Assembly: GCA_025462885.1 (NCBI GenBank)
Contig: JAOAPN010000016.1
Location: 62,001-126,000 of the forward strand
Direction of reading: 5' to 3'
DNA from: Acidobacteriaceae bacterium
Lineage (GTDB): Bacteria > Acidobacteriota > Terriglobia > Terriglobales > Acidobacteriaceae
Length of the DNA stretch: 64,000 bases
Position numbers and translations under genes: made by a program. The notes below the pieces were generated by a model. The model was not told the DNA's origin. It did no database searches and saw only the letters and a list, made by a program, of their open reading frames with translations. Below, piece by piece: positions 1 to 64,000 of this stretch. How positions within the stretch are numbered: position 1 is the first letter of the stretch; each line of letters starts with the position of its first letter.

Positions 1-1468
1 GGGCTATTGGGTGCTGGTGCATCGTTCCGTGGTGGGACGAGCTTTGTACGCGATTGGCTTCAATGTCGAAGGAGCGCGTCACGCCGGGGTTCCGGTAAGG
101 CGGCGATTGGCACTGGTGTATTTGCTCTCCGGAGCCGTGGCTGGATTGGCGGCGATCATCTATGTGGCGCATCTTGGCTTGGCAAAGTCAGACCTTGGCA
201 CGGGGTATGAGTTGCAGGCGATTGCGGCAGTTGTGCTGGGAGGAACCTCGGTCTTTGGAGGACGCGGGACCATCCTGGGGACGCTGCTGGGGCTGTTCTT
301 TCTTTCGGTGCTGCAGAATGGAATGCACTTGATGGCTCTCCCTTCGGAGTTGACAGGCGTTCTGATTGGCTTGCTGCTGCTGGGGATCGTGAGCCTGGAT
401 CGTCTGCGGGGGCGGGCAGCTACGAAAACTCCGGCTGGCTCGACGAGGACGAAGCAGAAAATTGTTTTCGCTTTGGTTGCGATTGCGGTGCTGGGTTTCG
501 CCGGTCAGCATTGGTATGGAGCGCGGGGCGGAGATAGCTCTCGCCGAGCAGGTGCTAAGGGACGCCGGCCCGTGATCGCGGTGATGCCGAAGGCCAAGGG
601 TGATCCTTATTTTCTGAGTGCGCGAGCGGGAGCGGAAGAGGCGGCGAAGGCTCTCGATGTGGAATTGATCTGGGATGGGCCGACGAGCCTGGACGCTTCG
701 CAACAGAATGAACTGGTGGAGAACTGGATTACGCGAGGCGTGGATGCGATTGTGGTTGCGGTGGAGAATCGCGGCAGCATTTCGACGGTGCTCCGCAAGG
801 CTCGGCAGCATGGCATTGCGGTGCTGACCTGGGATGCGGATGCCGAGGTCGACGCGCGGGCTTACTTTCTGGATCAGGCTACACCGGAGGGAATTGCAAA
901 TACGTTGACCGACGAAACGGCAAGGCTGATGCCGCAGGGTGGGCAATTTGCAATCATCACAGGGGCGCTAAGCGCAGCCAATCAGAATGAGTGGATTGCG
1001 TTCATCAAGAAGCGAGTGGCGGAGAAGCATCCTGAGCTAGTGCTGGCTACCGTGCAGCCGAGCGATGATGATCGCGATAAGGCGTTCACGCAGACCCAGA
1101 CAATCTTGAAGGTGTTTCCGCAGGTGAAGCTGGTGATGGATATTTCGGCTCCTGCAGTGCCGGGATCGGCCGAGGCGGTGCAGCAGTCGGGGCGCAAGGA
1201 TGTGGATGTGATCGGGCTGTCGCTTCCGGCGATCTGCAAGCCCTACGTGCACAGCGGGGTGGTGCAGACGATCGTGCTTTGGAATACGCGGGATCTCGGG
1301 TATCTGACGGTCTACGCGGGTTGGCTGGAGGCGCAGAAGAAGATTCCCGCAGGGGCGACTTCGATTGAAGCGGGTCGACTGGGAAGGCTGCAGGTGCGTG
1401 GATCAGAGATTGTGCTGGGGGTACCGCTGATCATCAACAAGGAAAACATCGACCATCTGGACTTCTAA
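1..1468 (+). CDS. Sugar ABC transporter permease fused to RhaS-like substrate-binding domain (5' partial)
   Basis: The open frame enters from the left edge and ends at 1468, so the true start lies outside. Residues 1 to about 130 of the visible part are the C-terminal half of an RbsC/RhaP/LsrD-type permease, with the family loop GRALYAIG followed by membrane segments. An extra membrane segment (about 151-168) follows, then from about residue 187 a complete periplasmic-binding domain beginning RPVIAVMPKAKGDPYF. That domain resembles RhaS and LsrB: it carries QATPEGIANTL, NQNEWI and a VVLWNTRDLGY stretch near the end. The binding protein would therefore be tethered to its own permease rather than diffusing. 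Rhamnose or a related sugar is the likeliest substrate; autoinducer-2 is the alternative. The gene converges on the sugar operon ending at 1579. The ATPase subunit must lie to the left. Confidence 0.85.
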   Translation, partial: GYWVLVHRSVVGRALYAIGFNVEGARHAGVPVRRRLALVYLLSGAVAGLAAIIYVAHLGLAKSDLGTGYELQAIAAVVLGGTSVFGGRGTILGTLLGLFFLSVLQNGMHLMALPSELTGVLIGLLLLGIVSLDRLRGRAATKTPAGSTRTKQKIVFALVAIAVLGFAGQHWYGARGGDSSRRAGAKGRRPVIAVMPKAKGDPYFLSARAGAEEAAKALDVELIWDGPTSLDASQQNELVENWITRGVDAIVVAVENRGSISTVLRKARQHGIAVLTWDADAEVDARAYFLDQATPEGIANTLTDETARLMPQGGQFAIITGALSAANQNEWIAFIKKRVAEKHPELVLATVQPSDDDRDKAFTQTQTILKVFPQVKLVMDISAPAVPGSAEAVQQSGRKDVDVIGLSLPAICKPYVHSGVVQTIVLWNTRDLGYLTVYAGWLEAQKKIPAGATSIEAGRLGRLQVRGSEIVLGVPLIINKENIDHLDF

Positions 1469-1578
1469 AGCAGTACCCTCATCACTATAAAGTCGTTTCC
1501 CTCACGCGAAGCGTCCAACACCCCACGAAGTGGCGCCTGCCCGGCGTTAGGGCGCACTTGGCGTTTACTTTGCTTCAG

Positions 1579-2661
1579 CTATGTACTCTGGATCGCTTCT
1601 GCCACCTCATCGACACCGCTGAGGACGCGCAGTTCGATGTTGAATTCAGTGCGCTCGCCGGGAGCCAGGGTTTGCAGAGTACCGCGGGTACGCTCTGCGG
1701 CGCGGCCCAGGGAGCGGCAGTTGCCGGGCTCGAGGCCAAGGACAAAGTGGTTTGTGCCGGTCATTTTCCATTGGGTGAACTCAGGCATGGCGGCTGCGTC
1801 GTAGTTGAGTGCGATGGCGAAGTCCGGCTGCTGCGTATCGCTGACCAGGACGACGGTAACGCGGCCTTTGTCGTCGGGCTTCATTTGATGGAAGTAGACT
1901 CGTTCGTCTGTGCCCTGGATCGGTGCTTCAAAGCCATCCCACTGGGCCTTTGATTTGGCCGCGTGGTCCGTGGCTGGCTCCTGCGAAAGCGATGGGGCGT
2001 AGACCCTGCTGCGCTCGGTCAGGAGCGGAAATCCGAAGTTGAAGTGGTACAGCATCATCACGGGCGACGGTTTCGGTCCTTGGTTCTCTACGACGTCCCG
2101 GATCGAGAACGATGTGCTCTTGAGAGAGGTCGTGACGGTGCGCTGGAGAAGAAGATTGGGACCGTGGACGGAGGCTTCGCGCACTTTGCCCGTGATCGTG
2201 AAGAGGCAGTCGTCGCCGTGCCAGTCCTCCGACCAGGTGACATGCTCGGAAGGAATGTTGGAGATGGGACCGTGCAGTCCGAGGCTTTCACCGGCATCTT
2301 CTGACGGTGCGCCTGCGGTGCTGAGACCGCAGGTGGTGAGCAGACCGCCGAAGAAGTTCTTGAGCCACTCCAGGCCACGGTTGGAGAAGTACGCGGGATG
2401 CACCATGCCAGCAGGCGAGTGCCAACAGAGTGACTTGCCCCGAAAGCTGGCCTCATAGATATCCATGCCGCGATCCGGGGTGACCCAGAGCTCGAGGCCA
2501 GCGGCGGTACGGACGCGAAGAGTCGACACGCCTTTGGCTTTGCCTTCGGCATGGGTAAAGGGAGTGATGCCGCCGACCTGCGAGAGCCTTCCGGTGCGCT
2601 GAAGGAGGAAGTCACGCGAGGGGGAGGGCTCTGACGCAGCGGATTTTTCGGACTTCGGCAT
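1579..2661 (-). CDS. DUF4432 family protein (aldose 1-epimerase-like)
   Basis: About 360 residues with the galactose-mutarotase-like beta-sandwich signature of DUF4432: ELWVTPDRGMDI near the N terminus, LHGPISNIPSE centrally and MMLYHFNFGFPLL further on. Members are thought to bind or epimerise sugars, but the exact reaction is not established. It is the last gene of the minus-strand sugar operon and is translationally coupled to the DUF1080 gene. That gene's TAG stop overlaps a GTG at 2662-2664, and the ATG at 2659-2661 follows directly; I take the ATG as start. No signal peptide is visible, so it is probably cytoplasmic and acts with the dehydrogenase and isomerase encoded upstream. Confidence 0.85.
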   Translation of the reverse strand: MPKSEKSAASEPSPSRDFLLQRTGRLSQVGGITPFTHAEGKAKGVSTLRVRTAAGLELWVTPDRGMDIYEASFRGKSLCWHSPAGMVHPAYFSNRGLEWLKNFFGGLLTTCGLSTAGAPSEDAGESLGLHGPISNIPSEHVTWSEDWHGDDCLFTITGKVREASVHGPNLLLQRTVTTSLKSTSFSIRDVVENQGPKPSPVMMLYHFNFGFPLLTERSRVYAPSLSQEPATDHAAKSKAQWDGFEAPIQGTDERVYFHQMKPDDKGRVTVVLVSDTQQPDFAIALNYDAAAMPEFTQWKMTGTNHFVLGLEPGNCRSLGRAAERTRGTLQTLAPGERTEFNIELRVLSGVDEVAEAIQST

Positions 2662-2663
2662 CA

Positions 2664-3548
2664 CTAAGGGAGTTTCTTGATAAAGATATTGCGGTGCGAG
2701 ATCTTCAGTGTACCGCCGCCTTCAATCTCAAGTGCAATGAGCCCGGTTGCCGCCATCTTTTCGGCGTCGGTGTCGACCGTGACCGACATGACATGGCCGT
2801 TGATGATGTGGGTGAGCGTGTGGCCGTCCGCGATGATCTCGACCTGGTTCCAGTCGTCGGGCTTGAGGAACTGCTTGAGGTCATCGGTGTTGCCAACCGA
2901 TCCCATGAGGCGCTTCTTGACGCCGGTGTCAGCGATGACGATCTGGCCGCGGTAGGTGATGATGCCGCGCGGTGAGCTCTGCTCATAGAGCTGACCGGTG
3001 TAGCGATTGTTGTAGTCGTAGTCTGCCTGGTAGCCGGCCATGTTCCACTTGGCATGTTTCTTGAGCAGCTCCAGGTTCTTGGCCATGCGCGCCTTCATCT
3101 CGGCCGGGGCATCGGGCGGCATGGGCCGCTCGACCGGAGGAACAAGCTTGCTGCGGTACTGAATGCCGCCATTGGCTCCAGCGCCTTCGAGCTTCATCTC
3201 CAGGCGGAGGCGGAAGTTGGCGAACTGCCCACCTTTATAGATGATGTTGGTGGTGCCGGAGGGGTTGGCGTCGCTGGATTCGCCGACGATGGCACCATCG
3301 GCGTAGTGCCAGACGTCGGAGGGGCCATCCCAACCGCTGAGGGTCTTACCGTCGAAGAGCGAGGTCCAGCCCTCGTGATTGTCCCAGTCGATCGGCTCGG
3401 GCTGAGTAAATCCGCCGGCGGCGCGACGCGCAGGTTGGCCGGCTGCCGGCTGCTGTGCCACAGCGGACACAGTAAGCAATGCAGTTGCGAGGCATGCCAG
3501 CGTGACGCCAGCTATCTTGATGCGGGGAGCTGCCGTTGGGAATGTCAT
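2664..3548 (-). CDS. Secreted DUF1080 protein (3-keto-disaccharide hydrolase domain)
   Basis: 294 residues: a signal peptide ending near AVAQQ, then a concanavalin-like DUF1080 domain recognised by LFDGKTLSGWDG, YRSKL and IINGHVMSVTVD. DUF1080 proteins are lectin-like glycan-binding or hydrolysing proteins; several act on 3-keto-glucosides made by Gfo/Idh dehydrogenases, and such a dehydrogenase is the next gene upstream. I chose the ATG at 3546-3548 because AAGGAGA sits 7 bases upstream and the signal peptide then begins properly. A start 30 bases upstream would add non-signal residues. Fourth gene of the five-gene operon, coupled to the DUF4432 gene. Confidence 0.87.
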   Translation of the reverse strand: MTFPTAAPRIKIAGVTLACLATALLTVSAVAQQPAAGQPARRAAGGFTQPEPIDWDNHEGWTSLFDGKTLSGWDGPSDVWHYADGAIVGESSDANPSGTTNIIYKGGQFANFRLRLEMKLEGAGANGGIQYRSKLVPPVERPMPPDAPAEMKARMAKNLELLKKHAKWNMAGYQADYDYNNRYTGQLYEQSSPRGIITYRGQIVIADTGVKKRLMGSVGNTDDLKQFLKPDDWNQVEIIADGHTLTHIINGHVMSVTVDTDAEKMAATGLIALEIEGGGTLKISHRNIFIKKLP

Positions 3549-3614
3549 CTCTTCTCCTTGGGAATACTGATGAGGCACTTGCGATGAGCCGCTTCGAGGC
3601 CGCTCCGATCCTGG

Positions 3615-4760
3615 TTACGCCGAGGCGACTGTCTCCCACTGCCGGGTCTTTGCTGAACTTAGAACTGCATCGGTTACATAATCCGCTGCGAGCCCATCCT
3701 GGAAGGATGGGGCGAACTTTTCTCCCTTGCCGGTGGCTTGCAGAAAGTCGGCGACCTGGTGGATGAAGGTGTGTTCGTAGCCAATCTGGAGGCCGGGGAC
3801 CCACCAGTTCTTCATATAGGGATGATCGCTGTCGGTGATGTGAATGCTCTTCCAGCCGCGCAGGCGACTTTCATCGCGGTAGTCGAAGAACTCAAGGCGA
3901 TGGAGGTCGTGGAGGTCCCACCTGGCGGAGGCGAACTCGCCGTTGATTTCGAGGGTGAAGAGAGCCTTGTGGCCTCGGGCGTAGCGCGTCGCTTCGAAGA
4001 GAGCGGTGGAACCGTTCTGAAAGCGGCCGAGGAAACTGCTGGCGTCGTCGATGCTGACGGCTTCGACCTTGCCGGTGAGCGAGTGCTTGCGCTCCTTGAT
4101 GAAGGTCTCGGTCATGCCGGAGACTTCGGCGATCGGACCATTGAGCCAGAGGGCCATGTCGATGTTATGGGCGAGGAGGTCGCCGGTCACTCCGCTGCCA
4201 GCGACAGAAGCGTCAAGCCGCCATAGTCCTTCGCCGCCCTGCGGGAGGTCGCTGGAGATGGTCCAGTCCTGCAGGAACTGCGAGCGGTAGTGGAAGATGC
4301 GGCCGAAGCGGCCTTCGTCCAGCAGTTGCTTGAGCAGGACGAGAGCAGGAACACGACGGTAGTTGTACCAGACCATGTTGGGAACGTTGGCCGCCTCGAT
4401 GGCGTCCACCATGGACTTGCCTTCGACGGCGGTGCGGCCGAGGGGCTTTTCGCAGAGCACCATCTTGCCGGCCTTGGCGGCAGCGATGGCAATCTCCGCG
4501 TGGGTATCGTTGGGACTGGCGATGTCGATGACGTCGATGTCGATGCGCTCAATGAGGGCGCGCCAGTCGGTCTCGATAGACTCATAGCCCCAGTTCTCCG
4601 CGAAGCCCTTGGCGCGTTCGGCGTTGCGGGCACAGACTGCTTTGAGGACGGGCTGATAGGGCACGTCGAAGAAGCGCGGGGCCTGGAGAAACGCGTTGGA
4701 GTGGGTGCGGCCCATGAAGCCGTATCCGACGAGTCCAACGTTCAAAGTCTTACGTGCCAT
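3615..4760 (-). CDS. Gfo/Idh/MocA family NAD(P)-dependent sugar dehydrogenase
   Basis: 381 residues with an N-terminal Rossmann fold (G12-Y-G14-F-M-G17) and the EKP motif at 104-106 that supplies the catalytic lysine, followed by the alpha/beta substrate domain with [10 protein letters not shown] near the C terminus. The family oxidises or reduces sugars, inositols or their derivatives using bound or exchangeable NAD(P). Here it sits between a TIM-barrel isomerase (4786-5829) and a DUF1080 protein, a combination used for 3-keto-sugar or inositol-type pathways. The ATG at 4758-4760 has AGAGGGA upstream; a longer frame from 4835 would add 25 residues without a sensible signal and would overlap the neighbouring gene. 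Confidence 0.9.
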
Positions 4761-4785
4761 AGTTCCCTCTTGAAGCGGGTTGAGG

Positions 4786-5829
4786 CTAGTCCCAGCCGTG
4801 GGCGTCGCGAACGGCGAGGAGCGTTCCGAGAACATTGTTCCAGGTCTCGGGCGCGGTCATGGTGGAGTTGGGGAACATGCAGCCGTCCCAGCAGATGTGT
4901 TCAAAGGCACGCGTTGGAGCTCCGTTCGCGTTGTTCATCCAGAGCCCGGCGACCTTGACGATGTCCATCTTGCCGTTGGGATCGTTGGCCGGGCAGTGGC
5001 GACCGGTCTTGTCGTGCGAGCCGGTGCCGTGGACGGTGCCATCGTTCTGGGCGACGTGGAAGTCGATGGTCCAGAGACGAAGGGCATCGGTCAACTTCTT
5101 GAGGGCGTCCATTAGGACTTCCTGGCTGGACCAGTCGAAGTTCTCGGGAAGCAGTCGATCTTCGGGGGCGTTGTAGCCGAGGGTGTAAAGCAGCGAGTGC
5201 GCCATGTCGGCCTGAAAGCCGAGAGTCTTAGGCCGATCTACGAGTTCGAGCAGCTCGACCATGCGGCGCCAGCTATGCATCGCGCCCCAGCAGATTTCGC
5301 CTTCGGCGGCGAGACGCTCGCCGTAGCCTTCAGCGATGTCACAGGCTTCACGGAAAGTTTCCGCAATGCGTTTGGTATTGGCTGCGGGATCCTTTGCCCA
5401 CTCCGCGGGGCTTACGGAAGAATCGATGCGGATAACGCCGTAGCGGCGGATGCCGGTCTCGCGCAGGGTCTTGCCAATCACGCAGGCCTTGCGAATCTGT
5501 GTGAGAAAGGCCTTGCGCTCTTCCTCGGATCCCATGGCGGAGCCTCCTCCCGTTCCCGCCCAGACCGGTGCGACCATGGAGCCGACGACCAGATTGCGGC
5601 GAGCAATGTTCTCGGACAGGCGGGTGAGGTCTTCCTTGGTGGAATCAATGTCGACGTGGGGCAGCGAGAGGAAGAGATCGACTCCGTCGAATTTCTTGCC
5701 GTCAACCTCGGCGGCAGCCGTCATGTCGAGCATGGTGTCGAGGGCAATGGGCGGTTCAGAGTCCGGCCCCTTGCCGACGAGGCCGGGCCACATGGCGTTG
5801 TGGACTGCGGGATGTTTATGTGTGCTCAC
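4786..5829 (-). CDS. Xylose isomerase-like TIM-barrel sugar isomerase/epimerase
   Basis: 347 residues of the AP-endonuclease-2/xylose-isomerase-like fold (the IolE/IolH/IolI/YcjR group). Typical stretches are [18 protein letters not shown], a glutamate-rich centre ([14 protein letters not shown]), the metal-binding region [13 protein letters not shown] and a C-terminal [23 protein letters not shown] divalent-metal isomerase or epimerase acting on a sugar or keto-inositol is likely; the substrate cannot be read from sequence. It lies 25 bases upstream of the Gfo/Idh gene and 11 bases downstream of the cupin gene, so it is firmly in the operon. Confidence 0.87.
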
Positions 5830-5840
5830 GGGGCCTCTGC

Positions 5841-7058
5841 TTATTTCTTCCGGAGTGGTTCGGCGTCGGGGTTGGCGGGGCCGAAGTGCTTGAGCAGGAC
5901 GAGAGGATCGGAGGAGCTGGTGTTCTCGATGACGAGACCTGCCTGAGCGGTTGCGGCGGTGACGAAGACTTCATCCTCGGTCATCTCGCCGAAGCGGATC
6001 ATGGATGGCGTGCTGACAGTGAGTTTGCCGAGCCTGCCGTGACCCTGGGTGAGGATGACGCCGTAAGCTTCTGCATCCTTAATGGTAACGGTGCGGCCCG
6101 GCAGGACGGTGAGTTCCTTGGCGGAGTAGAACTTCGTTCCGTAGGTGATCCACACCTCGCGGTAGCCCTCAGCTTCCATCTCGGCGACTGGTTTGACGGG
6201 GTGCGGGAAGGTCTTGTTGGACTTGGCAAACTCGGGGTTGATGTTGGCTTCCCAGTCGAGCATGCTGATGAGATAGTCGATGTCCTTGATGAACTCGGGC
6301 TTGACGTCCTTGACCAGGAGATCCCAAGGGACGATGCGGCCCTCGACTTCTGACTGGAACATGGCGAAGACGTCGCTGTTGACCTGTGGCTCATAGGTAA
6401 CGAGCGAGCCGGGAGCGTGAAGGATGCCGGGATCGATCTGCCAGCCGGTGCCGGGGACGAGCCGGTAGGCGCGGGCGTAGGCGAGGATTCCGTTGTCGCC
6501 CTGGTTCCAGTTTTTGAGGCAGTTACGAATGTCGTCCTTGGTGGTGCCGGGCTCGAGCCCCATATAGGTGTGGGGGAAGTTGTTCTGGATCTGGTTGTAC
6601 TGAGGCGGGAAGTAGTAGGCCTCGGGCTTACCCTTCTGGCCGATGAGTTCCGCGAACTCGTCGCTCTGGTGCATGTGATGGGGGATGGGGCCCATGTTGT
6701 CGAAGAATTTGCAGAGGAGGTTCCAGCCGCCTTCGCGCTGCATGACGTCGGCGCCAAGGATGAGATCTCCGGCGGTCTCGACTGCTTCCTTCAGAAGGAA
6801 CTTGTCTCCGGCCGCAGGACGTACGTAACTGAGACCTTCATCCGGGGTCGTCTCAGGGCCGTTTGAGGCGCTGGTCGTCGACGAGAACCAGCGCTCGTTG
6901 ATGCCTCCGCGGTGACCGCCAAAGGCATACAGATCGTCGGGATGCAGCTTGAGTCTACGGCCCGGGATCATGAACGAACGCGGAACCCACGAGGGTTGCA
7001 GTCTTAGAACTCCGTCACCTGCGCTGATTGCTGCTTCAACCTGATTTCGATTCAACAT
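5841..7058 (-). CDS. Cupin-fold protein of class I mannose-6-phosphate isomerase type
   Basis: 405 residues with a class I phosphomannose-isomerase-like arrangement. The probable metal site is H-H-M-H followed by an acidic FAEL stretch, with a later ILHAPGS strand and a C-terminal jelly-roll half containing [16 protein letters not shown]. First gene of the minus-strand operon, so it would set the pathway with the isomerase, dehydrogenase, DUF1080 and DUF4432 genes. I use the ATG at 7056-7058, which has AAAGG upstream; a possible start at 7079 would add seven residues. The exact sugar is unknown. A 13-base match to the inositol oxygenase operator lies just upstream at 7081-7093. Confidence 0.83.
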
Positions 7059-7080
7059 GCTTGACCTTTTCTCTCTCAAT

Positions 7081-7093
7081 CTTTTAGTTAGCG
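7081..7093. promoter_or_regulatory. Candidate operator half-site upstream of sugar operon
   Basis: CTTTTAGTTAGCG occurs here and, identically, at 35647-35659, where it contains the left half of the perfect palindrome over the inositol oxygenase promoter. It lies 23 bases upstream of the first gene of the sugar operon. Only one half is conserved here: the right side reads GATCTTT rather than CTAACTA. A shared LacI-type repressor is an inference. Confidence 0.4.
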
Positions 7094-7176
7094 GATCTTT
7101 ATTTTTAGTCTTCCAGGCCGCTCCTGGATACGTTTACTCATAACCTCATTGTTGCAGTGCTTCGTGTGCTCTCGTT

Positions 7177-8709
7177 CTAGTGCTCAATCCCGATCCCGAA
7201 GGAGTAGAGCGTGTTGTCGTGCGTGGTGAAGAAGACGTGGCTATCGCCAATGGAGACGCCTGCGTCTTTAGCATAGGTCGTGATCGAGGTCTTGCTGTTG
7301 TAGAGTTCCGTGCCGGTCTTCGCATCCAGGACGAAGAGCTTCGCCGGGGAAGCCGCACTCCCTTGCGCCAGAGCGATGACGAGGCTGTTGGCGATGCGGG
7401 GAGCCGATGGGTTGATCAAATCCTGCGAAGTCCAGACTGGCGTAAGCGAGAGTTTGTCCCCCTGCTCTTCAATCTTGAACGCTACGACGCTGCCGTGGCC
7501 TCCCGCACCGGTTACGGATGCGAGCACCCAGCCGGTTCCGTCGGTCTCCTGCCATGCGGCCAGGCTGTCCCAGGCGTCGGGCTTTGCCTTGTAGCTCTTC
7601 GCGGTGACAGCGAGAGGGGTGTGGTGGTCGGAGCCGCCGAGAGAAGTGGTATCGAGCAGCACGAAGGTGCCGTCCGGCCCTGGCGCTGCGAGAAGCTTCT
7701 TCTGCTTATAGGTAAAGGCGACGGGAGTGACGTTTGCCAGCTTGCCGCTGCTGGGGGTGTACCAGTCTTTCGCCTTGGTCTCCTTGGCCTCAACCGCAAC
7801 GACGCTGTTTGCGTAAGCTCCGGCTGATGCGTCGGAGGTGCCGCTCCCGGTTACAACATAGGCGACTGAATCGGCGATGGTTGGACCCGCGAGGCCAACG
7901 GGGCTGACCTTACCGGTTTGATATCCGACCACCGGATACTCTGCGGTCGTCATGTCCATGGACCAGAGTCCGTTTGCGACGCCTGAGCAACCGTGTCCTG
8001 CGACGGTATAGACCGTCTTGCCACTCATGCTGAGGCCGTTGGCGCCAGCGTTCGCGGCAGGGAGGAATTTAACCGGTGGTCCGTAGTCGGCTCCGGTGGT
8101 CAGGACCTGGCCGTGGAGCATTCCGTCCGCCGCGAGGACGTAAATAGCCTTCAAGTTGAAGCCACCTCCACCGGCAGATCCGCCCAGACGTCGCGCGCTG
8201 GGTGGTGGAGGGGGGGGAGGGGGTGGCGGAGGAGGCGCACCGGGTGCCCGGCGTGCTCCGAAGTTGATGACGACGGGAGGCTCCATCACCATCTTGATGC
8301 CGGTGTCCCCGCAGGCGCCAGTTCCGGAAGATGGACTGTCATATTTTTTCTTCCAAAGGAGAGTGCCGAGCTCGGAGTCGACGGCATAGAGAGTATCCGT
8401 GCCACCAGAGAAGACGATGTCCTTGAAGCCCTGCGCGTTGATGAGCCGAGGAGCGAGGAGCGGCTCGCTGAATGAGACGCCACCTTTGCCTTCTGGCCCA
8501 AGCTTGATCTTCCAGAGGAACTTGAACTGGGCGGCGGTGTTGTCCTTCGAGAGGACGCTTTCACTCTTCTGCCAGCCACTGTGCCCGGGATCATTCCCTG
8601 TTGCGGTCCAGTTTCCAATAGGGCCACGCTGTGCGAACGCTGCACCGGAGCAGATAAATGCAGTCAGAAAGGACGCGGCTGCTGCTTGACCGAAACTTTT
8701 TCTCATCAC
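7177..8709 (-). CDS. Secreted PQQ-like beta-propeller protein with polyproline linker
   Basis: 510 residues: a signal peptide (to about residue 26, ending AFAQR) and an eight-bladed-type quinoprotein-like propeller with repeated blades (TLYAVDSELGTLLWKKKY; KLFVLDAKTGTELYNS). The fold is shared by BamB and PQQ dehydrogenases; without calcium/PQQ ligands that I can identify with certainty, enzymatic activity is unproven. A run of 12 prolines after GA at about residues 166-177, encoded by a G-rich tract at 8201-8240, interrupts the propeller and probably forms a surface loop. It is paralogous to 8824-10467 and 114 bases downstream of it, probably in the same transcript. Predicted location: periplasm. 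Confidence 0.82.
   Translation of the reverse strand: MMRKSFGQAAAASFLTAFICSGAAFAQRGPIGNWTATGNDPGHSGWQKSESVLSKDNTAAQFKFLWKIKLGPEGKGGVSFSEPLLAPRLINAQGFKDIVFSGGTDTLYAVDSELGTLLWKKKYDSPSSGTGACGDTGIKMVMEPPVVINFGARRAPGAPPPPPPPPPPPPSARRLGGSAGGGGFNLKAIYVLAADGMLHGQVLTTGADYGPPVKFLPAANAGANGLSMSGKTVYTVAGHGCSGVANGLWSMDMTTAEYPVVGYQTGKVSPVGLAGPTIADSVAYVVTGSGTSDASAGAYANSVVAVEAKETKAKDWYTPSSGKLANVTPVAFTYKQKKLLAAPGPDGTFVLLDTTSLGGSDHHTPLAVTAKSYKAKPDAWDSLAAWQETDGTGWVLASVTGAGGHGSVVAFKIEEQGDKLSLTPVWTSQDLINPSAPRIANSLVIALAQGSAASPAKLFVLDAKTGTELYNSKTSITTYAKDAGVSIGDSHVFFTTHDNTLYSFGIGIEH
8201..8240. repeat. G-rich low-complexity tract encoding polyproline
   Basis: Inside the propeller gene, read on its coding strand, this is a nearly pure C tract giving 12 consecutive prolines. 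It includes an unbroken run of eight G at 8210-8217. Such homopolymers are prone to slippage; the reading frame is intact in this assembly. Confidence 0.85.
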
Positions 8710-8823
8710 TGAACTTCCTCGATTGATGTGCGGTGAACTCTATCGAAACTCAGAATACAGAGTGCGTTGCCTTGTCCCGGCTTTTACGCTCTCCCCTGCA
8801 CTCTGAGTGCTGACTGCAAGGAA

Positions 8824-10467
8824 CTACTTGATCCCGTAGCAGTAAATTGTGCCGTCGAAGGTGCCGAAGATAACTTTGCCTCCGGCGAGAGACGGGCCAG
8901 CCTGATGCAGAAACGACGCGATCTGGTCTCCGCTGGAGAAGAGTTCTTTTCCAGTCAGAGCATCGAGCGCGTAGAGTTTGGCTGGGACGGACCGCTTGAT
9001 GCGCTCTTCCGAGCTGAAGAGACCGCCTTCGGTATCGTTTGCCTGGCCGGTAAATTCTCCGCCAGCGAGAGCGAAGACCACTCCGTTGGCGATGACCGGC
9101 GGCTCAGCCGTGACCATGTCGCGGGAGACCCATGCCGGAACCAGTGTCGGCTTGCCGGCCTTGTCCTCTACCTTCATCGCGATAATTCCGCCGTTCGCTC
9201 CAGGACCGTTGACGATGGGAAATTTCACGGAAGGAGCAGAACCGGTCGGCGCCAGAATCCACTGGGTGCCATCCTTGCCCGCCCACGCTGCGTGGCTTCC
9301 CCAGGTGCCTTCGGTCTGGAAGTTGGCGTTGGTGTTGGTGATCAGCGGCGTCTTGAAGAGCGGCGTCTCATGGTCCGCCCCGCCGATGGACTTGGTATCC
9401 AGAATGTAGAAGCGGCCTTCCTTGCCGGAACCCACGAGGTACTCATTTCCCTTGTAGGTAAAGGCTACCGGGGTCGCGTTCAGATCCAGATCGCGTTGCG
9501 TCAGCCAGATGTGGTTCGAAGGGGAGTAATAGTCCTTCAGGGTCAGGGAGTCATTGGCGAAGGTGAATGCTTCAAAGCTCGTCGAAAGCAACCCACCCTT
9601 GGCGTCGTATGCACCGTCACCGGACTCGAAGTAGATCATCCCATCCTTGCCAACGACGGGTCCCGCAACACCCCAAAGTCCAGCCTGCGGTGGGTGGGAG
9701 ACGGTCAGTTTCTTATTGGCAAGATTCACTGCATAGAGCGCATTTGGATTGCCTGCGCATCCCTGGCCGGTGATCGTGTAGATGACGTTATTGACGAGGT
9801 TCAGGCCGTAGGGCTTGCCGTAAGGCGCGGGTAGAACCTGGATGGGGGCGTCTTTCTTCTCGCCCGTGGCCAGGCTGAGGCTATGAAGATAGCCGTCGCT
9901 TGAGAGAACATAGACGACACGATCGGCCGATCCGGCAGGGGTCACGACCGGGGTCGCGGTCTGGGCGTTGGTGCAGATAAAGCCGCGGCCCTCGCCTGGC
10001 TCCTGCGGTTTCTCGGAGGCCCAGTCGAGCTTCCTCTGCCATGCGATGGTTCCAGTGTCCGTGTCGATCCCGTAGACCTCGTTCGAACTTCCGACGACGA
10101 CCGCGAGGTTTTTGACCCCGTTCGCGGTCTTAACGCCAGAGACGATCAGCGGTTCCCGGAAGGACTGCATGCCCATGGTTTTGACCGGGACTTTGACCTT
10201 CCAGAGCAGCTTGATGTCTTTGGCGTTCTGAGGACTGATCTTGGTCTCATCCCGCTGCCAGGCATCGCGCTGCTGATTGAAGCTTCCGGTGGTCCACTCC
10301 GGGGCGCCGGCAGATTGAGCGCGAGCATGGATTGCGGACAACGGACTGACCGCCAGACCGGCAATTGCAATTAGAATCAGGGTTTTACGCGTCTTTTCGG
10401 GTGTTCGATCCGACTTAATGCCGGACTTGATGCCGGAATGGGGCGACGTAACGAGAGCCTTGAACAT
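8824..10467 (-). CDS. Secreted PQQ-like beta-propeller protein
   Basis: 547 residues with an N-terminal signal (hydrophobic stretch LILIAIAGLAVSPLSA, cleavage near HARAQS) and propeller blades (EVYGIDTDTGTIAWQRKL; KLYALDALTGKELFSS) ending in IYCYGIK. Same family as the downstream gene, which ends in LYSFGIG. Probable role: periplasmic quinoprotein-like dehydrogenase or binding scaffold in the redox block with the divergent haem and copper proteins; no substrate can be assigned. The promoter is unusually clear (10590-10619) and is overlapped by palindromic sites, so expression is probably repressed by a TetR-like or similar dimeric regulator that is not encoded in this window. Confidence 0.82.
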   Translation of the reverse strand: MFKALVTSPHSGIKSGIKSDRTPEKTRKTLILIAIAGLAVSPLSAIHARAQSAGAPEWTTGSFNQQRDAWQRDETKISPQNAKDIKLLWKVKVPVKTMGMQSFREPLIVSGVKTANGVKNLAVVVGSSNEVYGIDTDTGTIAWQRKLDWASEKPQEPGEGRGFICTNAQTATPVVTPAGSADRVVYVLSSDGYLHSLSLATGEKKDAPIQVLPAPYGKPYGLNLVNNVIYTITGQGCAGNPNALYAVNLANKKLTVSHPPQAGLWGVAGPVVGKDGMIYFESGDGAYDAKGGLLSTSFEAFTFANDSLTLKDYYSPSNHIWLTQRDLDLNATPVAFTYKGNEYLVGSGKEGRFYILDTKSIGGADHETPLFKTPLITNTNANFQTEGTWGSHAAWAGKDGTQWILAPTGSAPSVKFPIVNGPGANGGIIAMKVEDKAGKPTLVPAWVSRDMVTAEPPVIANGVVFALAGGEFTGQANDTEGGLFSSEERIKRSVPAKLYALDALTGKELFSSGDQIASFLHQAGPSLAGGKVIFGTFDGTIYCYGIK

Positions 10468-10566
10468 TGGTACCTCATCCAGCGGAGATCCTCCCGCATC
10501 GGCGCGTTGGCCGACGGTGGAGTAAGAACAGAAATGAGTGGAAGTCGGTCTCAGATTTCAAAATCA

Positions 10567-10580
10567 TGAGACGTCTCATT
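10567..10580. promoter_or_regulatory. Perfect 14-bp palindromic operator ATGAGACGTCTCAT
   Basis: A perfect palindrome placed just downstream of the -10 box of the minus-strand promoter, where a bound dimer would block initiation. A related element GTGAGACGCAT occurs at 10604-10614 inside the promoter spacer. The binding protein is not identified; a TetR-family repressor is a guess from site shape. Confidence 0.6.
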
Positions 10581-10589
10581 TCGCGAGGA

Positions 10590-10619
10590 TAGTACCCACG
10601 CAGTGAGACGCATGTCAAG
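10590..10619 (-). promoter_or_regulatory. Sigma70-type promoter of the propeller operon
   Basis: On the minus strand: TTGACA (10614-10619), an 18-base spacer, then TACTAT (10590-10595), about 120 bases upstream of the first propeller gene. The operator-like element at 10604-10614 lies in the spacer, and the 14-bp palindrome begins 10 bases after the -10 box. Confidence 0.6.
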
Positions 10620-10923
10620 CGGATTTTCGTAGAGTTCTTGCCGCCTCCTTGAGCGTAAGCCGGCACGGCACGCAGGCAAGTTGCAGATAGTTCGGGTTTA
10701 GAACAGTCACTTGCTTCAGTCACTCCGTCTAATTCCCAGGATTGAAGTGAGGCGTGTTTCTCGGATGCGACAGTTCCCTCTTTCGCCCTGCAAAGGAAAT
10801 AGCTGGCAGCGCGCACTGGAGGCGTTTCTCTTCTGTTGTCTTCATCCTGTAAATTGGCAGACATTGATGTATATGCGCGTCCGGCTTCGCGACTGCAGGG
10901 TTGGTTTACGAGAGACACCACGA

Positions 10924-12081
10924 ATGAGTGCATTTCCCAGGGCCGGTGATGTGGATGATATGAAGGCTGAGGGCAATCCGGATGCGGTGACCCCCACCCG
11001 CAAGATCGGGTTGCGTCGACTGGCGGCGGTCGGGCTCATTGCTTCCTCCACTTTCTCGGGCCTTTTGCTGCTAAGTGGGTGCAAGTCTAAAATCAGTGAT
11101 CGACCCATCGGAAATCCTGTGGCGATCCATGTGCCGCTTGGACTTCCACCCGTTCCGATTCCTCCAGGTAATCCCCCAACTGCTGACTCCATTGCGCTGG
11201 GGAGAAAGCTTTTCTACGATGTGCGGTTGTCGAAGGACAACACGGTTGCCTGTGCCTTCTGCCACAATCCGAGCCTCGGCTTTACGGATGGCATGGGGAT
11301 CTCCCGAGGCGTGGGAGGGATGATGGGGGTTCGGAACGCTCCAACGGTAGTGAATGCCGCATATCTTCCGCTCCAGTTCTGGGACGGGCGCGCAGTCAGT
11401 CTGGAAGAGCAGGCGGCCAGCCCAATTGCCGATCCCGTCGAGATGAACCAGACCCACGAGGTTTCGGTTTCAAAGCTGGCCAAGGATTCGACGTATAAGG
11501 CAATGTTCCTTAAGACATTCGGGCCGGGACCGGTGACCATCGGACGCGTTGAGAATGCGCTGGCAAGCTTCGAACGCACGATCCTGAGCGGTAATTCGGC
11601 GTTCGATCGCTACCAGTTTGGAGGCGATAAAACAGCTCTGACTCCGGCACAGATTCGCGGGCTTGCTCTCTTCCAAGATCCGAAGCGAGGAAACTGTGCG
11701 GTATGTCATAGCATCGATGCGACGTATGCTCTCTTTACCGATGGGAAATTTCATAATATCGGTGAGGGCGTAGGCGACGATGGAAACTTCAAGGACATTG
11801 GGCGGTACCATCAGACGAAGCTCGAGGCGGATCGCGGGGCCTTCAAGACGCCCACGTTGCGCAACATTGCGAACACCGGCCCCTATATGCACGATGGCAG
11901 CCTGAAGACTTTGAAGGAAGTCGTCGACTTCTACGCGGGCGGGGGCAATTCGAATCCTTATCTGGATAAAGAGATTCGGGCCATTGCGCTTTCAGGACAG
12001 GAGCGAGGAGATCTGGTTGAGTTTTTGAAGTCTTTGACGGGCGCGATGCCCCCCAACGTCGGACCGCCGGCAAAGGATTGA
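10924..12081 (+). CDS. Dihaem cytochrome c peroxidase / MauG-family lipoprotein
   Basis: 385 residues from the ATG at 10924 (10960 is an equally possible start). A lipobox LLLLSGC puts the lipidated cysteine at residue 53. Two c-haem motifs follow, CAFCH at 110-114 and CAVCH at 258-262, with the family landmarks FWDGRA, FKTPTLRNIA and GPYMHDGSL. This is the bacterial CcpA/MauG architecture: two c haems that reduce peroxide or perform radical oxidation of a partner. It begins a plus-strand run with a cupredoxin-like lipoprotein, a YVTN propeller and a cytochrome c, suggesting an electron chain at the inner face of the outer membrane or in the periplasm. The long N-region before the lipobox is unusual and may mean a later start. 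Confidence 0.85.
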   Translation: MSAFPRAGDVDDMKAEGNPDAVTPTRKIGLRRLAAVGLIASSTFSGLLLLSGCKSKISDRPIGNPVAIHVPLGLPPVPIPPGNPPTADSIALGRKLFYDVRLSKDNTVACAFCHNPSLGFTDGMGISRGVGGMMGVRNAPTVVNAAYLPLQFWDGRAVSLEEQAASPIADPVEMNQTHEVSVSKLAKDSTYKAMFLKTFGPGPVTIGRVENALASFERTILSGNSAFDRYQFGGDKTALTPAQIRGLALFQDPKRGNCAVCHSIDATYALFTDGKFHNIGEGVGDDGNFKDIGRYHQTKLEADRGAFKTPTLRNIANTGPYMHDGSLKTLKEVVDFYAGGGNSNPYLDKEIRAIALSGQERGDLVEFLKSLTGAMPPNVGPPAKD

Positions 12082-12110
12082 TGGCAAAGAACTGATGGCA
12101 AAGGACTGAT
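12069..12110 (+). repeat. Three tandem 14-bp repeats at the gene end
   Basis: GGCAAAGGATTGAT, GGCAAAGAACTGAT and GGCAAAGGACTGAT follow one another. The first contains the stop codon of the peroxidase gene; the others fill the gap before the next start at 12118. They look like a recent slipped duplication. Confidence 0.8.
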
Positions 12111-12117
12111 AAAAGAT

Positions 12118-12903
12118 ATGAAGATGAATCTGTTGCTCAAAATCTGTTCTGCTGGCTGTGCGATCACGCTAATGGCGGGTTGTTCCGCGAAACCAAAGAG
12201 CGACCAGCCAGCGGTTCCGGCAGCGGTACCTGCTGTGACGTATTTCAAGGTAGACCCTGCGACTACGGGATCGATCACGGGCACCATTCGGTTCACCGGG
12301 AAGAAGCCGATGCCGAAGGTCATCGACATGAGTGAAGATCCGGCCTGTGTCGAAGCGCACCACGGAAAGGCCTTCGACGAATCGCTGGTCGTGGCGAAGA
12401 ACGGATCGCTGAGCAACGCTTTTATCTATGTAAAGCAGGGGCTGGAGGGAAAGACCTTCGAGGTACCAAAGACGCCCGTGACGATCGATCAGAGTGGATG
12501 CTGGTTTCGGCCACGCGTGTTGGGAATCCAGACGAACCAGACGTTACAGGTGGTGAACTCCGACCCGGTGACGCACAATATTCATCCGATGGCAGAGGTG
12601 AATCGCGAGTGGAACCACAGCCAGGGACCGGGCGATGCTCCGCTGAACCGGCGGTTCGTGAAGCCTGAGATCATGATCAAGGTGAAGTGCAATATCCATA
12701 GCTGGATGCATGCTTTCATCGGCGTGGTGGAGAATCCTTACTACGCGGTCTCGAAGGACGATGGAACGTTTGAAATTTCGAATCTTCCTGCGGGCACCTA
12801 CACGGTCGCTGTATGGCAGGAGAATCTGGGCACGCAGGAACAACAGGTGACTGTTACTGCCCACAACAGCACGGCCAGCAATTTTACGTTCAAAGGAAAA
12901 TGA
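12118..12903 (+). CDS. Cupredoxin-like lipoprotein with carboxypeptidase-regulatory domain
   Basis: 261 residues. The lipobox LMAGC gives a lipidated cysteine at residue 22. The middle of the protein is plastocyanin/azurin-like with potential copper ligands: H153 or H156 in THNIHPM, then C191, H194 and M197 in KCNIHSWMH. The C terminus (from about 208) is a carboxypeptidase-regulatory-like strand set (DGTFEISNLPAGTYTVAVW). A periplasm-facing type I copper electron carrier is the likely role, receiving or supplying electrons to the neighbouring dihaem peroxidase or cytochrome c. The next gene starts inside this stop codon (ATGA overlap at 12900-12903). Confidence 0.8.
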   Translation: MKMNLLLKICSAGCAITLMAGCSAKPKSDQPAVPAAVPAVTYFKVDPATTGSITGTIRFTGKKPMPKVIDMSEDPACVEAHHGKAFDESLVVAKNGSLSNAFIYVKQGLEGKTFEVPKTPVTIDQSGCWFRPRVLGIQTNQTLQVVNSDPVTHNIHPMAEVNREWNHSQGPGDAPLNRRFVKPEIMIKVKCNIHSWMHAFIGVVENPYYAVSKDDGTFEISNLPAGTYTVAVWQENLGTQEQQVTVTAHNSTASNFTFKGK

Positions 12904-13982
12904 CCCTCATGCTTAAGTCTCATGTTCTTCTCTTCGCGGCTGGCGTTTCGATATTCGCGGCCGGCTGCAACTCTTCTAAAAATTCGGCTGCCCCTGCGGC
13001 GGAGAGTTCTTCCCCGGCTGAATCGAATGCGCCACGGCTCTATGTCACGAACGAGGTCTCGGGCGACATGACCGTGATCGACACCGGGACTTACAAGGTG
13101 ATTGCCACGATTCCACTGGGCAAGCGTCCGCGCGGAATCCACGCGAGCCCCGACCATAAGACGCTGTATGTGGCGCTGAGCGGGTCGCCGATCGCGGGAC
13201 CGGATGTGGACGAGAGCACACTTCCTCCGCCGGACAAGAGCGCGGATGGCATCGGCGTCTTCGATGTGACGCAAAACAAATTGCTGCGGATTATTCACGG
13301 TGGCTCGGATCCAGAAAACTTCGATATCAGCAAAGACGGCAAGCAGTTGTACATCTCGAACGAAGATGTTTCCGAGGTCAGCATCGTCGACGTGGACTCT
13401 GGAACGATCCTGAACTCCTTCAAAATGGGGGAGCAGCCTGAAGGAGTGAAAGTTACGCCGGATGGCAAGTTTGTGTACGTGACGTCCGAAGAGAATGGGA
13501 CGATTGCGGTGCTGGATCTCGCCAAGAAGAAGATTGTGGCAACGATCAAGGTCGGGCACCGGCCGCGTTCGATCGCGTTTCTGCCGGATGGATCGCGGGC
13601 CTACATCAATGCAGAGAACGATGGCACGGTGGTGGTCGTCGACACTGCGAAGCACTTGATGATCAAGACGATTTCTATCGGAAAACCCGGAGTGATCAAG
13701 CCTATGGGAGTACTGCTCTCGGAGGACGCGAAGAAGCTGTACGCGAGCACGGGGCGCGGCCACCAGGTCTTTACGATCGATACCGCCACGGATAAGGTGC
13801 TGGGATCGGTGGAGGTGGGGCAGCGGCCCTGGGGCATCACGCTCTCGCCGGATGGAAAGACGCTTTACTCCGCCAATGGGCCTTCGAACGATGTTTCGGT
13901 GGTCGATCTCGCCACGAACGCAGTGACGAAGAAGATTCCAGCAGGCAAGGGGCCCTGGGGGCTCGTCGCGCTGGAACGGTAG
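12900..13982 (+). CDS. YVTN-family beta-propeller lipoprotein
   Basis: About 360 residues with a lipoprotein signal (VSIFAAGC) followed by a seven-bladed YncE/YVTN-type propeller. The repeating blades contain the pattern tDGk-xxYv--ev-gtV-viD (for example PDGKFVYVTSEENGTIAVLD and ASPDHKTLYVAL). These propellers usually act as binding scaffolds or partners of haem or quinone enzymes rather than as enzymes. The start at 12900 overlaps the previous stop and has AAAGGAAA just upstream; an in-frame ATG at 12909 is also possible. Middle gene of the plus-strand redox run. Confidence 0.83.
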   Translation: MTLMLKSHVLLFAAGVSIFAAGCNSSKNSAAPAAESSSPAESNAPRLYVTNEVSGDMTVIDTGTYKVIATIPLGKRPRGIHASPDHKTLYVALSGSPIAGPDVDESTLPPPDKSADGIGVFDVTQNKLLRIIHGGSDPENFDISKDGKQLYISNEDVSEVSIVDVDSGTILNSFKMGEQPEGVKVTPDGKFVYVTSEENGTIAVLDLAKKKIVATIKVGHRPRSIAFLPDGSRAYINAENDGTVVVVDTAKHLMIKTISIGKPGVIKPMGVLLSEDAKKLYASTGRGHQVFTIDTATDKVLGSVEVGQRPWGITLSPDGKTLYSANGPSNDVSVVDLATNAVTKKIPAGKGPWGLVALER

Positions 13983-14074
13983 GTTCGGCTGGTATGCATC
14001 TAAATAAGGAACGGGCACGTCTATCGTGCATACGTGCATAGATACTTTTTGATCGAAGGAGAAGGAGACTAAGG

Positions 14075-14461
14075 ATGCGCACACGTTTTGGAGTTGGAAT
14101 TTCTATAGTGGCGGTCACGCTTGCGGCCACTTTCTTTGCAGTACAGCTTCGGACTTCGCTGGCCCAGGACGCAGCCGCACCGGCCCATGCGACAACCCTG
14201 TCGGAGTCCGCTACTCGAGGCAAGGCGGTCTTCCAGGAGAAGTGCGCCCTGTGTCACAACGCCGAGACGGCCGACAAGAAGATTGGACCCGGATTGAAGG
14301 GCTTCTACGAACGCGGGACCTTCACCGGAGACGGCAGCAAGGTGACCGACGAATCGGTAAAGAAGTTCATCGAAGCCGGCAAGGGGATGATGCCGCCCTT
14401 CAAGGACACGCTTGAGCCGGCGAAGGTTGACGATGTGGTTGCTTACGTCAAGACGCTGTAA
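14075..14461 (+). CDS. Periplasmic class I cytochrome c
   Basis: 128 residues: a signal peptide (to about residue 30, TSLAQ) and a single small cytochrome c domain with CALCH at 57-61 and a methionine-rich GKGMMPPF loop that would provide the second haem ligand, ending in the typical VDDVVAYVKTL helix. The start has GGAGAAGGAGA upstream. As the last gene of the run it is the obvious mobile electron carrier between the dihaem peroxidase and copper protein and the respiratory chain. It converges on the anti-sigma gene, whose stop lies 21 bases away. Confidence 0.9.
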   Translation: MRTRFGVGISIVAVTLAATFFAVQLRTSLAQDAAAPAHATTLSESATRGKAVFQEKCALCHNAETADKKIGPGLKGFYERGTFTGDGSKVTDESVKKFIEAGKGMMPPFKDTLEPAKVDDVVAYVKTL

Positions 14462-14481
14462 TCTCGTCTTCGAGGATTGGT

Positions 14482-15294
14482 CTAGACCGGCTTCGGCGAA
14501 TGAAAGTATTTTTTATAAGCAGAGATCCAGTCCGTGGCGATGTCTCTCTGCGCCTCCACCAGGTCGATCTGCCGGTCGCAGACCATTTGGTGGAGGCGGG
14601 TTTCAAGGGCGTCTTTGACGCGGGCGTTCCAGACCGTGGAGTGATAGGGCTCCGGCCACAGATTGCGGATATCGTTGGTGCCGCCCAGTTGCGGATTGAT
14701 CAGGTAATCGACCTGATATTCGCTGGCCGAAGCCTGTGACTTGATGCCGTACTCGCGAAAGACTACCTGCTGAGTTTCCGCAGGTAGTGCGGGGTCGGCG
14801 TCGTCATCCGTCAAGGGACAGATGTCTGCCAGTTCCACCGGGCGGGTCGCTCCCGGGGTCAGGGTGCGATTGGGAATTCCTCCAGATCTCTCGAAGATAA
14901 TCTGGGCGACGGGCCCTGGAAGCGATGTCTGCTGAAGCACGATGCCCGTAGCTACCGCCGCCAAAATCAACGCGGCGACGGCGTATACGCGAGGACTCAA
15001 AGTGAAGGCTGCTTTGAATCTGGCGGCTTGCTGTTCGCGTGCGCCAATCTCGTTCTGCAGCCGGAGTTTGAGGAGAGCAGTTGGGCCTGTCCCCGATGGC
15101 AATGGGGGATGATCAAGAGAGTTGTGGAGTTTTACTAATTCCGCAGTTAGACTCTGCATCTTCTCTCGACGGAGAGCGCAGTCGGGACATGAAGCTAAGT
15201 GCCGGGACGCAGCATTCACCTGATGGCTCGACATCTCTTCATCGAGGAACAGCAGGATCTCTTCGTCGGATAGATGTTCTATCGGCTTAGCCAT
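14482..15294 (-). CDS. Anti-sigma factor with C-terminal degenerate HNH-like domain
   Basis: 270 residues. The N terminus is a zinc-finger anti-sigma domain (H32-x3-C36-x2-C39) and one membrane segment lies at about 103-122, so the first part is cytoplasmic and the rest periplasmic. The C-terminal 85 residues do not look like an ordinary anti-sigma sensor. YQVDYLINPQLGG (193-205), NLWPEPY (211-217), VKDALETRLHQMVC and AQRDIATDWISAY match the layout of a small HNH-like family in which the first motif normally reads D-H-L-I; here histidine is tyrosine 197. It lies five bases downstream of the sigma gene. Probably regulates that sigma factor; the periplasmic domain may sense a signal. Confidence 0.8.
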   Translation of the reverse strand: MAKPIEHLSDEEILLFLDEEMSSHQVNAASRHLASCPDCALRREKMQSLTAELVKLHNSLDHPPLPSGTGPTALLKLRLQNEIGAREQQAARFKAAFTLSPRVYAVAALILAAVATGIVLQQTSLPGPVAQIIFERSGGIPNRTLTPGATRPVELADICPLTDDDADPALPAETQQVVFREYGIKSQASASEYQVDYLINPQLGGTNDIRNLWPEPYHSTVWNARVKDALETRLHQMVCDRQIDLVEAQRDIATDWISAYKKYFHSPKPV

Positions 15295-15298
15295 GCAT

Positions 15299-15904
15299 TT
15301 ACCTCGTCTCCAATCGTTCCATGCGCTCCAGCCGAGCGAGGGAGCGGGAAAGCGATGATGCTACGGAGCCCAGCGAGATCCCCAGCACCTTGGAGATCTC
15401 GCGATACTTCAGCCCTTCGGCGCGAAGGTGAAGACAGCACTGATCGACTTCAGGGAGCGCTCGCAAAACGGAACGAAGGTGGGCCTGTCGTTCAGAGAAG
15501 AGCAGTTGTTCTTCCGGGCCGGGAGCCGCGTCTCGATACTGCTCCGAAGTGGATAGATCCGCGTCAGCGACGGTGCCTTCTGCCTTGTTCGCCATACGCC
15601 GCTTGAGCGCGAGGTTGTGAGTGACCCGGAAGGTCCAGCCTTGCAGGTTCTCCCGCGATCGCCCCTGCTGCAGATGGCAGAAGAGGGCGAGGAAGACCTC
15701 CTGCACAATGTCTTCGCCGTCGTGAAGAGACACGCCGAAGGAGACAGCGTAGCGGAGCAGACGGACCCGCAGCAAGGCGAAGAGCGACAGTACCTCCTCC
15801 TGTAGCGCACACGACGCGGCGGAGGTCTCTGCCTCATGTGTTGGGGACAGGATCAGATCCGCTGCCGAGTTGGAAGAAAAGAAGTCCATTGCCGACCCGA
15901 CCAT
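15299..15904 (-). CDS. ECF RNA polymerase sigma factor
   Basis: About 200 residues with sigma70 region 2 (DGEDIVQEVFLALF, then LQGWTFRVTHNLALKRRM) and region 4 (LRALPEVDQCCLHLRAEGLKYREISKVLGISLGSVASSLSR, residues about 145-185). Extracytoplasmic-function sigma factors are held by a membrane anti-sigma partner, and one is encoded five bases downstream. The divergent TonB-dependent receptor at 16092 is a plausible target. The ATG of MDFF (15887-15889) is an alternative start. Confidence 0.9.
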   Translation of the reverse strand: MVGSAMDFFSSNSAADLILSPTHEAETSAASCALQEEVLSLFALLRVRLLRYAVSFGVSLHDGEDIVQEVFLALFCHLQQGRSRENLQGWTFRVTHNLALKRRMANKAEGTVADADLSTSEQYRDAAPGPEEQLLFSERQAHLRSVLRALPEVDQCCLHLRAEGLKYREISKVLGISLGSVASSLSRSLARLERMERLETR

Positions 15905-16091
15905 TATTCACGAGACGGAGCATGCTTCGCTTGATTGCCTCTGCAAATAGTTTTCTAAAAAAAGACTGAACAAAAACAGGGGCAATGGAATATGGAACTG
16001 TCGTGTGTCGACGCGTTGATTTCTGCGCCCGCGCGCTTCCCTCATTTCCAAAGCGGCAGCGGCACCATCAGGCTCCGAAAGGTAAAAGACT

Positions 16092-18842
16092 TTGTGCTTC
16101 ATTCGATCGACCGTTGCCTTCCTCACTTTGACGTTATCTGCATCACTTCCTGCTTTTCCGAAAAACCTTGCCCAGGCCTCAAGCGCTCCGACGAGTGAGG
16201 TGCAGGTTCAGATTAAGGATCCGTCCGGGGCTGGGCTGCAGGCGACAGGAGTGTTGGTGGGGCCTGCTTCGCAGCAGAAGCGTCCCTTCCAGACGAATGC
16301 TCTCGGGTTCTGGAACCTGTCCGGGCTGGCGCGTGGAACCTACCGTCTGGAGATAAGCCGCAGTGGGTTTACGACGCAGACCGTGAAGCTTGAAGTATCG
16401 GCCTCCGGGACGGTTTCGCGGGAGATCGTTCTTCCGCTAGAAGCTGTAGCTTCGTCGATCACGGTGGTGTCGGCGGTTCCGATTGGCAAGGCGGACCTCA
16501 GCCTGAGTGACATTCCCGTTGGAGTACAGACCCTCACCGCGAAGCAGATGGAAGACAGTGGAGCGCTTGATCTTGCAGATGCGATGAACAAGCGTCTGAA
16601 CGGCGTCTACATCAATGAGAATCAGGGAAATCCTTACCAGCCCGATATCAACTACCGCGGCTATACGGCGTCGCCGTTGCTGGGGACGCCACAGGGCTTG
16701 TCCGTTTATATGGACGGAGTTCGGCAGAATCAGCCCTTTGGTGACGTCGTCGCGTGGGACCTGATTCCGAAGGTTGCCATTGAGAGTGCGGAGTTGATGC
16801 CGGGTGCGAATCCGGTCTATGGCCTGAATACATTGGGCGGAGCGATTGCGATCCAAACGAAGAGTGGCCTGACCCACCCCGGTGCAAGTCTGCAGGTGAC
16901 CGGAGGCAGCTTTGGGCGGCGAGCGATCGAAGGCGAGATTGGCGGCTCCGCTCCGCGAGGGCTGAACTGGTATGCAGCCGGGAATCTCTATCACGAAGAC
17001 GGGTGGCGAAAGCACTCGCCCTCGGACGTGCGGCAGTCGTTTGCGAAGCTCGGATGGACGCATGGGAAGACGACGCTCGCCCTGAGCGGAGCGTATGCGA
17101 ACAACTGGCTGAACGGTAACGGCACGCAGGATTTTCGTTCGCTGCAGAGGGACTACACCAGCGTCTACACGGTTCCGGACACGACATGGAATCGCTCGCC
17201 ATCTCTCACCTTCAACGCGACGCACGATCTGACGGACAAGATATCGCTCTCCGGCAATGCGTACTTTCGCTATGTGCGGGCCGATACCACCAACGGCGAT
17301 ATTAATGAGGACTCCTTCGACCAGTCGCTCTACAACCTCAGTGCTGCTGACATTGCGGCACTGACCGCAGCAGGCTATACCGGCTTTCCGACGACGGGAA
17401 ACTCTACGACACAGCCGTTTCCCTTCTGGCGTTGTATCGCGCAAGGCCTTGAACAAAGTGAGCCTTCCGAGAAGTGCACGGGCGTTATCACGAACACAAG
17501 GACGCAGCAGAATAACTATGGACTCTCGGGGCTCGTAAGTTGGCGTACCAGCCACAACCGGCTCTCCGCGGGGGTGGGATGGGATCGCAGCAGCCTGACG
17601 TATCGCCAGGCTTCACAGTTCGGCTATCTGAGCGCCGATGGGATTTCGATTACGCCGATCAACTCCTTTCTGGATGGATCGACCAATGCAGATGACGCTC
17701 CCGTCGATACGCGCGTTCAACTACATGGCACGGTGAACACTCCGAGCATCTACGCGATGGATCTGGTTTCTCTGGGCAAATGGACAGTAACGGTGTCCGG
17801 CCGCTACAACCGCACGGCAGTTGATAACTTCGATCGTCTGCCGAAGAGTGCGGGGCGCGGCTCCTTGAATGGCAACTATGTCTTTCAACGATTCAATCCC
17901 TCGGCTGGATTCACCTACAGCCCGACAGGCTGGTTAACGACCTACTTCGATTACAGCGAGAGCAGCCGCGCTCCCACCTCCATCGAACTGGGGTGTGCAG
18001 ACCCAAACTTCCCCTGCAATCTTCCGAATGCACTGGTCAGCGATCCGCCGCTCGATCAGGTTGTAAGCCGAAGCTTTGAAGCTGGCATACGAAGTAAGCA
18101 GGAAGGAATACTGCGTTGGAGCGCGGATTGGTTCCGTGGCCAGAACAGCAACGACCTGCTCTTTATCGCTTCAAACCAGACCGGCTTCGGCTACTTCGCA
18201 AACTTCGGCAAGACGCGGAGACAGGGAGCCGAATTGAACCTGAGCGCCACCACGAAACATTTTGGAGTGGGGGGCGGATATACCTTTCTTCGAGCGACGT
18301 ATGAAAGTCCGCAGACTGTAAACGGAGGAAGCAACAGTTCCAACGACAGCAGCAAGGCCGGGTTGAAGGGCGTGGATGACGACATCACAATCACCCCGGG
18401 TAATCGCATCCCGCAGACACCGCAGCACATCCTCAAAGTATTCGCGGACTACAAGCCTTCCTCGAAGCTCACGGTCGATGTGAATGTGCTGGCGATTTCG
18501 AGTTCGTTCGCACGCGGAAACGAGAACAACCAGGACGTCCCGGATGGCACGTACTACCTGGGCAGCGGGACGTCTCCTGCGTATGGAATCGTCAACCTGG
18601 GCGGACACTATCAGCTCCATCCCAGATTTCAATTGTTCCTGCAGATCAACAACCTGTTCGATCATCACTACTTTACGGCGGCGCAGCTTGGGGCGACTCC
18701 ATATGACAACAATGGACGATTCACACCGCGACCGTTCGCGCCTGTGGACGGAGACTACCCGCTTCGGCATACAACGTTCTATGCACCCGGAGCGCCAATC
18801 GCTGTTATCGGCGGATTGCGCGTGACGCTCTGGAAGAAGTGA
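16092..18842 (+). CDS. TonB-dependent outer-membrane receptor with regulatory-like N-terminal domain
   Basis: 916 residues: signal peptide, an N-terminal carboxypeptidase-regulatory-like beta domain (about 35-115, EVQVQIKDPSGAGLQ and ALGFWNLSGLARGTYRLEI), a plug domain (about 130-260, VGVQTLTAKQMEDSGALDLADAMN, ending GGAIAIQTKSG) and a 22-stranded barrel ending in LRVTLWKK. Plug and barrel closely follow FecA/CirA-like siderophore and metal receptors rather than the very large sugar receptors of this phylum. The start appears to be TTG, with AAAGG 11 bases upstream; no in-frame ATG or GTG is available earlier. It is divergent from the ECF sigma gene, a common layout for sigma-controlled uptake. 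The ligand cannot be assigned. Confidence 0.87.
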   Translation: MCFIRSTVAFLTLTLSASLPAFPKNLAQASSAPTSEVQVQIKDPSGAGLQATGVLVGPASQQKRPFQTNALGFWNLSGLARGTYRLEISRSGFTTQTVKLEVSASGTVSREIVLPLEAVASSITVVSAVPIGKADLSLSDIPVGVQTLTAKQMEDSGALDLADAMNKRLNGVYINENQGNPYQPDINYRGYTASPLLGTPQGLSVYMDGVRQNQPFGDVVAWDLIPKVAIESAELMPGANPVYGLNTLGGAIAIQTKSGLTHPGASLQVTGGSFGRRAIEGEIGGSAPRGLNWYAAGNLYHEDGWRKHSPSDVRQSFAKLGWTHGKTTLALSGAYANNWLNGNGTQDFRSLQRDYTSVYTVPDTTWNRSPSLTFNATHDLTDKISLSGNAYFRYVRADTTNGDINEDSFDQSLYNLSAADIAALTAAGYTGFPTTGNSTTQPFPFWRCIAQGLEQSEPSEKCTGVITNTRTQQNNYGLSGLVSWRTSHNRLSAGVGWDRSSLTYRQASQFGYLSADGISITPINSFLDGSTNADDAPVDTRVQLHGTVNTPSIYAMDLVSLGKWTVTVSGRYNRTAVDNFDRLPKSAGRGSLNGNYVFQRFNPSAGFTYSPTGWLTTYFDYSESSRAPTSIELGCADPNFPCNLPNALVSDPPLDQVVSRSFEAGIRSKQEGILRWSADWFRGQNSNDLLFIASNQTGFGYFANFGKTRRQGAELNLSATTKHFGVGGGYTFLRATYESPQTVNGGSNSSNDSSKAGLKGVDDDITITPGNRIPQTPQHILKVFADYKPSSKLTVDVNVLAISSSFARGNENNQDVPDGTYYLGSGTSPAYGIVNLGGHYQLHPRFQLFLQINNLFDHHYFTAAQLGATPYDNNGRFTPRPFAPVDGDYPLRHTTFYAPGAPIAVIGGLRVTLWKK

Positions 18843-18852
18843 TGGCGGCGGT

Positions 18853-19890
18853 TCAGATCACATCCTCGTCCACTGTCTTGACGATGGTGTAAGAGGGGTC
18901 CAGCTTACCATCCTGCAGATTGAGATTCTGTGGCGCGTAGGTGATTGCATACTCAAGCCGTACAGCCACGCTGTTCGAGATCGTCGATCCCGGCTCCACG
19001 GGGCGCCAGACAGGAAGCCCGAAGAGCGGAAGCCACGACTCGTGTAACTTGTCGAGCGCGTACTTCGCCGGCGGCATCATGGACTTCGCGAGAAATGCCG
19101 GCTCGAAGGCGAGCCCCAGCGCGGCGGCCTTGGCGACCATCCAGGTGAGGGGCGCGTCGGAGAGAGTCGTAAGATCGTCGATGCCACCCGCGGCCGTGGT
19201 TCCGCCGCCGATGTCTCCGTGACAGCCGGAAAACCAGACCTGCTCGATGGTCTGTCCCGGTGCGGGAGCAGAGGTCCATTGGGTGATTGGAAATTCTCTC
19301 CTGCGTTCATCGATGGACATGCACTGGAAGGCGTTCTTCACGTTGGGATTCAATGATGTATCGAGAAATCCATACTTGTCTGCATCCACGCCTCCGAAGA
19401 TCGCTGGAATTCCGAGCGCGCCGACCGTATCCCATACGCCGATCATACGAATGCACGCTGTCTCCAGCTTGTACTTCGCGAGTTGCGCGAGCAGTTGAGC
19501 GCGGTTTGCCCGGTCCCGATACGCTGCGAAGACGCCCTCCACCAACGCATCGTCGAAGTCGCCCGCGGGAAGGCCGCAGGCGGCGATCATTCCTGCGACA
19601 CTTCGGGCTGTGTATGCGCCCCGGCTGAATCCGAAGAGAAAGACTTCGTCTCCGGGCTCGTAGACGTGACTGATCTGGCCATAGCCGCTCATGACTTTAT
19701 CGAGGATGCCTCGCCCCAGAATCCCGTCCAGTGCGCGCGTGAAGCCGGAGGCTTCCGCTCCGAGACCGTCATCGTAGAAGGCCACCTGACTGCTCGTGAG
19801 AGAGAGACCTTTATAGAGCTTGTAGACGTTCGTGTTGTTGCGGGGCAGTTGCCATGTCCCGTCGGCGGCGAAGATGATCTTTTTGGGCAT
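18853..19890 (-). CDS. DUF2235 alpha/beta hydrolase (Tle1-like fold)
   Basis: 345 residues with the DUF2235 architecture: KIIFAADGTW at the N terminus, the nucleophile elbow GFSRGA (S89 in G87-F-S-R-G91), FSGCHGDIGGG and a conserved VWDTVGALG. The domain is found in phospholipase-type T6SS effectors (Tle1) but also in stand-alone housekeeping proteins; no secretion genes are present, so an effector role is not supported. I start at the ATG at 19888-19890, which has GGAG nine bases upstream; the frame could extend 36 residues further without a signal. It is divergent from the lipoprotein gene at 20018 and probably belongs to the same functional cluster. Confidence 0.82.
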   Translation of the reverse strand: MPKKIIFAADGTWQLPRNNTNVYKLYKGLSLTSSQVAFYDDGLGAEASGFTRALDGILGRGILDKVMSGYGQISHVYEPGDEVFLFGFSRGAYTARSVAGMIAACGLPAGDFDDALVEGVFAAYRDRANRAQLLAQLAKYKLETACIRMIGVWDTVGALGIPAIFGGVDADKYGFLDTSLNPNVKNAFQCMSIDERRREFPITQWTSAPAPGQTIEQVWFSGCHGDIGGGTTAAGGIDDLTTLSDAPLTWMVAKAAALGLAFEPAFLAKSMMPPAKYALDKLHESWLPLFGLPVWRPVEPGSTISNSVAVRLEYAITYAPQNLNLQDGKLDPSYTIVKTVDEDVI

Positions 19891-19982
19891 GTCGCATGGC
19901 TCCGTGGAAGAGGCGTTGCTTCTTCCGGTGCTTCGATGCAGGACCGTGGCCTTGGTAGAGTCGATAGCCTTTGTATAAGAAG

Positions 19983-20011
19983 TTGACAGAACGTGCAACT
20001 TAGTATTTTAT
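19983..20011 (+). promoter_or_regulatory. Promoter-like element abutting a start codon
   Basis: TTGACA at 19983-19988, a 17-base spacer, then TTTTAT at 20006-20011. The ATG at 20018 lies where transcription would start, so the message could be leaderless. The -10 match is weak. Confidence 0.45.
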
Positions 20012-20017
20012 GCTCGC

Positions 20018-20962
20018 ATGCAATTAACCCATCAGTCCGCGAGGAGAGGCCTACGCCTGTCTGTGACCAGCTTTGTCGCAGGTATTCTTCTCACGCTAAG
20101 TGGTTGCTCGCTCACACCGCTGGCACGGCATTCAGCGGCGTTTTCAACCGCTACGGCGGTCGTAGTCAACGGATCCGAGAATGCCTATCGGGCTGCGAAC
20201 CGACTCTATTTTGAGGAGCAGATATCAGCCGCGGCCTTGAGTTACGACTCGCAACCGAACTGGGATCCGCACTCGATCCAGCCGTTACTCAGCGAAACAC
20301 AGCTTGAAGTGCGGACGACGTTGCTGAACTCGCTGAAGGTCTACGCACGGAACATCTCCGAGGTTGAGAACGCTCCCCGTAGATCCGAGGGCCTCGATTC
20401 GGCTGCCACTGGAGCTGGCAACAATCTGCTTGCCCTGAGTAGCAGCCTGAATGGGGAACTGGGCGACGCCAAGGGCATTACCGTGTCGCAGGAACAGGCG
20501 AATGGCCTGAGCACGGCGGTGAAAGCGCTGGGTGAATTTCTAATTGCGAAGAAAGTCCGTCATGAGTTGCCGGCGCAAATCCAGACAATGGACCCGCAGA
20601 TCGAAGCAATCTGCAGGGTGCTACTGCTGGATATTACGGCTCTACAGACGCAGACGAAGAACGATTACAGCGACCTGCTCACCCAACAGGATCTTTTTAT
20701 TCGCAGGGCGGGCGACAAGCTGAGTCCAGTGGAGCGACGTGCGGAGATACGCAAGCTGCCCCTTATCTTGCAGAAGGCCGAGGCCTCAAAGGAGTTGCTG
20801 GAGGCGCTGAAGGTGGCATTGCATCGGCTTGCACTGGCTCACCACGCCCTGGCTGCCGCAGCGCAGGGGAATAATCCCGAGGATCTACGAGCGAAGATTG
20901 GCGATCTACAGGATGCAGGTCAGACGCTTGCGAACTTCTACCAAACCCTTCCAACCAGTTAG
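20018..20962 (+). CDS. Unknown helical lipoprotein
   Basis: 314 residues not assignable to a known family by eye. A lipoprotein signal is clear: positively charged start, hydrophobic stretch, LLTLSGC with the cysteine at residue 30. The rest is strongly alpha-helical with heptad-like leucine and alanine spacing (LLNSLKVYARNI; SKELLEALKVALHRLALAHHALAAAAQG), suggesting a coiled-coil or helical-bundle periplasmic protein. It lacks enzyme motifs. The next gene begins 12 bases downstream, so the two are cotranscribed and may form a complex. The ATG is taken as start although no clear ribosome site precedes it. Confidence 0.75.
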   Translation: MQLTHQSARRGLRLSVTSFVAGILLTLSGCSLTPLARHSAAFSTATAVVVNGSENAYRAANRLYFEEQISAAALSYDSQPNWDPHSIQPLLSETQLEVRTTLLNSLKVYARNISEVENAPRRSEGLDSAATGAGNNLLALSSSLNGELGDAKGITVSQEQANGLSTAVKALGEFLIAKKVRHELPAQIQTMDPQIEAICRVLLLDITALQTQTKNDYSDLLTQQDLFIRRAGDKLSPVERRAEIRKLPLILQKAEASKELLEALKVALHRLALAHHALAAAAQGNNPEDLRAKIGDLQDAGQTLANFYQTLPTS

Positions 20963-20973
20963 AGGGAGAGACC

Positions 20974-21351
20974 ATGACGACAGCAAAGAACACGAAGCTT
21001 GCAGCGCTTCCGCCTCCAGATCCGCTGCAAGCTGCTGATCCAGAGGCCTACTATCAGAACCTCTTCGACACGCTGGGCGATGCTTACTGGGCGGCCTCGG
21101 ACCTTGCTTCCAAGGACCAGATCCAAGGAGCGCGGGAGGCCGTGCACACGATTCTGACGGCGATTACACGAGCCAAGATCGCTAAGAATACCTCGGAGCT
21201 CATCAGGCTGGGGCCGATGGTTACCAAGACGAACGTTGCTCTCAAGCAACTACAGAAGGACATCAACGGGATCGTCAAAAAGATCCAGGTGGCAGCGGAT
21301 GTCGAGAACGCCATCGCGAAGGTGTTGTCCCTCGCGGGAAAACTTATGTAG
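20974..21351 (+). CDS. Small helical protein of unknown function
   Basis: 125 residues with no signal peptide, no cysteine and no recognised motif. Predicted to be almost entirely helical (IQGAREAVHTILTAITRAKIA; LKQLQKDINGIVKKIQVAADVENAIAKVLSLAGKLM). AGGGAGAG lies just upstream of the ATG at 20974. It follows the lipoprotein gene closely and converges on the dihaem cytochrome gene ending at 21376. The similar helical character of the two plus-strand genes suggests partners, which is inference. Confidence 0.7.
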   Translation: MTTAKNTKLAALPPPDPLQAADPEAYYQNLFDTLGDAYWAASDLASKDQIQGAREAVHTILTAITRAKIAKNTSELIRLGPMVTKTNVALKQLQKDINGIVKKIQVAADVENAIAKVLSLAGKLM

Positions 21352-21375
21352 TTCACGACCTACTATCAAGGCGAT

Positions 21376-23826
21376 CTAGAAGGTCTTGATGAATTCAATG
21401 AGAGCCACCTTCTCCGCGTCACTCAACCCTGGCTCGTCTTTGGACTGAGACGTCCCGAAGTAGTGACCGCGATTGACGACGTAGTCAGGGCACTTGCTCA
21501 GCTTGACCATATCCGGGACTAAGTTGCTGAACGTCTGACGAACCTGCTCGTCCGTCGCGTCAGGCGGCAACTCGCCTAGATCATGATGAGCCCGTTTGAG
21601 AAATTCGATAATCTGGTGGTTGCGCTGGAGCACTGAAGCGGGATCGCGCTTCTCGCCGAGAAGGTCGAGATTCGAGAGAAGCATCACCGGCGTTCCTTTC
21701 GGAATGGGGCCGATCTGGATCTGTCCTTCGCCAAACAGTGCCGGGAAGAAGCGGTGTCCAAATCCCAGAAGAGGCTTGAGAGCATCAGGCAGGTAGCCCC
21801 CCGGGACGGTCAGATAGCTCCGCGCGGTGGTACGGTCGATGCGACCGTGAGCCTTGTCTCCCACGACGGTATCCACGTCGCGCTTTTCAGGCCAGAGCAT
21901 CTGCTCGATCGAACTCTGAAAGACCTGCACCCGAGCCTGCACCGACGGACTCGGATTGAATGGCCCCACCGAGTTGTTTTGCAGGAATGGAGCTGTCGAC
22001 CAGGCGCTGATGAGCGAAGGCGGACGCATATAGCCGCGCCCGCCAGCCGGCATCTGGTAAGGCACCTGCTGCCCGGAAACGACGTCGTAGATCTGGATGC
22101 TTCCAATCGACGGAAGATCTTTGTAGGTCTCCGACGAGAAGTTATCCCAGATATTTCCGCGGATCGCGTTGGTTGCAAGAGCACTGCAGGCATTAGTCCG
22201 CAGCAGAGTGATCGGGACGCGCAGGTCCGTCGATAGATAGTTCTCTTCAAGGAAGTCCGAAGCAAGCACCTTCTGCTTCATGGCCGTCTTGAAGGTATCG
22301 GTCTTGGTGTAGGCCCAGTACGCATTCCAGCAGCTCAGGTAGTCCTTGCCGTTGCAATGGCCGGGATCGGCGCTAGCCGGGAGGTCGGGAATCTTGCTGG
22401 AGTGGCAGCGGGCACAGCGCTCCGCATAGACTGTCTTTCCTTGCACCAGCTTCGCCTGGTCTTTGGTGAGGTAGGCGGCACCTCCCGGCGCATCCTGCAG
22501 CTTGTGTGGAGCAGTGCTCTTGAGGAAGAATAGCGCTGTGAGAGGTGTCTGCTGCTGCGTCACCTGCCAATAGACCGAGTTCTGGTCCGCGACACTGATC
22601 TCGATGGGAGTGACCTTCTTGCCGCCGACCAGCGGGCGGAAGTGCGTGATCCATTCTTCGCTGAAAAGTCCGATGTTGAGGTAGACACGATTCAACGCGC
22701 CGAGCGCTCCCACCGAGTCGGAACCATCCTTCAGGATGTGGGGCGGCGAAACGATATCCGGTGCTTTGAAGAATTTAGTAAGTGGGCCGTCTTTGTAGAA
22801 GTCGTTGAACTGCTTGTTATTCAATTCACCACCGGCGAGCTTTTCTGTCTCCCAACGCTGTGCCATCGCTAGTCGCCACGAAAGCCCGTACACAGCATTC
22901 ATCGAACGCGGATTATTAATGTTGTCAGTAGAGATGAGAGAGGTATCCAGCGTACCTGGGCGCGAGGTGTGAAAGAGCTGGTACGGGAAGCTCTTCTCAT
23001 CTGCCTGGTACGAGAAGATGCGGTCGATCCAGAAGTATTGCGCGCCAACATTTGAACTGAGGTCAGCCCACTCCGGATGCTCCGGGTCCGACGGTGGATG
23101 CGTTGGGTTCGGCCCTACGTGACAAAACGCGCACGCCATCCCAACGCGGTATGGACGAATCAAATTTTTGTCGTTGTAGTAGTCCGGGTCCTTGTAGAAA
23201 CGCTCCGCATCCCAGCGTTTTGCTGCGTCCTCATCGAAGTCAGGATTCGGAAAGAGCCTGAGCCCCACGATGCCGGAGGCCAGGCCATAGTAGGAGCCGA
23301 CCGGAACAGTGTGACCACGCGCACCGATCTTGACTCCGGGATAGTTCGACTCACTCTCAAAGGGATCGGCGGGGCAGTCCTTGCGCCGCTTATCGATCCA
23401 AAGTCCGAAGTGTTCGGGATCCGGGCCGGTCGCCTTATCGAAGCACGGCTCGTTGACGAGCCCCAGGTAGTTCCAGCGATTATCCCGATTCGCCTTCAGC
23501 GCCGGATGATTGGAGACCGTCTTGAGAAAGTCGAGGGTGCCGACGCTCGACTTCGTCATGAGGTCCCAGAACTTGTCGTCGCCACCCGTCCAGACCAGCC
23601 ACATATTGCGACCTTTGACCTCGTCGCTGTTGAGTTGAATACCTCCATCCATGTCGTGGAAGTAGTTCTCTCCGGCTGCGGGAAAGGAAGCTGTTGAGCG
23701 CTGAGCCCTGAGCGCCTCGTCCTTCACCACTCCCGACCTGCTGCAAGAGACGGCTGCAAACAGCAGCGTCCATGCGCCAACACATAGCACCGCGCGACGA
23801 ACGAGTCCGGTCCCTGAAGTTCTCAC
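21376..23826 (-). CDS. Large dihaem cytochrome c protein (MauG/RoxA-like)
   Basis: 816 residues with a probable lipoprotein signal (VSC, cysteine 28) and two c-haem motifs, CAFCH at 232-236 and CARCH at 471-475. Late in the chain YMRPPSLISAWSTAPFLQNNSVG (about 599-621) corresponds to the distal-haem segment of dihaem peroxidases and rubber oxygenase RoxA, which read roughly RP-L-G-W-tAP-LHNGSV; glutamine stands where histidine is usual. The spacing between haems (about 240 residues) and the length are also nearer RoxA/RoxB than CcpA. Function is probably haem-based peroxidase or oxygenase activity at the cell surface. It is divergent from the GMC oxidoreductase gene. Confidence 0.75.
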   Translation of the reverse strand: MRTSGTGLVRRAVLCVGAWTLLFAAVSCSRSGVVKDEALRAQRSTASFPAAGENYFHDMDGGIQLNSDEVKGRNMWLVWTGGDDKFWDLMTKSSVGTLDFLKTVSNHPALKANRDNRWNYLGLVNEPCFDKATGPDPEHFGLWIDKRRKDCPADPFESESNYPGVKIGARGHTVPVGSYYGLASGIVGLRLFPNPDFDEDAAKRWDAERFYKDPDYYNDKNLIRPYRVGMACAFCHVGPNPTHPPSDPEHPEWADLSSNVGAQYFWIDRIFSYQADEKSFPYQLFHTSRPGTLDTSLISTDNINNPRSMNAVYGLSWRLAMAQRWETEKLAGGELNNKQFNDFYKDGPLTKFFKAPDIVSPPHILKDGSDSVGALGALNRVYLNIGLFSEEWITHFRPLVGGKKVTPIEISVADQNSVYWQVTQQQTPLTALFFLKSTAPHKLQDAPGGAAYLTKDQAKLVQGKTVYAERCARCHSSKIPDLPASADPGHCNGKDYLSCWNAYWAYTKTDTFKTAMKQKVLASDFLEENYLSTDLRVPITLLRTNACSALATNAIRGNIWDNFSSETYKDLPSIGSIQIYDVVSGQQVPYQMPAGGRGYMRPPSLISAWSTAPFLQNNSVGPFNPSPSVQARVQVFQSSIEQMLWPEKRDVDTVVGDKAHGRIDRTTARSYLTVPGGYLPDALKPLLGFGHRFFPALFGEGQIQIGPIPKGTPVMLLSNLDLLGEKRDPASVLQRNHQIIEFLKRAHHDLGELPPDATDEQVRQTFSNLVPDMVKLSKCPDYVVNRGHYFGTSQSKDEPGLSDAEKVALIEFIKTF

Positions 23827-24215
23827 AGGCTGCTTGCTCCTGAAGTAATCTATTTTTCTAATCCAGCAACAGGTTCTATGGGGGGCCGAGAAGACGAGGA
23901 GAAGAGTCGATCAAAGAAAGAAAGCACGCGGTTCACTGGGCCCGGGAGGAAACGCGTCGGAAAATTCATTGAGATCTATTGGAGACGAACTATAGCACAG
24001 GGCCAGCACCCTTGAAACTCGAAAGTCGAATGAGCCACTGCCTTCCCCTCACCTTGCAGACCGGCACGCAATTTTCGGTGTCGCATATAATCCTCCACGA
24101 CTGCGTGCCATGGCTTGAACGTGAGGAATAGCGTGAAGCACAACGATCCTGTATCGCTCCGGACAGCCTTCCGCGCCATCCTTTCGCATCGCCGCTGCGG
24201 CTGCGGAGATCAGGC
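23827..24215. other. Divergent intergenic region of the oxidoreductase cluster
   Basis: 389 bases between the dihaem cytochrome and the GMC gene. It contains a TATAAT at 24086-24091 that could be the -10 of the GMC transcript and a possible 28-codon leader frame at 24133-24219. Nothing else was recognised. Confidence 0.5.
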
Positions 24216-24219
24216 ATGA
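24133..24219 (+). CDS. Possible 28-residue leader peptide
   Basis: A GTG-started frame with GAGGAA five bases upstream, ending in a TGA that overlaps the ATG of the GMC gene (ATGA at 24216-24219). The peptide is basic with a CGC pair near its end. The overlap would allow translational coupling, but the GMC gene has its own GGAG. Low confidence. Confidence 0.25.
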   Translation: MKHNDPVSLRTAFRAILSHRRCGCGDQA

Positions 24220-26096
24220 GCTTTGAGATTCCCGAAGCTTCGTGTGAGTACCTCGTCATAGGTTCTGGCGCTGGAGGGGGAACCCTGGCGGCGCGTCTGG
24301 CCGAGGCCGGCAAGAGCGTCATCCTGCTGGAGGCGGGGGACGACCCGAAAGCGGTCGCCGGCGCAGACCCGCTCACACCCGGTAAAGACCGCTTGCCGGA
24401 AGATTACGACGTTCCGGTGTTTCACGCGTTCGCGTCAGAAAACGATGCGATGAAGTGGGACTTCTTCGTTCGTCACTATGCCGACGAGCAGTTGCAACGC
24501 CTCGATCCGAAGTACCAGGCCAACCAGCAAGGCATCCTGTATCCGCGCGCCGCGACGCTTGGCGGATGCACTGCTCATAACGCCATGATCTTCGTCTATC
24601 CGCACGACGCGGACTGGAACCACATCCGCGACCTGACTGGAGACGAGTCCTGGTCCGCCACGCGCATGCGGAGTTTCTTTGAGCGGCTGGAAAATTGTCA
24701 TCACCGGCCACTGCATCGGTTGTTCTCGATGCTCGGGATCAATCGCACGCGCCATGGATTCAAGGGATGGTTGCACACGGAGAAGGCGATCCCGATGCTC
24801 TCCGCGAAGAACCTCGATCTCTTCCGCGTGATCGGCGAGTGTGCAGCAGAGGCGAGCTTCGATATCGGCCAAGAAAAAGATCGGCTGCGCTGGCTGGTAG
24901 AGAGCCACCTCGATCCGAACGACTGGCGCACGGTAAAAGATAACTCCGTGGGACTGCGCTACCTTCCTCTGACAACGCGTGACCATGCGCGGATCGGTTC
25001 TCGGGAGAGAGTTTTGGATGTTGCGAAGCGCCTTCCAAAGCTGCTTGAGGTGAGGCTACAGTCGCTCGCGACACGCGTTCTATTTGACGAAAATCAGAAG
25101 GCCATCGGAGTCGAGTATCTACAAGGGCAGCATCTTTACAAGGCACATCCTCAACCCGCTGAACAACCAGGCACGCTATACCGCGTCTACGCCTCGCGTG
25201 AGGTGATCTTGTGCGGGGGCGCCTTTAATACTCCGCAGCTTCTCATGCTCTCAGGGGTTGGGCCGCCAGAGACGCTCAAACAACACGGCATCCCGGTGCG
25301 CGTGGCTCTGCCTGGCGTGGGGCAAAATCTTCAGGATCGCTATGAAGTTGGGGTCGTCCACCGCATGAACTTTGACGAGTGGCCGGTCTTCGAAGGAGCG
25401 CGTTTCGAGCGCGGCGATCCGCAGTTTCAACAATGGGAGAAGCACCGCTCCGGACCCTATATGACGAATGGGGCCGTGTTATCGCTGTTTCGACGCTCTG
25501 CACCGCAACGTCCTCTGCCTGATCTCTTTTTCCTTGCCCTACTGGGGCGATTTGAAGGCTACTTTCCGGGATATTCCAAGCTCTTTGCAGAGAATCTGAA
25601 CTACCTGACCTGGGCCGTATTGAAGGCACATACCAATAACTGTGCAGGTGAAGTAACACTTCGCTCCGCCAATCCACTGGATACTCCGGCGATCAATTTT
25701 CGCTACTTCTGTGAAGGCACGCCGGACGCCGACGAAGACCTGGACTCTGTAGTCGAAGGCATCCGCTTCGCGAGACGTATGTGCTCCAATCTGCAGCGAG
25801 AGAAGATCATCTATGAAGAGACTCTCCCCGGCAAGGACTGCCAGACGCAGGAGGAGTTGCGGGAGTATGTGCGGAGTACAGCATGGGGACATCATGCCTC
25901 GTGTACCTGCGCGATCGGCCCGCGTAAATCCGGCGGCGTACTCAGCAGCGACTTCCGCGTTCACGGCACGCAGGGCTTGAGAGTCGTGGATGCTTCCGTG
26001 TTTCCGCGCATTCCCGGCTTCTTTATTGCCAGTGCCGTGTACATGGTGGGGGAGAAGGCAGCACAGGTCATTTTGGAAGAAGCCTCAGCGTCCTAA
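24216..26096 (+). CDS. GMC family FAD-dependent oxidoreductase
   Basis: 626 residues. An N-terminal FAD-binding motif (VIGSGAGGGTLAARL at 14-28, ending with an acidic residue in LLEAGD), the GMC signature regions (AATLGGCTAHNAMIF and GAFNTPQLLMLSGVGP) and a C-terminal catalytic region GHHASCTCAIGP, followed by LRVVDASVFPRIPGFF. It belongs to the choline dehydrogenase/cholesterol-oxidase superfamily and oxidises an alcohol. The protein has no signal peptide. It is the first of three plus-strand genes with the duplicated membrane protein and DyP peroxidase; hydrogen peroxide from an oxidase could feed the peroxidase. GGAG lies eight bases upstream of the ATG. Confidence 0.88.
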   Translation: MSFEIPEASCEYLVIGSGAGGGTLAARLAEAGKSVILLEAGDDPKAVAGADPLTPGKDRLPEDYDVPVFHAFASENDAMKWDFFVRHYADEQLQRLDPKYQANQQGILYPRAATLGGCTAHNAMIFVYPHDADWNHIRDLTGDESWSATRMRSFFERLENCHHRPLHRLFSMLGINRTRHGFKGWLHTEKAIPMLSAKNLDLFRVIGECAAEASFDIGQEKDRLRWLVESHLDPNDWRTVKDNSVGLRYLPLTTRDHARIGSRERVLDVAKRLPKLLEVRLQSLATRVLFDENQKAIGVEYLQGQHLYKAHPQPAEQPGTLYRVYASREVILCGGAFNTPQLLMLSGVGPPETLKQHGIPVRVALPGVGQNLQDRYEVGVVHRMNFDEWPVFEGARFERGDPQFQQWEKHRSGPYMTNGAVLSLFRRSAPQRPLPDLFFLALLGRFEGYFPGYSKLFAENLNYLTWAVLKAHTNNCAGEVTLRSANPLDTPAINFRYFCEGTPDADEDLDSVVEGIRFARRMCSNLQREKIIYEETLPGKDCQTQEELREYVRSTAWGHHASCTCAIGPRKSGGVLSSDFRVHGTQGLRVVDASVFPRIPGFFIASAVYMVGEKAAQVILEEASAS

Positions 26097-26222
26097 ATCA
26101 GCATCCCAGCTCTGCAAGGCATGCTTTCTTCTTGACATGGATTGACGAAGCAGAGATATTGAGTCGCATCTCCCTTCCCGGCCATTTCCAGATGTAGACT
26201 CCGAAAACGCAGGACGTTCGCC

Positions 26223-27521
26223 ATGACTCCCCAATACAGCTTCATGGTTGTTGCGCCAATCCTTCCGGGAAGAGAGCAGGACTTGCGCGAGCTCTTGCTC
26301 TCCATGAATCGTTCAGGTGGAGACGCAGATCCGGCGAATGGACTCTTCCCTTTCGGATCGTTCCCGCGCATCCATTTTGCGCGATTCGTAATTCTGGACG
26401 ATAGGACCTCCACCGACCTTGGGGCGTATGGGCTTCCGGTGCCTGCCTATCCAGCGGCTCTTGCCTTCCTCGGAGACTTTGACGGACCCTCTCCAACGAT
26501 CGTTCCGGAGTTCGTACGTGAGGCGTCCGACGGCCTAACGCGCATCTTTCTGCATTGCGATGCTTCTCTGAACAAAGAGCGATTGCCGACCTGGATGGAG
26601 TCGCACGCGGTGAAGCCATCCGCGACGTATATCAACCAACTGGGACGCACCGTGCGATCCGTACGCGAGGAGTCGACACTTTACGAAGCTCTTCAAAAGC
26701 ATGTGGGCGGCCAGCACGATCTCAAGCATTGGACGGCACAGGCACTCTTCCAGGACTCAAAGCGTGTCGTCACCGAGAAGATACGTGACGGAAGTCTGAC
26801 TCTTACATCGGAAGAGACGACCCCCTGGGGATGGCGGTTCGAAAACTTCATCCACCTGATAGGCGTGCCTTTCGTCCTCCTGCTGCTCTCTCCCCTGCTG
26901 CTGCTCTATGCCCCCTTCTTTCTCTTCCAGCTTTGGAGACGGGAGCGGTCCGATCCCGAGATCGCTCCGCGCATTGAACTCGATCATGCGGATGCGCTGG
27001 CCCGTATCGAGGACCACGATGTCACGAATCAGTTCAGCGCCTTCGGAAGTATCAAGCCGGGCCTCTTTCGACGCTGGACCCTTGTTTTTATCCTTTGGGT
27101 GATCCAATACACGGCTCGGCATCTCTATCACAGCGGACGTCTCGCCCGCGTCAGTACCATTCACTTTGCTCGTTGGGCCTTCCTCGATGACCGGAAGCGG
27201 CTCTTCTTCGCAAGCAACTACGACGGCAGCCTGGAAGCGTATATGGACGACTTCATCAATAAAGTAGCCTTTGGATTGAACGCCGTCTTTAGTAATGGCA
27301 TAGGGTATCCGTCGACGAAGTGGCTCATCTCCAAAGGCGCGAAGGACGAGCAGAAGTTCAAGTACTACATCCGTCGCCACCAGGTGCCGACCGAGGTCTG
27401 GTACAACGCTCATGCGGGTCTCACCGCATTTGCCATGCAACGCAATACGCGCGTACGGCAGGGACTTGAGAAGGAATCGATGACTGAAGTCGAAGCCGCT
27501 GCCTGGTTGGGACTACTTTAG
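26223..27521 (+). CDS. Membrane protein with duplicated ferredoxin-like halves, DyP-linked
   Basis: 432 residues not assigned to a named family. Two halves repeat the same pattern: IHFAR at 50-54 with LDD at 58-60 and a following FDG, and IHFAR at 313-317 with LDD at 321-323 and YDG. Between them are one strong membrane segment at about 210-238 and a weaker hydrophobic stretch at 285-298. The repeats are reminiscent of ferredoxin-like dimeric alpha/beta-barrel proteins, the fold also used by DyP peroxidases and chlorite dismutases. It lies 14 bases upstream of the DyP gene and is almost certainly cotranscribed. It may anchor or present substrate to the peroxidase; this is inference. Confidence 0.75.
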   Translation: MTPQYSFMVVAPILPGREQDLRELLLSMNRSGGDADPANGLFPFGSFPRIHFARFVILDDRTSTDLGAYGLPVPAYPAALAFLGDFDGPSPTIVPEFVREASDGLTRIFLHCDASLNKERLPTWMESHAVKPSATYINQLGRTVRSVREESTLYEALQKHVGGQHDLKHWTAQALFQDSKRVVTEKIRDGSLTLTSEETTPWGWRFENFIHLIGVPFVLLLLSPLLLLYAPFFLFQLWRRERSDPEIAPRIELDHADALARIEDHDVTNQFSAFGSIKPGLFRRWTLVFILWVIQYTARHLYHSGRLARVSTIHFARWAFLDDRKRLFFASNYDGSLEAYMDDFINKVAFGLNAVFSNGIGYPSTKWLISKGAKDEQKFKYYIRRHQVPTEVWYNAHAGLTAFAMQRNTRVRQGLEKESMTEVEAAAWLGLL

Positions 27522-27535
27522 AAGGGACATGCGCC

Positions 27536-29041
27536 ATGCCGTCAAGCGAGGTCGATTTTCGTGATGTTCAGGGGATCGTCCGATTTGGATACGGACCTCT
27601 GAAGGAGGCGTGCTTTCTCCTCCTGCGAATCCGCGATGCCGGAGCTGCGCGGCAATGGCTTGCAACCGCTCCAGTTACAAATGCAGTCAAGCTGGACAAA
27701 GCTCCGGAGACCGCATTGCAGATTGCCTTTACTGTGACCGGTCTGCGCGCCGTGGGACTTTCGGACGAACTCATTGCGGGTTTCTCGAATGAGTTTCTTT
27801 CTGGCCTGGCAGGGGATGCGAGCCGCTCGCGGCGTCTTGGCGATGTTGGACCCAATACACCCGTGGACTGGATGTGGGGTGGCAACGAGGCCGGCACACC
27901 GCACCTCGTGTTGATGCTTTATAGCGTGCCCGGCGGTCTCGACGCATGGCGAAACCAAATCAAGGGAATGCGCTGGGAGGAAGCCTTCGACGAAGGTGTA
28001 TGTCTCCCGACCTCCGACATGCACGGCCTTGAACCGTTTGGATTCAAGGATGGAATCAGCCAACCTACCCTGGATTGGGAACGCGCCCGGGATGCATCTG
28101 GCGACACGATGGAATACACCAACAGGGTCGCCCTGGGAGAGTTTCTGCTTGGATATCCAAACGAGTATGGACGGTACACGGATCGCCCGCTTCTATCTGA
28201 TTCGAGCAAAATTCCTGCCGCAGCATCGGGACTTCTACCCGCAGAAGATCAGCCATCCTCGCTGGATTTTGGACGAAACGGTTCGTATCTCATCCTGCGT
28301 CATCTTGAGCAGGACGTCCGCGCATTCTGGCAATTTGCGGATCGCGCCACGCAAGGAAGCGCCAACGAGCGAGAGAGGCTTGCGAGCGCGATGGTCGGTC
28401 GACTCAGGACGGGCGAGCCTATCGTTGCACTCGAAGAGAAGGCCATCGATGGAATTGATCCTCGCGATGCGGCGCTGAACAACTTCAACTACGCTTGCGA
28501 TGAGATGGGATTATCCTGCCCACTCGGGTCGCATCTTCGTAGAGCCAACCCACGCACCGCCGATATGCCGGCTGGAACTGCAGGAAGTATCAAGAAGCTC
28601 TTGCGTGCGCTTGGCTTTCCCCGCGAGGATCTGCGTCAGGACACGATCAGTTCGACGCGTTTCCATCGCTTGTTACGGCGTGGTCGAGAGTACGGTGAGC
28701 CAATTACTCCAAGCGAGGCGCTCTCCAATGCTCCTCAGGGAGAACCCGTTCGCGGGATCTATTTCGCCTGCCTCAACGCCAACATAGCGCGCCAGTTCGA
28801 GTTCGTACAAAGTGCATGGATGATGAATGCAAACTTCGACGGCCTACCGGAGGAGACCGATCCACTGCTGGGCCCTCGTTGCCCTCTCTTCGGAGGAGAA
28901 GCCACAGACTCCTTCTCCATGCCGCAGAGCAGCGGGTTGCGTCGGAAGACCCTGAACATGCCGCGATTCGTCACGGTTCGGGGAGGCGCGTATTTTTTCC
29001 TGCCCAGCCTCTCCGCCCTTCGCTACATCGCTCAACAGTAA
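27536..29041 (+). CDS. DyP-type haem peroxidase
   Basis: 501 residues. The family fingerprint GFKDG is at 169-173 (catalytic aspartate D172) within EPFGFKDGISQP, and the proximal haem region CPLGSHLRRANPR follows. Length and the extended N terminus point to the larger DyP subclasses. DyP enzymes use hydrogen peroxide to oxidise dyes, lignin-like phenols or other bulky substrates. No Tat or Sec signal is present, and no encapsulin gene is nearby, so the protein is probably cytoplasmic or bound to its membrane neighbour at 26223. Last gene of the plus-strand trio. Confidence 0.9.
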   Translation: MPSSEVDFRDVQGIVRFGYGPLKEACFLLLRIRDAGAARQWLATAPVTNAVKLDKAPETALQIAFTVTGLRAVGLSDELIAGFSNEFLSGLAGDASRSRRLGDVGPNTPVDWMWGGNEAGTPHLVLMLYSVPGGLDAWRNQIKGMRWEEAFDEGVCLPTSDMHGLEPFGFKDGISQPTLDWERARDASGDTMEYTNRVALGEFLLGYPNEYGRYTDRPLLSDSSKIPAAASGLLPAEDQPSSLDFGRNGSYLILRHLEQDVRAFWQFADRATQGSANERERLASAMVGRLRTGEPIVALEEKAIDGIDPRDAALNNFNYACDEMGLSCPLGSHLRRANPRTADMPAGTAGSIKKLLRALGFPREDLRQDTISSTRFHRLLRRGREYGEPITPSEALSNAPQGEPVRGIYFACLNANIARQFEFVQSAWMMNANFDGLPEETDPLLGPRCPLFGGEATDSFSMPQSSGLRRKTLNMPRFVTVRGGAYFFLPSLSALRYIAQQ

Positions 29042-29392
29042 GTCAAGGGGTAAGTCGTCCAGCCATTTCAAACAGTGTCGATGGGAACTAACATCCATTC
29101 GGCCGTGAAAATCATCCGCGGATTCGCCGTATTTTTCTTATGGACGTCGAAGCTCAAGCGTTCGTAGACCGCACTCCCGTATTCGATATACGGCCTGGGA
29201 AGGAAGAAGTTCTGGTTCTGGATTCAGTTGCGAGATACCATAGAGCCGTGGAATCCAACCCCACCCACAATTAAAAGTGCTCGAAACGCCCGGACCAAAC
29301 CTGATTCTTTGCCCCATTGCACTCCCTGATCCCCTTGCGTACCACCCACACATAGCTGACCTCTAGATAGAGAACGATGCAGGGAGAGCTCC
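29042..29392. other. Intergenic region without recognised feature
   Basis: 351 bases. I see no convincing frame, RNA or repeat; it presumably holds the terminator of the DyP operon and the promoter of the diguanylate cyclase gene, but neither is distinctive. Confidence 0.5.
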
Positions 29393-30610
29393 GTGAACAT
29401 CCACACCTTACATATAGAACACGTGATGCTCCTGGCGATCTACACCCTACTGGTGGTCGCCAACTCGCTGTTATATAAGAACATGAAGGGCAGTCACTGG
29501 TTCTCGCTTTATAACTGTTTCGCACTATTGGGTGCGGTTTCGGTGGCTCTGCGGGGTCAGATCCCGGATTTCATCTCTATCGTTCTGGGTAATCTCTTTG
29601 TCGTGATCTGCTACTTCTGTCTGTTCCTGTCGGTGACTGCGCTCCTTGGACGCAAGACGTTCCAACTCTACCTTCAGGTCTTCTTTGTCCTGGTAGGCGG
29701 GCTGACAATGTTGCAGTACGGCTTCTTCCACCCCGACACCAAGCTCCGGTTATTGGCTTACAGCATCGTGCTCGGGTGCCAGCAGGCGCAGATCGCTATC
29801 TTTCTCTACCGAACCCGGACCGGAGTCTTGCATCGTGCTTGTACCGCGATGGCGCTTATTCTGATGAGTCTCGCATCCATGAACTTCATCCGTATCCTGG
29901 GAGTCGCTTACCGGGGTGCGCCCCATAACTATCTGGAAGCCGGTGACTTTCTGGCTTGGATCGTGGTCGCGAATACCTGCCTTCAGTGCGGTGCAGTCGT
30001 AGCCTACGTCTGGCTCACTGCGGCGTTGCTGCGCAGAGACCTGGAGATACAGGCTTCTACCGATCCGCTCACGGGACTTCTCAATCGGCGCGCCATCGAG
30101 GCCGCTGCCGAGAACGCTCTCCTGTACAGCAGACAGCATCAAGGCGACCTTTCGGTTTTGACCATCGATCTCGACGGCTTCAAAGGAATCAACGATACCT
30201 TCGGCCATAACTATGGCGACACAACACTGATCGCCGTAGCCCGTTGCCTTGAGACCGGGCTGCGCAAAGGCGACCTGCTGGCTCGGACCGGAGGAGATGA
30301 GTTCGTTCTGCTGTTGCCGAATACATCGCTCGAATCAGCCGCTACCCTTGCAGATACACTGCGCCATTCCATCGAGACCCTGGTGATCCATTCCGACGAC
30401 ACAGAATCCAGCGACGACCATTCGAGAGCAAAGATGTCTGCCACCTTCGGGCTGGCGCAGGCAGAGAGCTCCTCCAATTGGGAACAGCTCATCACTTACT
30501 GCGACAAAGCTCTGTATGCAGGGAAGCGGGCGGGAGGTAATCAGATCTCCGCCTTCGCCTCGCCCAACGAGACCAGCCGCGGATCGAATTCGACCCTGTT
30601 GACGACATAG
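29393..30610 (+). CDS. Membrane-bound diguanylate cyclase
   Basis: 405 residues starting at GTG with AGGGAGAG upstream. The first 215 residues hold six or so hydrophobic segments forming a membrane sensor module. A GGDEF domain follows (DPLTGLLNRRA from about 224, GGDEF at 300-304). The inhibitory site RKGD lies at 291-294, five residues before GGDEF, so the enzyme is probably subject to product feedback by cyclic di-GMP. No EAL domain is present. The sensed signal is unknown. It converges on glpF, whose stop lies 22 bases away. Confidence 0.92.
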   Translation: MNIHTLHIEHVMLLAIYTLLVVANSLLYKNMKGSHWFSLYNCFALLGAVSVALRGQIPDFISIVLGNLFVVICYFCLFLSVTALLGRKTFQLYLQVFFVLVGGLTMLQYGFFHPDTKLRLLAYSIVLGCQQAQIAIFLYRTRTGVLHRACTAMALILMSLASMNFIRILGVAYRGAPHNYLEAGDFLAWIVVANTCLQCGAVVAYVWLTAALLRRDLEIQASTDPLTGLLNRRAIEAAAENALLYSRQHQGDLSVLTIDLDGFKGINDTFGHNYGDTTLIAVARCLETGLRKGDLLARTGGDEFVLLLPNTSLESAATLADTLRHSIETLVIHSDDTESSDDHSRAKMSATFGLAQAESSSNWEQLITYCDKALYAGKRAGGNQISAFASPNETSRGSNSTLLTT

Positions 30611-30631
30611 CGACCTTCCTCAAGCAAAGTT

Positions 30632-31369
30632 TCAGAGCATTCCACAGAGAAGAACCACTCCCGCCGCTAAGCTCGCGCCCACAAGCGGTCCGAGCACCGG
30701 AATCCACGCATAGCTCCAGTCCGACGATCCTTTGGCAGGGATGGGAAGCAGAGAGTACGCGATGCGGGGGCCAAGGTCGCGTGCTGGATTGATGGCATAT
30801 CCCGTCGTGCCTCCCAAAGACAGTCCGATGGCCCATACCAGCGAACCAACCAGGACCGGTCCAAGACCCGGAGCTAATCCTGCGGGCGACACCCGCTTCG
30901 AGAACAACGCTGTCGCGACCAACACCAAGATAAAGCTGCCTGCAACCTCGCTGAAGAGGTTCCAGACAGGCTGCCGCACCGCCGGAGAGGTCGCAAAACA
31001 TGCAAACTTGGTCTCGGCATCTTCGGTCAGAGCCCAGTGTGGCTTGTAGTGCATCCACACCACAATCGCAGCCAGGAAAGCCCCGAGAAACTGTGCGGGA
31101 ATGTAGGTCGCGAGACGCGAAGCATGGCCCGTCATCAGGACAGATGCGAGCGTAACGGCCGGGTTCAGGTGTCCATCCGGATCGCCAAGCGCGGTGCTGA
31201 CCGCCACCCCGGCAAACACCGCAAGGCCCCAGCCCGCAGTGATCGAAATCCATCCGGCGTTCTGAGCCTTCGAGCGATTGAGCAGCGCACCCGCCACGAC
31301 ACCGTTCCCCAGCACGATCAGAACGAAGGTTCCTACAAACTCACCCAGCACGGGAGACGAGACGATCAT
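30632..31369 (-). CDS. glpF: Glycerol uptake facilitator (aquaglyceroporin)
   Basis: 245 residues with the MIP fold: six membrane segments and two NPA boxes, HLNPAVTLA in the first half and INPARDLGPR in the second. The aspartate after the second NPAR is characteristic of glycerol rather than water channels. Passive glycerol entry across the inner membrane. It is last in the glpK-glpD-glpF operon, 18 bases downstream of glpD. Confidence 0.93.
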   Translation of the reverse strand: MIVSSPVLGEFVGTFVLIVLGNGVVAGALLNRSKAQNAGWISITAGWGLAVFAGVAVSTALGDPDGHLNPAVTLASVLMTGHASRLATYIPAQFLGAFLAAIVVWMHYKPHWALTEDAETKFACFATSPAVRQPVWNLFSEVAGSFILVLVATALFSKRVSPAGLAPGLGPVLVGSLVWAIGLSLGGTTGYAINPARDLGPRIAYSLLPIPAKGSSDWSYAWIPVLGPLVGASLAAGVVLLCGML

Positions 31370-31387
31370 GATTTGCTAAGACTCCTC

Positions 31388-32959
31388 CTAAGACTCTTCG
31401 TAGACGTAACCTTGCGCGACTTGATAGAAACTTTGAAGATCGTTTTCACGCCATGCATCGCTGCGCTTAAGTTCTTCGGCAAGAATCCCGGCGACAAGGG
31501 GAGCAGCTTCCACCGCTGCCCGGGCATCCAGAAAGAGCGCCCGCGTTCGCCGGGCCAGAATATCTTCGACGGTGCGAGCCATTTCAAACCGCGCCGCCCA
31601 TACTACCTCACCCAGCCGATAGGGGAGACGCGGGTGCAGCAGCTTATTCCACCGCGCGTCCGAAGCAAGCAAAGTCCGAAGCGCCGGAAGGTCTGATCCG
31701 TAGAACTTCTCCCACTCAGTCGCACCGGCGACCGGTTGCTCGATCCAGCCATGCAGCTTCTTCTGCGCCGTCGTGGACGCTGTCTTCGGTAACGAATGGA
31801 CGTCAATCGCGCGATCCACCACGTCCTCTCCCATCTTTCGATAGGTCGTCCACTTCCCTCCCGTGATGGTCAGCATTCCGGTTTCGGATACGAGGATGGT
31901 GTGGTCACGAGAGAGCTTCGAAGTACTGCCGGAGCCTTTGCGAACCAACGGACGAAGTCCCGACCACATACTGAGCACCTCGGCAGACTTCGGCTGTCGG
32001 CCGAGATACCGTGCGACATACTCAACCAGAAAATCTCGCTCCTTCGCCAGGGCCCTCGGCTCCACAGAGCTCTTCGGAACTGCCTCATCGGTCGTTCCGA
32101 CAATGACGGAGTCATGCCACGGAATCGCGAACAGTACCCGGCCATCCGAGGTCTTCGGAATCATCAGGGCCGTGTCACCCGGCAGGAACGAACGCGGCAG
32201 AACGATATGACTTCCCTGGCTCACGCTGAGCAGCGGACCGGACGCGCTTCCCGGATCCATCGCCAGAATCTGCTCGGTGAAGACGCCGCTGGCATTGATG
32301 ACCACCTTCGCCAGCAGATCGAACTCCTCCCCGGACTCAGCATCGCGAACCCGCGCTCCAACGGTCTTACCACCACGCTCGATCAGCGAGATCGCTTCCG
32401 TATAATTCGCTGCTGTCCCACCCAATTCCTGAAACGTTCTCAGCAATGCAATGGCATACCGTGCATCATCGAACTGGCCATCCTGGTACAGCACCCCGCC
32501 ACGCAGCCCGTCGCTTTTCACCCCGGGCAGCAGCTCCATGGTTCGTTGCCGCGAGAGTGCCTTGGACGGCCCAAGCGATAGCTTGCCGGAGAGCAGCTCG
32601 TACACCTTAAGTCCAACGGCGTAGTAGGGCAGGGCGAAAAAGTCGTAGGTCGGGATAACAAAGCCGAGGTTGCGCACCAGGTGCGGCGCATTGCGCAGCA
32701 TATAGCCACGCTCCCGCAAGGCGTCCAGCACCAACGTCACGTTCATCTGCTCGAGATACCGTACTCCGCCATGCACTAGCTTGGTGCTGCGACTCGACGT
32801 TCCCTTGGCAAAGTCGAACCGCTCAATGAGCACCGTCCGCAAACCGCGCGAAGCGGCCTCCACGGCAGCTCCCAGACCGGTCGCTCCTCCTCCAATAATC
32901 AGGACGTCCCAGGGTCGACTTACTTCCCCTAAATTGCGAAGAACTTCACTGCGCTCCAT
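31388..32959 (-). CDS. glpD: Glycerol-3-phosphate dehydrogenase, FAD-dependent
   Basis: 523 residues with an FAD Rossmann motif WDVLIIGGGATGLGAAVEA and the GlpD hallmark TSSRSTKLVHGGVRYL, plus the C-terminal helical DAO domain (ARRTRALFLDARAA). It oxidises sn-glycerol-3-phosphate to dihydroxyacetone phosphate at the membrane, passing electrons to quinone. The start codon at 32957-32959 overlaps the glpK stop as TGATG, so translation is coupled. A frame from 33004 would overlap glpK by a further 15 codons and is unlikely. Confidence 0.94.
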   Translation of the reverse strand: MERSEVLRNLGEVSRPWDVLIIGGGATGLGAAVEAASRGLRTVLIERFDFAKGTSSRSTKLVHGGVRYLEQMNVTLVLDALRERGYMLRNAPHLVRNLGFVIPTYDFFALPYYAVGLKVYELLSGKLSLGPSKALSRQRTMELLPGVKSDGLRGGVLYQDGQFDDARYAIALLRTFQELGGTAANYTEAISLIERGGKTVGARVRDAESGEEFDLLAKVVINASGVFTEQILAMDPGSASGPLLSVSQGSHIVLPRSFLPGDTALMIPKTSDGRVLFAIPWHDSVIVGTTDEAVPKSSVEPRALAKERDFLVEYVARYLGRQPKSAEVLSMWSGLRPLVRKGSGSTSKLSRDHTILVSETGMLTITGGKWTTYRKMGEDVVDRAIDVHSLPKTASTTAQKKLHGWIEQPVAGATEWEKFYGSDLPALRTLLASDARWNKLLHPRLPYRLGEVVWAARFEMARTVEDILARRTRALFLDARAAVEAAPLVAGILAEELKRSDAWRENDLQSFYQVAQGYVYEES

Positions 32960-34452
32960 CAGGCCTGCTCCCAGTTCTTCGCACGTTCCAAGGCTCTGCG
33001 CCATGTGCGTAGCACACCGGCACGCGCCTCAGCATCGATAGCAGGCTGGAAGACACGATCCATCTTCCACTGGCTGGCGATAGCCTCTTTGTCGGGCCAG
33101 TATCCGACCGCCAGGCCGGCAAGGTACGCAGCGCCCAGCACGGTCGATTCCGCGTTTTTAGGCCGCACAACGTCGATCCCCAGCACATCGGCCTGGATCT
33201 GCATCAGCAGGTTGTTTGCCGAAGCACCGCCGTCGACCCGTAGCTGGGCAAGCGGAAGACCGGAGTCCGCCTGCATCGCCTCCAGCACATCTTTGACCTG
33301 GAGCGCGATGCCCTCAAGCGCAGCGCGTGCGATGTGAGCACGGCTCGTACCCCGGGTCATGCCAACGATTGCGCCCCGCGCATACTGGTCCCAGTGCGGC
33401 GCTCCCAGACCTGCAAACGCGGGTACCAGGACCACACCGTTACTGCTCGGCACAGAGGCTGCAAGCTTCTCCACCTCTGCCGAGGTGCGGATAATCTGCA
33501 ACTCATCGCGCAGCCACTGCACCACGGCACCGGCCATCAGCATGCTGCCTTCAAGCGCGTACTCGACGCGATCCCCGATCTGCCATGCAATCGTGGTGAG
33601 CAGACGATTGTTCGAATGCATCGGCTTCTCGCCCGTATGAAGGAGCATGAAAGCACCGGTGCCGAAGGTACACTTCGCCATGCCCGGCTCGACGCACATC
33701 TGTCCAAACAGTGCGGCCTGCTGATCGCCAGCGATTCCTGCGATTGGAATACCACTCAGAATCCCGCTGGTCACAGCGCATTGCCCGCTTGAAGCAACAA
33801 CCTTCGGAAGCATGGAGCGCGGCACATCCAACAGCTTCAGCAACTCCTCATCCCACTCCATCGTATGGATGTTGAACAGCATCGTCCGCGAGGCGTTGGT
33901 CGCGTCCGTCACGTGCGTCGTGCCCTGCGTCAGCTTCCAGATCAGCCAGCTATCGACTGTGCCGAAGGCGAGTTTTCCGGCGTTCGCACGGTCCCTCGCA
34001 CCTTCGACATGGTTCAAAATCCAGTTCAGTTTGCTTCCTGAAAAATACGCGTCCGGCAGCAGACCCGTCTTGGCCTGGATCATCGCAGCGTGACCATCGT
34101 TGCGCAGCGCGTCGCAGAACTCCGCAGTACGCCGGTCCTGCCACACGATGGCGTTATAGACCGGCTCGCCCGTCTCGCGATCCCAGACGATCGTCGTCTC
34201 ACGTTGATTCGTAATTCCGATTGCAACAATATCGTGTTCAGTCAGGTTTGCAGCAGCGAGCGCTTCCGTCGCTACACCGCTCTGCGTCGACCAGATCTCA
34301 ACGGGACAGTGCTCCACCCATCCAGGCTTGGGAAATATCTGTGGAAACGGCCGTTGCGCCAGCGAAAGGACATTGCCGCGAACATCGATCACCATCGCCC
34401 GGGAACTCGTAGTGCCCTGGTCCAGCGCCAGGATGTATCGACTTTCCGCCAT
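32959..34452 (-). CDS. glpK: Glycerol kinase
   Basis: 497 residues, typical length. N terminus [18 protein letters not shown] (FGGY phosphate 1 motif), [30 protein letters not shown], and the C-terminal FGGY signature region with [22 protein letters not shown]. It phosphorylates glycerol to glycerol-3-phosphate for GlpD. The ATG at 34450-34452 has GAGG eight bases upstream; the frame is open for 36 more codons, but these are not family-like. First gene of the glp operon. Confidence 0.95.
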
Positions 34453-34683
34453 CTTGCATTCCTCGACTAAACCCTTTTGAAATCCATTACATTCCCCAGC
34501 CTGATGAATGAACCTCACCACTTTATGCTGCCCGGTACGATCCGTCCAGACATCGTTCAAGCATTGCTAATCAAAGCAGCAGCGAAGTCTGCGGCAACGC
34601 GAATGACATCACATCTATGCCTGCATCCGTAGACTCCACGGTTAGTCCAATGACGATACACATGCCACATTTCAGGCAAAGAA

Positions 34684-34713
34684 AAACCCCAAAGCAAAGC
34701 CACCTTGGGGTTT
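34684..34713 (-). terminator. Rho-independent terminator of inositol oxygenase
   Basis: Read on the minus strand: AAACCCCAA, a 12-base loop, TTGGGGTTT and then more T (TTTTTC). It lies 34 bases beyond the stop codon at 34747. Confidence 0.8.
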
Positions 34714-34746
34714 CATTCTCGAAGTCAGATCAGTTCTTCGAACGAA

Positions 34747-35601
34747 CTACCAGGCAATCTTCGCAGGAAAGAACTCTGCAAAGAGGTCATCGTAGTAAGG
34801 CTTGAGTTCGGCGTAGTTCGGCTTCGTGTGGCCCTTCGAATACAGGTCATACACGTTGAACTTGTTCACCCACTCCAGCATCTCGACGTCGTGGTCGCTC
34901 ATCAGGTGGCGGTACGCACCGTGACGATGGGCCGAGTAGAACGAGTGGTAACGAAGCATGTAGAGGGACTCCTCCGGCATGTAGTTCTTCATCACTTCGC
35001 CGATGTATCCATCGTGTCCGAACGACAGGTGAACCTTATCCAGGCCACAGTTCGGCTCGTAGATTCCATACTTCGATTGATACAGCGGATTCTTCAAGTC
35101 AGGGTTCGCAGCAAAGTACTCAGGGAACACAATGTCCTTGGAGTAGGCACATCCCACCGGGAAGGTATCTCCAACCACGCCCCACTGAGGCTCGCCCCAC
35201 AGGCAAAGCACCTTGCCGAGATCATGGATGAAGCCCGTAAGCACGAACCACCGCGGATGACCGTCGCGGCGGATCGCCTCGGACGTCTGCAGCAGATGTT
35301 CGATCTGCGTCAGGTCCGTGTCAGGATCGCTGTCGTCGACCAGGGTGTTCAAAAATTCTGCCGCTTCCCAGATCGACTTCTCACCCTTGTCGAGACCGAA
35401 GTACTGCTTCTCTTTGCCAAGAACGTAGTCCATGGTCTGGTACTGGTGGTTCAACCGGTAGAACTCGGCAACACCAGGGTTTGCTGTTGCGTCGTACTGA
35501 CGGAACTGATCTTCGGACTTGCCTTCCTGATAACGGCCAGTCAGAAAGTCGTCCCATTCATCCATATCTTTTAGCGGGGCATGCGCTGTAGTGGTTGCCA
35601 T
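34747..35601 (-). CDS. myo-Inositol oxygenase (MIOX)
   Basis: 284 residues matching the length and full sequence pattern of the di-iron enzyme that cleaves myo-inositol to D-glucuronate with oxygen. All six metal ligands of the animal enzyme have counterparts: H102, H126, D127, H196, H219 and D252, within GFIHDLGK, SFGHDGY and RYHSFYSAHR. Also conserved are EPQWGVVGDTFPVGC, YEPNCGLDKV and the C-terminal aromatic W284. AGAGGAG lies upstream of the ATG at 35601. The gene has its own promoter, operator and terminator and follows a LacI regulator gene on the same strand. MIOX is mainly known from eukaryotes and is sporadic in bacteria. Confidence 0.95.
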   Translation of the reverse strand: MATTTAHAPLKDMDEWDDFLTGRYQEGKSEDQFRQYDATANPGVAEFYRLNHQYQTMDYVLGKEKQYFGLDKGEKSIWEAAEFLNTLVDDSDPDTDLTQIEHLLQTSEAIRRDGHPRWFVLTGFIHDLGKVLCLWGEPQWGVVGDTFPVGCAYSKDIVFPEYFAANPDLKNPLYQSKYGIYEPNCGLDKVHLSFGHDGYIGEVMKNYMPEESLYMLRYHSFYSAHRHGAYRHLMSDHDVEMLEWVNKFNVYDLYSKGHTKPNYAELKPYYDDLFAEFFPAKIAW

Positions 35602-35650
35602 CGGGGAAACTCCTCTTGAATCTCGATGCGAGAGACGAGTCCCCCGCTTT

Positions 35651-35666
35651 TAGTTAGCGCTAACTA
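35651..35666. promoter_or_regulatory. Perfect 16-bp palindromic operator TAGTTAGCGCTAACTA
   Basis: A perfect palindrome with a central CG step, as LacI-family operators have, overlapping the -10 box of the inositol oxygenase promoter. The upstream gene encodes a LacI-family regulator, the likely ligand of this site. The left half recurs at 7085-7093. Confidence 0.75.
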
Positions 35667-35692
35667 TACATGGCATGAATCATCCTGCACAA
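35663..35692 (-). promoter_or_regulatory. Promoter of inositol oxygenase gene
   Basis: On the minus strand: TTGTGC (35687-35692), an 18-base spacer, then TATAGT (35663-35668), about 62 bases upstream of the ATG. The operator palindrome covers the -10 region, consistent with repression. Confidence 0.55.
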
Positions 35693-35730
35693 ATAAATTT
35701 ATCTACCCCTCTAATTTATTTGCGAGCCAC

Positions 35731-35748
35731 TCTAAACAAAGGGTTTAC
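35731..35748. promoter_or_regulatory. Repeated motif TCTAAACAAAGGGTTTAC
   Basis: Contains an inverted TAAAC-N5-GTTTA and lies 39 bases upstream of the inositol oxygenase -35 box. An 18-base copy with two changes occurs at 44955-44972. Probable binding site of a second regulator; unidentified. Confidence 0.45.
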
Positions 35749-35750
35749 AG

Positions 35751-36797
35751 CTACAAAACACCATTATGCGGACGATTTGCCTGCTGATCTAGCCGTCGGG
35801 TCGAACGCCGGACCACTAAGGTTGGCTCCAACCGAACGCTCTGAGGAGCCTCACCCGGATTCCCCGAAATCTGCAGCGCAAGCTCCCCGGCGATCTGGCC
35901 GAGCTCCGCCGTCCCGTGATCGATCGAGCTCAGCGGAACCTTCAGATACTTCGCATAGCGGAAATTGCCGCAACCAATGATCGCAACATCCTCCGGAACC
36001 CGCAGCCCCGCCTCGAGCACCGCCTCAATGGCTCCGACAGCGGTCAGGTCGTTGTAGCAAAATACCGCATCGGGCCGAGGCTCCATCGCAAGCAACGTCT
36101 GCATAGCCTCGTGACCAACCGTGTCTCCACCTTCTTCCACTCGCTCCCGCAGGACAACGTACCCTTCCGGCACATCCAGGCCGGCAAGCACCATCGCCCG
36201 CTGAAATCCTCGCAGCCGGTCGAGCGAAGGACTCGTATGCTGACCGCCGATATGAGCGATCCGCTTCCGACCAATCTCCAACAGATGCTCCGTCGCAAGC
36301 TCACCCACGCGCACGTCATCCGATCCCACAAAATTCGCCTTCAACTCCGGGAAGTTGCGGTCAAACAGAATGAAGGGTGTGCCACTTACACCAGCGTCGT
36401 AGATGCTCTGCAGATTGGACTGGCATGAAGCAATCAGAAGAACATCCACGCCTCGCTGCAGCAGCGTCTGGATCTCCTTTCGCTCAATCGCGGGATCTTC
36501 TTCCGATGAAGCGATAATCAGTGCTCGATTGGCTGGCCGCAACGCTCCACTGAGCGCCTTCGCAAACTCAGCAAAGAATGGGTGGACAAGGTCCGGCACC
36601 ACCAGCCCTACCGTGTACGAACGACCCGTCGCAAGCCCGCGGGCGATCATGTTGGGCTGATAGTTCAGCTCCTTCATCCGCTTCAGCACACGCTTCCGTG
36701 TCTCGTCGCTAATATCGGTGTTGCCGCGCAACACTTTGGACACGGTTACGACGGACACCCCGAGATCCTGCGCTATATCCTTCAGCCGAACCGCCAT
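35751..36797 (-). CDS. LacI family transcriptional regulator
   Basis: 348 residues: an N-terminal helix-turn-helix with hinge (IAQDLGVSVVTVSKVLRG at about 8-25, then LNYQPNMIARGLATGRSYTVGLVVPDL) and a periplasmic-binding-like effector domain (residues about 60-340). LacI regulators repress until a sugar or sugar derivative binds. The palindrome over the inositol oxygenase promoter 85 bases beyond this gene is the obvious target, and a half-site upstream of the sugar operon at 7081 suggests a wider regulon. The effector could be inositol, glucuronate or a glycoside. Confidence 0.93.
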   Translation of the reverse strand: MAVRLKDIAQDLGVSVVTVSKVLRGNTDISDETRKRVLKRMKELNYQPNMIARGLATGRSYTVGLVVPDLVHPFFAEFAKALSGALRPANRALIIASSEEDPAIERKEIQTLLQRGVDVLLIASCQSNLQSIYDAGVSGTPFILFDRNFPELKANFVGSDDVRVGELATEHLLEIGRKRIAHIGGQHTSPSLDRLRGFQRAMVLAGLDVPEGYVVLRERVEEGGDTVGHEAMQTLLAMEPRPDAVFCYNDLTAVGAIEAVLEAGLRVPEDVAIIGCGNFRYAKYLKVPLSSIDHGTAELGQIAGELALQISGNPGEAPQSVRLEPTLVVRRSTRRLDQQANRPHNGVL

Positions 36798-36889
36798 ACA
36801 ATCCTCTGCAGACGATCCTACTAAGCATCGAGAAACAAAGGAAATCGCCGGGCCCGGTCCTCACCAATTCCGGCTCAGGGAAAACAGTC

Positions 36890-38179
36890 TCAGGAAAATC
36901 GGGTTCTCCGCCACAGGCTCCATCCACCGACTACGAGACTCACGACCAGCAGTACTCCAAGCAGCGCGACCCACCGCATGTCCATCCGCAGGGGCGGAAC
37001 CTCCGCATGAAGCCCGAGCCAAACGAAGACACCTGTCGCTGTTGCCACAATGGCATAGTCCCACCAGCGACGGCGCTCTCCTTCCCTGCCAAACTCCTCG
37101 CCTGCCATGGCCGCGATCGTCCGGTCATAGTTCAGCCCATAGCGTTGGCATTCGCGAAGCAGAGCCTCGTTGGTGGAGCTGTGCTCGCGCGCACCGGCAA
37201 CCGCCGTGCTGATCGCATACGCTCCCAGGATCATGATCGCCGACCCTGCAATCACGAGAATCTTGTGGCCGCGATCCGCGGTAGCCAACTCGCCGAAGAC
37301 CAGCGCACCCCATGCCAATCCCCAAAGCTGGTTGGTGTTAGAAAGCGGAATACCACGCCCGATGCCGAGATACTTCGCAGCAAATTGCTGGAACAGATCG
37401 CCAATCACCCAGACAAATCCACCCAGGAAGAGCCAGAACAACACGCCCTTGGCGCGAGCGACCTCTGCGAGAACAGCGTGCGTTCCTCCGCCCAGCGCAG
37501 CGGCCAGCGCGAAGACAGTCAACAGCTCTCCTACCGTAAACGCCGTGACGAACGACAGCGGATTCATGCCGCTGATATAAGCCTTCCGGTACGGCACATA
37601 CATTGTGCCCCACATCAAACTGGCACCCAGCGCCGCGAGGATACCGCTCACCGCGTGCTTGGTCGTAGTGCCGCCGTCATGCAGCGTGCTGAAGCCCAGC
37701 ATAACGGCGGCAGCCACAATCGCAACGCCACCCAGTACTACCTTTACGATGGTCTTGCTGTTAGCTCCCTTCAATTCACGAAACAATACCCGTCCCCAGA
37801 GAAGTCCGATCAGTGAATTTGCGTTCCACATCGGAAAAGCCACCGCAAGGCCCACATCGCGAATCGCAAATACGGTCAATGTATTCGCCACCGCCCAGAG
37901 CGCACCGGCCAGCAGTGCCCATACGATCAGGTGTTTCTTCTCCCTGAGATCCGCGAAGACATAGCTGGTGCCTTTGAGCAAAGTCGGAAACGTCCAGCGC
38001 GCAGTAAACACACCCGCAACCATGCAAAGTGAGACCGCGAAAGGTGACAGTCCGACGTTCACCAGCTTGGTCGGTGCCTCTGCCGCACCCAGCCAGACCC
38101 CAGCGGTCAGTCCGCAGATAACGCCCAGACCGTGCAGCGAGAGACCTTCTCTCCGAGCCACTTGAACCCCACTTGCCAT
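36890..38179 (-). CDS. GRP-type sugar transporter (DMT superfamily)
   Basis: 429 residues with about ten membrane segments of the GRP/RhaT-like drug-metabolite transporter superfamily: GVWLGAAEAPTKL, AFPMWNANSLIGLLWG and PLSNTNQLWGLAWGALVFGE. A C-terminal extension after about residue 330 contains a hydrophilic segment (NEALLRECQRYGL) and two more membrane helices. Probable sugar or polyol importer; its position in line with the LacI and inositol oxygenase genes suggests inositol or a uronic acid. A 34-residue membrane peptide is encoded immediately upstream in the same direction. Confidence 0.83.
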   Translation of the reverse strand: MASGVQVARREGLSLHGLGVICGLTAGVWLGAAEAPTKLVNVGLSPFAVSLCMVAGVFTARWTFPTLLKGTSYVFADLREKKHLIVWALLAGALWAVANTLTVFAIRDVGLAVAFPMWNANSLIGLLWGRVLFRELKGANSKTIVKVVLGGVAIVAAAVMLGFSTLHDGGTTTKHAVSGILAALGASLMWGTMYVPYRKAYISGMNPLSFVTAFTVGELLTVFALAAALGGGTHAVLAEVARAKGVLFWLFLGGFVWVIGDLFQQFAAKYLGIGRGIPLSNTNQLWGLAWGALVFGELATADRGHKILVIAGSAIMILGAYAISTAVAGAREHSSTNEALLRECQRYGLNYDRTIAAMAGEEFGREGERRRWWDYAIVATATGVFVWLGLHAEVPPLRMDMRWVALLGVLLVVSLVVGGWSLWRRTRFS

Positions 38180-38222
38180 TTGCTCTCCCTATCGTCCGTC
38201 TTCAATCGCAGGCGACGCGTTC

Positions 38223-38327
38223 CTAGTGCAGCACTACAAGCAGTGCGATTCCCGCCAGCAACACAACGAAGGGCACAATAAAGTGGCTATCGGTCACAAT
38301 TGCCTTCACGTTCCGGCCAAAACTCAT
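38223..38327 (-). CDS. 34-residue single-span membrane peptide
   Basis: A short frame on the minus strand that follows AGGAAAGAG with 5 bases to its ATG. It encodes MSFGRNVKAIVTDSHF followed by a hydrophobic span (residues 17-33, rich in V, L and I) ending in H. It stops 43 bases before the transporter start and is in the same direction, so it is probably cotranscribed with it. No homologue can be named. Small membrane peptides can act as transporter subunits; this is inference. Confidence 0.6.
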   Translation of the reverse strand: MSFGRNVKAIVTDSHFIVPFVVLLAGIALLVVLH

Positions 38328-38353
38328 GAGTCGCTCTTTCCTGTCATTCAGTT

Positions 38354-38372
38354 GGGGTGCTTGATGCACCCC
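38354..38372. promoter_or_regulatory. Inverted repeat upstream of the membrane peptide/transporter operon
   Basis: GGGGTGC, five bases, GCACCCC, 27 bases upstream of the peptide start. It could be an operator or a leader hairpin; not distinctive. Confidence 0.3.
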
Positions 38373-38447
38373 GAATCATACGATACTCGCAGACAAGTGT
38401 GGCTCCGATTCACCGAACCGTTTGCCAAATTCCTGATCCGAACCTAA

Positions 38448-38482
38448 GCGGGGCTGAGGAAGGTTCTTCCTCAGCCCCGCTC
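38448..38482. terminator. Strong 15-bp hairpin after the large receptor gene
   Basis: AGCGGGGCTGAGGAA, loop GGTTC, perfect complement TTCCTCAGCCCCGCT, 47 bases past the receptor stop at 38529. No long T run follows on the minus strand, so termination efficiency is uncertain. Confidence 0.6.
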
Positions 38483-38528
38483 ATACTTCCGGCACGAATG
38501 AATCCGATACAAATCAGCTACGCGAAGA

Positions 38529-41500
38529 CTAGAAGTTTACCTTCGCGCCAAGCTGCAATTGCCGGGGTGGGTAGGCACCAGATACGGTACCGAAGTTGGC
38601 GTTGGTGACCGTTAGGTTGACGCCGGAGAAGTTCGTGCGGTTGAGAACGTTGAATGCATCAGCCTGGAACTTGACGCGAACACGCTCTGTGATCGGGAAG
38701 AACTTCGACAGCGTCGCATCCGTCTGGGCAAGTCCCGGCATCCGGACTGCACCATAAGGAGCGCTACCGAACCGTGTGGTTGTAGAGTTAGTCGGAGCAA
38801 ACGCGCCGCGCGACACGACGCCGTTGTATGTGCTGACAGCCGAGTTGAGGTAACCGGCCGTTCCAGCATGCCCGTTCCCATAGATCTGAGAACCTGGAAT
38901 AATGTCCGGACGAACGCTTCCAACGCCGAGCGAAGAAGCCGCCTGCACATTGTTATAACCGCCGCTCTGGAGGCGAGCGACGCCGCTGATCTGCCAGCCG
39001 CCCAGCGTTTCGCGAACCACAAAATTGTGACCGCGAAGTTCCGGAGCCTGGATCACGAAGCTCGCCACAAAGGCATGGCGACGATCATTGCTGAGGTAGC
39101 CGTAGTTGTACTGGGGGTTGCTCCAGTTCTCCAGCGTCTGGTTGTTACCGTTCGAATCGCCGAGCGCCTTCGAGAAGGTGTAGGCGAGCGTCGTGGTAAT
39201 GACACCGGCGCGCTTGGAAGCAAACAACTGCAGCGAGTTGTAGTTGTAGTTGGAAACGAAGCGGTTCTCGTTGATAGCGGTGAAGCCTTTGTAGGGATTA
39301 GAGAAGTTCGTCGAAAATCCCGTGTTGGAGACGACACTGCTGAGACTTGGAAAATTGATATTTGGCTGTGACGCTTGACGATGCGAGACGCTGCCAACGT
39401 AGTTCGCTTCAACGAGCACCGTTCGGGAGACCTGCCGCTGCACGCCCAGGCTGTACTGGTATGTGTAGGGATTGCGGGTCGTCGGATCGATGCCGCTGAT
39501 GGCTCCCTGGGTGGTCGCAGCGGCAGAACCGCCGTTCAGAGTGGCCAGGTTGCCGAAGTCGAGGTTGGTGTTAGACAGGAACGGAGCTACGTTGAGCTGG
39601 CTGAAGATCAGGTTGCCCTGGGCGCGGTAGAAGAACAAACCACCGCCTCCACGAAGGACCGTCTTGTCGTCGATTGAGTAGGCAAAGCCAACGCGAGGAC
39701 CGAAGGCTCCATGCATGTTGTAGAAGCCACGCGGTGCGCCGGAAGGGATGAACGGGAAGAGAGCGGTGTTGACGTTCGTCACGCGCTTCGTCTGATCTGC
39801 AGGCACGCCGTCGCCGGCACGGACCAGGCCGTTGTAAGGATTGCCGCCGCCGTTCGGATCGATGCGGCCGTTGGAAAGAATCTTGACAGCCTGTGCCGGG
39901 TTGTAGAGGTTGGGGTCGAAGTTGGAGATGTTGTTGCCCTGCGTGTACCAGGGAGCAATTCCCTGCCACCGGACACCAAACTCCAGGCTCAGCTTGCGGG
40001 TTGCCTTCCACGAGTCCTGAACGAAAGCCTCAGGCTGCGTGAAGCGGAAGTGCCCAACCGGATCGGAACTGGCTTCAGAGTAGTTGTTGAAGTTGCCCAG
40101 GAGAGCGTCCGCGAGTGCGTAGCAAGTGCTATTGGCTGTTACCGATTTGCAGGTGCTCGCGCTGGTGACGAAGTTTGCGGTTCCGGTGTAGTTCGAGCGG
40201 CCGTTCTGATCGACGCGATCGCGAATCACAACAACGCCAGCCTTCAGGTTATGGTTGCCCTTCAGCCAGGTGACGCTATCTGCGATCTGGATGTCCGTCG
40301 AAGGCGACTGCAATGCAAAGTTGGGACCCTGCATCGGAGCGTAACCGGTGATGTTCACCTGCGGAATGCCGTTCGGATAGGGTCCGGCATTGGCATACAG
40401 CTTGTTGTATTGGAAGCCGTAGGTCTCGCGCTTCCAGAGATCGCCGGCAGGCGGAATGCGTTGCGCCGCCCAGCTGGTGTTGACCTGGGCCTGGTTGATC
40501 AGGTTCGGACGAATGAACCAGGTGTAAGCAAGCAGGTAGCTCTGGCCAGGGCGGTTGCGGATCGTGGGTGTGGTGGGCAGGATGCCGGTGTTGGAGAAGG
40601 TACCGTAGGGATCGGTCAACTGATTCTGGTCATGAATCCAGCGGCCATACAGCGAGTGCTTCTGATTGATCGACCAGTCGAACCGGATCAGGTCCTGGTG
40701 GAAGTTCAGCGGATTGGTCGGAGCCAGGGTCAAGTTGTTCGACGGAAGACCGCCGTCGCGGAAGCTGAGACCGGTTGCCGTGATCGTCTTGTATACATTG
40801 GCGAGGGCGCGGCCGTCGGGGGTGATCAGTGAGGAAATATTGTTGTTCAGGATGGGAGTGGATGTTCCCGGACGATAAAGCTGACCTGCGGTTGCAGTGC
40901 AGACGCCGCCGACGAAGACGCCAGGATTCTTGTTCGCATCGACTGCGTTGGTACAAACAGCAGCGAAATCTCCGTTAGTCATTGCGGTCGTCGGAACCGT
41001 GAAGGTCGTGGCGATCGCCTGCGTGCGCAGACGCTTCCACTCTTCACCGACGAAGAAGAACAGCTTGTCCTTGATGATGGGGCCACCGATGAAGAAGCCG
41101 AAGTCGTTATAGACGAGCTGGGTCTTCTGCTTGGCGATGTAGTTCGTCGCATCCAGATAGTTGTTGCGAAGGAACTCGAAGGCACCGCCGTGGAAGGCGT
41201 TGGTACCGGACTTGGTGACGATGTTGAACGAAGGTCCGGAGGTACGGCCAAATTCGGCGGACGCGTTCGACGTGTTGATTTTGACTTCCTGAATGAAGTC
41301 GGGACCGACATTGTTCATCAGCGAACCGTTCGAACCAGCGACCTGATTGTAGGCACCGTCGACGGTAAGGTTGCCCGAGTCGGAGCGATTGCCGTTGATC
41401 GTCTGATTGTTTGAAGCGAGCGACGTGGTCACAGAGAATACGTCGGGATTGGTAACGACGGCACCGGGTACCAGCGTCAGAAGCTGAGTGTAGTTGCGGC

Positions 41501-41972
41501 CGTTCAACGCGAGGTTCTCGACCTGCTTCGAATCGATGACGCGAGCGACTTCACCAGACGTCGTATTCAGCGCTTCGCCGGCTACGGCCGAGACTGTTAC
41601 CGATTCGCTGGTTGCGCCAACAGCGAGAGCGAAGTCAGCAGTAAGGTGAGCGTCGGCGCTAATTGCAACGCCGGAGCGCTTCTCTCCGCGAAAACCTTCT
41701 TTGGAGATTTCGACCGTGTATTCGCCGATCGGCAAATTGGTCAGGATGAAATAGCCACCGTCGTCGGACAGCACCGTACGGGCTGTCTGGGTGCCTACGT
41801 TGATGACTTTGATGGTTGCTCCGGGGGCCGAACCACCCGAAGCATCGGTGACGCTGCCGGTGATCTGGCCGTAAGACGACTGTGCCTGCATCGATACGCT
41901 GGAGAGAGCCAATACGGTCAGAGCGAGGCAGAGTACTGCCAGTTGTAGAAATTTATGAATCTTGTGCATCAT
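38529..41972 (-). CDS. Large TonB-dependent receptor, oligosaccharide type
   Basis: About 1147 residues: signal peptide, an N-terminal carboxypeptidase-regulatory domain (YGQITGSVTDASGGSAPGATIKV through GEYTVEISKEGF), a plug region (NGRNYTQLLTLVPGA and GNRSDSGNLTVDGAYN, leading to NIVTKSGTNAFHGG) and a long barrel ending in LQLGAKVNF. This is the very large receptor type abundant in Terriglobia, tied to polysaccharide uptake. AGGAGG lies 4 bases upstream of the ATG at 41972 and 7 upstream of the next ATG, so either may be used. It is downstream of the DUF2264 gene on the same strand; with the divergent GH105 enzyme it forms a glycan locus. Confidence 0.9.
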   Translation of the reverse strand: MMHKIHKFLQLAVLCLALTVLALSSVSMQAQSSYGQITGSVTDASGGSAPGATIKVINVGTQTARTVLSDDGGYFILTNLPIGEYTVEISKEGFRGEKRSGVAISADAHLTADFALAVGATSESVTVSAVAGEALNTTSGEVARVIDSKQVENLALNGRNYTQLLTLVPGAVVTNPDVFSVTTSLASNNQTINGNRSDSGNLTVDGAYNQVAGSNGSLMNNVGPDFIQEVKINTSNASAEFGRTSGPSFNIVTKSGTNAFHGGAFEFLRNNYLDATNYIAKQKTQLVYNDFGFFIGGPIIKDKLFFFVGEEWKRLRTQAIATTFTVPTTAMTNGDFAAVCTNAVDANKNPGVFVGGVCTATAGQLYRPGTSTPILNNNISSLITPDGRALANVYKTITATGLSFRDGGLPSNNLTLAPTNPLNFHQDLIRFDWSINQKHSLYGRWIHDQNQLTDPYGTFSNTGILPTTPTIRNRPGQSYLLAYTWFIRPNLINQAQVNTSWAAQRIPPAGDLWKRETYGFQYNKLYANAGPYPNGIPQVNITGYAPMQGPNFALQSPSTDIQIADSVTWLKGNHNLKAGVVVIRDRVDQNGRSNYTGTANFVTSASTCKSVTANSTCYALADALLGNFNNYSEASSDPVGHFRFTQPEAFVQDSWKATRKLSLEFGVRWQGIAPWYTQGNNISNFDPNLYNPAQAVKILSNGRIDPNGGGNPYNGLVRAGDGVPADQTKRVTNVNTALFPFIPSGAPRGFYNMHGAFGPRVGFAYSIDDKTVLRGGGGLFFYRAQGNLIFSQLNVAPFLSNTNLDFGNLATLNGGSAAATTQGAISGIDPTTRNPYTYQYSLGVQRQVSRTVLVEANYVGSVSHRQASQPNINFPSLSSVVSNTGFSTNFSNPYKGFTAINENRFVSNYNYNSLQLFASKRAGVITTTLAYTFSKALGDSNGNNQTLENWSNPQYNYGYLSNDRRHAFVASFVIQAPELRGHNFVVRETLGGWQISGVARLQSGGYNNVQAASSLGVGSVRPDIIPGSQIYGNGHAGTAGYLNSAVSTYNGVVSRGAFAPTNSTTTRFGSAPYGAVRMPGLAQTDATLSKFFPITERVRVKFQADAFNVLNRTNFSGVNLTVTNANFGTVSGAYPPRQLQLGAKVNF

Positions 41973-42158
41973 GGATCCTCCTGGAACTGAAAACAATTGC
42001 AGCTACTTTCAATTCATCTGCCGCTCTGAGAGTTCGTGGCGTTCAGATGTGTGAATTTAGTCCGTCAAGCAAGGTAGGCTCTCGATATTTGCTCTGTCAA
42101 CCGCTATTTTGTTTGATCTGTGAATTTTTAGACCATGAACCCGGCTCATTGCGATTTC

Positions 42159-43496
42159 TTATTCATCATGAGCGTGGTCCACAGGAAGATTTTCTCCACC
42201 CCAGATGCGTTGCGAGGTCCAGGGCTGTGCTGGTGAAGACCAGAAAGGATCAGCAGGAGGAAGGCCCAGTGGCAGCCACGCTGCACTGCAGAGATAGAGG
42301 CTTCCAGTGGAGATGTACTCTTCGCCCAGACCTGGCTGATGACCTGCGAGACCGATCTGAAGCCAGCCATCCGCGTTGAACGTGCCCTTCGCTCCAAGCG
42401 TTCGATTCATCACTGCAGTAAGGGCGGCTCGAACCTGCCCAGCCGTAACTCCTTCAGGAAGAAGGTGCCGTCGAGCAACATCCGCCAGAAGTTGGAACGC
42501 TCCGCAACGATAGGCTATCGATCGGCCAATCGGAGGATAGCTTCCGTCGATATTAATGGTGCGTTCCTGGATCGCTGCATAGCGTTGCGCACGATGGATG
42601 ATGGCCTGGCGGTCGGTCTCCCAGGCTGGATGTTCTTTGCCGACCGTATCCATCAATTGGAGGAGATACGGTTGGATAACAAAGCTGTTGTAGAAGTCAG
42701 CGTGGTAGTGAGGACCATCGCCATAGGTGCCGTCTCCGAGGTACCAGTTATGGTGCTCGCTCAGGCCATAGTCGACGCGGAGTTTGTCCCAGGGATAACC
42801 AGATTGGTTCATCACCTTCAAAAGAGCTTCGTTCATGCCGACGAAGAGCAGCCAGTTGTTGTGATTGGGCGTGACTACGCGCTCCTTCACGAGAGCTTCT
42901 GCCAGACGCTGCTTCGTCTTCGCATCGAGCGGATCAAGGAGCTGCTTCGGTGCTCGCAGGAGACCGAGCGCGAGGAAGGATGCATCGACCAGCGTCTGCT
43001 GCGAGTCCCCATAGCGCATGTAGTCCGGCGAGGCTGGATCCACCGACGAGGTGATGGCTGCGAGCGACCACTCACGATACTGCTTGCGTAGCGCAGTCTC
43101 GTCGGCAGATTCGCCTGCAGAGGGCTCAAGCTCCAACCATGGTCCGAGGCCGGATAGGAGGCGTCCCAGCGCTTCAAGATGCGTTCCGACGCTGCGCGCT
43201 TCCTGCACGCCCGGCGCTGCTTCGACCGGCATCACCTTGCGCAGTTCGCGGCGGCTGAGCGCCTTCAGAACAGGGTCGGAGACGCGCTTGACGTAGGCCA
43301 GCCACTCGCCGCGGGTGTTCGTTTGCGCCGCCGTTGCTGCGGGCGCGTTCGAGCCGGAATCTTCTGCCGAATGCGAGGCCGCGGAGCCAAACGCTGCGGT
43401 CGAGTTGAGTGCTGCTGTGGCTCCGAGGACGGCGCTGGCTCGGAGGAAGTTGCGACGGTTGCATTGGTCGCTTACAGCGATTCGAGGGGATGTCAT
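42159..43496 (-). CDS. Tat-exported DUF2264 protein
   Basis: 445 residues with a twin-arginine signal (RRNFLRASAVLGAT at about 14-27) and the DUF2264 domain, recognised by WLAYVKRVSDPVL, NHNNWLLFVGMNEALL, DGPHYHADFYNSFVIQPYLL and INIDGSYPPIGRS. DUF2264 has an alpha/alpha-barrel fold like that of polysaccharide lyases and GH88/GH105 hydrolases, and it usually occurs in plant-cell-wall degradation loci. The start at 43494-43496 gives a proper signal peptide; ribosome binding is weak. It is divergent from the GH105 gene. Confidence 0.85.
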   Translation of the reverse strand: MTSPRIAVSDQCNRRNFLRASAVLGATAALNSTAAFGSAASHSAEDSGSNAPAATAAQTNTRGEWLAYVKRVSDPVLKALSRRELRKVMPVEAAPGVQEARSVGTHLEALGRLLSGLGPWLELEPSAGESADETALRKQYREWSLAAITSSVDPASPDYMRYGDSQQTLVDASFLALGLLRAPKQLLDPLDAKTKQRLAEALVKERVVTPNHNNWLLFVGMNEALLKVMNQSGYPWDKLRVDYGLSEHHNWYLGDGTYGDGPHYHADFYNSFVIQPYLLQLMDTVGKEHPAWETDRQAIIHRAQRYAAIQERTINIDGSYPPIGRSIAYRCGAFQLLADVARRHLLPEGVTAGQVRAALTAVMNRTLGAKGTFNADGWLQIGLAGHQPGLGEEYISTGSLYLCSAAWLPLGLPPADPFWSSPAQPWTSQRIWGGENLPVDHAHDE

Positions 43497-43697
43497 GTGC
43501 TGGACGGCTCCGTTTCGTGGCAGAAAGATTGACTCGAACACCGTAGGAGGCAGGAGGGAGCGCTGTCAATGCGTGCCGCCACCTGCTGCCATTCGATACG
43601 AACGAATTTGCCAGATGCGTGAGGCGAAAGGCATCATTGTTCGGACTGGCGCGGAAGTACTTTGTGCGACGTGCACAAGCGCGGAGGAGATCGACGG

Positions 43698-44858
43698 ATG
43701 ATTTTAGGAAGAAACAAGATTGCTCTGGTGCTGCTGGCAGCGTCCATGAGTTCGTCCACCCTGGTTGCTCAACAGGCAGTTCCCATGGATCAAAGGGCAA
43801 AGCCGGGCAGTAGTCCCGCTGATCCTGGACCGCTGGCAAAGGACCTTTCTCCCGAGCTGAAATCCGCTGCGATCAAAGCGGCGGTGAAGAAGGTGGCGGA
43901 CTGGCAACTAAAGGAGGTCGCGAACACTCCGAGCCAGGACTGGACCTATGCAACCCTGTATGCGGGCTTCATGGCTGCCTCCGATCTGCTGAAGGACGAT
44001 CGCTACAGCAACGAAGTCAAGGGTATCGCCGAACACTACAACTGGACCCTCGGCCCGCGCGAGATTCATGCCGACGACCAGGCCATCGGCCAGTCGTACA
44101 TCGCGCTCTACCGCCAGAAGAAGGACCCCATCCGCATTGCGGCGACGAAGGAACAGTTCGACCGCGTGATGCTGATTCCTGACGATCCGAAGAAGGAGGT
44201 CTGGTGGTGGTGCGATGCGCTGTTCATGGCTCCCCCGGTCTGGGCAGGCATGTCCAAGATCACCGGCGATCCGAAGTACCGGACCTACATGGATCGCGAA
44301 TGGGCAATCTCGGCGAACCTGCTTTGGGACAAGGAAGAGCACCTGTTCTTCCGCGATGCGACCTACTTCGAAAAGCGCGAGAAGAACGGGAAGAAGATCT
44401 TCTGGTCACGCGGCAATGGCTGGGTGATGGGCGGTATTGTTCGAACACTGGACGAGCTGCCTCCCAACGACCCGAAGCGCGCCTACTACATCTCCAAGCT
44501 GAAGGACATGGCCGAGAAGGTCGCTTCCCTCCAGGGCGAGGATGGCTTGTGGCGTCCGGGCCTGCTGGATGCGGCGGCCTATCCGCTCCCGGAGAACTCG
44601 GGTTCCGCGTTCTTCGTGTACGCGATGGCCTGGGGGATCAACCACCACGTTCTGCCTGAGGCCAAGTACGGCCCGGTCGTCCGCAAGGGATGGGCGGGTT
44701 TGATCTCGCACATCTATGCCGATGGAAGACTCGGCGCAATTCAGCCGGTGGGTGCCGCTCCGGGGGCGTTCACCGAGGGCTCCAGCTACGTCTTTGGGAC
44801 GGGCGCGTTCATGATGGCCGGTTCGGAGTTAGACATTATGAGTCGCCGGTCTAAATAA
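43698..44858 (+). CDS. GH105/GH88-type unsaturated uronyl hydrolase
   Basis: 386 residues after a signal peptide (KIALVLLAASMSSSTLVAQQ). The alpha/alpha-barrel of family GH105 is indicated by the central VWWWCDALFMAPPVW, the glycine-rich FWSRGNGWVMGGIVRTLDELP and DGLWRPGLLD. The family removes unsaturated galacturonyl or glucuronyl residues left by pectin or ulvan-type lyases, working extracellularly or in the periplasm. GGAGGAG lies upstream of the ATG at 43698, which I prefer to the upstream frame from 43662. Its products are uronates, which fits the neighbouring uronate-generating inositol oxygenase. Confidence 0.88.
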   Translation: MILGRNKIALVLLAASMSSSTLVAQQAVPMDQRAKPGSSPADPGPLAKDLSPELKSAAIKAAVKKVADWQLKEVANTPSQDWTYATLYAGFMAASDLLKDDRYSNEVKGIAEHYNWTLGPREIHADDQAIGQSYIALYRQKKDPIRIAATKEQFDRVMLIPDDPKKEVWWWCDALFMAPPVWAGMSKITGDPKYRTYMDREWAISANLLWDKEEHLFFRDATYFEKREKNGKKIFWSRGNGWVMGGIVRTLDELPPNDPKRAYYISKLKDMAEKVASLQGEDGLWRPGLLDAAAYPLPENSGSAFFVYAMAWGINHHVLPEAKYGPVVRKGWAGLISHIYADGRLGAIQPVGAAPGAFTEGSSYVFGTGAFMMAGSELDIMSRRSK

Positions 44859-44872
44859 CGGATAACCGGATA

Positions 44873-44892
44873 ATAGGGGGCACCCCCCCTAT
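44873..44892 (+). terminator. Hairpin after GH105 gene
   Basis: ATAGGGGG, loop CACC, CCCCCTAT, beginning 14 bases past the GH105 stop. Short stem and no T run, so it is a weak terminator candidate. Confidence 0.4.
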
Positions 44893-44954
44893 ATTGACTT
44901 TGCGTAAACCCTTTTTTTGCAAAGATTTAGGACACGTCACTGGCTGCAAAATAG

Positions 44955-44972
44955 TCTAAACAAAGGACTTAC
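44955..44972. promoter_or_regulatory. Repeated motif TCTAAACAAAGGACTTAC
   Basis: 16 of 18 bases match the motif at 35731-35748. A related half, TAAACCCTTT, lies at 44905-44914; its complement AAAGGGTTTA is part of the 35731 motif. The binding factor is unknown. Confidence 0.45.
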
Positions 44973-45012
44973 TTCTAAAATCTTGCAGGAGAAGGATTTA
45001 GCGTCCTAAGAG

Positions 45013-45036
45013 AGGCCCGGCTGAAGAGTCGGGCCT
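45013..45036 (+). terminator. Candidate terminator hairpin
   Basis: AGGCCCG, a 10-base loop, CGGGCCT, followed by GATCTTGTTTGATTT. It may end a transcript starting at or after the GH105 gene. Confidence 0.5.
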
Positions 45037-45506
45037 GATCTTGTTTGATTTGATCTGCTGGTTCTATTTTATGGGTTAGCACATAACTAAAATGCCACTC
45101 TTTTCTATTTTTATTCGTTGATAGATGGTGGGTTACATCATTTTTACCGACTTTAGGGGCTTGACAGGAATTTTGGGTGGGCGCGGAGAACGGGCAACGG
45201 CATATCAGTCATTCCGGCTTCGCCTTCACTCCGGCCTTCGGCAGAATGGGGGCGCCTTCGGCTTGGCTTGTTCCTGGCTGGCGTAAACGCCTGCCCTTCC
45301 GCCAGGGTTAGAGCATTTCTCCTGTCACTGTGCACTGGACAAGCTTTGCGAGTGCCGATTTCCTGGGAATGGAGTGGCACAACTGCAGGTCTCTCCTCGC
45401 GATAAGGAGCGAGCAGGTGATGCGATGATGGTTTGGGTATCGCCAGTGAGGGTGCCCGGAAGCTTCCGGAAGTCGGGATGCAGGAACAGGAGGAGACAAG
45501 TTTTTT

Positions 45507-45863
45507 ATGAGTGAAGATATGAGTTTTGTTAAGGCGGCGGACGTGCAGAGCTTTACTCCGGAGCCGGGGATGATTCGGCAGGTGCTGGCGCACCACGAGA
45601 AGCTGATGCTGATTCGGCATTTCTTCGAGAAGGGGTGGGTGGGAGCAAAGCACGCTCATCCGCATGAGCAGCTGGTCTATGTAGTGAAGGGCAAGATCAA
45701 GGTGGAGATCGCGGGCAAGGTGCCGTTTGAGGTTTCGGACGGAGAGAGCTTTGTCGTGGACGGTGGAGTGGATCACCAGGCCTGGGCGCTCGAGGAGTCC
45801 GAGGTCCTGGATGTGTTTACACCGGTGCGCGAGGATTACCGCGAGCTCGTCACGGGCGTTTGA
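45507..45863 (+). CDS. Small cupin protein
   Basis: 118 residues forming a single cupin: HAHPHEQLVYVVKGKIKVEIAGK supplies the first metal-binding motif (His-x-His and a downstream Glu), and GGVDHQAWALEESEVLDVF the second. Such small cupins are commonly sensors, isomerases or accessory proteins. It lies 147 bases upstream of the ureidopropionase gene and points the same way, so a role in pyrimidine catabolism is possible but unproven. Confidence 0.8.
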   Translation: MSEDMSFVKAADVQSFTPEPGMIRQVLAHHEKLMLIRHFFEKGWVGAKHAHPHEQLVYVVKGKIKVEIAGKVPFEVSDGESFVVDGGVDHQAWALEESEVLDVFTPVREDYRELVTGV

Positions 45864-46010
45864 GCTGCGAGACAGCCGCTGCGAGGTGTGACGTTTGGAT
45901 TCAGAGGGGTTGGCCAACTATGGGCCAACCTCTTTGATGTTTAACGCGACGCGGGAAGGATGTAGAATCTGCTCTCCGGACCCACCATTCCAGAAATGCG
46001 GGGAGAGTGC

Positions 46011-46880
46011 ATGGCACGTATCGTTCGCTGTTCGTTGATTCAGGCAAAGAATGTGGAGCCTGCTGAGAGTCCGCTCGAAAAAATCAAGAAAGCCATGATT
46101 GACAAGCATGTGGAGATGATCCGCACGGCGGCTAAAGATGGCGCGCAGATTGTGTGCCTGCAGGAGATCTTCTACGGGCCGTACTTCTGCGCGGAGCAGA
46201 CGACACGCTGGTACGACACGACGGAGAAGGTTCCGGATGGGCCGACCGTCAAGCTGATGATGGACCTCTGCAAAGAACTGGGCATCGCCATGGTGGTGCC
46301 GGTGTACGAGGTCGAGGAAGAGGGCGTGTACTACAACACGGCCGCTGTGATCGACCGTAAGGGCCAGTTCCTGGGCAAGTACCGCAAGACGCATATTCCG
46401 CAGGTCGCACCGGGATTCTGGGAGAAGTACTACTTCCGGCCGGGGAACCTGGGGTATCCGGTGTTCGATCTGGGGTTCGCGAAGATCGGAGTCTATATCT
46501 GCTATGACCGGCACTTTCCCGAGGGCGCGCGGGCGCTCGGTCTGAATGGTGCTGAGATTGTGTTCAATCCATCAGCGACCGTCGCCGGGCTGAGCGAGCA
46601 CCTCTGGAAGATTGAACAGCCAGCCCATGCCGTTGCGAACGGATATTTTGTTGGAGCAATCAATCGCGTGGGGACGGAGGCTCCCTGGAACATTGGGGAG
46701 TTCTATGGTTCGAGCTACTTCTGCGATCCACGCGGGCAGGTCTTCGCGCAGGCTTCGCGGGATAAGGATGAGATTCTGACTTCGGATCTCGATCTGGATC
46801 TGATTGCTGAGGTTCGAAAGACATGGCAGTTTTACAGAGATAGAAGGCCGGATATGTATGGGGAACTGGTGAAACCCTGA
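46011..46880 (+). CDS. Carbon-nitrogen hydrolase, probable beta-ureidopropionase
   Basis: 289 residues of the nitrilase superfamily with the full Glu-Lys-Cys triad: E52 in CLQEIFYGPYF, K126 in GKYRKTHIP and C164 in YICYDRHFPEGARAL. Motif details (PQVAPGFWEKYYFRPGN; NRVGTEAPWN) match N-carbamyl-beta-alanine and N-carbamoylputrescine amidohydrolases. Because dihydropyrimidine dehydrogenase and dihydropyrimidinase genes follow, beta-ureidopropionase (N-carbamoyl-beta-alanine to beta-alanine, ammonia and CO2) is the better call. GGGGAG lies upstream of the ATG at 46011. Confidence 0.88.
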   Translation: MARIVRCSLIQAKNVEPAESPLEKIKKAMIDKHVEMIRTAAKDGAQIVCLQEIFYGPYFCAEQTTRWYDTTEKVPDGPTVKLMMDLCKELGIAMVVPVYEVEEEGVYYNTAAVIDRKGQFLGKYRKTHIPQVAPGFWEKYYFRPGNLGYPVFDLGFAKIGVYICYDRHFPEGARALGLNGAEIVFNPSATVAGLSEHLWKIEQPAHAVANGYFVGAINRVGTEAPWNIGEFYGSSYFCDPRGQVFAQASRDKDEILTSDLDLDLIAEVRKTWQFYRDRRPDMYGELVKP

Positions 46881-46892
46881 AGGGCAGTTGTG

Positions 46893-47048
46893 AGTTGGTA
46901 GTTGTGAGTTGTGAGTAAGAACAACGCTTCGCTCTGAGGAGAAGGATATGGCGGCGGTTGAATCGTTCAGGGATTTGCTGGTTTGGCAGCGATCTATCGA
47001 GTTGTCGATTGCGATTTATAAGCCTGGCATTGCTCACAACTACCAACT
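46893..47048. repeat. 16-bp inverted repeats flanking a gene remnant
   Basis: AGTTGGTAGTTGTGAG at 46893-46908 and its exact complement CTCACAACTACCAACT at 47033-47048. Both belong to longer runs of AGTTG/GTGAG units (46885-46915 and 47033-47062). They bracket the truncated S23-type gene. Confidence 0.85.
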
Positions 47049-47076
47049 CATAACTACCAACTGTTTTTGGAGGTGA
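46948..47076 (+). pseudogene. Truncated four-helix-bundle (23S rRNA intervening-sequence) protein remnant
   Basis: 42 codons. The first 24 residues (MAAVESFRDLLVWQRS, then ELSIAIYK) match the N terminus of the S23/IVS four-helix-bundle family, usually about 115-130 residues long. The frame then runs into the right-hand inverted repeat and stops. GAGGAGAAGG precedes the ATG. I read it as a gene left over after deletion between repeats. Confidence 0.7.
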
Positions 47077-47079
47077 TAG

Positions 47080-48426
47080 ATGAACGCTGAGGTGGAACGG
47101 CGGTTCCCGGATTTGCATCCGGCGCTGGGGGTACGGGCGGCGGTGGTGGAGTCGAACCGCTGTCTGAACTGCTTCGATGCGCCTTGCACGGCGGCTTGTC
47201 CTACGCATATCGATGTGCCGGGATTCATCAAGAAGATTGCTTCGGGCAATCTGCGTGGCTCTGCGACGCAGATTCTGGAGGCGAATGTTCTGGCGGCGAG
47301 TTGCTCGCGCGTATGTCCGGTGGAAGTGCTGTGCGAGGGTGCCTGCGTGATGCATGGGCGGCAGGAAAAAGCCATCGCGATCGGGCAACTGCAGCGGTTC
47401 GCGATGGAGAGTTTCTACGCGAAGGGAGGAACGATTCCAACGCGTGGCGCGTCAGAGCGGCCGGAGAAGATTGCCTGTATCGGCGCGGGCCCGGCATCGC
47501 TGGCTTGTGCAGCGGAGTTGAAGCTGCAGGGATTTCAGGTAACGGTAATTGAACGGCGGTCTCTGCCGGGTGGCTTGAATACCTATGGCGTTGCGGAGTA
47601 CAAGCTGAGGACCGCAGACAGTCTGCGAGAGATCGAGATGATTCGCGAGTTGGGAGTGGAGTTTCGCACGGCGGAGATTGGGGATGAGGCTTCGCTGTTG
47701 ACCCTGGAGAAGGAGTTCGACCGCGTGTTTCTCGGCGTAGGACTGGGGGCGATGCACCGCCTGGAGATTCCGGGCGGCGACCATCCTGGGGTAGTGGATG
47801 CGCTGGAGTTTATTGCGGCTTACAAGCTGGGGGAGCCTCTGCTGGGCGTCGCCAGTGTGGTGGTAATCGGTGCGGGCAACACGGCGATCGATGCAGCGGT
47901 AGCGGCTGTGCGACTGGGCGCGGCGGATGTGAAGATCTTGTATCGGAGAGATGCGGCCAGTATTTCGGCGTTTGATTTTGAGTTCGAGCATGCCAGGCAG
48001 GAGGGCGTGGACTTCCTGTGGTGGACGCTACCGCGCATGGTCGAGACGAGTGACGATGGGGAGCTCCGTTCCCTGACCTGCGTACGAACCGAGTTGAATG
48101 ACGCGGGCCAGTTGGTAGCGCTGGAGGAGTCGGAGTTTGCTGTGCAGTGTGATCTTGTAATTCCGGCGATTGGTCAGTCTCCTTTGGTAGAGTTCCTGTC
48201 CTCGATACGAGGTTTGCAGGTGGAGCGCGGGCGGGTGCTGATCGACCGGGCGACGGGGCAGACTTCGAATCCAAAGTACTTTGCCGGAGGCGATTGCGTG
48301 AACGGTGGACGCGAGGTAGTGGATGCGGTCGCAGACGGAAAGCGAGCGGCATTGGGGATTGTAACTTCTTTTGCTACGAATACTTTCGATTCATCTGCTT
48401 CAGGGACGGCGGTATCCCATGGCTGA
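47080..48426 (+). CDS. preT: Dihydropyrimidine dehydrogenase (NAD) subunit PreT
   Basis: 448 residues. The N-terminal half carries the cysteine-rich Fe-S module of glutamate-synthase-small-subunit-like proteins (CLNCFDAPCTAACPTHIDVPGF and CSRVCPVEVLCEGAC). The rest has two dinucleotide folds, IACIGAGPASLACAAEL for FAD and VVVIGAGNTAIDAAVAA for NAD(P)H. PreT passes electrons from NADH to PreA to reduce uracil or thymine. An almost perfect GGAGGTGAT lies just upstream of the ATG at 47080, within the end of the upstream gene remnant. The preA start overlaps this stop by eight bases. Confidence 0.9.
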   Translation: MNAEVERRFPDLHPALGVRAAVVESNRCLNCFDAPCTAACPTHIDVPGFIKKIASGNLRGSATQILEANVLAASCSRVCPVEVLCEGACVMHGRQEKAIAIGQLQRFAMESFYAKGGTIPTRGASERPEKIACIGAGPASLACAAELKLQGFQVTVIERRSLPGGLNTYGVAEYKLRTADSLREIEMIRELGVEFRTAEIGDEASLLTLEKEFDRVFLGVGLGAMHRLEIPGGDHPGVVDALEFIAAYKLGEPLLGVASVVVIGAGNTAIDAAVAAVRLGAADVKILYRRDAASISAFDFEFEHARQEGVDFLWWTLPRMVETSDDGELRSLTCVRTELNDAGQLVALEESEFAVQCDLVIPAIGQSPLVEFLSSIRGLQVERGRVLIDRATGQTSNPKYFAGGDCVNGGREVVDAVADGKRAALGIVTSFATNTFDSSASGTAVSHG

Positions 48427-49837
48427 TTTGACGACCAATTTTGCAGGCGGGATTCGGTGTCCGAATCCATTCTGGCTGGCGAGCGCCCCGCCGACGAACT
48501 GCGGCGAACAGATTATGCGAGCGTTCGATGCGGGCTGGGGTGGCGCGGTCTGGAAGACGATCGGGGACCCGATTACAAACGTCAGCTCGCGATACTCGTC
48601 CGTCGACTGGGCCGGGCGGCGCATGATGGGGTTGAACAACATCGAGTTGATCAGCGACCGTCCGATTGAGGTGAACCTGCGCGAGATTGCGGAGGTGAAG
48701 AAACGCTATCCGGCGCATGCGGTGATCGCTTCGCTGATGGTAGAGACGAAGCGCGAGGTATGGCACGACATCGTGCAGCGCGCGGAGGACGCAGGGGCGG
48801 ATGGGCTGGAGTTGAACTTCGGGTGTCCGCACGGGATGAGCGAGCGCGGCATGGGCTCGGCGGTGGGGCAGGATCCCGTGTACGCGCAGATGATTACGGA
48901 ATGGGTGAAGGAACGAGCACGGACCCCTGTACTGGTGAAGCTGACTCCGAATATTACGGACATACGAGTAGCGGCGCGGGCGGCGAAGCGGGCCGGAGCC
49001 GATGGACTGAGCGCGATCAACACAATCAATTCGATTACGGGGATCGATCTGGACACGTTCGAGCCGAGACCGATGGTGGATGGGAAGAGCTCGCATGGAG
49101 GGTACTGCGGCCCAGCGGTGAAACCGATTGCGCTGAACATGATTCAGCAGGTGATGGCGGATGAGGCGTCGACGCTACCGATGAGCGGGATCGGCGGTAT
49201 CGGCAACTGGCGGGACGCGGCTGAGTTCTTCCTGCTGGGCTGCGGGACGGTGCAGGTATGCACGGCGGCGATGCATTACGGCTATCGCATCGTCGAGGAC
49301 ATGAAGGACGGTCTGAGCAACTGGATGGATGAAAAAGGATTTATAACCATCGATGATTTTCGCGGGAAGAGTCTTCCGAAAGTTACCGATTGGAAGCACC
49401 TTAATCTGAACTACAAGATCGTGGCGCACATCAACGAGTCACTGTGTATCGGGTGTGATCTGTGCCATATTGCCTGCTGGGACGGGGCGCATCAGTGCAT
49501 TCATCTGGACCGGGTGGATGGAGTGAGAGACGGGCATGTGGAGGTGCATGATCCTCCGAGTGTGTTCGAGGCCCGGAGTCGAGAGCGGATTGTAGTGACG
49601 CCGATCCCTAAGCTGGATGGCATCGTGCCACGCGAACCTGGGCTGCGAACTTCATTGGCGCGGATTCCGAGGGTAGATGAGACGGAGTGCGTCGGGTGCA
49701 ATCTGTGCTCGCTGGTTTGTCCGGTGGATGACTGCATCACGATGGAAGAGCGGGAGACAGGTCTCGCGCCGGAGAGTTGGGATGAGCGGGTGAAGGCTGG
49801 GACGGCTTCACCGGCGTTGGTGGAAGGGAGTCTGTGA
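48419..49837 (+). CDS. preA: Dihydropyrimidine dehydrogenase (NAD) catalytic subunit PreA
   Basis: 472 residues: an FMN-binding TIM barrel of the dihydroorotate dehydrogenase type (NPFWLASAPPTNCG at the N terminus, LELNFGCPHGMSERGMG, VKLTPNITDI, IGGIGNWRDAAEF) followed by a two-cluster ferredoxin domain (CIGCDLCHIACWDGAHQC and CVGCNLCSLVCPVDDC). It reduces uracil and thymine to their 5,6-dihydro forms. The start at 48419 overlaps the end of preT, and the gene ends in a TGATG overlap with the dihydropyrimidinase start. Confidence 0.93.
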   Translation: MADLTTNFAGGIRCPNPFWLASAPPTNCGEQIMRAFDAGWGGAVWKTIGDPITNVSSRYSSVDWAGRRMMGLNNIELISDRPIEVNLREIAEVKKRYPAHAVIASLMVETKREVWHDIVQRAEDAGADGLELNFGCPHGMSERGMGSAVGQDPVYAQMITEWVKERARTPVLVKLTPNITDIRVAARAAKRAGADGLSAINTINSITGIDLDTFEPRPMVDGKSSHGGYCGPAVKPIALNMIQQVMADEASTLPMSGIGGIGNWRDAAEFFLLGCGTVQVCTAAMHYGYRIVEDMKDGLSNWMDEKGFITIDDFRGKSLPKVTDWKHLNLNYKIVAHINESLCIGCDLCHIACWDGAHQCIHLDRVDGVRDGHVEVHDPPSVFEARSRERIVVTPIPKLDGIVPREPGLRTSLARIPRVDETECVGCNLCSLVCPVDDCITMEERETGLAPESWDERVKAGTASPALVEGSL

Positions 49838-51228
49838 TGGGAACTTTGATCGTGGGCGGAACGGTGGTGTCAGGCACGCAGTCGTTGGCCGCCGATGTCT
49901 TGATGGAGGGGAGCAGAATCTCTGCGGTCGGCGCAAGAATCGATCCGACCGGGCATACGGTGGTGGACGCGAAGGGCATGCTGGTGCTGCCGGGTGGGAT
50001 CGATGTGCATACCCATCTCGACATGCCCTTTGGAGGCACCACGAGCGCGGACGACTACGAGTGGGGGACACGAGCCGCGGCGATTGGAGGGACTACGACG
50101 CTGATCGACTTCGCGCTACAGACGATAGGCAAACGCATGCAGGACGCGTATGCAACGTGGCGGAAGAAGAGCGAGGGAAAGGCCTGCATCGACTACGGCC
50201 TGCATATGGCGGTGACGGATCTGGGTAAGGATGCCGCGTGGATCGACGACGTCGATGCGATGGTCGCGGAGGGGATTACCAGCTTCAAGATCTTTATGGC
50301 GTATCCGGGCGTGCTGATGGTGGACGACGCGACGATCTTCGAGCTGATGCAGCGGACATCGAAGCTGGGTGCGCTCGTCTGCGTGCATGCCGAGAACGGC
50401 ACGGTGATCGATGCGATTGTGCACCAGGCACTGGCTGCGGGGAAGACTGCTCCGCTCTACCATGCGTTGACGCGGCCTACCGTGGCTGAGGCGGAGGCGG
50501 TGCATCGCGTGGTGGCGTTGAGTGAGTTGGCAGGAGCTTCGGTTTATATCGTGCACGTCTCGAGTGAGGATGCGATGTGCGAGGTAGAGGCGGCGAGGCG
50601 GCGCGGACTTCCTGTGATGGGAGAGACGTGTACGCAGTACCTGGTGTTGTCGATTGAAGATGACATGGGCAAGCCGGGATTCGAGGACGCGAAGTATGTG
50701 TTTACGCCTCCGTTGCGGGAGAAGAAGAACCAGGATCCGCTGTGGGAGGCGGTGCGGGAGGATGTGCTGCAGGTGGTGTCGACGGACCATTGCCCGTTTC
50801 GTTTTGCGGACCAGAAGACGCTCGGGCTGGGGGACTTCACGAAGATTCCAAACGGCGGCCCAGGCGTTGAGAATCGAATGCAGTTGATGTTCGAGCATGG
50901 CGTGAACCAGGGACGCATGACGGTGGAGCGTTTTGTAGAGGTGACGGCAGAGGCACCGGCACGGATCTTCGGAATGTATCCGAAGAAGGGTGTAGTGGCA
51001 GTAGGGAGTGATGCGGATGTGGTGGTGTGGGATCCTGAGGCCGAGTACACCATCGAGGCGGCGACGCAGTCGATGCATACGGATTACTCCATCTTTGAAG
51101 GGTTCAAGGTGAAGGGCAATGTACGGCAGGTCTTCTCGCGGGGCGAGCTGATCGTGGAGGGTGGGAAGTTTCTGGGAACCGTGGGGCGGGGTGAGTATGT
51201 TAAACGCGGGTTGGGAGAGGTGCTATGA
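49837..51228 (+). CDS. Dihydropyrimidinase (hydantoinase)
   Basis: 463 residues with all metal ligands of the cyclic-amidohydrolase site: H58 and H60 in DVHTHLD, the carboxylated K151 in SFKIFMAYPG, H184 in VHAENG, H240 in YIVHVSS and D317 in STDHCPF. It opens dihydrouracil to N-carbamoyl-beta-alanine, the substrate of the hydrolase at 46011. The ATG at 49837 shares its A with the preA stop; a GTG three bases earlier is also possible. The stop TGA (51226-51228) lies within the start of the permease gene. Confidence 0.94.
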   Translation: MGTLIVGGTVVSGTQSLAADVLMEGSRISAVGARIDPTGHTVVDAKGMLVLPGGIDVHTHLDMPFGGTTSADDYEWGTRAAAIGGTTTLIDFALQTIGKRMQDAYATWRKKSEGKACIDYGLHMAVTDLGKDAAWIDDVDAMVAEGITSFKIFMAYPGVLMVDDATIFELMQRTSKLGALVCVHAENGTVIDAIVHQALAAGKTAPLYHALTRPTVAEAEAVHRVVALSELAGASVYIVHVSSEDAMCEVEAARRRGLPVMGETCTQYLVLSIEDDMGKPGFEDAKYVFTPPLREKKNQDPLWEAVREDVLQVVSTDHCPFRFADQKTLGLGDFTKIPNGGPGVENRMQLMFEHGVNQGRMTVERFVEVTAEAPARIFGMYPKKGVVAVGSDADVVVWDPEAEYTIEAATQSMHTDYSIFEGFKVKGNVRQVFSRGELIVEGGKFLGTVGRGEYVKRGLGEVL

Positions 51229-52649
51229 GTCTTCCGGTGCGGGGAGACGCGACAGCACTTTATAACGATGACCTGGCACCGACGACTCCGGCGCAGCGAA
51301 CATGGGGCACGTACAACTACATTGCGTTGTGGTTTTCGATGTCGATGGAGGTGACGACATATATGCTGGCGTCGTCACTGATTGCGGGAGGGATGAACTG
51401 GAAGCAGGCCGTCGGGACGATCCTGCTCGGCAATATGATCGTGCTGATTCCAATGTTGCTGAATGCACATGCGGGAGCGAAGTACGGGATACCGTTTCCG
51501 GTGTTTGTGCGCGCGAGCTTTGGACTACGCGGCGCGAATGTCCCTGCACTGTTGCGGGCCATTGTGGCGTGCGGGTGGTTCGGGATTCAGTCCTGGATCG
51601 GGGGGCAGTCCATCGTTGCGATGGTCAATGTATTGTGGCCGGCTACTGAGAAGATGCCCTGGGTTTTGTGGGCTTGCTTCCTCGGCTTCTGGCTGTTGAA
51701 CATGGTGGTGGTATGGCGTGGGGTGGAGTCGATTCGCTTTCTACAGAGCTTCTCCGCTCCGTTCCTGCTGACGATGTCGCTGTTTCTGCTGGGATGGATG
51801 GTGCATAAGGCGGGCGGCTTTGGACCGATGCTTTCGGCTCCGAGCAAGTTCCAGACGACGGGAGCGTTTCTGCACTTCTTCTTCCCGATGCTGACCGCGA
51901 TGGTGGGGTACTGGGCTACGCTGTCGCTGAATATTCCCGACTTCACGCGGTATGCGAAGTCGCAGGAGTCGCAGATCGTCGGACAGGCGTTCGGATTGCC
52001 GGTGGCGATGGCGTTGTACAGCTTTATCGGCATCGCCTGCACCTCGGCGTCGACGGTCGTCTTTGGCGAACCGATCTGGAGTCCGATTACTTTGCTGGGA
52101 CGATTTCACCAGCCGCTGGTAGCGTTTCTTGCACTGGTAAGTATTTTGATCGCTACGTTGAACGTGAATATTGGGGCAAATGTAGTCTCGCCTTCGAATG
52201 ATTTCTCCAACCTTGCGCCGAGGCTGATCAGCTTTCGGACGGGTGGCTTGATCACCGGATTTCTGGGGCTCGCGATGATGCCGTGGAAGCTGATGGCAAG
52301 CTTTGGAAGCTATATCTTCGGGTGGCTGGTGGGGTACTCCGGACTGCTGGGACCGGTGGCGGGGATCATGGTGGCGGACTACTTTTTCCTGCGCCACAAG
52401 CGACTTGAGGTGGACGCGCTGTACCACCGGGGCGGGCCGTATGAGTACAGCGGAGGGATCAATCCACGGGCCATGGTTGCGCTGGTGGCGGGGGTGTTTG
52501 TGGCGTTGATCGGGTTGTTTGTGCCGTCGCTGCGATGGCTGTATGACTATGCGTGGTTTGTGGGGTTTGGGATGGCCGCGGTAGTGTACCTGGGATTGAT
52601 GCGTGGGGTAGTCAAGAAGGCGGTGCAGGAGGAGGTTGTTCGTAGTTAG
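51225..52649 (+). CDS. NCS1 family nucleobase:cation symporter
   Basis: 474 residues with about twelve membrane segments and NCS1 landmarks: TWGTYNYIALWFSMSMEVTTYMLASSLIAGGMNW, ARASFGLRGANVPALLRAIVACGWFGIQSW, then NIPDFTRYAKS and a conserved SPSNDFSN region. The family imports uracil, cytosine, allantoin or hydantoins. It is last in the pyrimidine operon, starting four bases before the dihydropyrimidinase stop, so uracil or thymine (or dihydropyrimidine) is the likely substrate. Confidence 0.92.
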   Translation: MSLPVRGDATALYNDDLAPTTPAQRTWGTYNYIALWFSMSMEVTTYMLASSLIAGGMNWKQAVGTILLGNMIVLIPMLLNAHAGAKYGIPFPVFVRASFGLRGANVPALLRAIVACGWFGIQSWIGGQSIVAMVNVLWPATEKMPWVLWACFLGFWLLNMVVVWRGVESIRFLQSFSAPFLLTMSLFLLGWMVHKAGGFGPMLSAPSKFQTTGAFLHFFFPMLTAMVGYWATLSLNIPDFTRYAKSQESQIVGQAFGLPVAMALYSFIGIACTSASTVVFGEPIWSPITLLGRFHQPLVAFLALVSILIATLNVNIGANVVSPSNDFSNLAPRLISFRTGGLITGFLGLAMMPWKLMASFGSYIFGWLVGYSGLLGPVAGIMVADYFFLRHKRLEVDALYHRGGPYEYSGGINPRAMVALVAGVFVALIGLFVPSLRWLYDYAWFVGFGMAAVVYLGLMRGVVKKAVQEEVVRS

Positions 52650-52802
52650 CGGGGACAGCGGTCGTGCTTCGCACGATGCCCACCCATCCACCCCAGCGAG
52701 CAAGAAGCGCTCCCTGGGGACCCCGGCATGCGATTAAACTGCATGAATGGGGCACCCGGCCCGGAGAAGCCTCGGCGTAGTGGTGATTGTTATACTTTGT
52801 CT

Positions 52803-53309
52803 ATGAGCGAAGGATGGAATATGCCGCTCTACGACGAGGGCTCGCAACCGGCTTCGTGGAATGAGCGAATGGCCCCGGGCGAGTACGCTGTGCATTCTTC
52901 CAGCCTCGACGGTGCTGCGGGTGGCGTTCCCAGTTGCGTAATCTTTGGCAGTCTGGCGGAAGCCGTAGCCTATGCGGAAGAACGAGCATCCTCTCGGCCC
53001 GAGCTAGGCCTACGGATCTACGATCATCATGGGTTTGCTGGGCAGCCCGTCCGTGAGATCCGGGGCAACGCGTATAAGGGGCATGGCGAGATATCCGCGC
53101 GCTTTCGGCGCTGGGCCGGCACTGGGATGCTGGTGGGCGGCCTGGGGCTGATCGCGCTGGACTGGAGTACCAACTTCCGACTGTCGTGGCCGGCGATGAT
53201 CGGTATCCGCATGTTGGCTCCGGGCGTGATTCTGCTGGCGACGGAAGCAGTCATTGTGTTCGCTGCGAGCCGCGCCCGAAAGCACGATAGCCCAGGGAGG
53301 ACGGGGTGA
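52803..53309 (+). CDS. Unknown two-span membrane protein
   Basis: 168 residues with no recognisable family. A soluble first half (CVIFGSLAEAVAYAEERASSRPELGLRIYDHHGFAGQPVREIRG, reminiscent of a small alpha/beta domain) is followed by two hydrophobic segments at about 107-122 and 131-155. The ATG at 52803 is chosen over a frame from 52728. The antiporter gene begins inside this stop codon (GTGA at 53306-53309), so the proteins are translationally coupled and may interact; the soluble domain would face the cytoplasm. Confidence 0.7.
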   Translation: MSEGWNMPLYDEGSQPASWNERMAPGEYAVHSSSLDGAAGGVPSCVIFGSLAEAVAYAEERASSRPELGLRIYDHHGFAGQPVREIRGNAYKGHGEISARFRRWAGTGMLVGGLGLIALDWSTNFRLSWPAMIGIRMLAPGVILLATEAVIVFAASRARKHDSPGRTG

Positions 53310-54556
53310 CGCTACTCTTGCTGCAAATGACGATGGTCCTCCTTACGGCGCTGCTGTGCGGATGGGTAGCGCGCAAGCTGGGACAGGCACGCGTGATTGG
53401 CGAGATCGTAGGTGGCATCTTGATCGGGCCATCGGTGCTCGGTCGGATTGCACCTCATGCTTCAGCAATGTTATTTCCACTCACTTCGTTTGGATCGTTT
53501 GAGGTCTTGAGTACGCTGGGGCTGATCCTGTTCCTGTTCTTGATTGGCAGCGAGCTGGACTACGAGCATCTGAGCAAACAGAAGGCTACGGCAACGCTGG
53601 CCAGCACGATGAGCATCCCGCTTCCCTTCCTGCTTGCAGCGATCGCAGCGCCCTTCCTGCGGGAGCGGTTTGCACCGGCAGGAGTGGGGATGCTGCCCTT
53701 CATGCTCTTCCTGGGAATCTCGATGAGCATCACTGCGTTTCCTGTGCTGGCGCGAATCCTGGAAGAGCGCGGGATGCAGTCGAGTTCGCTCGGAACGACG
53801 GCGCTCATGTGCGCGGCGGTGGATGATGTATGCGCATGGACGTTGCTCGCAGTGGCCCTGACGCTCCTGCCGTTTGGAGAGCACGCAGTTCCCGTATCGC
53901 ATCGTCTGCTGGGACTGGCTGTGTACCTGGTCGTGATGCTCGGAGTGTTCCGTCCGCTGGGCGGATGGCTGGCACGGCGGCAGAAGAGCATTACGCTCTC
54001 CTATGAATTGTTTGGGGCCATGATCGCCGTCGTACTGGCTTCGGCAGCAGCGACCGAAGCCATCGGAGTGCATCCACTGTTTGGAGCTTTCATGGCCGGC
54101 CTGTGTTTCCCCCGGGTGAAGCGCTGGCAGAGCGCGATCCGGACGCAACTGGATACGATCGTGTCCGTGCTGCTGCTGCCGCTGTTCTTTGCGCTTACAG
54201 GGATGCGAACGCGGCTGGACCTGCTGACCGGATCGACGATCTGGTTATGGACAGCGGTGGTGCTGTTCGTGGCAGTCGCGGGCAAGATGGGCGGAGCGAT
54301 CCTGGCGGCGCGATGGACCAGGGAATCGTGGAAGAACGCGATGGCGCTCGGAGCGCTGCTCAACACCCGTGGCCTAGTGGAGTTGATCGTTCTGAACATC
54401 GCCTATAACGCGCACGTGTTTTCGCCGACGCTCTTCACGATGCTGGTGGTGATGGCGCTGGTGACGACGATGATTACGACGCCGATCCTGAACTGGCTGG
54501 GGATCGAGGACCGTGGGGTCGTGGGACGGGACTTGTCGCGCGCCGAAGCAGCGTGA
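53306..54556 (+). CDS. CPA2 family cation:proton antiporter
   Basis: 416 residues of membrane helices only, with the Kef/NapA-type pattern: ARKLGQARVIGEIVGGILIGPSVLG at the N terminus, LILFLFLIGSELD, SITAFPVLARILEE, and the ALMCAAVDDVCAWTLLAV segment whose paired aspartates transport ions. No C-terminal Trk/RCK domain is attached. Exchanges Na+ or K+ for protons. GTG start with GGGAGGA upstream, coupled to the preceding gene. Confidence 0.92.
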   Translation: MTLLLLQMTMVLLTALLCGWVARKLGQARVIGEIVGGILIGPSVLGRIAPHASAMLFPLTSFGSFEVLSTLGLILFLFLIGSELDYEHLSKQKATATLASTMSIPLPFLLAAIAAPFLRERFAPAGVGMLPFMLFLGISMSITAFPVLARILEERGMQSSSLGTTALMCAAVDDVCAWTLLAVALTLLPFGEHAVPVSHRLLGLAVYLVVMLGVFRPLGGWLARRQKSITLSYELFGAMIAVVLASAAATEAIGVHPLFGAFMAGLCFPRVKRWQSAIRTQLDTIVSVLLLPLFFALTGMRTRLDLLTGSTIWLWTAVVLFVAVAGKMGGAILAARWTRESWKNAMALGALLNTRGLVELIVLNIAYNAHVFSPTLFTMLVVMALVTTMITTPILNWLGIEDRGVVGRDLSRAEAA

Positions 54557-54632
54557 AGAGCAGGGCCACGCATCCGCTAGAAACGGACGAGTTTCACATC
54601 CAGGCGGCTCATGTTGAATCGCGATCTCACGA

Positions 54633-54666
54633 AGAAAAGAGGCACCGAGATCGGTGCCTCTTTTCT
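54633..54666. terminator. Bidirectional terminator between antiporter and aconitase
   Basis: AGAAAAGAGGCACCGA, GA, TCGGTGCCTCTTTTCT: a perfect 16-bp stem ending in T-rich arms on both strands. It lies between the convergent genes ending at 54556 and 54682. Confidence 0.88.
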
Positions 54667-54681
54667 GGCCTGCTTAGGCGG

Positions 54682-57585
54682 CTAAGCTTTTCCAGCGAGT
54701 TGACGAAGCACGTACTGCAAGATACCTCCGTGCTGGTAGTACAGGATCTCCTGCGGAGTATCGATCCGAACCATCGCCGAAAACTCCTTGGTCTTCCCGA
54801 GGTCGTCTTCGGCAATCACAGTAATGATCTTGCCGTCGGCGAACTTGTTGTCCAGCATCTGCTTCAATTCGCCGGGCGCAGTGCCGATCTTGAAAACCTC
54901 TTCTCCGGTGAGGAGGAGAGAATCGACGTTCTGACCGGGCAGGAACTGCAGCGGCAGGATGCCCATTCCCACCAGGTTGGAGCGGTGGATGCGCTCATAG
55001 CTCTCAGCAATGACGAAGCGGATGCCGAGCAGCCGCGGACCCTTCGCCGCCCAGTCACGCGACGAGCCGGAACCGTACTCTTTGCCCGCAAGAATCGCGA
55101 GCGGAGTGCCGCGCTCCGCATACGCCACCGACGCGTCGTAGATGGACATCGGCAGATCGTCCGGCAGCAGACGGGTCACGCCGCCTTCGGTTCCGGGAGC
55201 CAGCTTGTTGCGCAGACGCACATTGGCGAACGTACCGCGCACCATGACCTCGTGGTTGCCGCGGCGGCTGCCGTAGCTGTTGAAGTCGGCAGGCTTGACG
55301 CCATGATCGGTGAGGTACTTCCCTGCCGGGCCATTGAGCTTGATCGAACCGGCCGGCGAGATGTGGTCCGTCGTGACGCTGTCGCCTAGCACCGCCAGAA
55401 CCCGCGCGCCGTGAATATCCTCGACCGCTGCCGGTGTCGCCGTCATGCCGTCGAAGTACGGAGCCTTGCGGATGTAGGTGGAATCCGGCTCCCAGCCATA
55501 GGTGTCGCCCTCGGGAAACTTGAGGTGCTGCCAGTTTTGATCGCCCAGCGAAACGGTGCTGTACTGGTGGCGGAACATCTCGGAGTCGATCGAACTGGCG
55601 ACAGCGGCGGAGACCTCTGCCTGGGTCGGCCAGATGTCCTTCAGGAAGACCGGCTCGCCGTCCTTGCCCTTGCCGATGGCGTCGGTCGCGAAGTCGTGAC
55701 CGATGTGGCCGGCGAGTGCGTAGGCGACGACCAGCGGCGGGCTCATCAGGTAGTTGGCGCGAACCTCGGGCGAGATGCGGCCCTCAAAATTACGGTTGCC
55801 GGAGAGAACCGAGACAGCAACGAGACCGTGGTCTTCGATGGACTTCGATACGTCGGTCGGAAGCGGGCCGGAGTTGCCGATACAAGTGGTGCAGCCGTAG
55901 CCGACGACCTGAAAGCGAAGTTCATCGAGGTACTGCATCAGGCCAGCCTTGACGTAGTAGTCGGTCACGACGCGCGAGCCAGGAGCGAGCGAGGTCTTGA
56001 CCCACGGCGGAGTGCGAAGCCCCTTCTCGACGGCCTTCTTCGCAAGCAGTCCCGCAGCCATCATCACGTAGGGGTTCGAGGTGTTCGTGCAGCTTGTGAT
56101 GGCAGCGATCACGATGCTGCCGTGGTCGAGATATTGGTCCGGATCGACCCCGAAGCGGGCGCGGATGGAGGCCGGAGGAGCATCCAGCGTGGGAGTTTTG
56201 GTCCCCCCATCGTTGCCGTCGAGAGTGACGACCGAGACAACGGGCTCTTCGACCACGGGTGCTGCAGCGCCGATGCCGCTGGTGACATCACCGTGGGCGC
56301 TGGCGTGGCCGCCTTCACCCTCCCAGCGAACCATCTGGCGAACTCCGTTGCCGTTACCGCTGGGTCCGAGAAGGTTGGGCAACTGCTCCTTGAAGCTGGC
56401 CGGGACATCCGTCAGAAGGACGCGATCCTGGGGACGTTTCGGCCCGGCCACGGACGGAACAACTGTGGAGAGATCCAGCGATAGCGTGGCAGTGTATTCA
56501 GCCTCGGGAGCGTCCGGGGTGTGGAACAGGCCCTGCTCGCGGTAGTAGGCTTCGACCAGCGCAATGTGCTCGTCCGTGCGGCCGGTGAGGCGGAGGTACG
56601 CAAGCGTCTCCTTATCGACCGGGAAGATACCGCAGGTCGCACCGTACTCCGGGGCCATGTTGGCAATGGTGGCGCGGTCGGCGAGCGGCAGTTCAGCGAT
56701 GCCGGGGCCGTAGAACTCAACGAACTTCCCGACGACGCCGAGCTTACGCAGCGCCTGGGTAATCGTCAGGACGAGATCGGTTGCTGTCGTCCCTTCCTTC
56801 AACTTGCCGGTCAGGCGATAGCCGACGACCTGCGGGACCAGCATGGAGACCGGCTGGCCGAGCATGGCGGCTTCAGCTTCGATACCGCCGACGCCCCAGC
56901 CCAGAACGCCGAGACCATTCACCATCGTGGTGTGAGAATCGGTACCGACGAGCGTATCGGGGTACGCAGTGACCTTGCCTTCGGCGTCCGGCTGAGTCGT
57001 GAAGACGACGCGGGCGAGGAACTCCAGGTTGACCTGGTGGCAGATGCCCATGCCCGGCGGAACGGCGGAGAAGTTGTTGAAGGCGGTCTGACCCCACTTG
57101 AGGAAGGCGTAGCGCTCGCGGTTCCGCTGGAACTCCAGGGCAGCGTTCAGGTCGTAGGCGTTCAGAGTGCCGAACTCGTCCACCTGAACGGAGTGGTCGA
57201 TGACCAGTTCGGCGGGTTGGAGCGGGTTGATCTTCTCGGGATCGCCGCCAAGCACTCGCATGGCATCGCGCATGGCCGCGAGGTCGACGATTGCGGGGAC
57301 GCCAGTGAAGTCCTGCATCAGCACCCGGGCCGGCATGTAGGCGATCTCACGCGAAGGCTCTGCCTTGGGGTCCCAGCTGGCGAGGAACTTGATGTCGTCC
57401 GCCGTCACCGTTCGGCCATCTTCGTGGCGGAGCAGGTTCTCCAGCAGGATGCGGAGGGAGAATGGGAGGCGGGTCAGGCTGACGCCGGAGGATTCCAGCG
57501 ACTTCAAGCGAAAGAGGTTGACGGTGCTGGTGCCACTGGTGAGAGTGGAGGCGGAGTGAAAGGAATCAGGGTGTTGGGTGCTCAT
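54682..57585 (-). CDS. acnA: Aconitate hydratase A
   Basis: 967 residues, slightly longer than the usual 890-910 because of an insertion of roughly 70 residues in the middle (about 410-480: GNGNGVRQMVRWEGEGGHASA and beyond). Fe-S cluster cysteines lie in ITSCTNTSNPYVM (about residue 500) and GYGCTTCIGNSGPLP (about 570). Other landmarks are GTDSHTTMVNGLGVLGWGVGGIEAEA and the swivelling C-terminal domain with YGSGSSRDWAAKGP. It interconverts citrate and isocitrate in the TCA cycle. Sits alone on the minus strand. Confidence 0.95.
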   Translation of the reverse strand: MSTQHPDSFHSASTLTSGTSTVNLFRLKSLESSGVSLTRLPFSLRILLENLLRHEDGRTVTADDIKFLASWDPKAEPSREIAYMPARVLMQDFTGVPAIVDLAAMRDAMRVLGGDPEKINPLQPAELVIDHSVQVDEFGTLNAYDLNAALEFQRNRERYAFLKWGQTAFNNFSAVPPGMGICHQVNLEFLARVVFTTQPDAEGKVTAYPDTLVGTDSHTTMVNGLGVLGWGVGGIEAEAAMLGQPVSMLVPQVVGYRLTGKLKEGTTATDLVLTITQALRKLGVVGKFVEFYGPGIAELPLADRATIANMAPEYGATCGIFPVDKETLAYLRLTGRTDEHIALVEAYYREQGLFHTPDAPEAEYTATLSLDLSTVVPSVAGPKRPQDRVLLTDVPASFKEQLPNLLGPSGNGNGVRQMVRWEGEGGHASAHGDVTSGIGAAAPVVEEPVVSVVTLDGNDGGTKTPTLDAPPASIRARFGVDPDQYLDHGSIVIAAITSCTNTSNPYVMMAAGLLAKKAVEKGLRTPPWVKTSLAPGSRVVTDYYVKAGLMQYLDELRFQVVGYGCTTCIGNSGPLPTDVSKSIEDHGLVAVSVLSGNRNFEGRISPEVRANYLMSPPLVVAYALAGHIGHDFATDAIGKGKDGEPVFLKDIWPTQAEVSAAVASSIDSEMFRHQYSTVSLGDQNWQHLKFPEGDTYGWEPDSTYIRKAPYFDGMTATPAAVEDIHGARVLAVLGDSVTTDHISPAGSIKLNGPAGKYLTDHGVKPADFNSYGSRRGNHEVMVRGTFANVRLRNKLAPGTEGGVTRLLPDDLPMSIYDASVAYAERGTPLAILAGKEYGSGSSRDWAAKGPRLLGIRFVIAESYERIHRSNLVGMGILPLQFLPGQNVDSLLLTGEEVFKIGTAPGELKQMLDNKFADGKIITVIAEDDLGKTKEFSAMVRIDTPQEILYYQHGGILQYVLRQLAGKA

Positions 57586-57819
57586 AGGTTTCCTCTGGTG
57601 GCGCGGTTTGGAGGCCTGCGCAGCAAGCGCGGCGGGCGGGTGAAGAGTAGCAGAGAGGAGAGAGGAGTTGCTAGGAGCGGCCGCGGTCGTGGTGACCGTG
57701 GCGGAAGCGCTTGACGTAGGCGAGAACGCGCGGACTCATGCGATGATTCTAGCGCTGCGGAAGGTCCGATGGCGAGTGTTTCTAAGTTTCTCAATAGAAG
57801 GAAGCAGGAGGAGCAAGCA

Positions 57820-58878
57820 ATGGCATGGATCAGGCAGGTTGCGGCGGCGGTGATGCTGGTTGGGGTGGGCGTTGCGGCCACCCAGGGTCAAAGTGCCGAT
57901 AAGGGCGCGTTGCGAGTCTACTTCGCCGATGTCGAAGGCGGCCAGGCGACATTATTCGTCACTCCGCTGGGCGAGAGCTTACTGGTGGACACCGGTTGGG
58001 CGGGCTCTAACGGCCGAGACGCCGCGCGGATCGACGCGCTGTGCGACCGCGCGGGAATCCACAAGATCGACAATGTGCTGATCACGCACTATCACGACGA
58101 CCACGTCGGCGGAGTTCCCCAGCTCGCCGCGAAGGTGCCGATCGGGCGCTTTTTCGATCATGGCGACAACCGTGAGGTAAGCGATGCTGCCCAGAAGAAC
58201 TTTGCAGCGTATCGCAAAGTGCTGCTGGACGGCCACTCCGCGCACCAGGTGGTGAAGGTGGGCGATGTGCTGCCGCTGAAAGGCATCCGCGCAGAGGTGG
58301 TCAGCGCGGACGGCGAGGTGCTGGGCAAACCCCTTGCCGCGGGTGGAGCAGGGCAGCAGAATCCAGCCTGCGCGAGGACCGCGATGCGACCGGCGGAGGA
58401 CAGCGAGAACGACCGGTCCGTGGGGCTGATGATCACGTTCGGCAAGCTGCGGGTCCTCGACCTGGGCGACCTGACCTGGGCGAAGGAGCGGCCGCTGATG
58501 TGTCCGGTCGACAAACTGGGACGCGTCGATGTGTACATCGTCAGCCACCACGGAATGGACCGCAGCGGCAGCGAGGCGCTGGTCGATGCTGTAGCGCCGC
58601 GCGTGGCGATTATGGATAACGGGGCCACCAAGGGAGCCTCGCAGCCCGCGTGGGAGGCAGTCTCAAAGTCCCCCCGGATCGCGGATGGCAAGGGCGCGAT
58701 CTGGCAGCTCCACACTGCGATAGACAGCGATGCGGCACATAATGTTCCCGCAGCGCGGATCGCGAACCTCTCGGGTCCGGACGCAGGACACTCCCTGGAA
58801 CTGGCTGGCCACAAGGATGGCAGCTTCGCGGTGCGGAATGAGCGCACGGGCGAGACCGTACAGTATCCCATTCCATAG
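57820..58878 (+). CDS. Secreted metallo-beta-lactamase-fold hydrolase (ComEC-like)
   Basis: 352 residues: signal peptide (AAAVMLVGVGVAATQGQS) then an MBL fold with the motif THYHDDHVGG (H90, H92, D94, H95), FDHGDNREV and SHHGMDRSGSEALVDAV. The arrangement matches the stand-alone MBL proteins resembling the C-terminal domain of ComEC; many act on phosphodiesters or nucleic acids. A secreted location makes a scavenging nuclease or phosphodiesterase plausible, unproven. The ATG at 57820 has GGAGGAG upstream, better than an earlier frame from 57769. Confidence 0.83.
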   Translation: MAWIRQVAAAVMLVGVGVAATQGQSADKGALRVYFADVEGGQATLFVTPLGESLLVDTGWAGSNGRDAARIDALCDRAGIHKIDNVLITHYHDDHVGGVPQLAAKVPIGRFFDHGDNREVSDAAQKNFAAYRKVLLDGHSAHQVVKVGDVLPLKGIRAEVVSADGEVLGKPLAAGGAGQQNPACARTAMRPAEDSENDRSVGLMITFGKLRVLDLGDLTWAKERPLMCPVDKLGRVDVYIVSHHGMDRSGSEALVDAVAPRVAIMDNGATKGASQPAWEAVSKSPRIADGKGAIWQLHTAIDSDAAHNVPAARIANLSGPDAGHSLELAGHKDGSFAVRNERTGETVQYPIP

Positions 58879-58988
58879 GTGCGGTTTGGTCAAAAACGCG
58901 CTTCCCAAGTGGCGTAAAATCTGTAGGTTCAGCGCTGCACCGAGACTGTGCATCATATTGAGGGTTGATAGAGATAGAGGTTGGGACC

Positions 58989-60614
58989 ATGAAGACCATG
59001 AGACGGACGTACTTTCTGGCAGCGAGCCTGGCGATTGCGACTTTGGCCGGGGCAGTCGGTTGCCACAGCGGTGTTCTCGCGTCCGCACAGAGCCAGGACA
59101 GCACGCCTGATCCGGCAGATCAGAATATGGCTCCGGTAGACGAGACTATAGCGAATACGCAACAGCAGCAGGCTGCGCGCGCGGCTCAGCAGGGGGCTCC
59201 AATCGAGCGGCGCGATCCGTCCTACCAGACCTCGCAGAGCTACCCGCAGGGCAGCCAGGGCTATCCCCAGAATCCACAGAGCTATCCGCAACAAGGCGAC
59301 CAGCAAGCCAATCAGGCCTACTCGGATCAGGACAATTACGATCCGAATGCGGATCAGGATCTCAACGACGGCCAGCAGCCGCTGGAGAGCGGCCAGCCTC
59401 CTCCGCCGCTCCCCGAGTATGACCAGCCGGAGGCCCCGGAGCCGGACTATCTCTGGACTCCCGGATACTGGAGCTGGACCCCGGTGGGCTACTACTGGGT
59501 GCCGGGAGTATGGTGCGCGGCACCGTACCAGGGTGCGCTCTGGACGCCGGGATACTGGGGCTACTACGGCAACCGGTATCGCTTCCACCGCGGATCCTGG
59601 GGTCTCTATATCGGCTTCTACGGTGGCGTGAACTACGGCTACGGGTACTACGGCACCGGCTACCGCGGCGGGTACTGGAACGGGCCGCACTTCTATTACA
59701 ACCGTTCTGTGACGCGGGTGAATGTGTCGCGCATCTCCAACGTCTACAACCGGACGGTGGTTATCAACAACGTCTCGAACAATCGCATCTCCTACAACGG
59801 TGGACGCGGCGGCCTGCAGGTTCGTCCGCAGCCCCGCGAGATCGCGGCGATGCGCACTACGCGGACTCCGGCGATGTCCACTCAACTGACCGTGCAGCGG
59901 CAGGCGGCGCAGAACCGCGGCCAGTTCTATAACCAGAACCGTGGACGCCCTTCGATGGTGGCGGCTCCCCGTCCCATCATGGCGGACCGTGGCATTCAGC
60001 GGCCCAATGCGATCCAGGTGCGACCGGGCCGGCAGGGTAACTTCAGCCCAAACGAAGGCAATCGCTCCGGTCAGGGTTTTGGACAAACCGGTCAACCGGG
60101 TCAGCAGGGCCGACCCGGACAAGTAGGCCAGCCCGGACAACAGGCGCGCCCAGGTCAGCCCGCAGTACAGCCGGGGCAGCCTTCCGTCCAACCCGGACAG
60201 CAGGCTCGTCCAGGACAGGAGAACCGGCCGAACCAGTTGCAGAATCAGCCCGGTGCTCAGCCAGGGATCCAGCCCGGGATCCGTCCGAACTCGCAGTTAC
60301 GTCTGCCGCAGGGGAATCCGGAGACGCGTCCGGTTCCTCAGCCGCAGCAACAGCAGATAAGGCCGCAGCCGGAAGTCCAAACGCCGCGTCCAACCCCGCA
60401 ACAGCAGGTCCGTCCGCAACAGGAGATGCGTCAGCCTCGTCCCCAGCAGGAGGCAAGACCGCAGCCACAGGTGCAGCAACCGCGCCCGCAGCAGCAGATG
60501 ATGCGGCCTCAACCTCAGCGTTCGCAGCCGCAGATGCAGCAGGCTCGGCCCCAGCAGGAGATGCGGTCCGCTCCACAAGCGCGCCCGGCTCCAGCTGAGC
60601 GACCGAGGCGGTAG
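58989..60614 (+). CDS. YXWGXW-repeat lipoprotein with proline/glutamine-rich tail
   Basis: 541 residues. Lipoprotein-like signal (LAGAVGC), a spacer rich in Q, S, P and Y, then the aromatic repeats of the YXWGXW/WXXGXW type (YLWTPGYWSWTPVGYYWVPG and LWTPGYWGYYGNRYRFH, about residues 155-205), followed by a GYYGTGYRGG segment. The last 200 residues are low-complexity PGQ and PRPQQ repeats. Related proteins are associated with the outer membrane or envelope; function unknown. AGAGG lies upstream of the ATG at 58989. Confidence 0.8.
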   Translation: MKTMRRTYFLAASLAIATLAGAVGCHSGVLASAQSQDSTPDPADQNMAPVDETIANTQQQQAARAAQQGAPIERRDPSYQTSQSYPQGSQGYPQNPQSYPQQGDQQANQAYSDQDNYDPNADQDLNDGQQPLESGQPPPPLPEYDQPEAPEPDYLWTPGYWSWTPVGYYWVPGVWCAAPYQGALWTPGYWGYYGNRYRFHRGSWGLYIGFYGGVNYGYGYYGTGYRGGYWNGPHFYYNRSVTRVNVSRISNVYNRTVVINNVSNNRISYNGGRGGLQVRPQPREIAAMRTTRTPAMSTQLTVQRQAAQNRGQFYNQNRGRPSMVAAPRPIMADRGIQRPNAIQVRPGRQGNFSPNEGNRSGQGFGQTGQPGQQGRPGQVGQPGQQARPGQPAVQPGQPSVQPGQQARPGQENRPNQLQNQPGAQPGIQPGIRPNSQLRLPQGNPETRPVPQPQQQQIRPQPEVQTPRPTPQQQVRPQQEMRQPRPQQEARPQPQVQQPRPQQQMMRPQPQRSQPQMQQARPQQEMRSAPQARPAPAERPRR

Positions 60615-60632
60615 TTTTAGGCCTCTAGTAAC

Positions 60633-60679
60633 AAACGGCCTGTTCTGAACCGATAGTCGGGGCTCAGAACAGGCCGTTT
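60633..60679 (+). terminator. Rho-independent terminator of the YXWGXW gene
   Basis: AAACGGCCTGTTCTGA, a 15-base loop, TCAGAACAGGCCGTTT and a further T. Perfect 16-bp stem 18 bases past the stop. Confidence 0.85.
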
Positions 60680-60769
60680 TGCGTTGGGATAACGGAAGGC
60701 CTTCGGATCTTGGCACGATGATTCAGACTCTGGTCAGGCAAATCCGGATGGGGCTTAGACGCTTTCCCA

Positions 60770-61312
60770 TCAGGCTAGATCGGTGTCTTCCCAAGTGTGG
60801 TTGCAGGCTTCACAGCGCCAGGTATTGGTCGGTTCGACCGATTCGAGGACGGGATCATGAGTACCGCACTGGGGGCAGACTGCGGTGGGGAAGATCGCAT
60901 CTTCCGCGCTGAGGGTGCCGAGGGCGTTGGGGTGGGAGAGGATGCGCTCGGCGGCCTGGGCGTCGGAAGGGGAGACGATCAGACGTGGAGTGTCGATGGC
61001 GCCGATCTCCGACGTGGGGACCATGCTGGAGATCCCGGCGGACTCGAGAACACTCTGGGCGAGGATAGCGTCTTCGAGGTTGGTGAACTCGAAGGTCGAC
61101 TCGGTAGGGCCATCAGAGTTATCAGGCTGTTGCATCGCGCCAGTGGAAGCGGCGGGAAGGGCCAGATTGCGGCGCAGCAGTTCGGATTTGAGGGCTTGCT
61201 GGGCGTCGTCGGTGAGGTCACCGAGGGTCAGGGCAAGGGTGATTAACTCTTCGTTGCCGTAGGTGCTGTACAGCTGGGTGAGTTGGGTCTGCTGCTGAGG
61301 ATCGATTGCCAT
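60770..61312 (-). CDS. DUF2007-like protein with C-terminal zinc ribbon
   Basis: 180 residues. After an N-terminal helical part (TQLTQLYSTYGNEELITLALTLGDLTDDAQQALKSELLRR), the middle resembles the DUF2007 signal-transducer fold (FTNLEDAILAQSVLESAGISSMV through LIVSPSDAQAAERIL). It ends in a zinc ribbon CPQCG...CEACNHTW. Role unknown. The ATG at 61310-61312 is preferred because the 26 residues before it in the open frame are not conserved-looking. Confidence 0.78.
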   Translation of the reverse strand: MAIDPQQQTQLTQLYSTYGNEELITLALTLGDLTDDAQQALKSELLRRNLALPAASTGAMQQPDNSDGPTESTFEFTNLEDAILAQSVLESAGISSMVPTSEIGAIDTPRLIVSPSDAQAAERILSHPNALGTLSAEDAIFPTAVCPQCGTHDPVLESVEPTNTWRCEACNHTWEDTDLA

Positions 61313-61432
61313 GAGTCTCTTTATACGCTGGGTGGGGTTGGGGGAACAGTACGGGAGGGCTGGATCGTACATCCCACCCTTCGCGATCATGCGGCGAAGG
61401 ATGGGACCCCGGGTCGGTTGTGGCTGCGGTTG

Positions 61433-62551
61433 TTACTTCTTTGCTTTTTTGCCGCTTTTCAGGTCTGGGTAAGAGATGGAGAAGGCGTCGGCTTCCGTGT
61501 TGACGTCTACGGGTGAGGGCTTACCGGCAATCAGCAGGACGCGGTGGCGGAAGGTAACGTCCTTGTTGGCTTCAAGGGTGTAGTCGAGCTGCTTGGCCCC
61601 TGGATCGAAGATATGCTGGCCCAGCGGGTTCGCCGCGAACAGGCCGTAGCCTCGCGCGTGCCAGTAGGTAGGGTAGTTGACGTTCTTCGGGTGGTCGAGG
61701 ATGGCGATGGTAACGGTATCGCGGTCGGCGTTGGTGCCGGTGAGCAGGCACCAGCGGCCGCGGGTCGCCCAGGCGTTGTCACCCTGCTTGCCCTCGCTGG
61801 TGAGGTAGACGCCGTTGGCACCGGGGACGTTGGAGGTCTGGACCTGGGTGGCGCGACCGGAGGCGTCGGTGAAGGTACCACCCTTCTCGTTGGCCGACTC
61901 AAGAAAGTGAGCGACACGGATGCCGAGCATGCCCTCCTTGTCGTCGTGGAAGATGGTGGGCTTCAAGGTATGAAGGGTGACGATCTCGTCGATGACGCGG
62001 GCTTCGCCGATGCTGCCGTTGCCGACGCGGGCCATGATGCTTCCGACGGGTCTGCGCCTGCTGAAGACGTAGCGGGTGGTCTGGGTCATCACGTCCACCC
62101 CAGCCCCGTTGGTCCAGAGGGACTCGACGACCAGTTCCCCGCTGTCTTTTCCGCTCTTCGACGAAACGATTTTGGTGTGGTGAATCGTGCCCATCTTACC
62201 GCGATCTTCCGGCTTGATGGCGTCGGAGTTGTTCCAGAAATCGAAGTTGTCCACATTGCCGTAGTTGAACCACATGCCAGCGTGATGCGGGTGGTCGGTC
62301 CGCTCGCCTTCGCGGGGCGCGAGGGGGTAACCGCGGGTGACCTCGATGCCACCGGGAGCGATCAGCGGGTAAAGGACGGGCTTTTTAAGGGTGGACGGCC
62401 AGACGTAGGAGGTGAAGGCCTCGCCGTCGATGGTGACGTCGACGCGCTGGTGGGCTTCGTCGGGGGTGACCTTGATGCCGGGGGTCTGGGCGTTGAGGGC
62501 GAGGCTGAGCGAAAGAGGCAGAAGGCAGGAGAACAGTGTGCGGAGAGACAT
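61433..62551 (-). CDS. Secreted PmoA-family (DUF6807) protein
   Basis: 372 residues: signal peptide (LFSCLLPLSLSLALNAQ) and a beta-sandwich with the family landmarks FTSYVWPSTLKKPVLYPL, DHPHHAGMWFNYGNVD, KMGTIHHTKI and NYPTYWHARGYGLFAANPLGQ. Despite the historical label (PmoA, methane oxygenase), members are unrelated to methane oxidation here and typically occur beside sugar dehydrogenases such as the Gfo/Idh gene at 62961. GAGG lies upstream of the ATG at 62549-62551. The frame is open far upstream, but those residues have no signal peptide character. Confidence 0.85.
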   Translation of the reverse strand: MSLRTLFSCLLPLSLSLALNAQTPGIKVTPDEAHQRVDVTIDGEAFTSYVWPSTLKKPVLYPLIAPGGIEVTRGYPLAPREGERTDHPHHAGMWFNYGNVDNFDFWNNSDAIKPEDRGKMGTIHHTKIVSSKSGKDSGELVVESLWTNGAGVDVMTQTTRYVFSRRRPVGSIMARVGNGSIGEARVIDEIVTLHTLKPTIFHDDKEGMLGIRVAHFLESANEKGGTFTDASGRATQVQTSNVPGANGVYLTSEGKQGDNAWATRGRWCLLTGTNADRDTVTIAILDHPKNVNYPTYWHARGYGLFAANPLGQHIFDPGAKQLDYTLEANKDVTFRHRVLLIAGKPSPVDVNTEADAFSISYPDLKSGKKAKK

Positions 62552-62919
62552 GCGGTACCTCAGCGGCTGGAGCCGCGCTTCGAAAAAGTGCAGTTGTGGC
62601 ACGGAGGAAGCCATGCCCTTGAGGCTGCGACGGTAAGTCGATGCCGTCGATACATCCAAAAACGTAAACATTGGAGTACTTAGTTTAGAACCTTGGTCTC
62701 GTTCTGGAGCAATTTCGTCGTTGGTGGACCGATAGAGCAGAGCAAATGCGGGTCCTGACGGGTACCGCGCTGTGAGCTTGTCCGCTTTCATTGGCAAAAT
62801 ACAGGGGTCCTTCACTACGTTCAGAATGACGACGTAAGACGTTCAGGATGACGAGCGTTTTTGCTGACGTTTAGGTTTTGGGCCACGCTTTCTTGCTGGT
62901 GCAGGTGAAAAGAACCGCT

Positions 62920-62948
62920 CCCACGCCGCTGTTGCGAAACGGCGTGGG
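62920..62948 (-). terminator. Hairpin after the Gfo/Idh gene
   Basis: CCCACGCCG, an 11-base loop, CGGCGTGGG, 13 bases beyond the stop at 62961; a T-rich TTCTTTTC follows on the minus strand. Confidence 0.55.
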
Positions 62949-62960
62949 GGCGGATTCCAG

Positions 62961-64000
62961 TTATGCGTAGACCTTGCCGCCAACCATGACCTGCTGGGTC
63001 TTGTCGTTGAACGTGACCTTCTGGCCAGTCTGGATCGCCGCGATGTTCATGCAGAGAGCCACGGAGTGGCTGTAGCCCGCTTCGATGGAGGCGTTCGGGG
63101 TCTTGCGGGAGCGAACGCATTCCATCCAGTTGAGGACGTTGGCGGAGGTCTGCGGATCGGCCCCGGTGTTGGCGGAGGTCTCGGCTGCCTGGACGTTCTC
63201 GCTGAGCGAGAAGCTGGCCAGCTGGTTGGGCTGCATCTTCATCTCGGCTGCGGACTTGGCTCCAAGGCCGCCCTCCGGGGTGACGCGCTGCTTATCCATA
63301 TCCAGCATGCCTCCGTTGGAGTAGTACAGCTCCTTGACTCCGCCGGCCGAGTTGGTGAAGCGCGAGGAGTACTGGACCTGGAAGCCCTTGGTCATGTCAT
63401 CTTCCGGGCCGTAATCGAAGACGGCGGTCATGGTGTCCCAGTTCTTGCGGCCGTCGTGCCACAGGTAGTTGCCGCCGTTGGCGACGACCGAGCGCGGGTG
63501 CTTGTAGCCGGAGAACCAGTGAACCGTGTCGATCTGGTGGACCAGCCACTGGTCGGGAATGCCGCTGGAGTAAGGCCAGAAGAGGCGGAACTCGAGGTAC
63601 TTACGGGGATCGAAGGCCTCCTTCGGGAGGTCGAGGAGGTAGCGGTTCCAATCGGTATCGGCTTCCTTGAGCAGCGGTACGACATCAGGACGGCGCCAGC
63701 GACCCGGCTGGTTCACGTTCCAGGTCATCTCCACCATGACGATGTCGCCGAACTTGCCGGACTTGATGTAGTCGTAGGCCTTCTGGTAGCTGGGGGTGGA
63801 GCGGCGCTGGGTTCCGACCTGCACGATCTTGCCGGTCTTGTTAACAGCGGCGAGGAAGTTGCGGGCGTCCTTCATGGTGTGGGCAGTGGGCTTTTCGACG
63901 TACGCGTCGCGGCCGGCGTTGACGGCTTCGATGCCGTGCTGCGCGTGCTGGAAGTCGGCGGTGGCGATCAGGACGGCGTCGATATCCTTGCGCGCGTAGA
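62961..64000 (-). CDS. Gfo/Idh/MocA family oxidoreductase (5' partial)
   Basis: The frame runs off the right edge; the visible 345 or so residues begin within the Rossmann domain (YARKDIDAVLIATADFQHA) and include the family EKP motif (YVEKPTAH). The substrate domain contains TWNVNQPGRWRRPD and DQWLVHQIDTVHWFSGYKHP. It resembles secreted or cytoplasmic glycoside 3-dehydrogenases and myo-inositol 2-dehydrogenase-like proteins typical of this phylum; whether it has a Tat signal cannot be seen. An ATG at 63873-63875 is internal, not the start. It lies just upstream of the PmoA-family gene on the same strand. Confidence 0.9.
   Translation of the reverse strand, partial: YARKDIDAVLIATADFQHAQHGIEAVNAGRDAYVEKPTAHTMKDARNFLAAVNKTGKIVQVGTQRRSTPSYQKAYDYIKSGKFGDIVMVEMTWNVNQPGRWRRPDVVPLLKEADTDWNRYLLDLPKEAFDPRKYLEFRLFWPYSSGIPDQWLVHQIDTVHWFSGYKHPRSVVANGGNYLWHDGRKNWDTMTAVFDYGPEDDMTKGFQVQYSSRFTNSAGGVKELYYSNGGMLDMDKQRVTPEGGLGAKSAAEMKMQPNQLASFSLSENVQAAETSANTGADPQTSANVLNWMECVRSRKTPNASIEAGYSHSVALCMNIAAIQTGQKVTFNDKTQQVMVGGKVYA

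What the first reader, a model, noticed from the sequence alone, without database searches (positions are those of the whole stretch)
18853..29041. Candidate undescribed oxidative system around a DyP peroxidase
A 10-kb block groups a DUF2235 hydrolase, an unknown helical lipoprotein, a helical partner, a RoxA/MauG-like dihaem lipoprotein, a GMC oxidoreductase, a duplicated membrane protein and a DyP peroxidase. An oxidase making peroxide next to a peroxidase, plus hydrolase and surface haem protein, suggests stepwise attack on a bulky hydrophobic or polymeric compound. No known operon of this composition comes to mind.
Basis: inference. Interest (0 to 1): 0.7.

Follow-up and report, generated by a model that had tools for sequence, protein, structure and literature searches.

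The report
Widespread bacterial heme-enzyme gene cassette
Four of the seven genes in this block belong to a gene cassette of heme enzymes that recurs in many bacterial phyla, whose two other usual partners sit elsewhere in this genome, and which may make and process oxidised fatty acids; its function has not been tested.

Summary
The seven genes exist, but the block is not one unit. Four belong to a conserved cassette: a dihaem lipoprotein (ROX), a GMC flavoprotein, a duplicated membrane protein (MEM) and a DyP peroxidase. The DUF2235 gene, lipoprotein and helical partner are bystanders (1, 0 and 0 of 80 loci). Two usual partners lie on another contig of this genome: a catalase-superfamily protein (CAT) and a 145-aa protein (SML). 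A same-genus genome has all six in 9.4 kb. Of the 80 loci closest by MEM, 44 are at least 20.5 kb: DyP, SML and CAT are in 44 of 44, and each has ROX (30), an animal-haem-peroxidase-family oxygenase gene (7) or both (7). More distant genomes can have MEM-DyP without CAT and SML. MEM is fused to DyP, or to P450 and DyP, in four plasmid records read; DyP is fused to CAT in one MAG. Best explanation: fatty-acid oxygenation, with hydroperoxides passed to MEM-DyP, CAT and SML (oxylipin-type pathway). The cassette is well supported; the substrate is inferred. The H2O2-making oxidase idea is weakened: a second GMC catalytic residue is Phe. Ten searches of a partial paper library found no description.

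The parts
21376..23826 (-). ROX: probably exported dihaem lipoprotein (lipobox-like ..FAAVSC by eye, CAFCH at 232-236, CARCH at 471-475), proposed initiating oxygenase
   Evidence: ORF; both CxxCH invariant in 27 aligned members; homologue in 63 of 80 loci; NF040606 dihaem cytochrome c peroxidase 41 bits, below the 150 cut-off
23827..24215 (.). 389-bp divergent intergenic region between ROX and GMC, possible shared promoter region
   Evidence: orientation and sequence; no sigma-70-like match inside it
24216..26096 (+). GMC flavoprotein, proposed to oxidise the oxygenated product; atypical active site (H560 kept, Phe603 in place of Asn/His)
   Evidence: PF00732 and PF05199 over cut-off; motif counts; alignments to choline oxidase and others; 48 of 80 loci
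26223..27521 (+). MEM: protein of two ferredoxin-like (ABM-type) units with HFAR...[GS]xxDG in each, and a hydrophobic helix 202-243 between them
   Evidence: AlphaFold2 pLDDT 89.7, pTM 0.90; Foldseek top 9lmn E 1.5e-4; duplication and motif counts
27536..29041 (+). DyP-type peroxidase, 14 bp after MEM; the two reading frames overlap by 4 bases in 34 of 80 relatives
   Evidence: D172, H333, R381 and R382 invariant in 28 sequences; next to MEM on the same strand in 80 of 80 loci
18853..19998 (-). DUF2235 / Tle1-like lipase-family gene: neighbour, possible but unproven substrate-releasing lipase; true start probably internal (MPKKIIF, by eye)
   Evidence: PF09994 E 5e-67; only 1 of 80 loci has a homologue, L066

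Best explanation
ROX, GMC, MEM and DyP are four of six genes of a cross-phylum cassette; CAT and SML are the other two and in this genome sit on another contig. Most likely it is a bacterial oxylipin-type pathway. (1) A lipase (patatin in some relatives, perhaps DUF2235 here) releases unsaturated fatty acids. (2) An initiating haem oxygenase, ROX here, in some other genomes an alpha-dioxygenase-like protein, adds O2 and gives a fatty-acid hydroperoxide. (3) MEM, DyP, CAT and SML take up the hydroperoxide at the membrane: MEM anchors DyP and presents the lipid, DyP uses the hydroperoxide as oxidant, and CAT, a catalase-superfamily protein without the distal His, isomerises or cleaves it. (4) GMC, where present, oxidises the product. 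Shown: the cassette, the fusions, the presence of ROX or the other oxygenase gene in all long loci, the predicted fold of MEM, conserved DyP catalytic residues. Inferred: the substrate, the order of steps, and the roles of MEM, SML and CAT.
For: 80 loci closest by MEM: DyP 80, SML 77, CAT 70, ROX 63, GMC 48, patatin-like 16. In the 44 of at least 20.5 kb: DyP, SML and CAT 44 each; ROX only 30, other oxygenase only 7, both 7, neither 0; Fisher p 9e-5, not corrected for relatedness. Same genus: MEM, CAT and SML occur in the same 3 of 11 genomes; G036 has all six genes in 9.4 kb. Fusions: MEM-DyP (L109), P450-MEM-DyP (L108, L110, L111), DyP-CAT (L010). The other oxygenase: the L044 member is closest to plant fatty-acid alpha-dioxygenases, E 6e-114, against 1e-30 for the best peroxidase; YRxH, the motif given for the dioxygenase tyrosyl radical in PMC4496055 as YRWH, is in 17 of 18. 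CAT profile: best PDB hits are coral allene oxide synthase-lipoxygenase, E 0.009 and 0.078. Fatty-acid oxygenases of the RoxA/dihaem peroxidase kind exist in bacteria (PMC4496055, abstract and passages read).
Against: No substrate was tested. CAT and SML are not obligatory for MEM-DyP: of 7 MEM-bearing genomes among 199, the four with divergent MEM (G152, G063, G051, G075) have no CAT or SML match, and no CAT, SML, ROX, GMC or COX homologue is seen within the 16.5-18.6 kb held around the four plasmid fusions. The 80 loci are the closest by MEM (46-61% identity). All 7 loci with the other oxygenase but no ROX fall in one MEM clade, so the exchange may be few events. Only one of its members was searched against PDB; of the 14 long-locus hits L001 is a fragment and L056 a 22% relative. 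CAT-AOS similarity is weak. The window ROX lacks the MauG-motif His (APFLQNN), and is below family cut-offs; its model has no significant fold match. CAT does not co-vary with ROX (r 0.07). Neighbours show little lipid enrichment. GMC's active site is atypical.
Confidence: 0.5

Rival explanations
1. A lipid-peroxide defence module: membrane-anchored DyP and CAT destroy lipid hydroperoxides and H2O2; ROX and GMC are electron-transfer or scavenging partners rather than makers of product.
For: DyP catalytic residues kept; CAT belongs to the catalase superfamily; hosts include ammonia and methane oxidisers (titles), which may carry a high oxidative load (inference).
Against: CAT lacks the distal His of catalases in the alignment; each of the 44 long loci carries ROX or the other oxygenase gene, and the member of the latter that was searched is alpha-dioxygenase-like; patchy presence, 3 of 11 same-genus genomes.
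Confidence: 0.28
2. ROX and GMC are a separate dehydrogenase-cytochrome pair that travels with MEM-DyP, which does another oxidation such as secondary-metabolite tailoring.
For: ROX-GMC co-vary strongly (r 0.89, 44 rows) as do MEM-DyP (r 0.91, 75 rows), while CAT-ROX r is 0.07; GMC is never without ROX in the 44 long loci; MEM-DyP and P450-MEM-DyP fusions without the other genes nearby.
Against: GMC shows no signal peptide by eye and N-terminal hydropathy while ROX looks exported; the 7 ROX-less long loci all have the other oxygenase gene, which points to ROX as an oxygenase.
Confidence: 0.14
3. One reading: H2O2-producing GMC feeds DyP, and hydrolase plus surface haem protein attack lignin, rubber, sterol or another bulky polymer outside the cell.
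For: The RoxA-like_Cyt-c profile matches 17 of 27 ROX members at E up to 1, best E 3e-4; a DyP oxidises lignin model compounds (PMC8230527, abstract start in a listing).
Against: DUF2235, LP and HEL are not conserved; DyP and GMC lack signal peptides by eye; GMC Phe603; alpha-dioxygenase-like gene where ROX is absent.
Confidence: 0.07
4. Chance neighbours without functional link.
For: Only the three bystander genes.
Against: 44 of 44 long loci share DyP, SML and CAT with MEM across phyla, plus gene fusions.
Confidence: 0.01

Closest known systems
Pseudomonas aeruginosa oleate-diol synthase pair PA2077/PA2078 (FadCcp; PMC4496055, abstract and passages read)
   Same: Dihaem cytochrome-c-peroxidase-type fatty-acid oxygenases; haem sites 235-245 residues apart, 239 in ROX
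   Different: The passages read describe two dihaem proteins and name none of the other cassette partners; they have PYFHNGSVP where the window ROX has APFLQNNSVG
Rubber oxygenases RoxA/RoxB
   Same: Two CxxCH haems; RoxA-like profile faintly detectable
   Different: Window ROX is below the PF21419 cut-off and has no RoxA/B/C match at E 0.001; haem spacing 239 against 199 in RoxA (PMC4496055); rubber not implicated
Coral allene oxide synthase-lipoxygenase fusion (1u5u, 3dy5)
   Same: Catalase-superfamily hydroperoxide enzyme coupled to a fatty-acid oxygenase
   Different: CAT similarity weak (E 0.009); partner is ROX or an alpha-dioxygenase-like protein, not lipoxygenase
Fungal DOX-CYP linoleate diol / allene oxide synthases (PMC13049297, abstract start in a listing only)
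   Same: Fatty-acid dioxygenase coupled to a hydroperoxide-processing haem enzyme, also as fusions
   Different: Here P450 is fused to MEM-DyP on alphaproteobacterial plasmids; DyP is not mentioned in the abstract start that I saw
Plant fatty-acid alpha-dioxygenase (4kvj, 4hhr)
   Same: Closest solved relatives of the oxygenase of relatives, L044 member, E 6e-114
   Different: No such gene is in the block; the L044 member has TPR-like matches at its N-terminus
DyP-type peroxidases
   Same: GxxDG Asp, and the His and Arg residues recalled as proximal and distal, are kept; PDB relatives at E 3e-39 and below 1e-20
   Different: Divergent (TIGR01413 below cut-off); lies beside MEM in all 80 loci, but these were fetched by MEM, and DyPs of this kind without MEM were not searched for
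Tandem ABM/SchA-like proteins (9lmn)
   Same: Two ferredoxin-like domains as in MEM
   Different: MEM has a hydrophobic helix between them and a DyP partner; TM-score only 0.38-0.44

Membership tests
DyP-type peroxidase (window 27536-29041) | Homology to DyP structures and family model | tested here: met
   8re3 'Peroxidase, putative' E 3e-39, DyP2 E 1e-26; TIGR01413 E 1e-21, 77 bits, below the 100.5 cut-off; PF04261 not found in the genome
DyP-type peroxidase (window 27536-29041) | Asp of GxxDG, proximal His, distal Arg (residue roles recalled) | tested here: met
   D172, H333, R381, R382 invariant in 28 of 28
DyP-type peroxidase (window 27536-29041) | Peroxidase activity | not testable with these tools
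   needs protein
Rubber oxygenase RoxA/RoxB | Two covalent haem sites CxxCH | tested here: met
   C232/C235/H236 and C471/C474/H475 invariant in 27
Rubber oxygenase RoxA/RoxB | RoxA-like family models over cut-off | tested here: not met
   Window protein: PF21419 12 bits against 26.7, no RoxA/B/C match at E 0.001; of 27 members RoxA, RoxB, RoxC match 1, 2 and 2, best E 6e-5 to 2e-4
Rubber oxygenase RoxA/RoxB | Hydrophobic dioxygen pocket, Phe301/Phe317 (PMC6797691, passages read) | not tested
   no reliable residue alignment to RoxA
Rubber oxygenase RoxA/RoxB | Fold match to RoxA | tested here: inconclusive
   AF2 pLDDT 81.5; Foldseek: 19 matches, none significant; 9 are MauG at E 4.4-9.7, RoxA not among them, unrelated proteins rank above
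Fatty-acid dihaem peroxidase (FadCcp) | CxxCH spacing 235-245 | tested here: met
   239 (values from PMC4496055)
Fatty-acid dihaem peroxidase (FadCcp) | MauG motif PYFHNGSVP | tested here: not met
   APFLQNNSVG in the window; some distant members keep a His there, e.g. L012, L013
Fatty-acid dihaem peroxidase (FadCcp) | Fatty-acid oxygenation | not testable with these tools
   needs assay
GMC oxidoreductase | GMC_N and GMC_C domains, FAD motif | tested here: met
   GxGxxG in 44 of 44 ungapped of 48
GMC oxidoreductase | Catalytic His plus second His/Asn (roles recalled) | tested here: not met
   H560 48 of 48, but Phe603 in 47 of 47 ungapped where choline oxidase and a chloramphenicol-inactivating enzyme have Asn and patulin synthase and aryl-alcohol oxidase have His
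Catalase superfamily (CAT, L089:9696-10946) | Homology to catalases | tested here: met
   blastp E 6e-35 to 2e-46 to three paralogues (L038, L047, L053), all over the PF00199 cut-off; direct Pfam scan of three CAT members finds nothing
Catalase superfamily (CAT, L089:9696-10946) | Proximal R-x3-Y haem ligand motif (recalled) | tested here: met
   R388 and Y392 invariant in 33 of 33, aligned with R-x3-Y of the genome's own catalase
Catalase superfamily (CAT, L089:9696-10946) | Distal His of true catalases (recalled) | tested here: not met
   aligned position is Asn118 in CAT; alignment could be off by a residue
Allene oxide synthase (coral type) | Sequence match to 1u5u | tested here: inconclusive
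   profile E 0.009, one 60-residue stretch
Fatty-acid alpha-dioxygenase (gene of relatives, not in window) | Closest solved relative and radical-Tyr motif | tested here: met
   L044 member only: 4kvj E 6e-114; YRxH in 17 of 18 hits, the 18th being the fragment L001

The most novel reading that the evidence does not exclude
A previously unrecognised, widely shared bacterial counterpart of the eukaryotic cyclooxygenase/allene-oxide cascades. Interchangeable haem oxygenases (dihaem ROX or an alpha-dioxygenase-like protein) feed fatty-acid hydroperoxides to a membrane enzyme complex of new families, MEM-DyP with CAT and SML, that turns them into signalling or surface-active oxylipins. On alphaproteobacterial plasmids the MEM-DyP core is welded to a P450 in one polypeptide.
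Probability: 0.35. Interest if true: 0.85.

Novelty: new variant of a known kind. Interest (0 to 1): 0.7.

Why it matters
DyP peroxidases are widespread and their natural substrates are an open question (my own knowledge). A DyP subfamily with a dedicated membrane partner, regular company of a catalase-like protein, and a haem oxygenase gene in all 44 long loci makes that question directly testable. Four of the six families (MEM, SML, CAT, ROX) have no accepted Pfam match in the members scanned. The cassette occurs in cultured organisms such as Nitrosomonas europaea (L052) and Paraburkholderia (L024, L042), so bench tests are within reach. If the substrate is as inferred, it extends enzymatic oxylipin chemistry to many bacterial phyla.

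Tried and rejected
Rejected: a seven-gene operon (LP 0, HEL 0, DUF2235 1 of 80 loci). LP and HEL are a separate pair, found together elsewhere in G036. Rejected: anti-phage defence; PADLOC gave no match for eight of nine proteins and a 13.6-bit match for GMC. Rejected: chance.

Led nowhere: Pfam on MEM, SML and CAT. SML profile against PDB: best E 0.0088 to 9r1o, then GFP-like proteins, not meaningful. Profile comparison of CAT with the genome's own catalase, probability 32%. Foldseek of ROX, nothing significant. Promoter and terminator scans below the shuffled means, 2 against 3.8 and 6 against 7.7. Pfam tally of 115 neighbours: 82 families, first 25 shown, among them Abhydrolase_1 4, TIR_2 4, Lipase_3 2, Tle1-like 1, aldehyde dehydrogenase 1, so little lipid signal. 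Ten paper searches with words of my choice gave no description of the cassette; the library lacks most subscription papers and I opened only PMC4496055 and PMC6797691 (abstract and passages; passages).

Selection told: the search for related loci kept the best 80 of 172 loci by MEM similarity. The 20.5-kb length cut (44 of 80) was chosen after seeing that short pieces lacked genes; counts for all 80 stand beside it. Six loci with none of ROX, GMC and the other oxygenase, and one with GMC only, are held stretches of 4.3-12.8 kb. ROX hits include 15 of 63 at 20-39% identity. Of the 18 hits to the other oxygenase, L001 is a 256-residue end piece and L056 and L069 are 22% relatives. Greedy ORF calling gave antisense artefacts (cluster c5), and the joint cluster 'D' mixed DyP with CAT. 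For one search I took 115 of the 156 ORFs within 1.5 kb of the core (356 within 5 kb), dropped the known catalase paralogues and many ORFs that looked antisense, and cut long proteins to 320 residues; patatins and dioxygenases had been set aside as core beforehand. In one search the L010 fusion was cut to its first 510 residues for DyP.

Full report
Names used. ROX = window 21376-23826 (-); GMC = 24216-26096 (+); MEM = 26223-27521 (+); DyP = 27536-29041 (+); DUF2235 = 18853-19998 (-); LP = 20018-20962 (+); HEL = 20974-21351 (+). CAT and SML are two genes outside the window. COX = an animal-haem-peroxidase-family gene of relatives; PAT = patatin-like gene of relatives.

Observation. Pfam and NCBIfam give DUF2235 (PF09994 Tle1-like), GMC (both domains) and DyP (TIGR01413, below cut-off); ROX shows two CxxCH sites but no accepted family; LP, HEL and MEM have none. 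The MEM duplication is real (score 68, 0 of 1000 shuffles as high). The strands show at least three units: DUF2235 (-), LP-HEL (+), and ROX (-) divergent from GMC-MEM-DyP (+).

Co-occurrence. MEM, which has no known family, was used to fetch loci: 172 found in genome contigs, the best 80 kept (46-61% identity), from Acidobacteriota, Verrucomicrobiota, Pseudomonadota (Nitrosomonas, Variovorax, Paraburkholderia, methanotrophs and others), Nitrospirota, Thermodesulfobacteriota, Actinomycetota, Gemmatimonadota, Planctomycetota and Myxococcota. By tblastn, DyP follows MEM on the same strand in 80 of 80, gap -19 to 159 bp, overlapping by 4 bases in 34. De novo clustering of ORFs showed two further conserved genes that the block lacks: SML (about 145 aa) and CAT (about 400 aa). 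Counts in all 80: DyP 80, SML 77, CAT 70, ROX 63, GMC 48, COX 18, PAT 16, a Nitrospira-type cytochrome 7, DUF2235 1, LP 0, HEL 0. In the 44 loci of at least 20.5 kb: DyP 44, SML 44, CAT 44, ROX 37, GMC 29, COX 14, PAT 13, DUF2235 1, LP 0, HEL 0.

The module is split in this genome. CAT and SML lie together at G000:C6:437258-438945, on a different contig from the window. G036, of the same genus, has ROX, DyP, MEM, GMC, SML and CAT side by side in 9.4 kb (L105:5622-14989). In a draw of 199 genomes of the phylum, MEM is in 7, CAT in 5, SML in 5; among the 11 same-genus genomes all three are in exactly G000, G036 and G195. The seven MEM loci of that draw all have DyP beside MEM. In a draw of 100 genomes of the family MEM is in 10; of the 8 beyond G000 and G036, 7 show MEM and DyP side by side by tblastn and the eighth (L122) shows DyP, its MEM match being the marginal E 8e-4. 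Two of these eight (G255, G228) seem to be the records of L004 and L002. LP is in 3 of 100, in G036 with HEL but on another contig than the cassette.

Limits of the cassette. It is not closed. The four phylum genomes with divergent MEM (G152, G063, G051, G075) have no CAT or SML match at E 0.001; G054 and G125 have CAT-like genes without MEM; G171 has SML next to GMC without MEM. MEM-DyP is therefore the innermost pair, and CAT, SML and an oxygenase are regular company among its closer relatives.

Two sub-modules. Pairwise-distance correlations: MEM-DyP r 0.91 (75 rows), ROX-GMC 0.89 (44), SML-ROX 0.75 (58), MEM-CAT 0.63 (70), CAT-ROX 0.07 (50). In the 44 long loci GMC occurs only with ROX (29 of 29), and each locus has ROX only (30), COX only (7) or both (7). 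Fisher p for ROX against COX is 9e-5 in the 44 and 2.3e-4 in all 80; neither is corrected for relatedness, and the seven COX-only loci (L038, L044, L047, L053, L054, L066, L074) fall in one MEM clade, two of them from Nitrosomonas marina. I read this as an exchangeable initiating oxygenase in front of MEM-DyP, CAT and SML, on few independent events.

What the proteins are. COX: the L044 member is closest to plant fatty-acid alpha-dioxygenases, E 6e-114, against 1e-30 for lactoperoxidase; the other members were not searched against PDB and most are 27-33% identical to it; YRxH is in 17 of 18. ROX: two invariant haem sites 239 residues apart and an invariant C-terminal GHxFG; all 27 aligned members match NF040606 at E 0.001 or better, the window one below its cut-off; RoxA-like_Cyt-c is faint in 17 of 27 (E up to 1); its AF2 model (pLDDT 81.5) gives no significant match, 9 of 19 being MauG at E 4.4-9.7. 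P. aeruginosa PA2077/PA2078 show that dihaem proteins can be fatty-acid dioxygenase and diol synthase (PMC4496055; abstract and passages read). CAT: no Pfam match in three members, but homology at E 6e-35 to 2e-46 to three paralogues next to COX that pass PF00199 (a fourth, L066, is below); R388-x3-Y392 invariant, distal His not kept; best PDB profile hits are coral allene oxide synthase-lipoxygenase, E 0.009 and 0.078. MEM: AF2 pLDDT 89.7, pTM 0.90, two ferredoxin-like units and a long hydrophobic helix 202-243; Foldseek top hit is a tandem ABM/SchA-like protein, E 1.5e-4. Each repeat has an invariant His and a [GS]xxDG-type turn (H51, D87; H314, D334, each 51 of 51), reminiscent of the DyP GXXDG signature (named in the abstract start of PMC8230527); a lead only. 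GMC: Phe603 replaces the second catalytic residue.

Fusions. In plasmid records MEM matches only partly (45 records, none covering 80% of the query). Four were read: Rhizobium L109 (974 aa) is MEM-DyP; Sulfitobacter L108, Novosphingobium pNL2 L110 and Pararhizobium L111 (1423-1620 aa) are P450-MEM-DyP, the P450 over Pfam cut-off in L108 and L111 and just below in L110. None has a CAT, SML, ROX, GMC or COX homologue in the 16.5-18.6 kb held. The P450s carry G-F-x-P-T where I expect the I-helix acid-alcohol pair (motif recalled), which would fit a hydroperoxide-using P450; the PDB matches of the one P450 searched (L111) are ordinary bacterial P450s. One MAG fuses DyP and CAT (L010, 926 aa, no stop).

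Mechanism and confidence. That the cassette is a functional unit I hold at about 0.97. That its substrates are fatty acids and their hydroperoxides, about 0.5. On checking I lowered this from 0.55 and the novel case from 0.4 to 0.35, because CAT and SML are missing from divergent MEM genomes, the ROX/COX exchange sits in one clade, and only one COX member was searched; the defence and separate-pair rivals were raised by 0.03 and 0.02. The reading rests on the alpha-dioxygenase-like gene where ROX is absent, the CAT-AOS hint, the FadCcp precedent and recurrent patatins (16 of 80). Against it stand the weak neighbour enrichment, the weak CAT and ROX matches and the absence of any assay. The H2O2-from-GMC model is disfavoured but not excluded.

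Spread. The MEM tree mixes phyla (10 changes for nine groups where 8 is the least; one Actinomycetota row among Alphaproteobacteria; Gemmatimonadota, Planctomycetota and a betaproteobacterium among Verrucomicrobiota and Acidobacteriota), which suggests some transfer, but many rows are MAG contigs that may be misbinned.

Noticed in passing
20018-21351: LP (lipoprotein) and HEL look like a conserved two-gene unit without known family; in G036 the pair lies on another contig (L113), and G171 has an LP homologue (L114) without a HEL match in the stretch held.
   Followed up: partly
L101 (G171:C8, about 108283): A same-family genome without a MEM match has GMC directly next to SML, so GMC-SML can exist apart from MEM-DyP.
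   Followed up: no
L108, L110, L111: Large P450-MEM-DyP fusion proteins of 1423-1620 aa on alphaproteobacterial plasmids.
   Followed up: partly
L038:8332-9459, L047:8476-9516, L053:8462-9496, L066:8537-9499: A second catalase-family gene sits beside the alpha-dioxygenase-like gene in these ROX-less cassettes.
   Followed up: partly
L014:3525-5465: A haem-c-like protein lies between SML and MEM in five loci (L013, L014, L017, L022, L028); homologues lie elsewhere in L040 and L056.
   Followed up: no
30632-34560: By eye, a glycerol uptake and catabolism set (aquaporin, GlpD-like, GlpK-like) follows the block; not family-searched.
   Followed up: no
14482-18842: A sigma-70-family factor (ECF-like), a probable anti-sigma factor (by eye) and a TonB-dependent receptor with a carboxypeptidase-like domain precede the block.
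   Followed up: no
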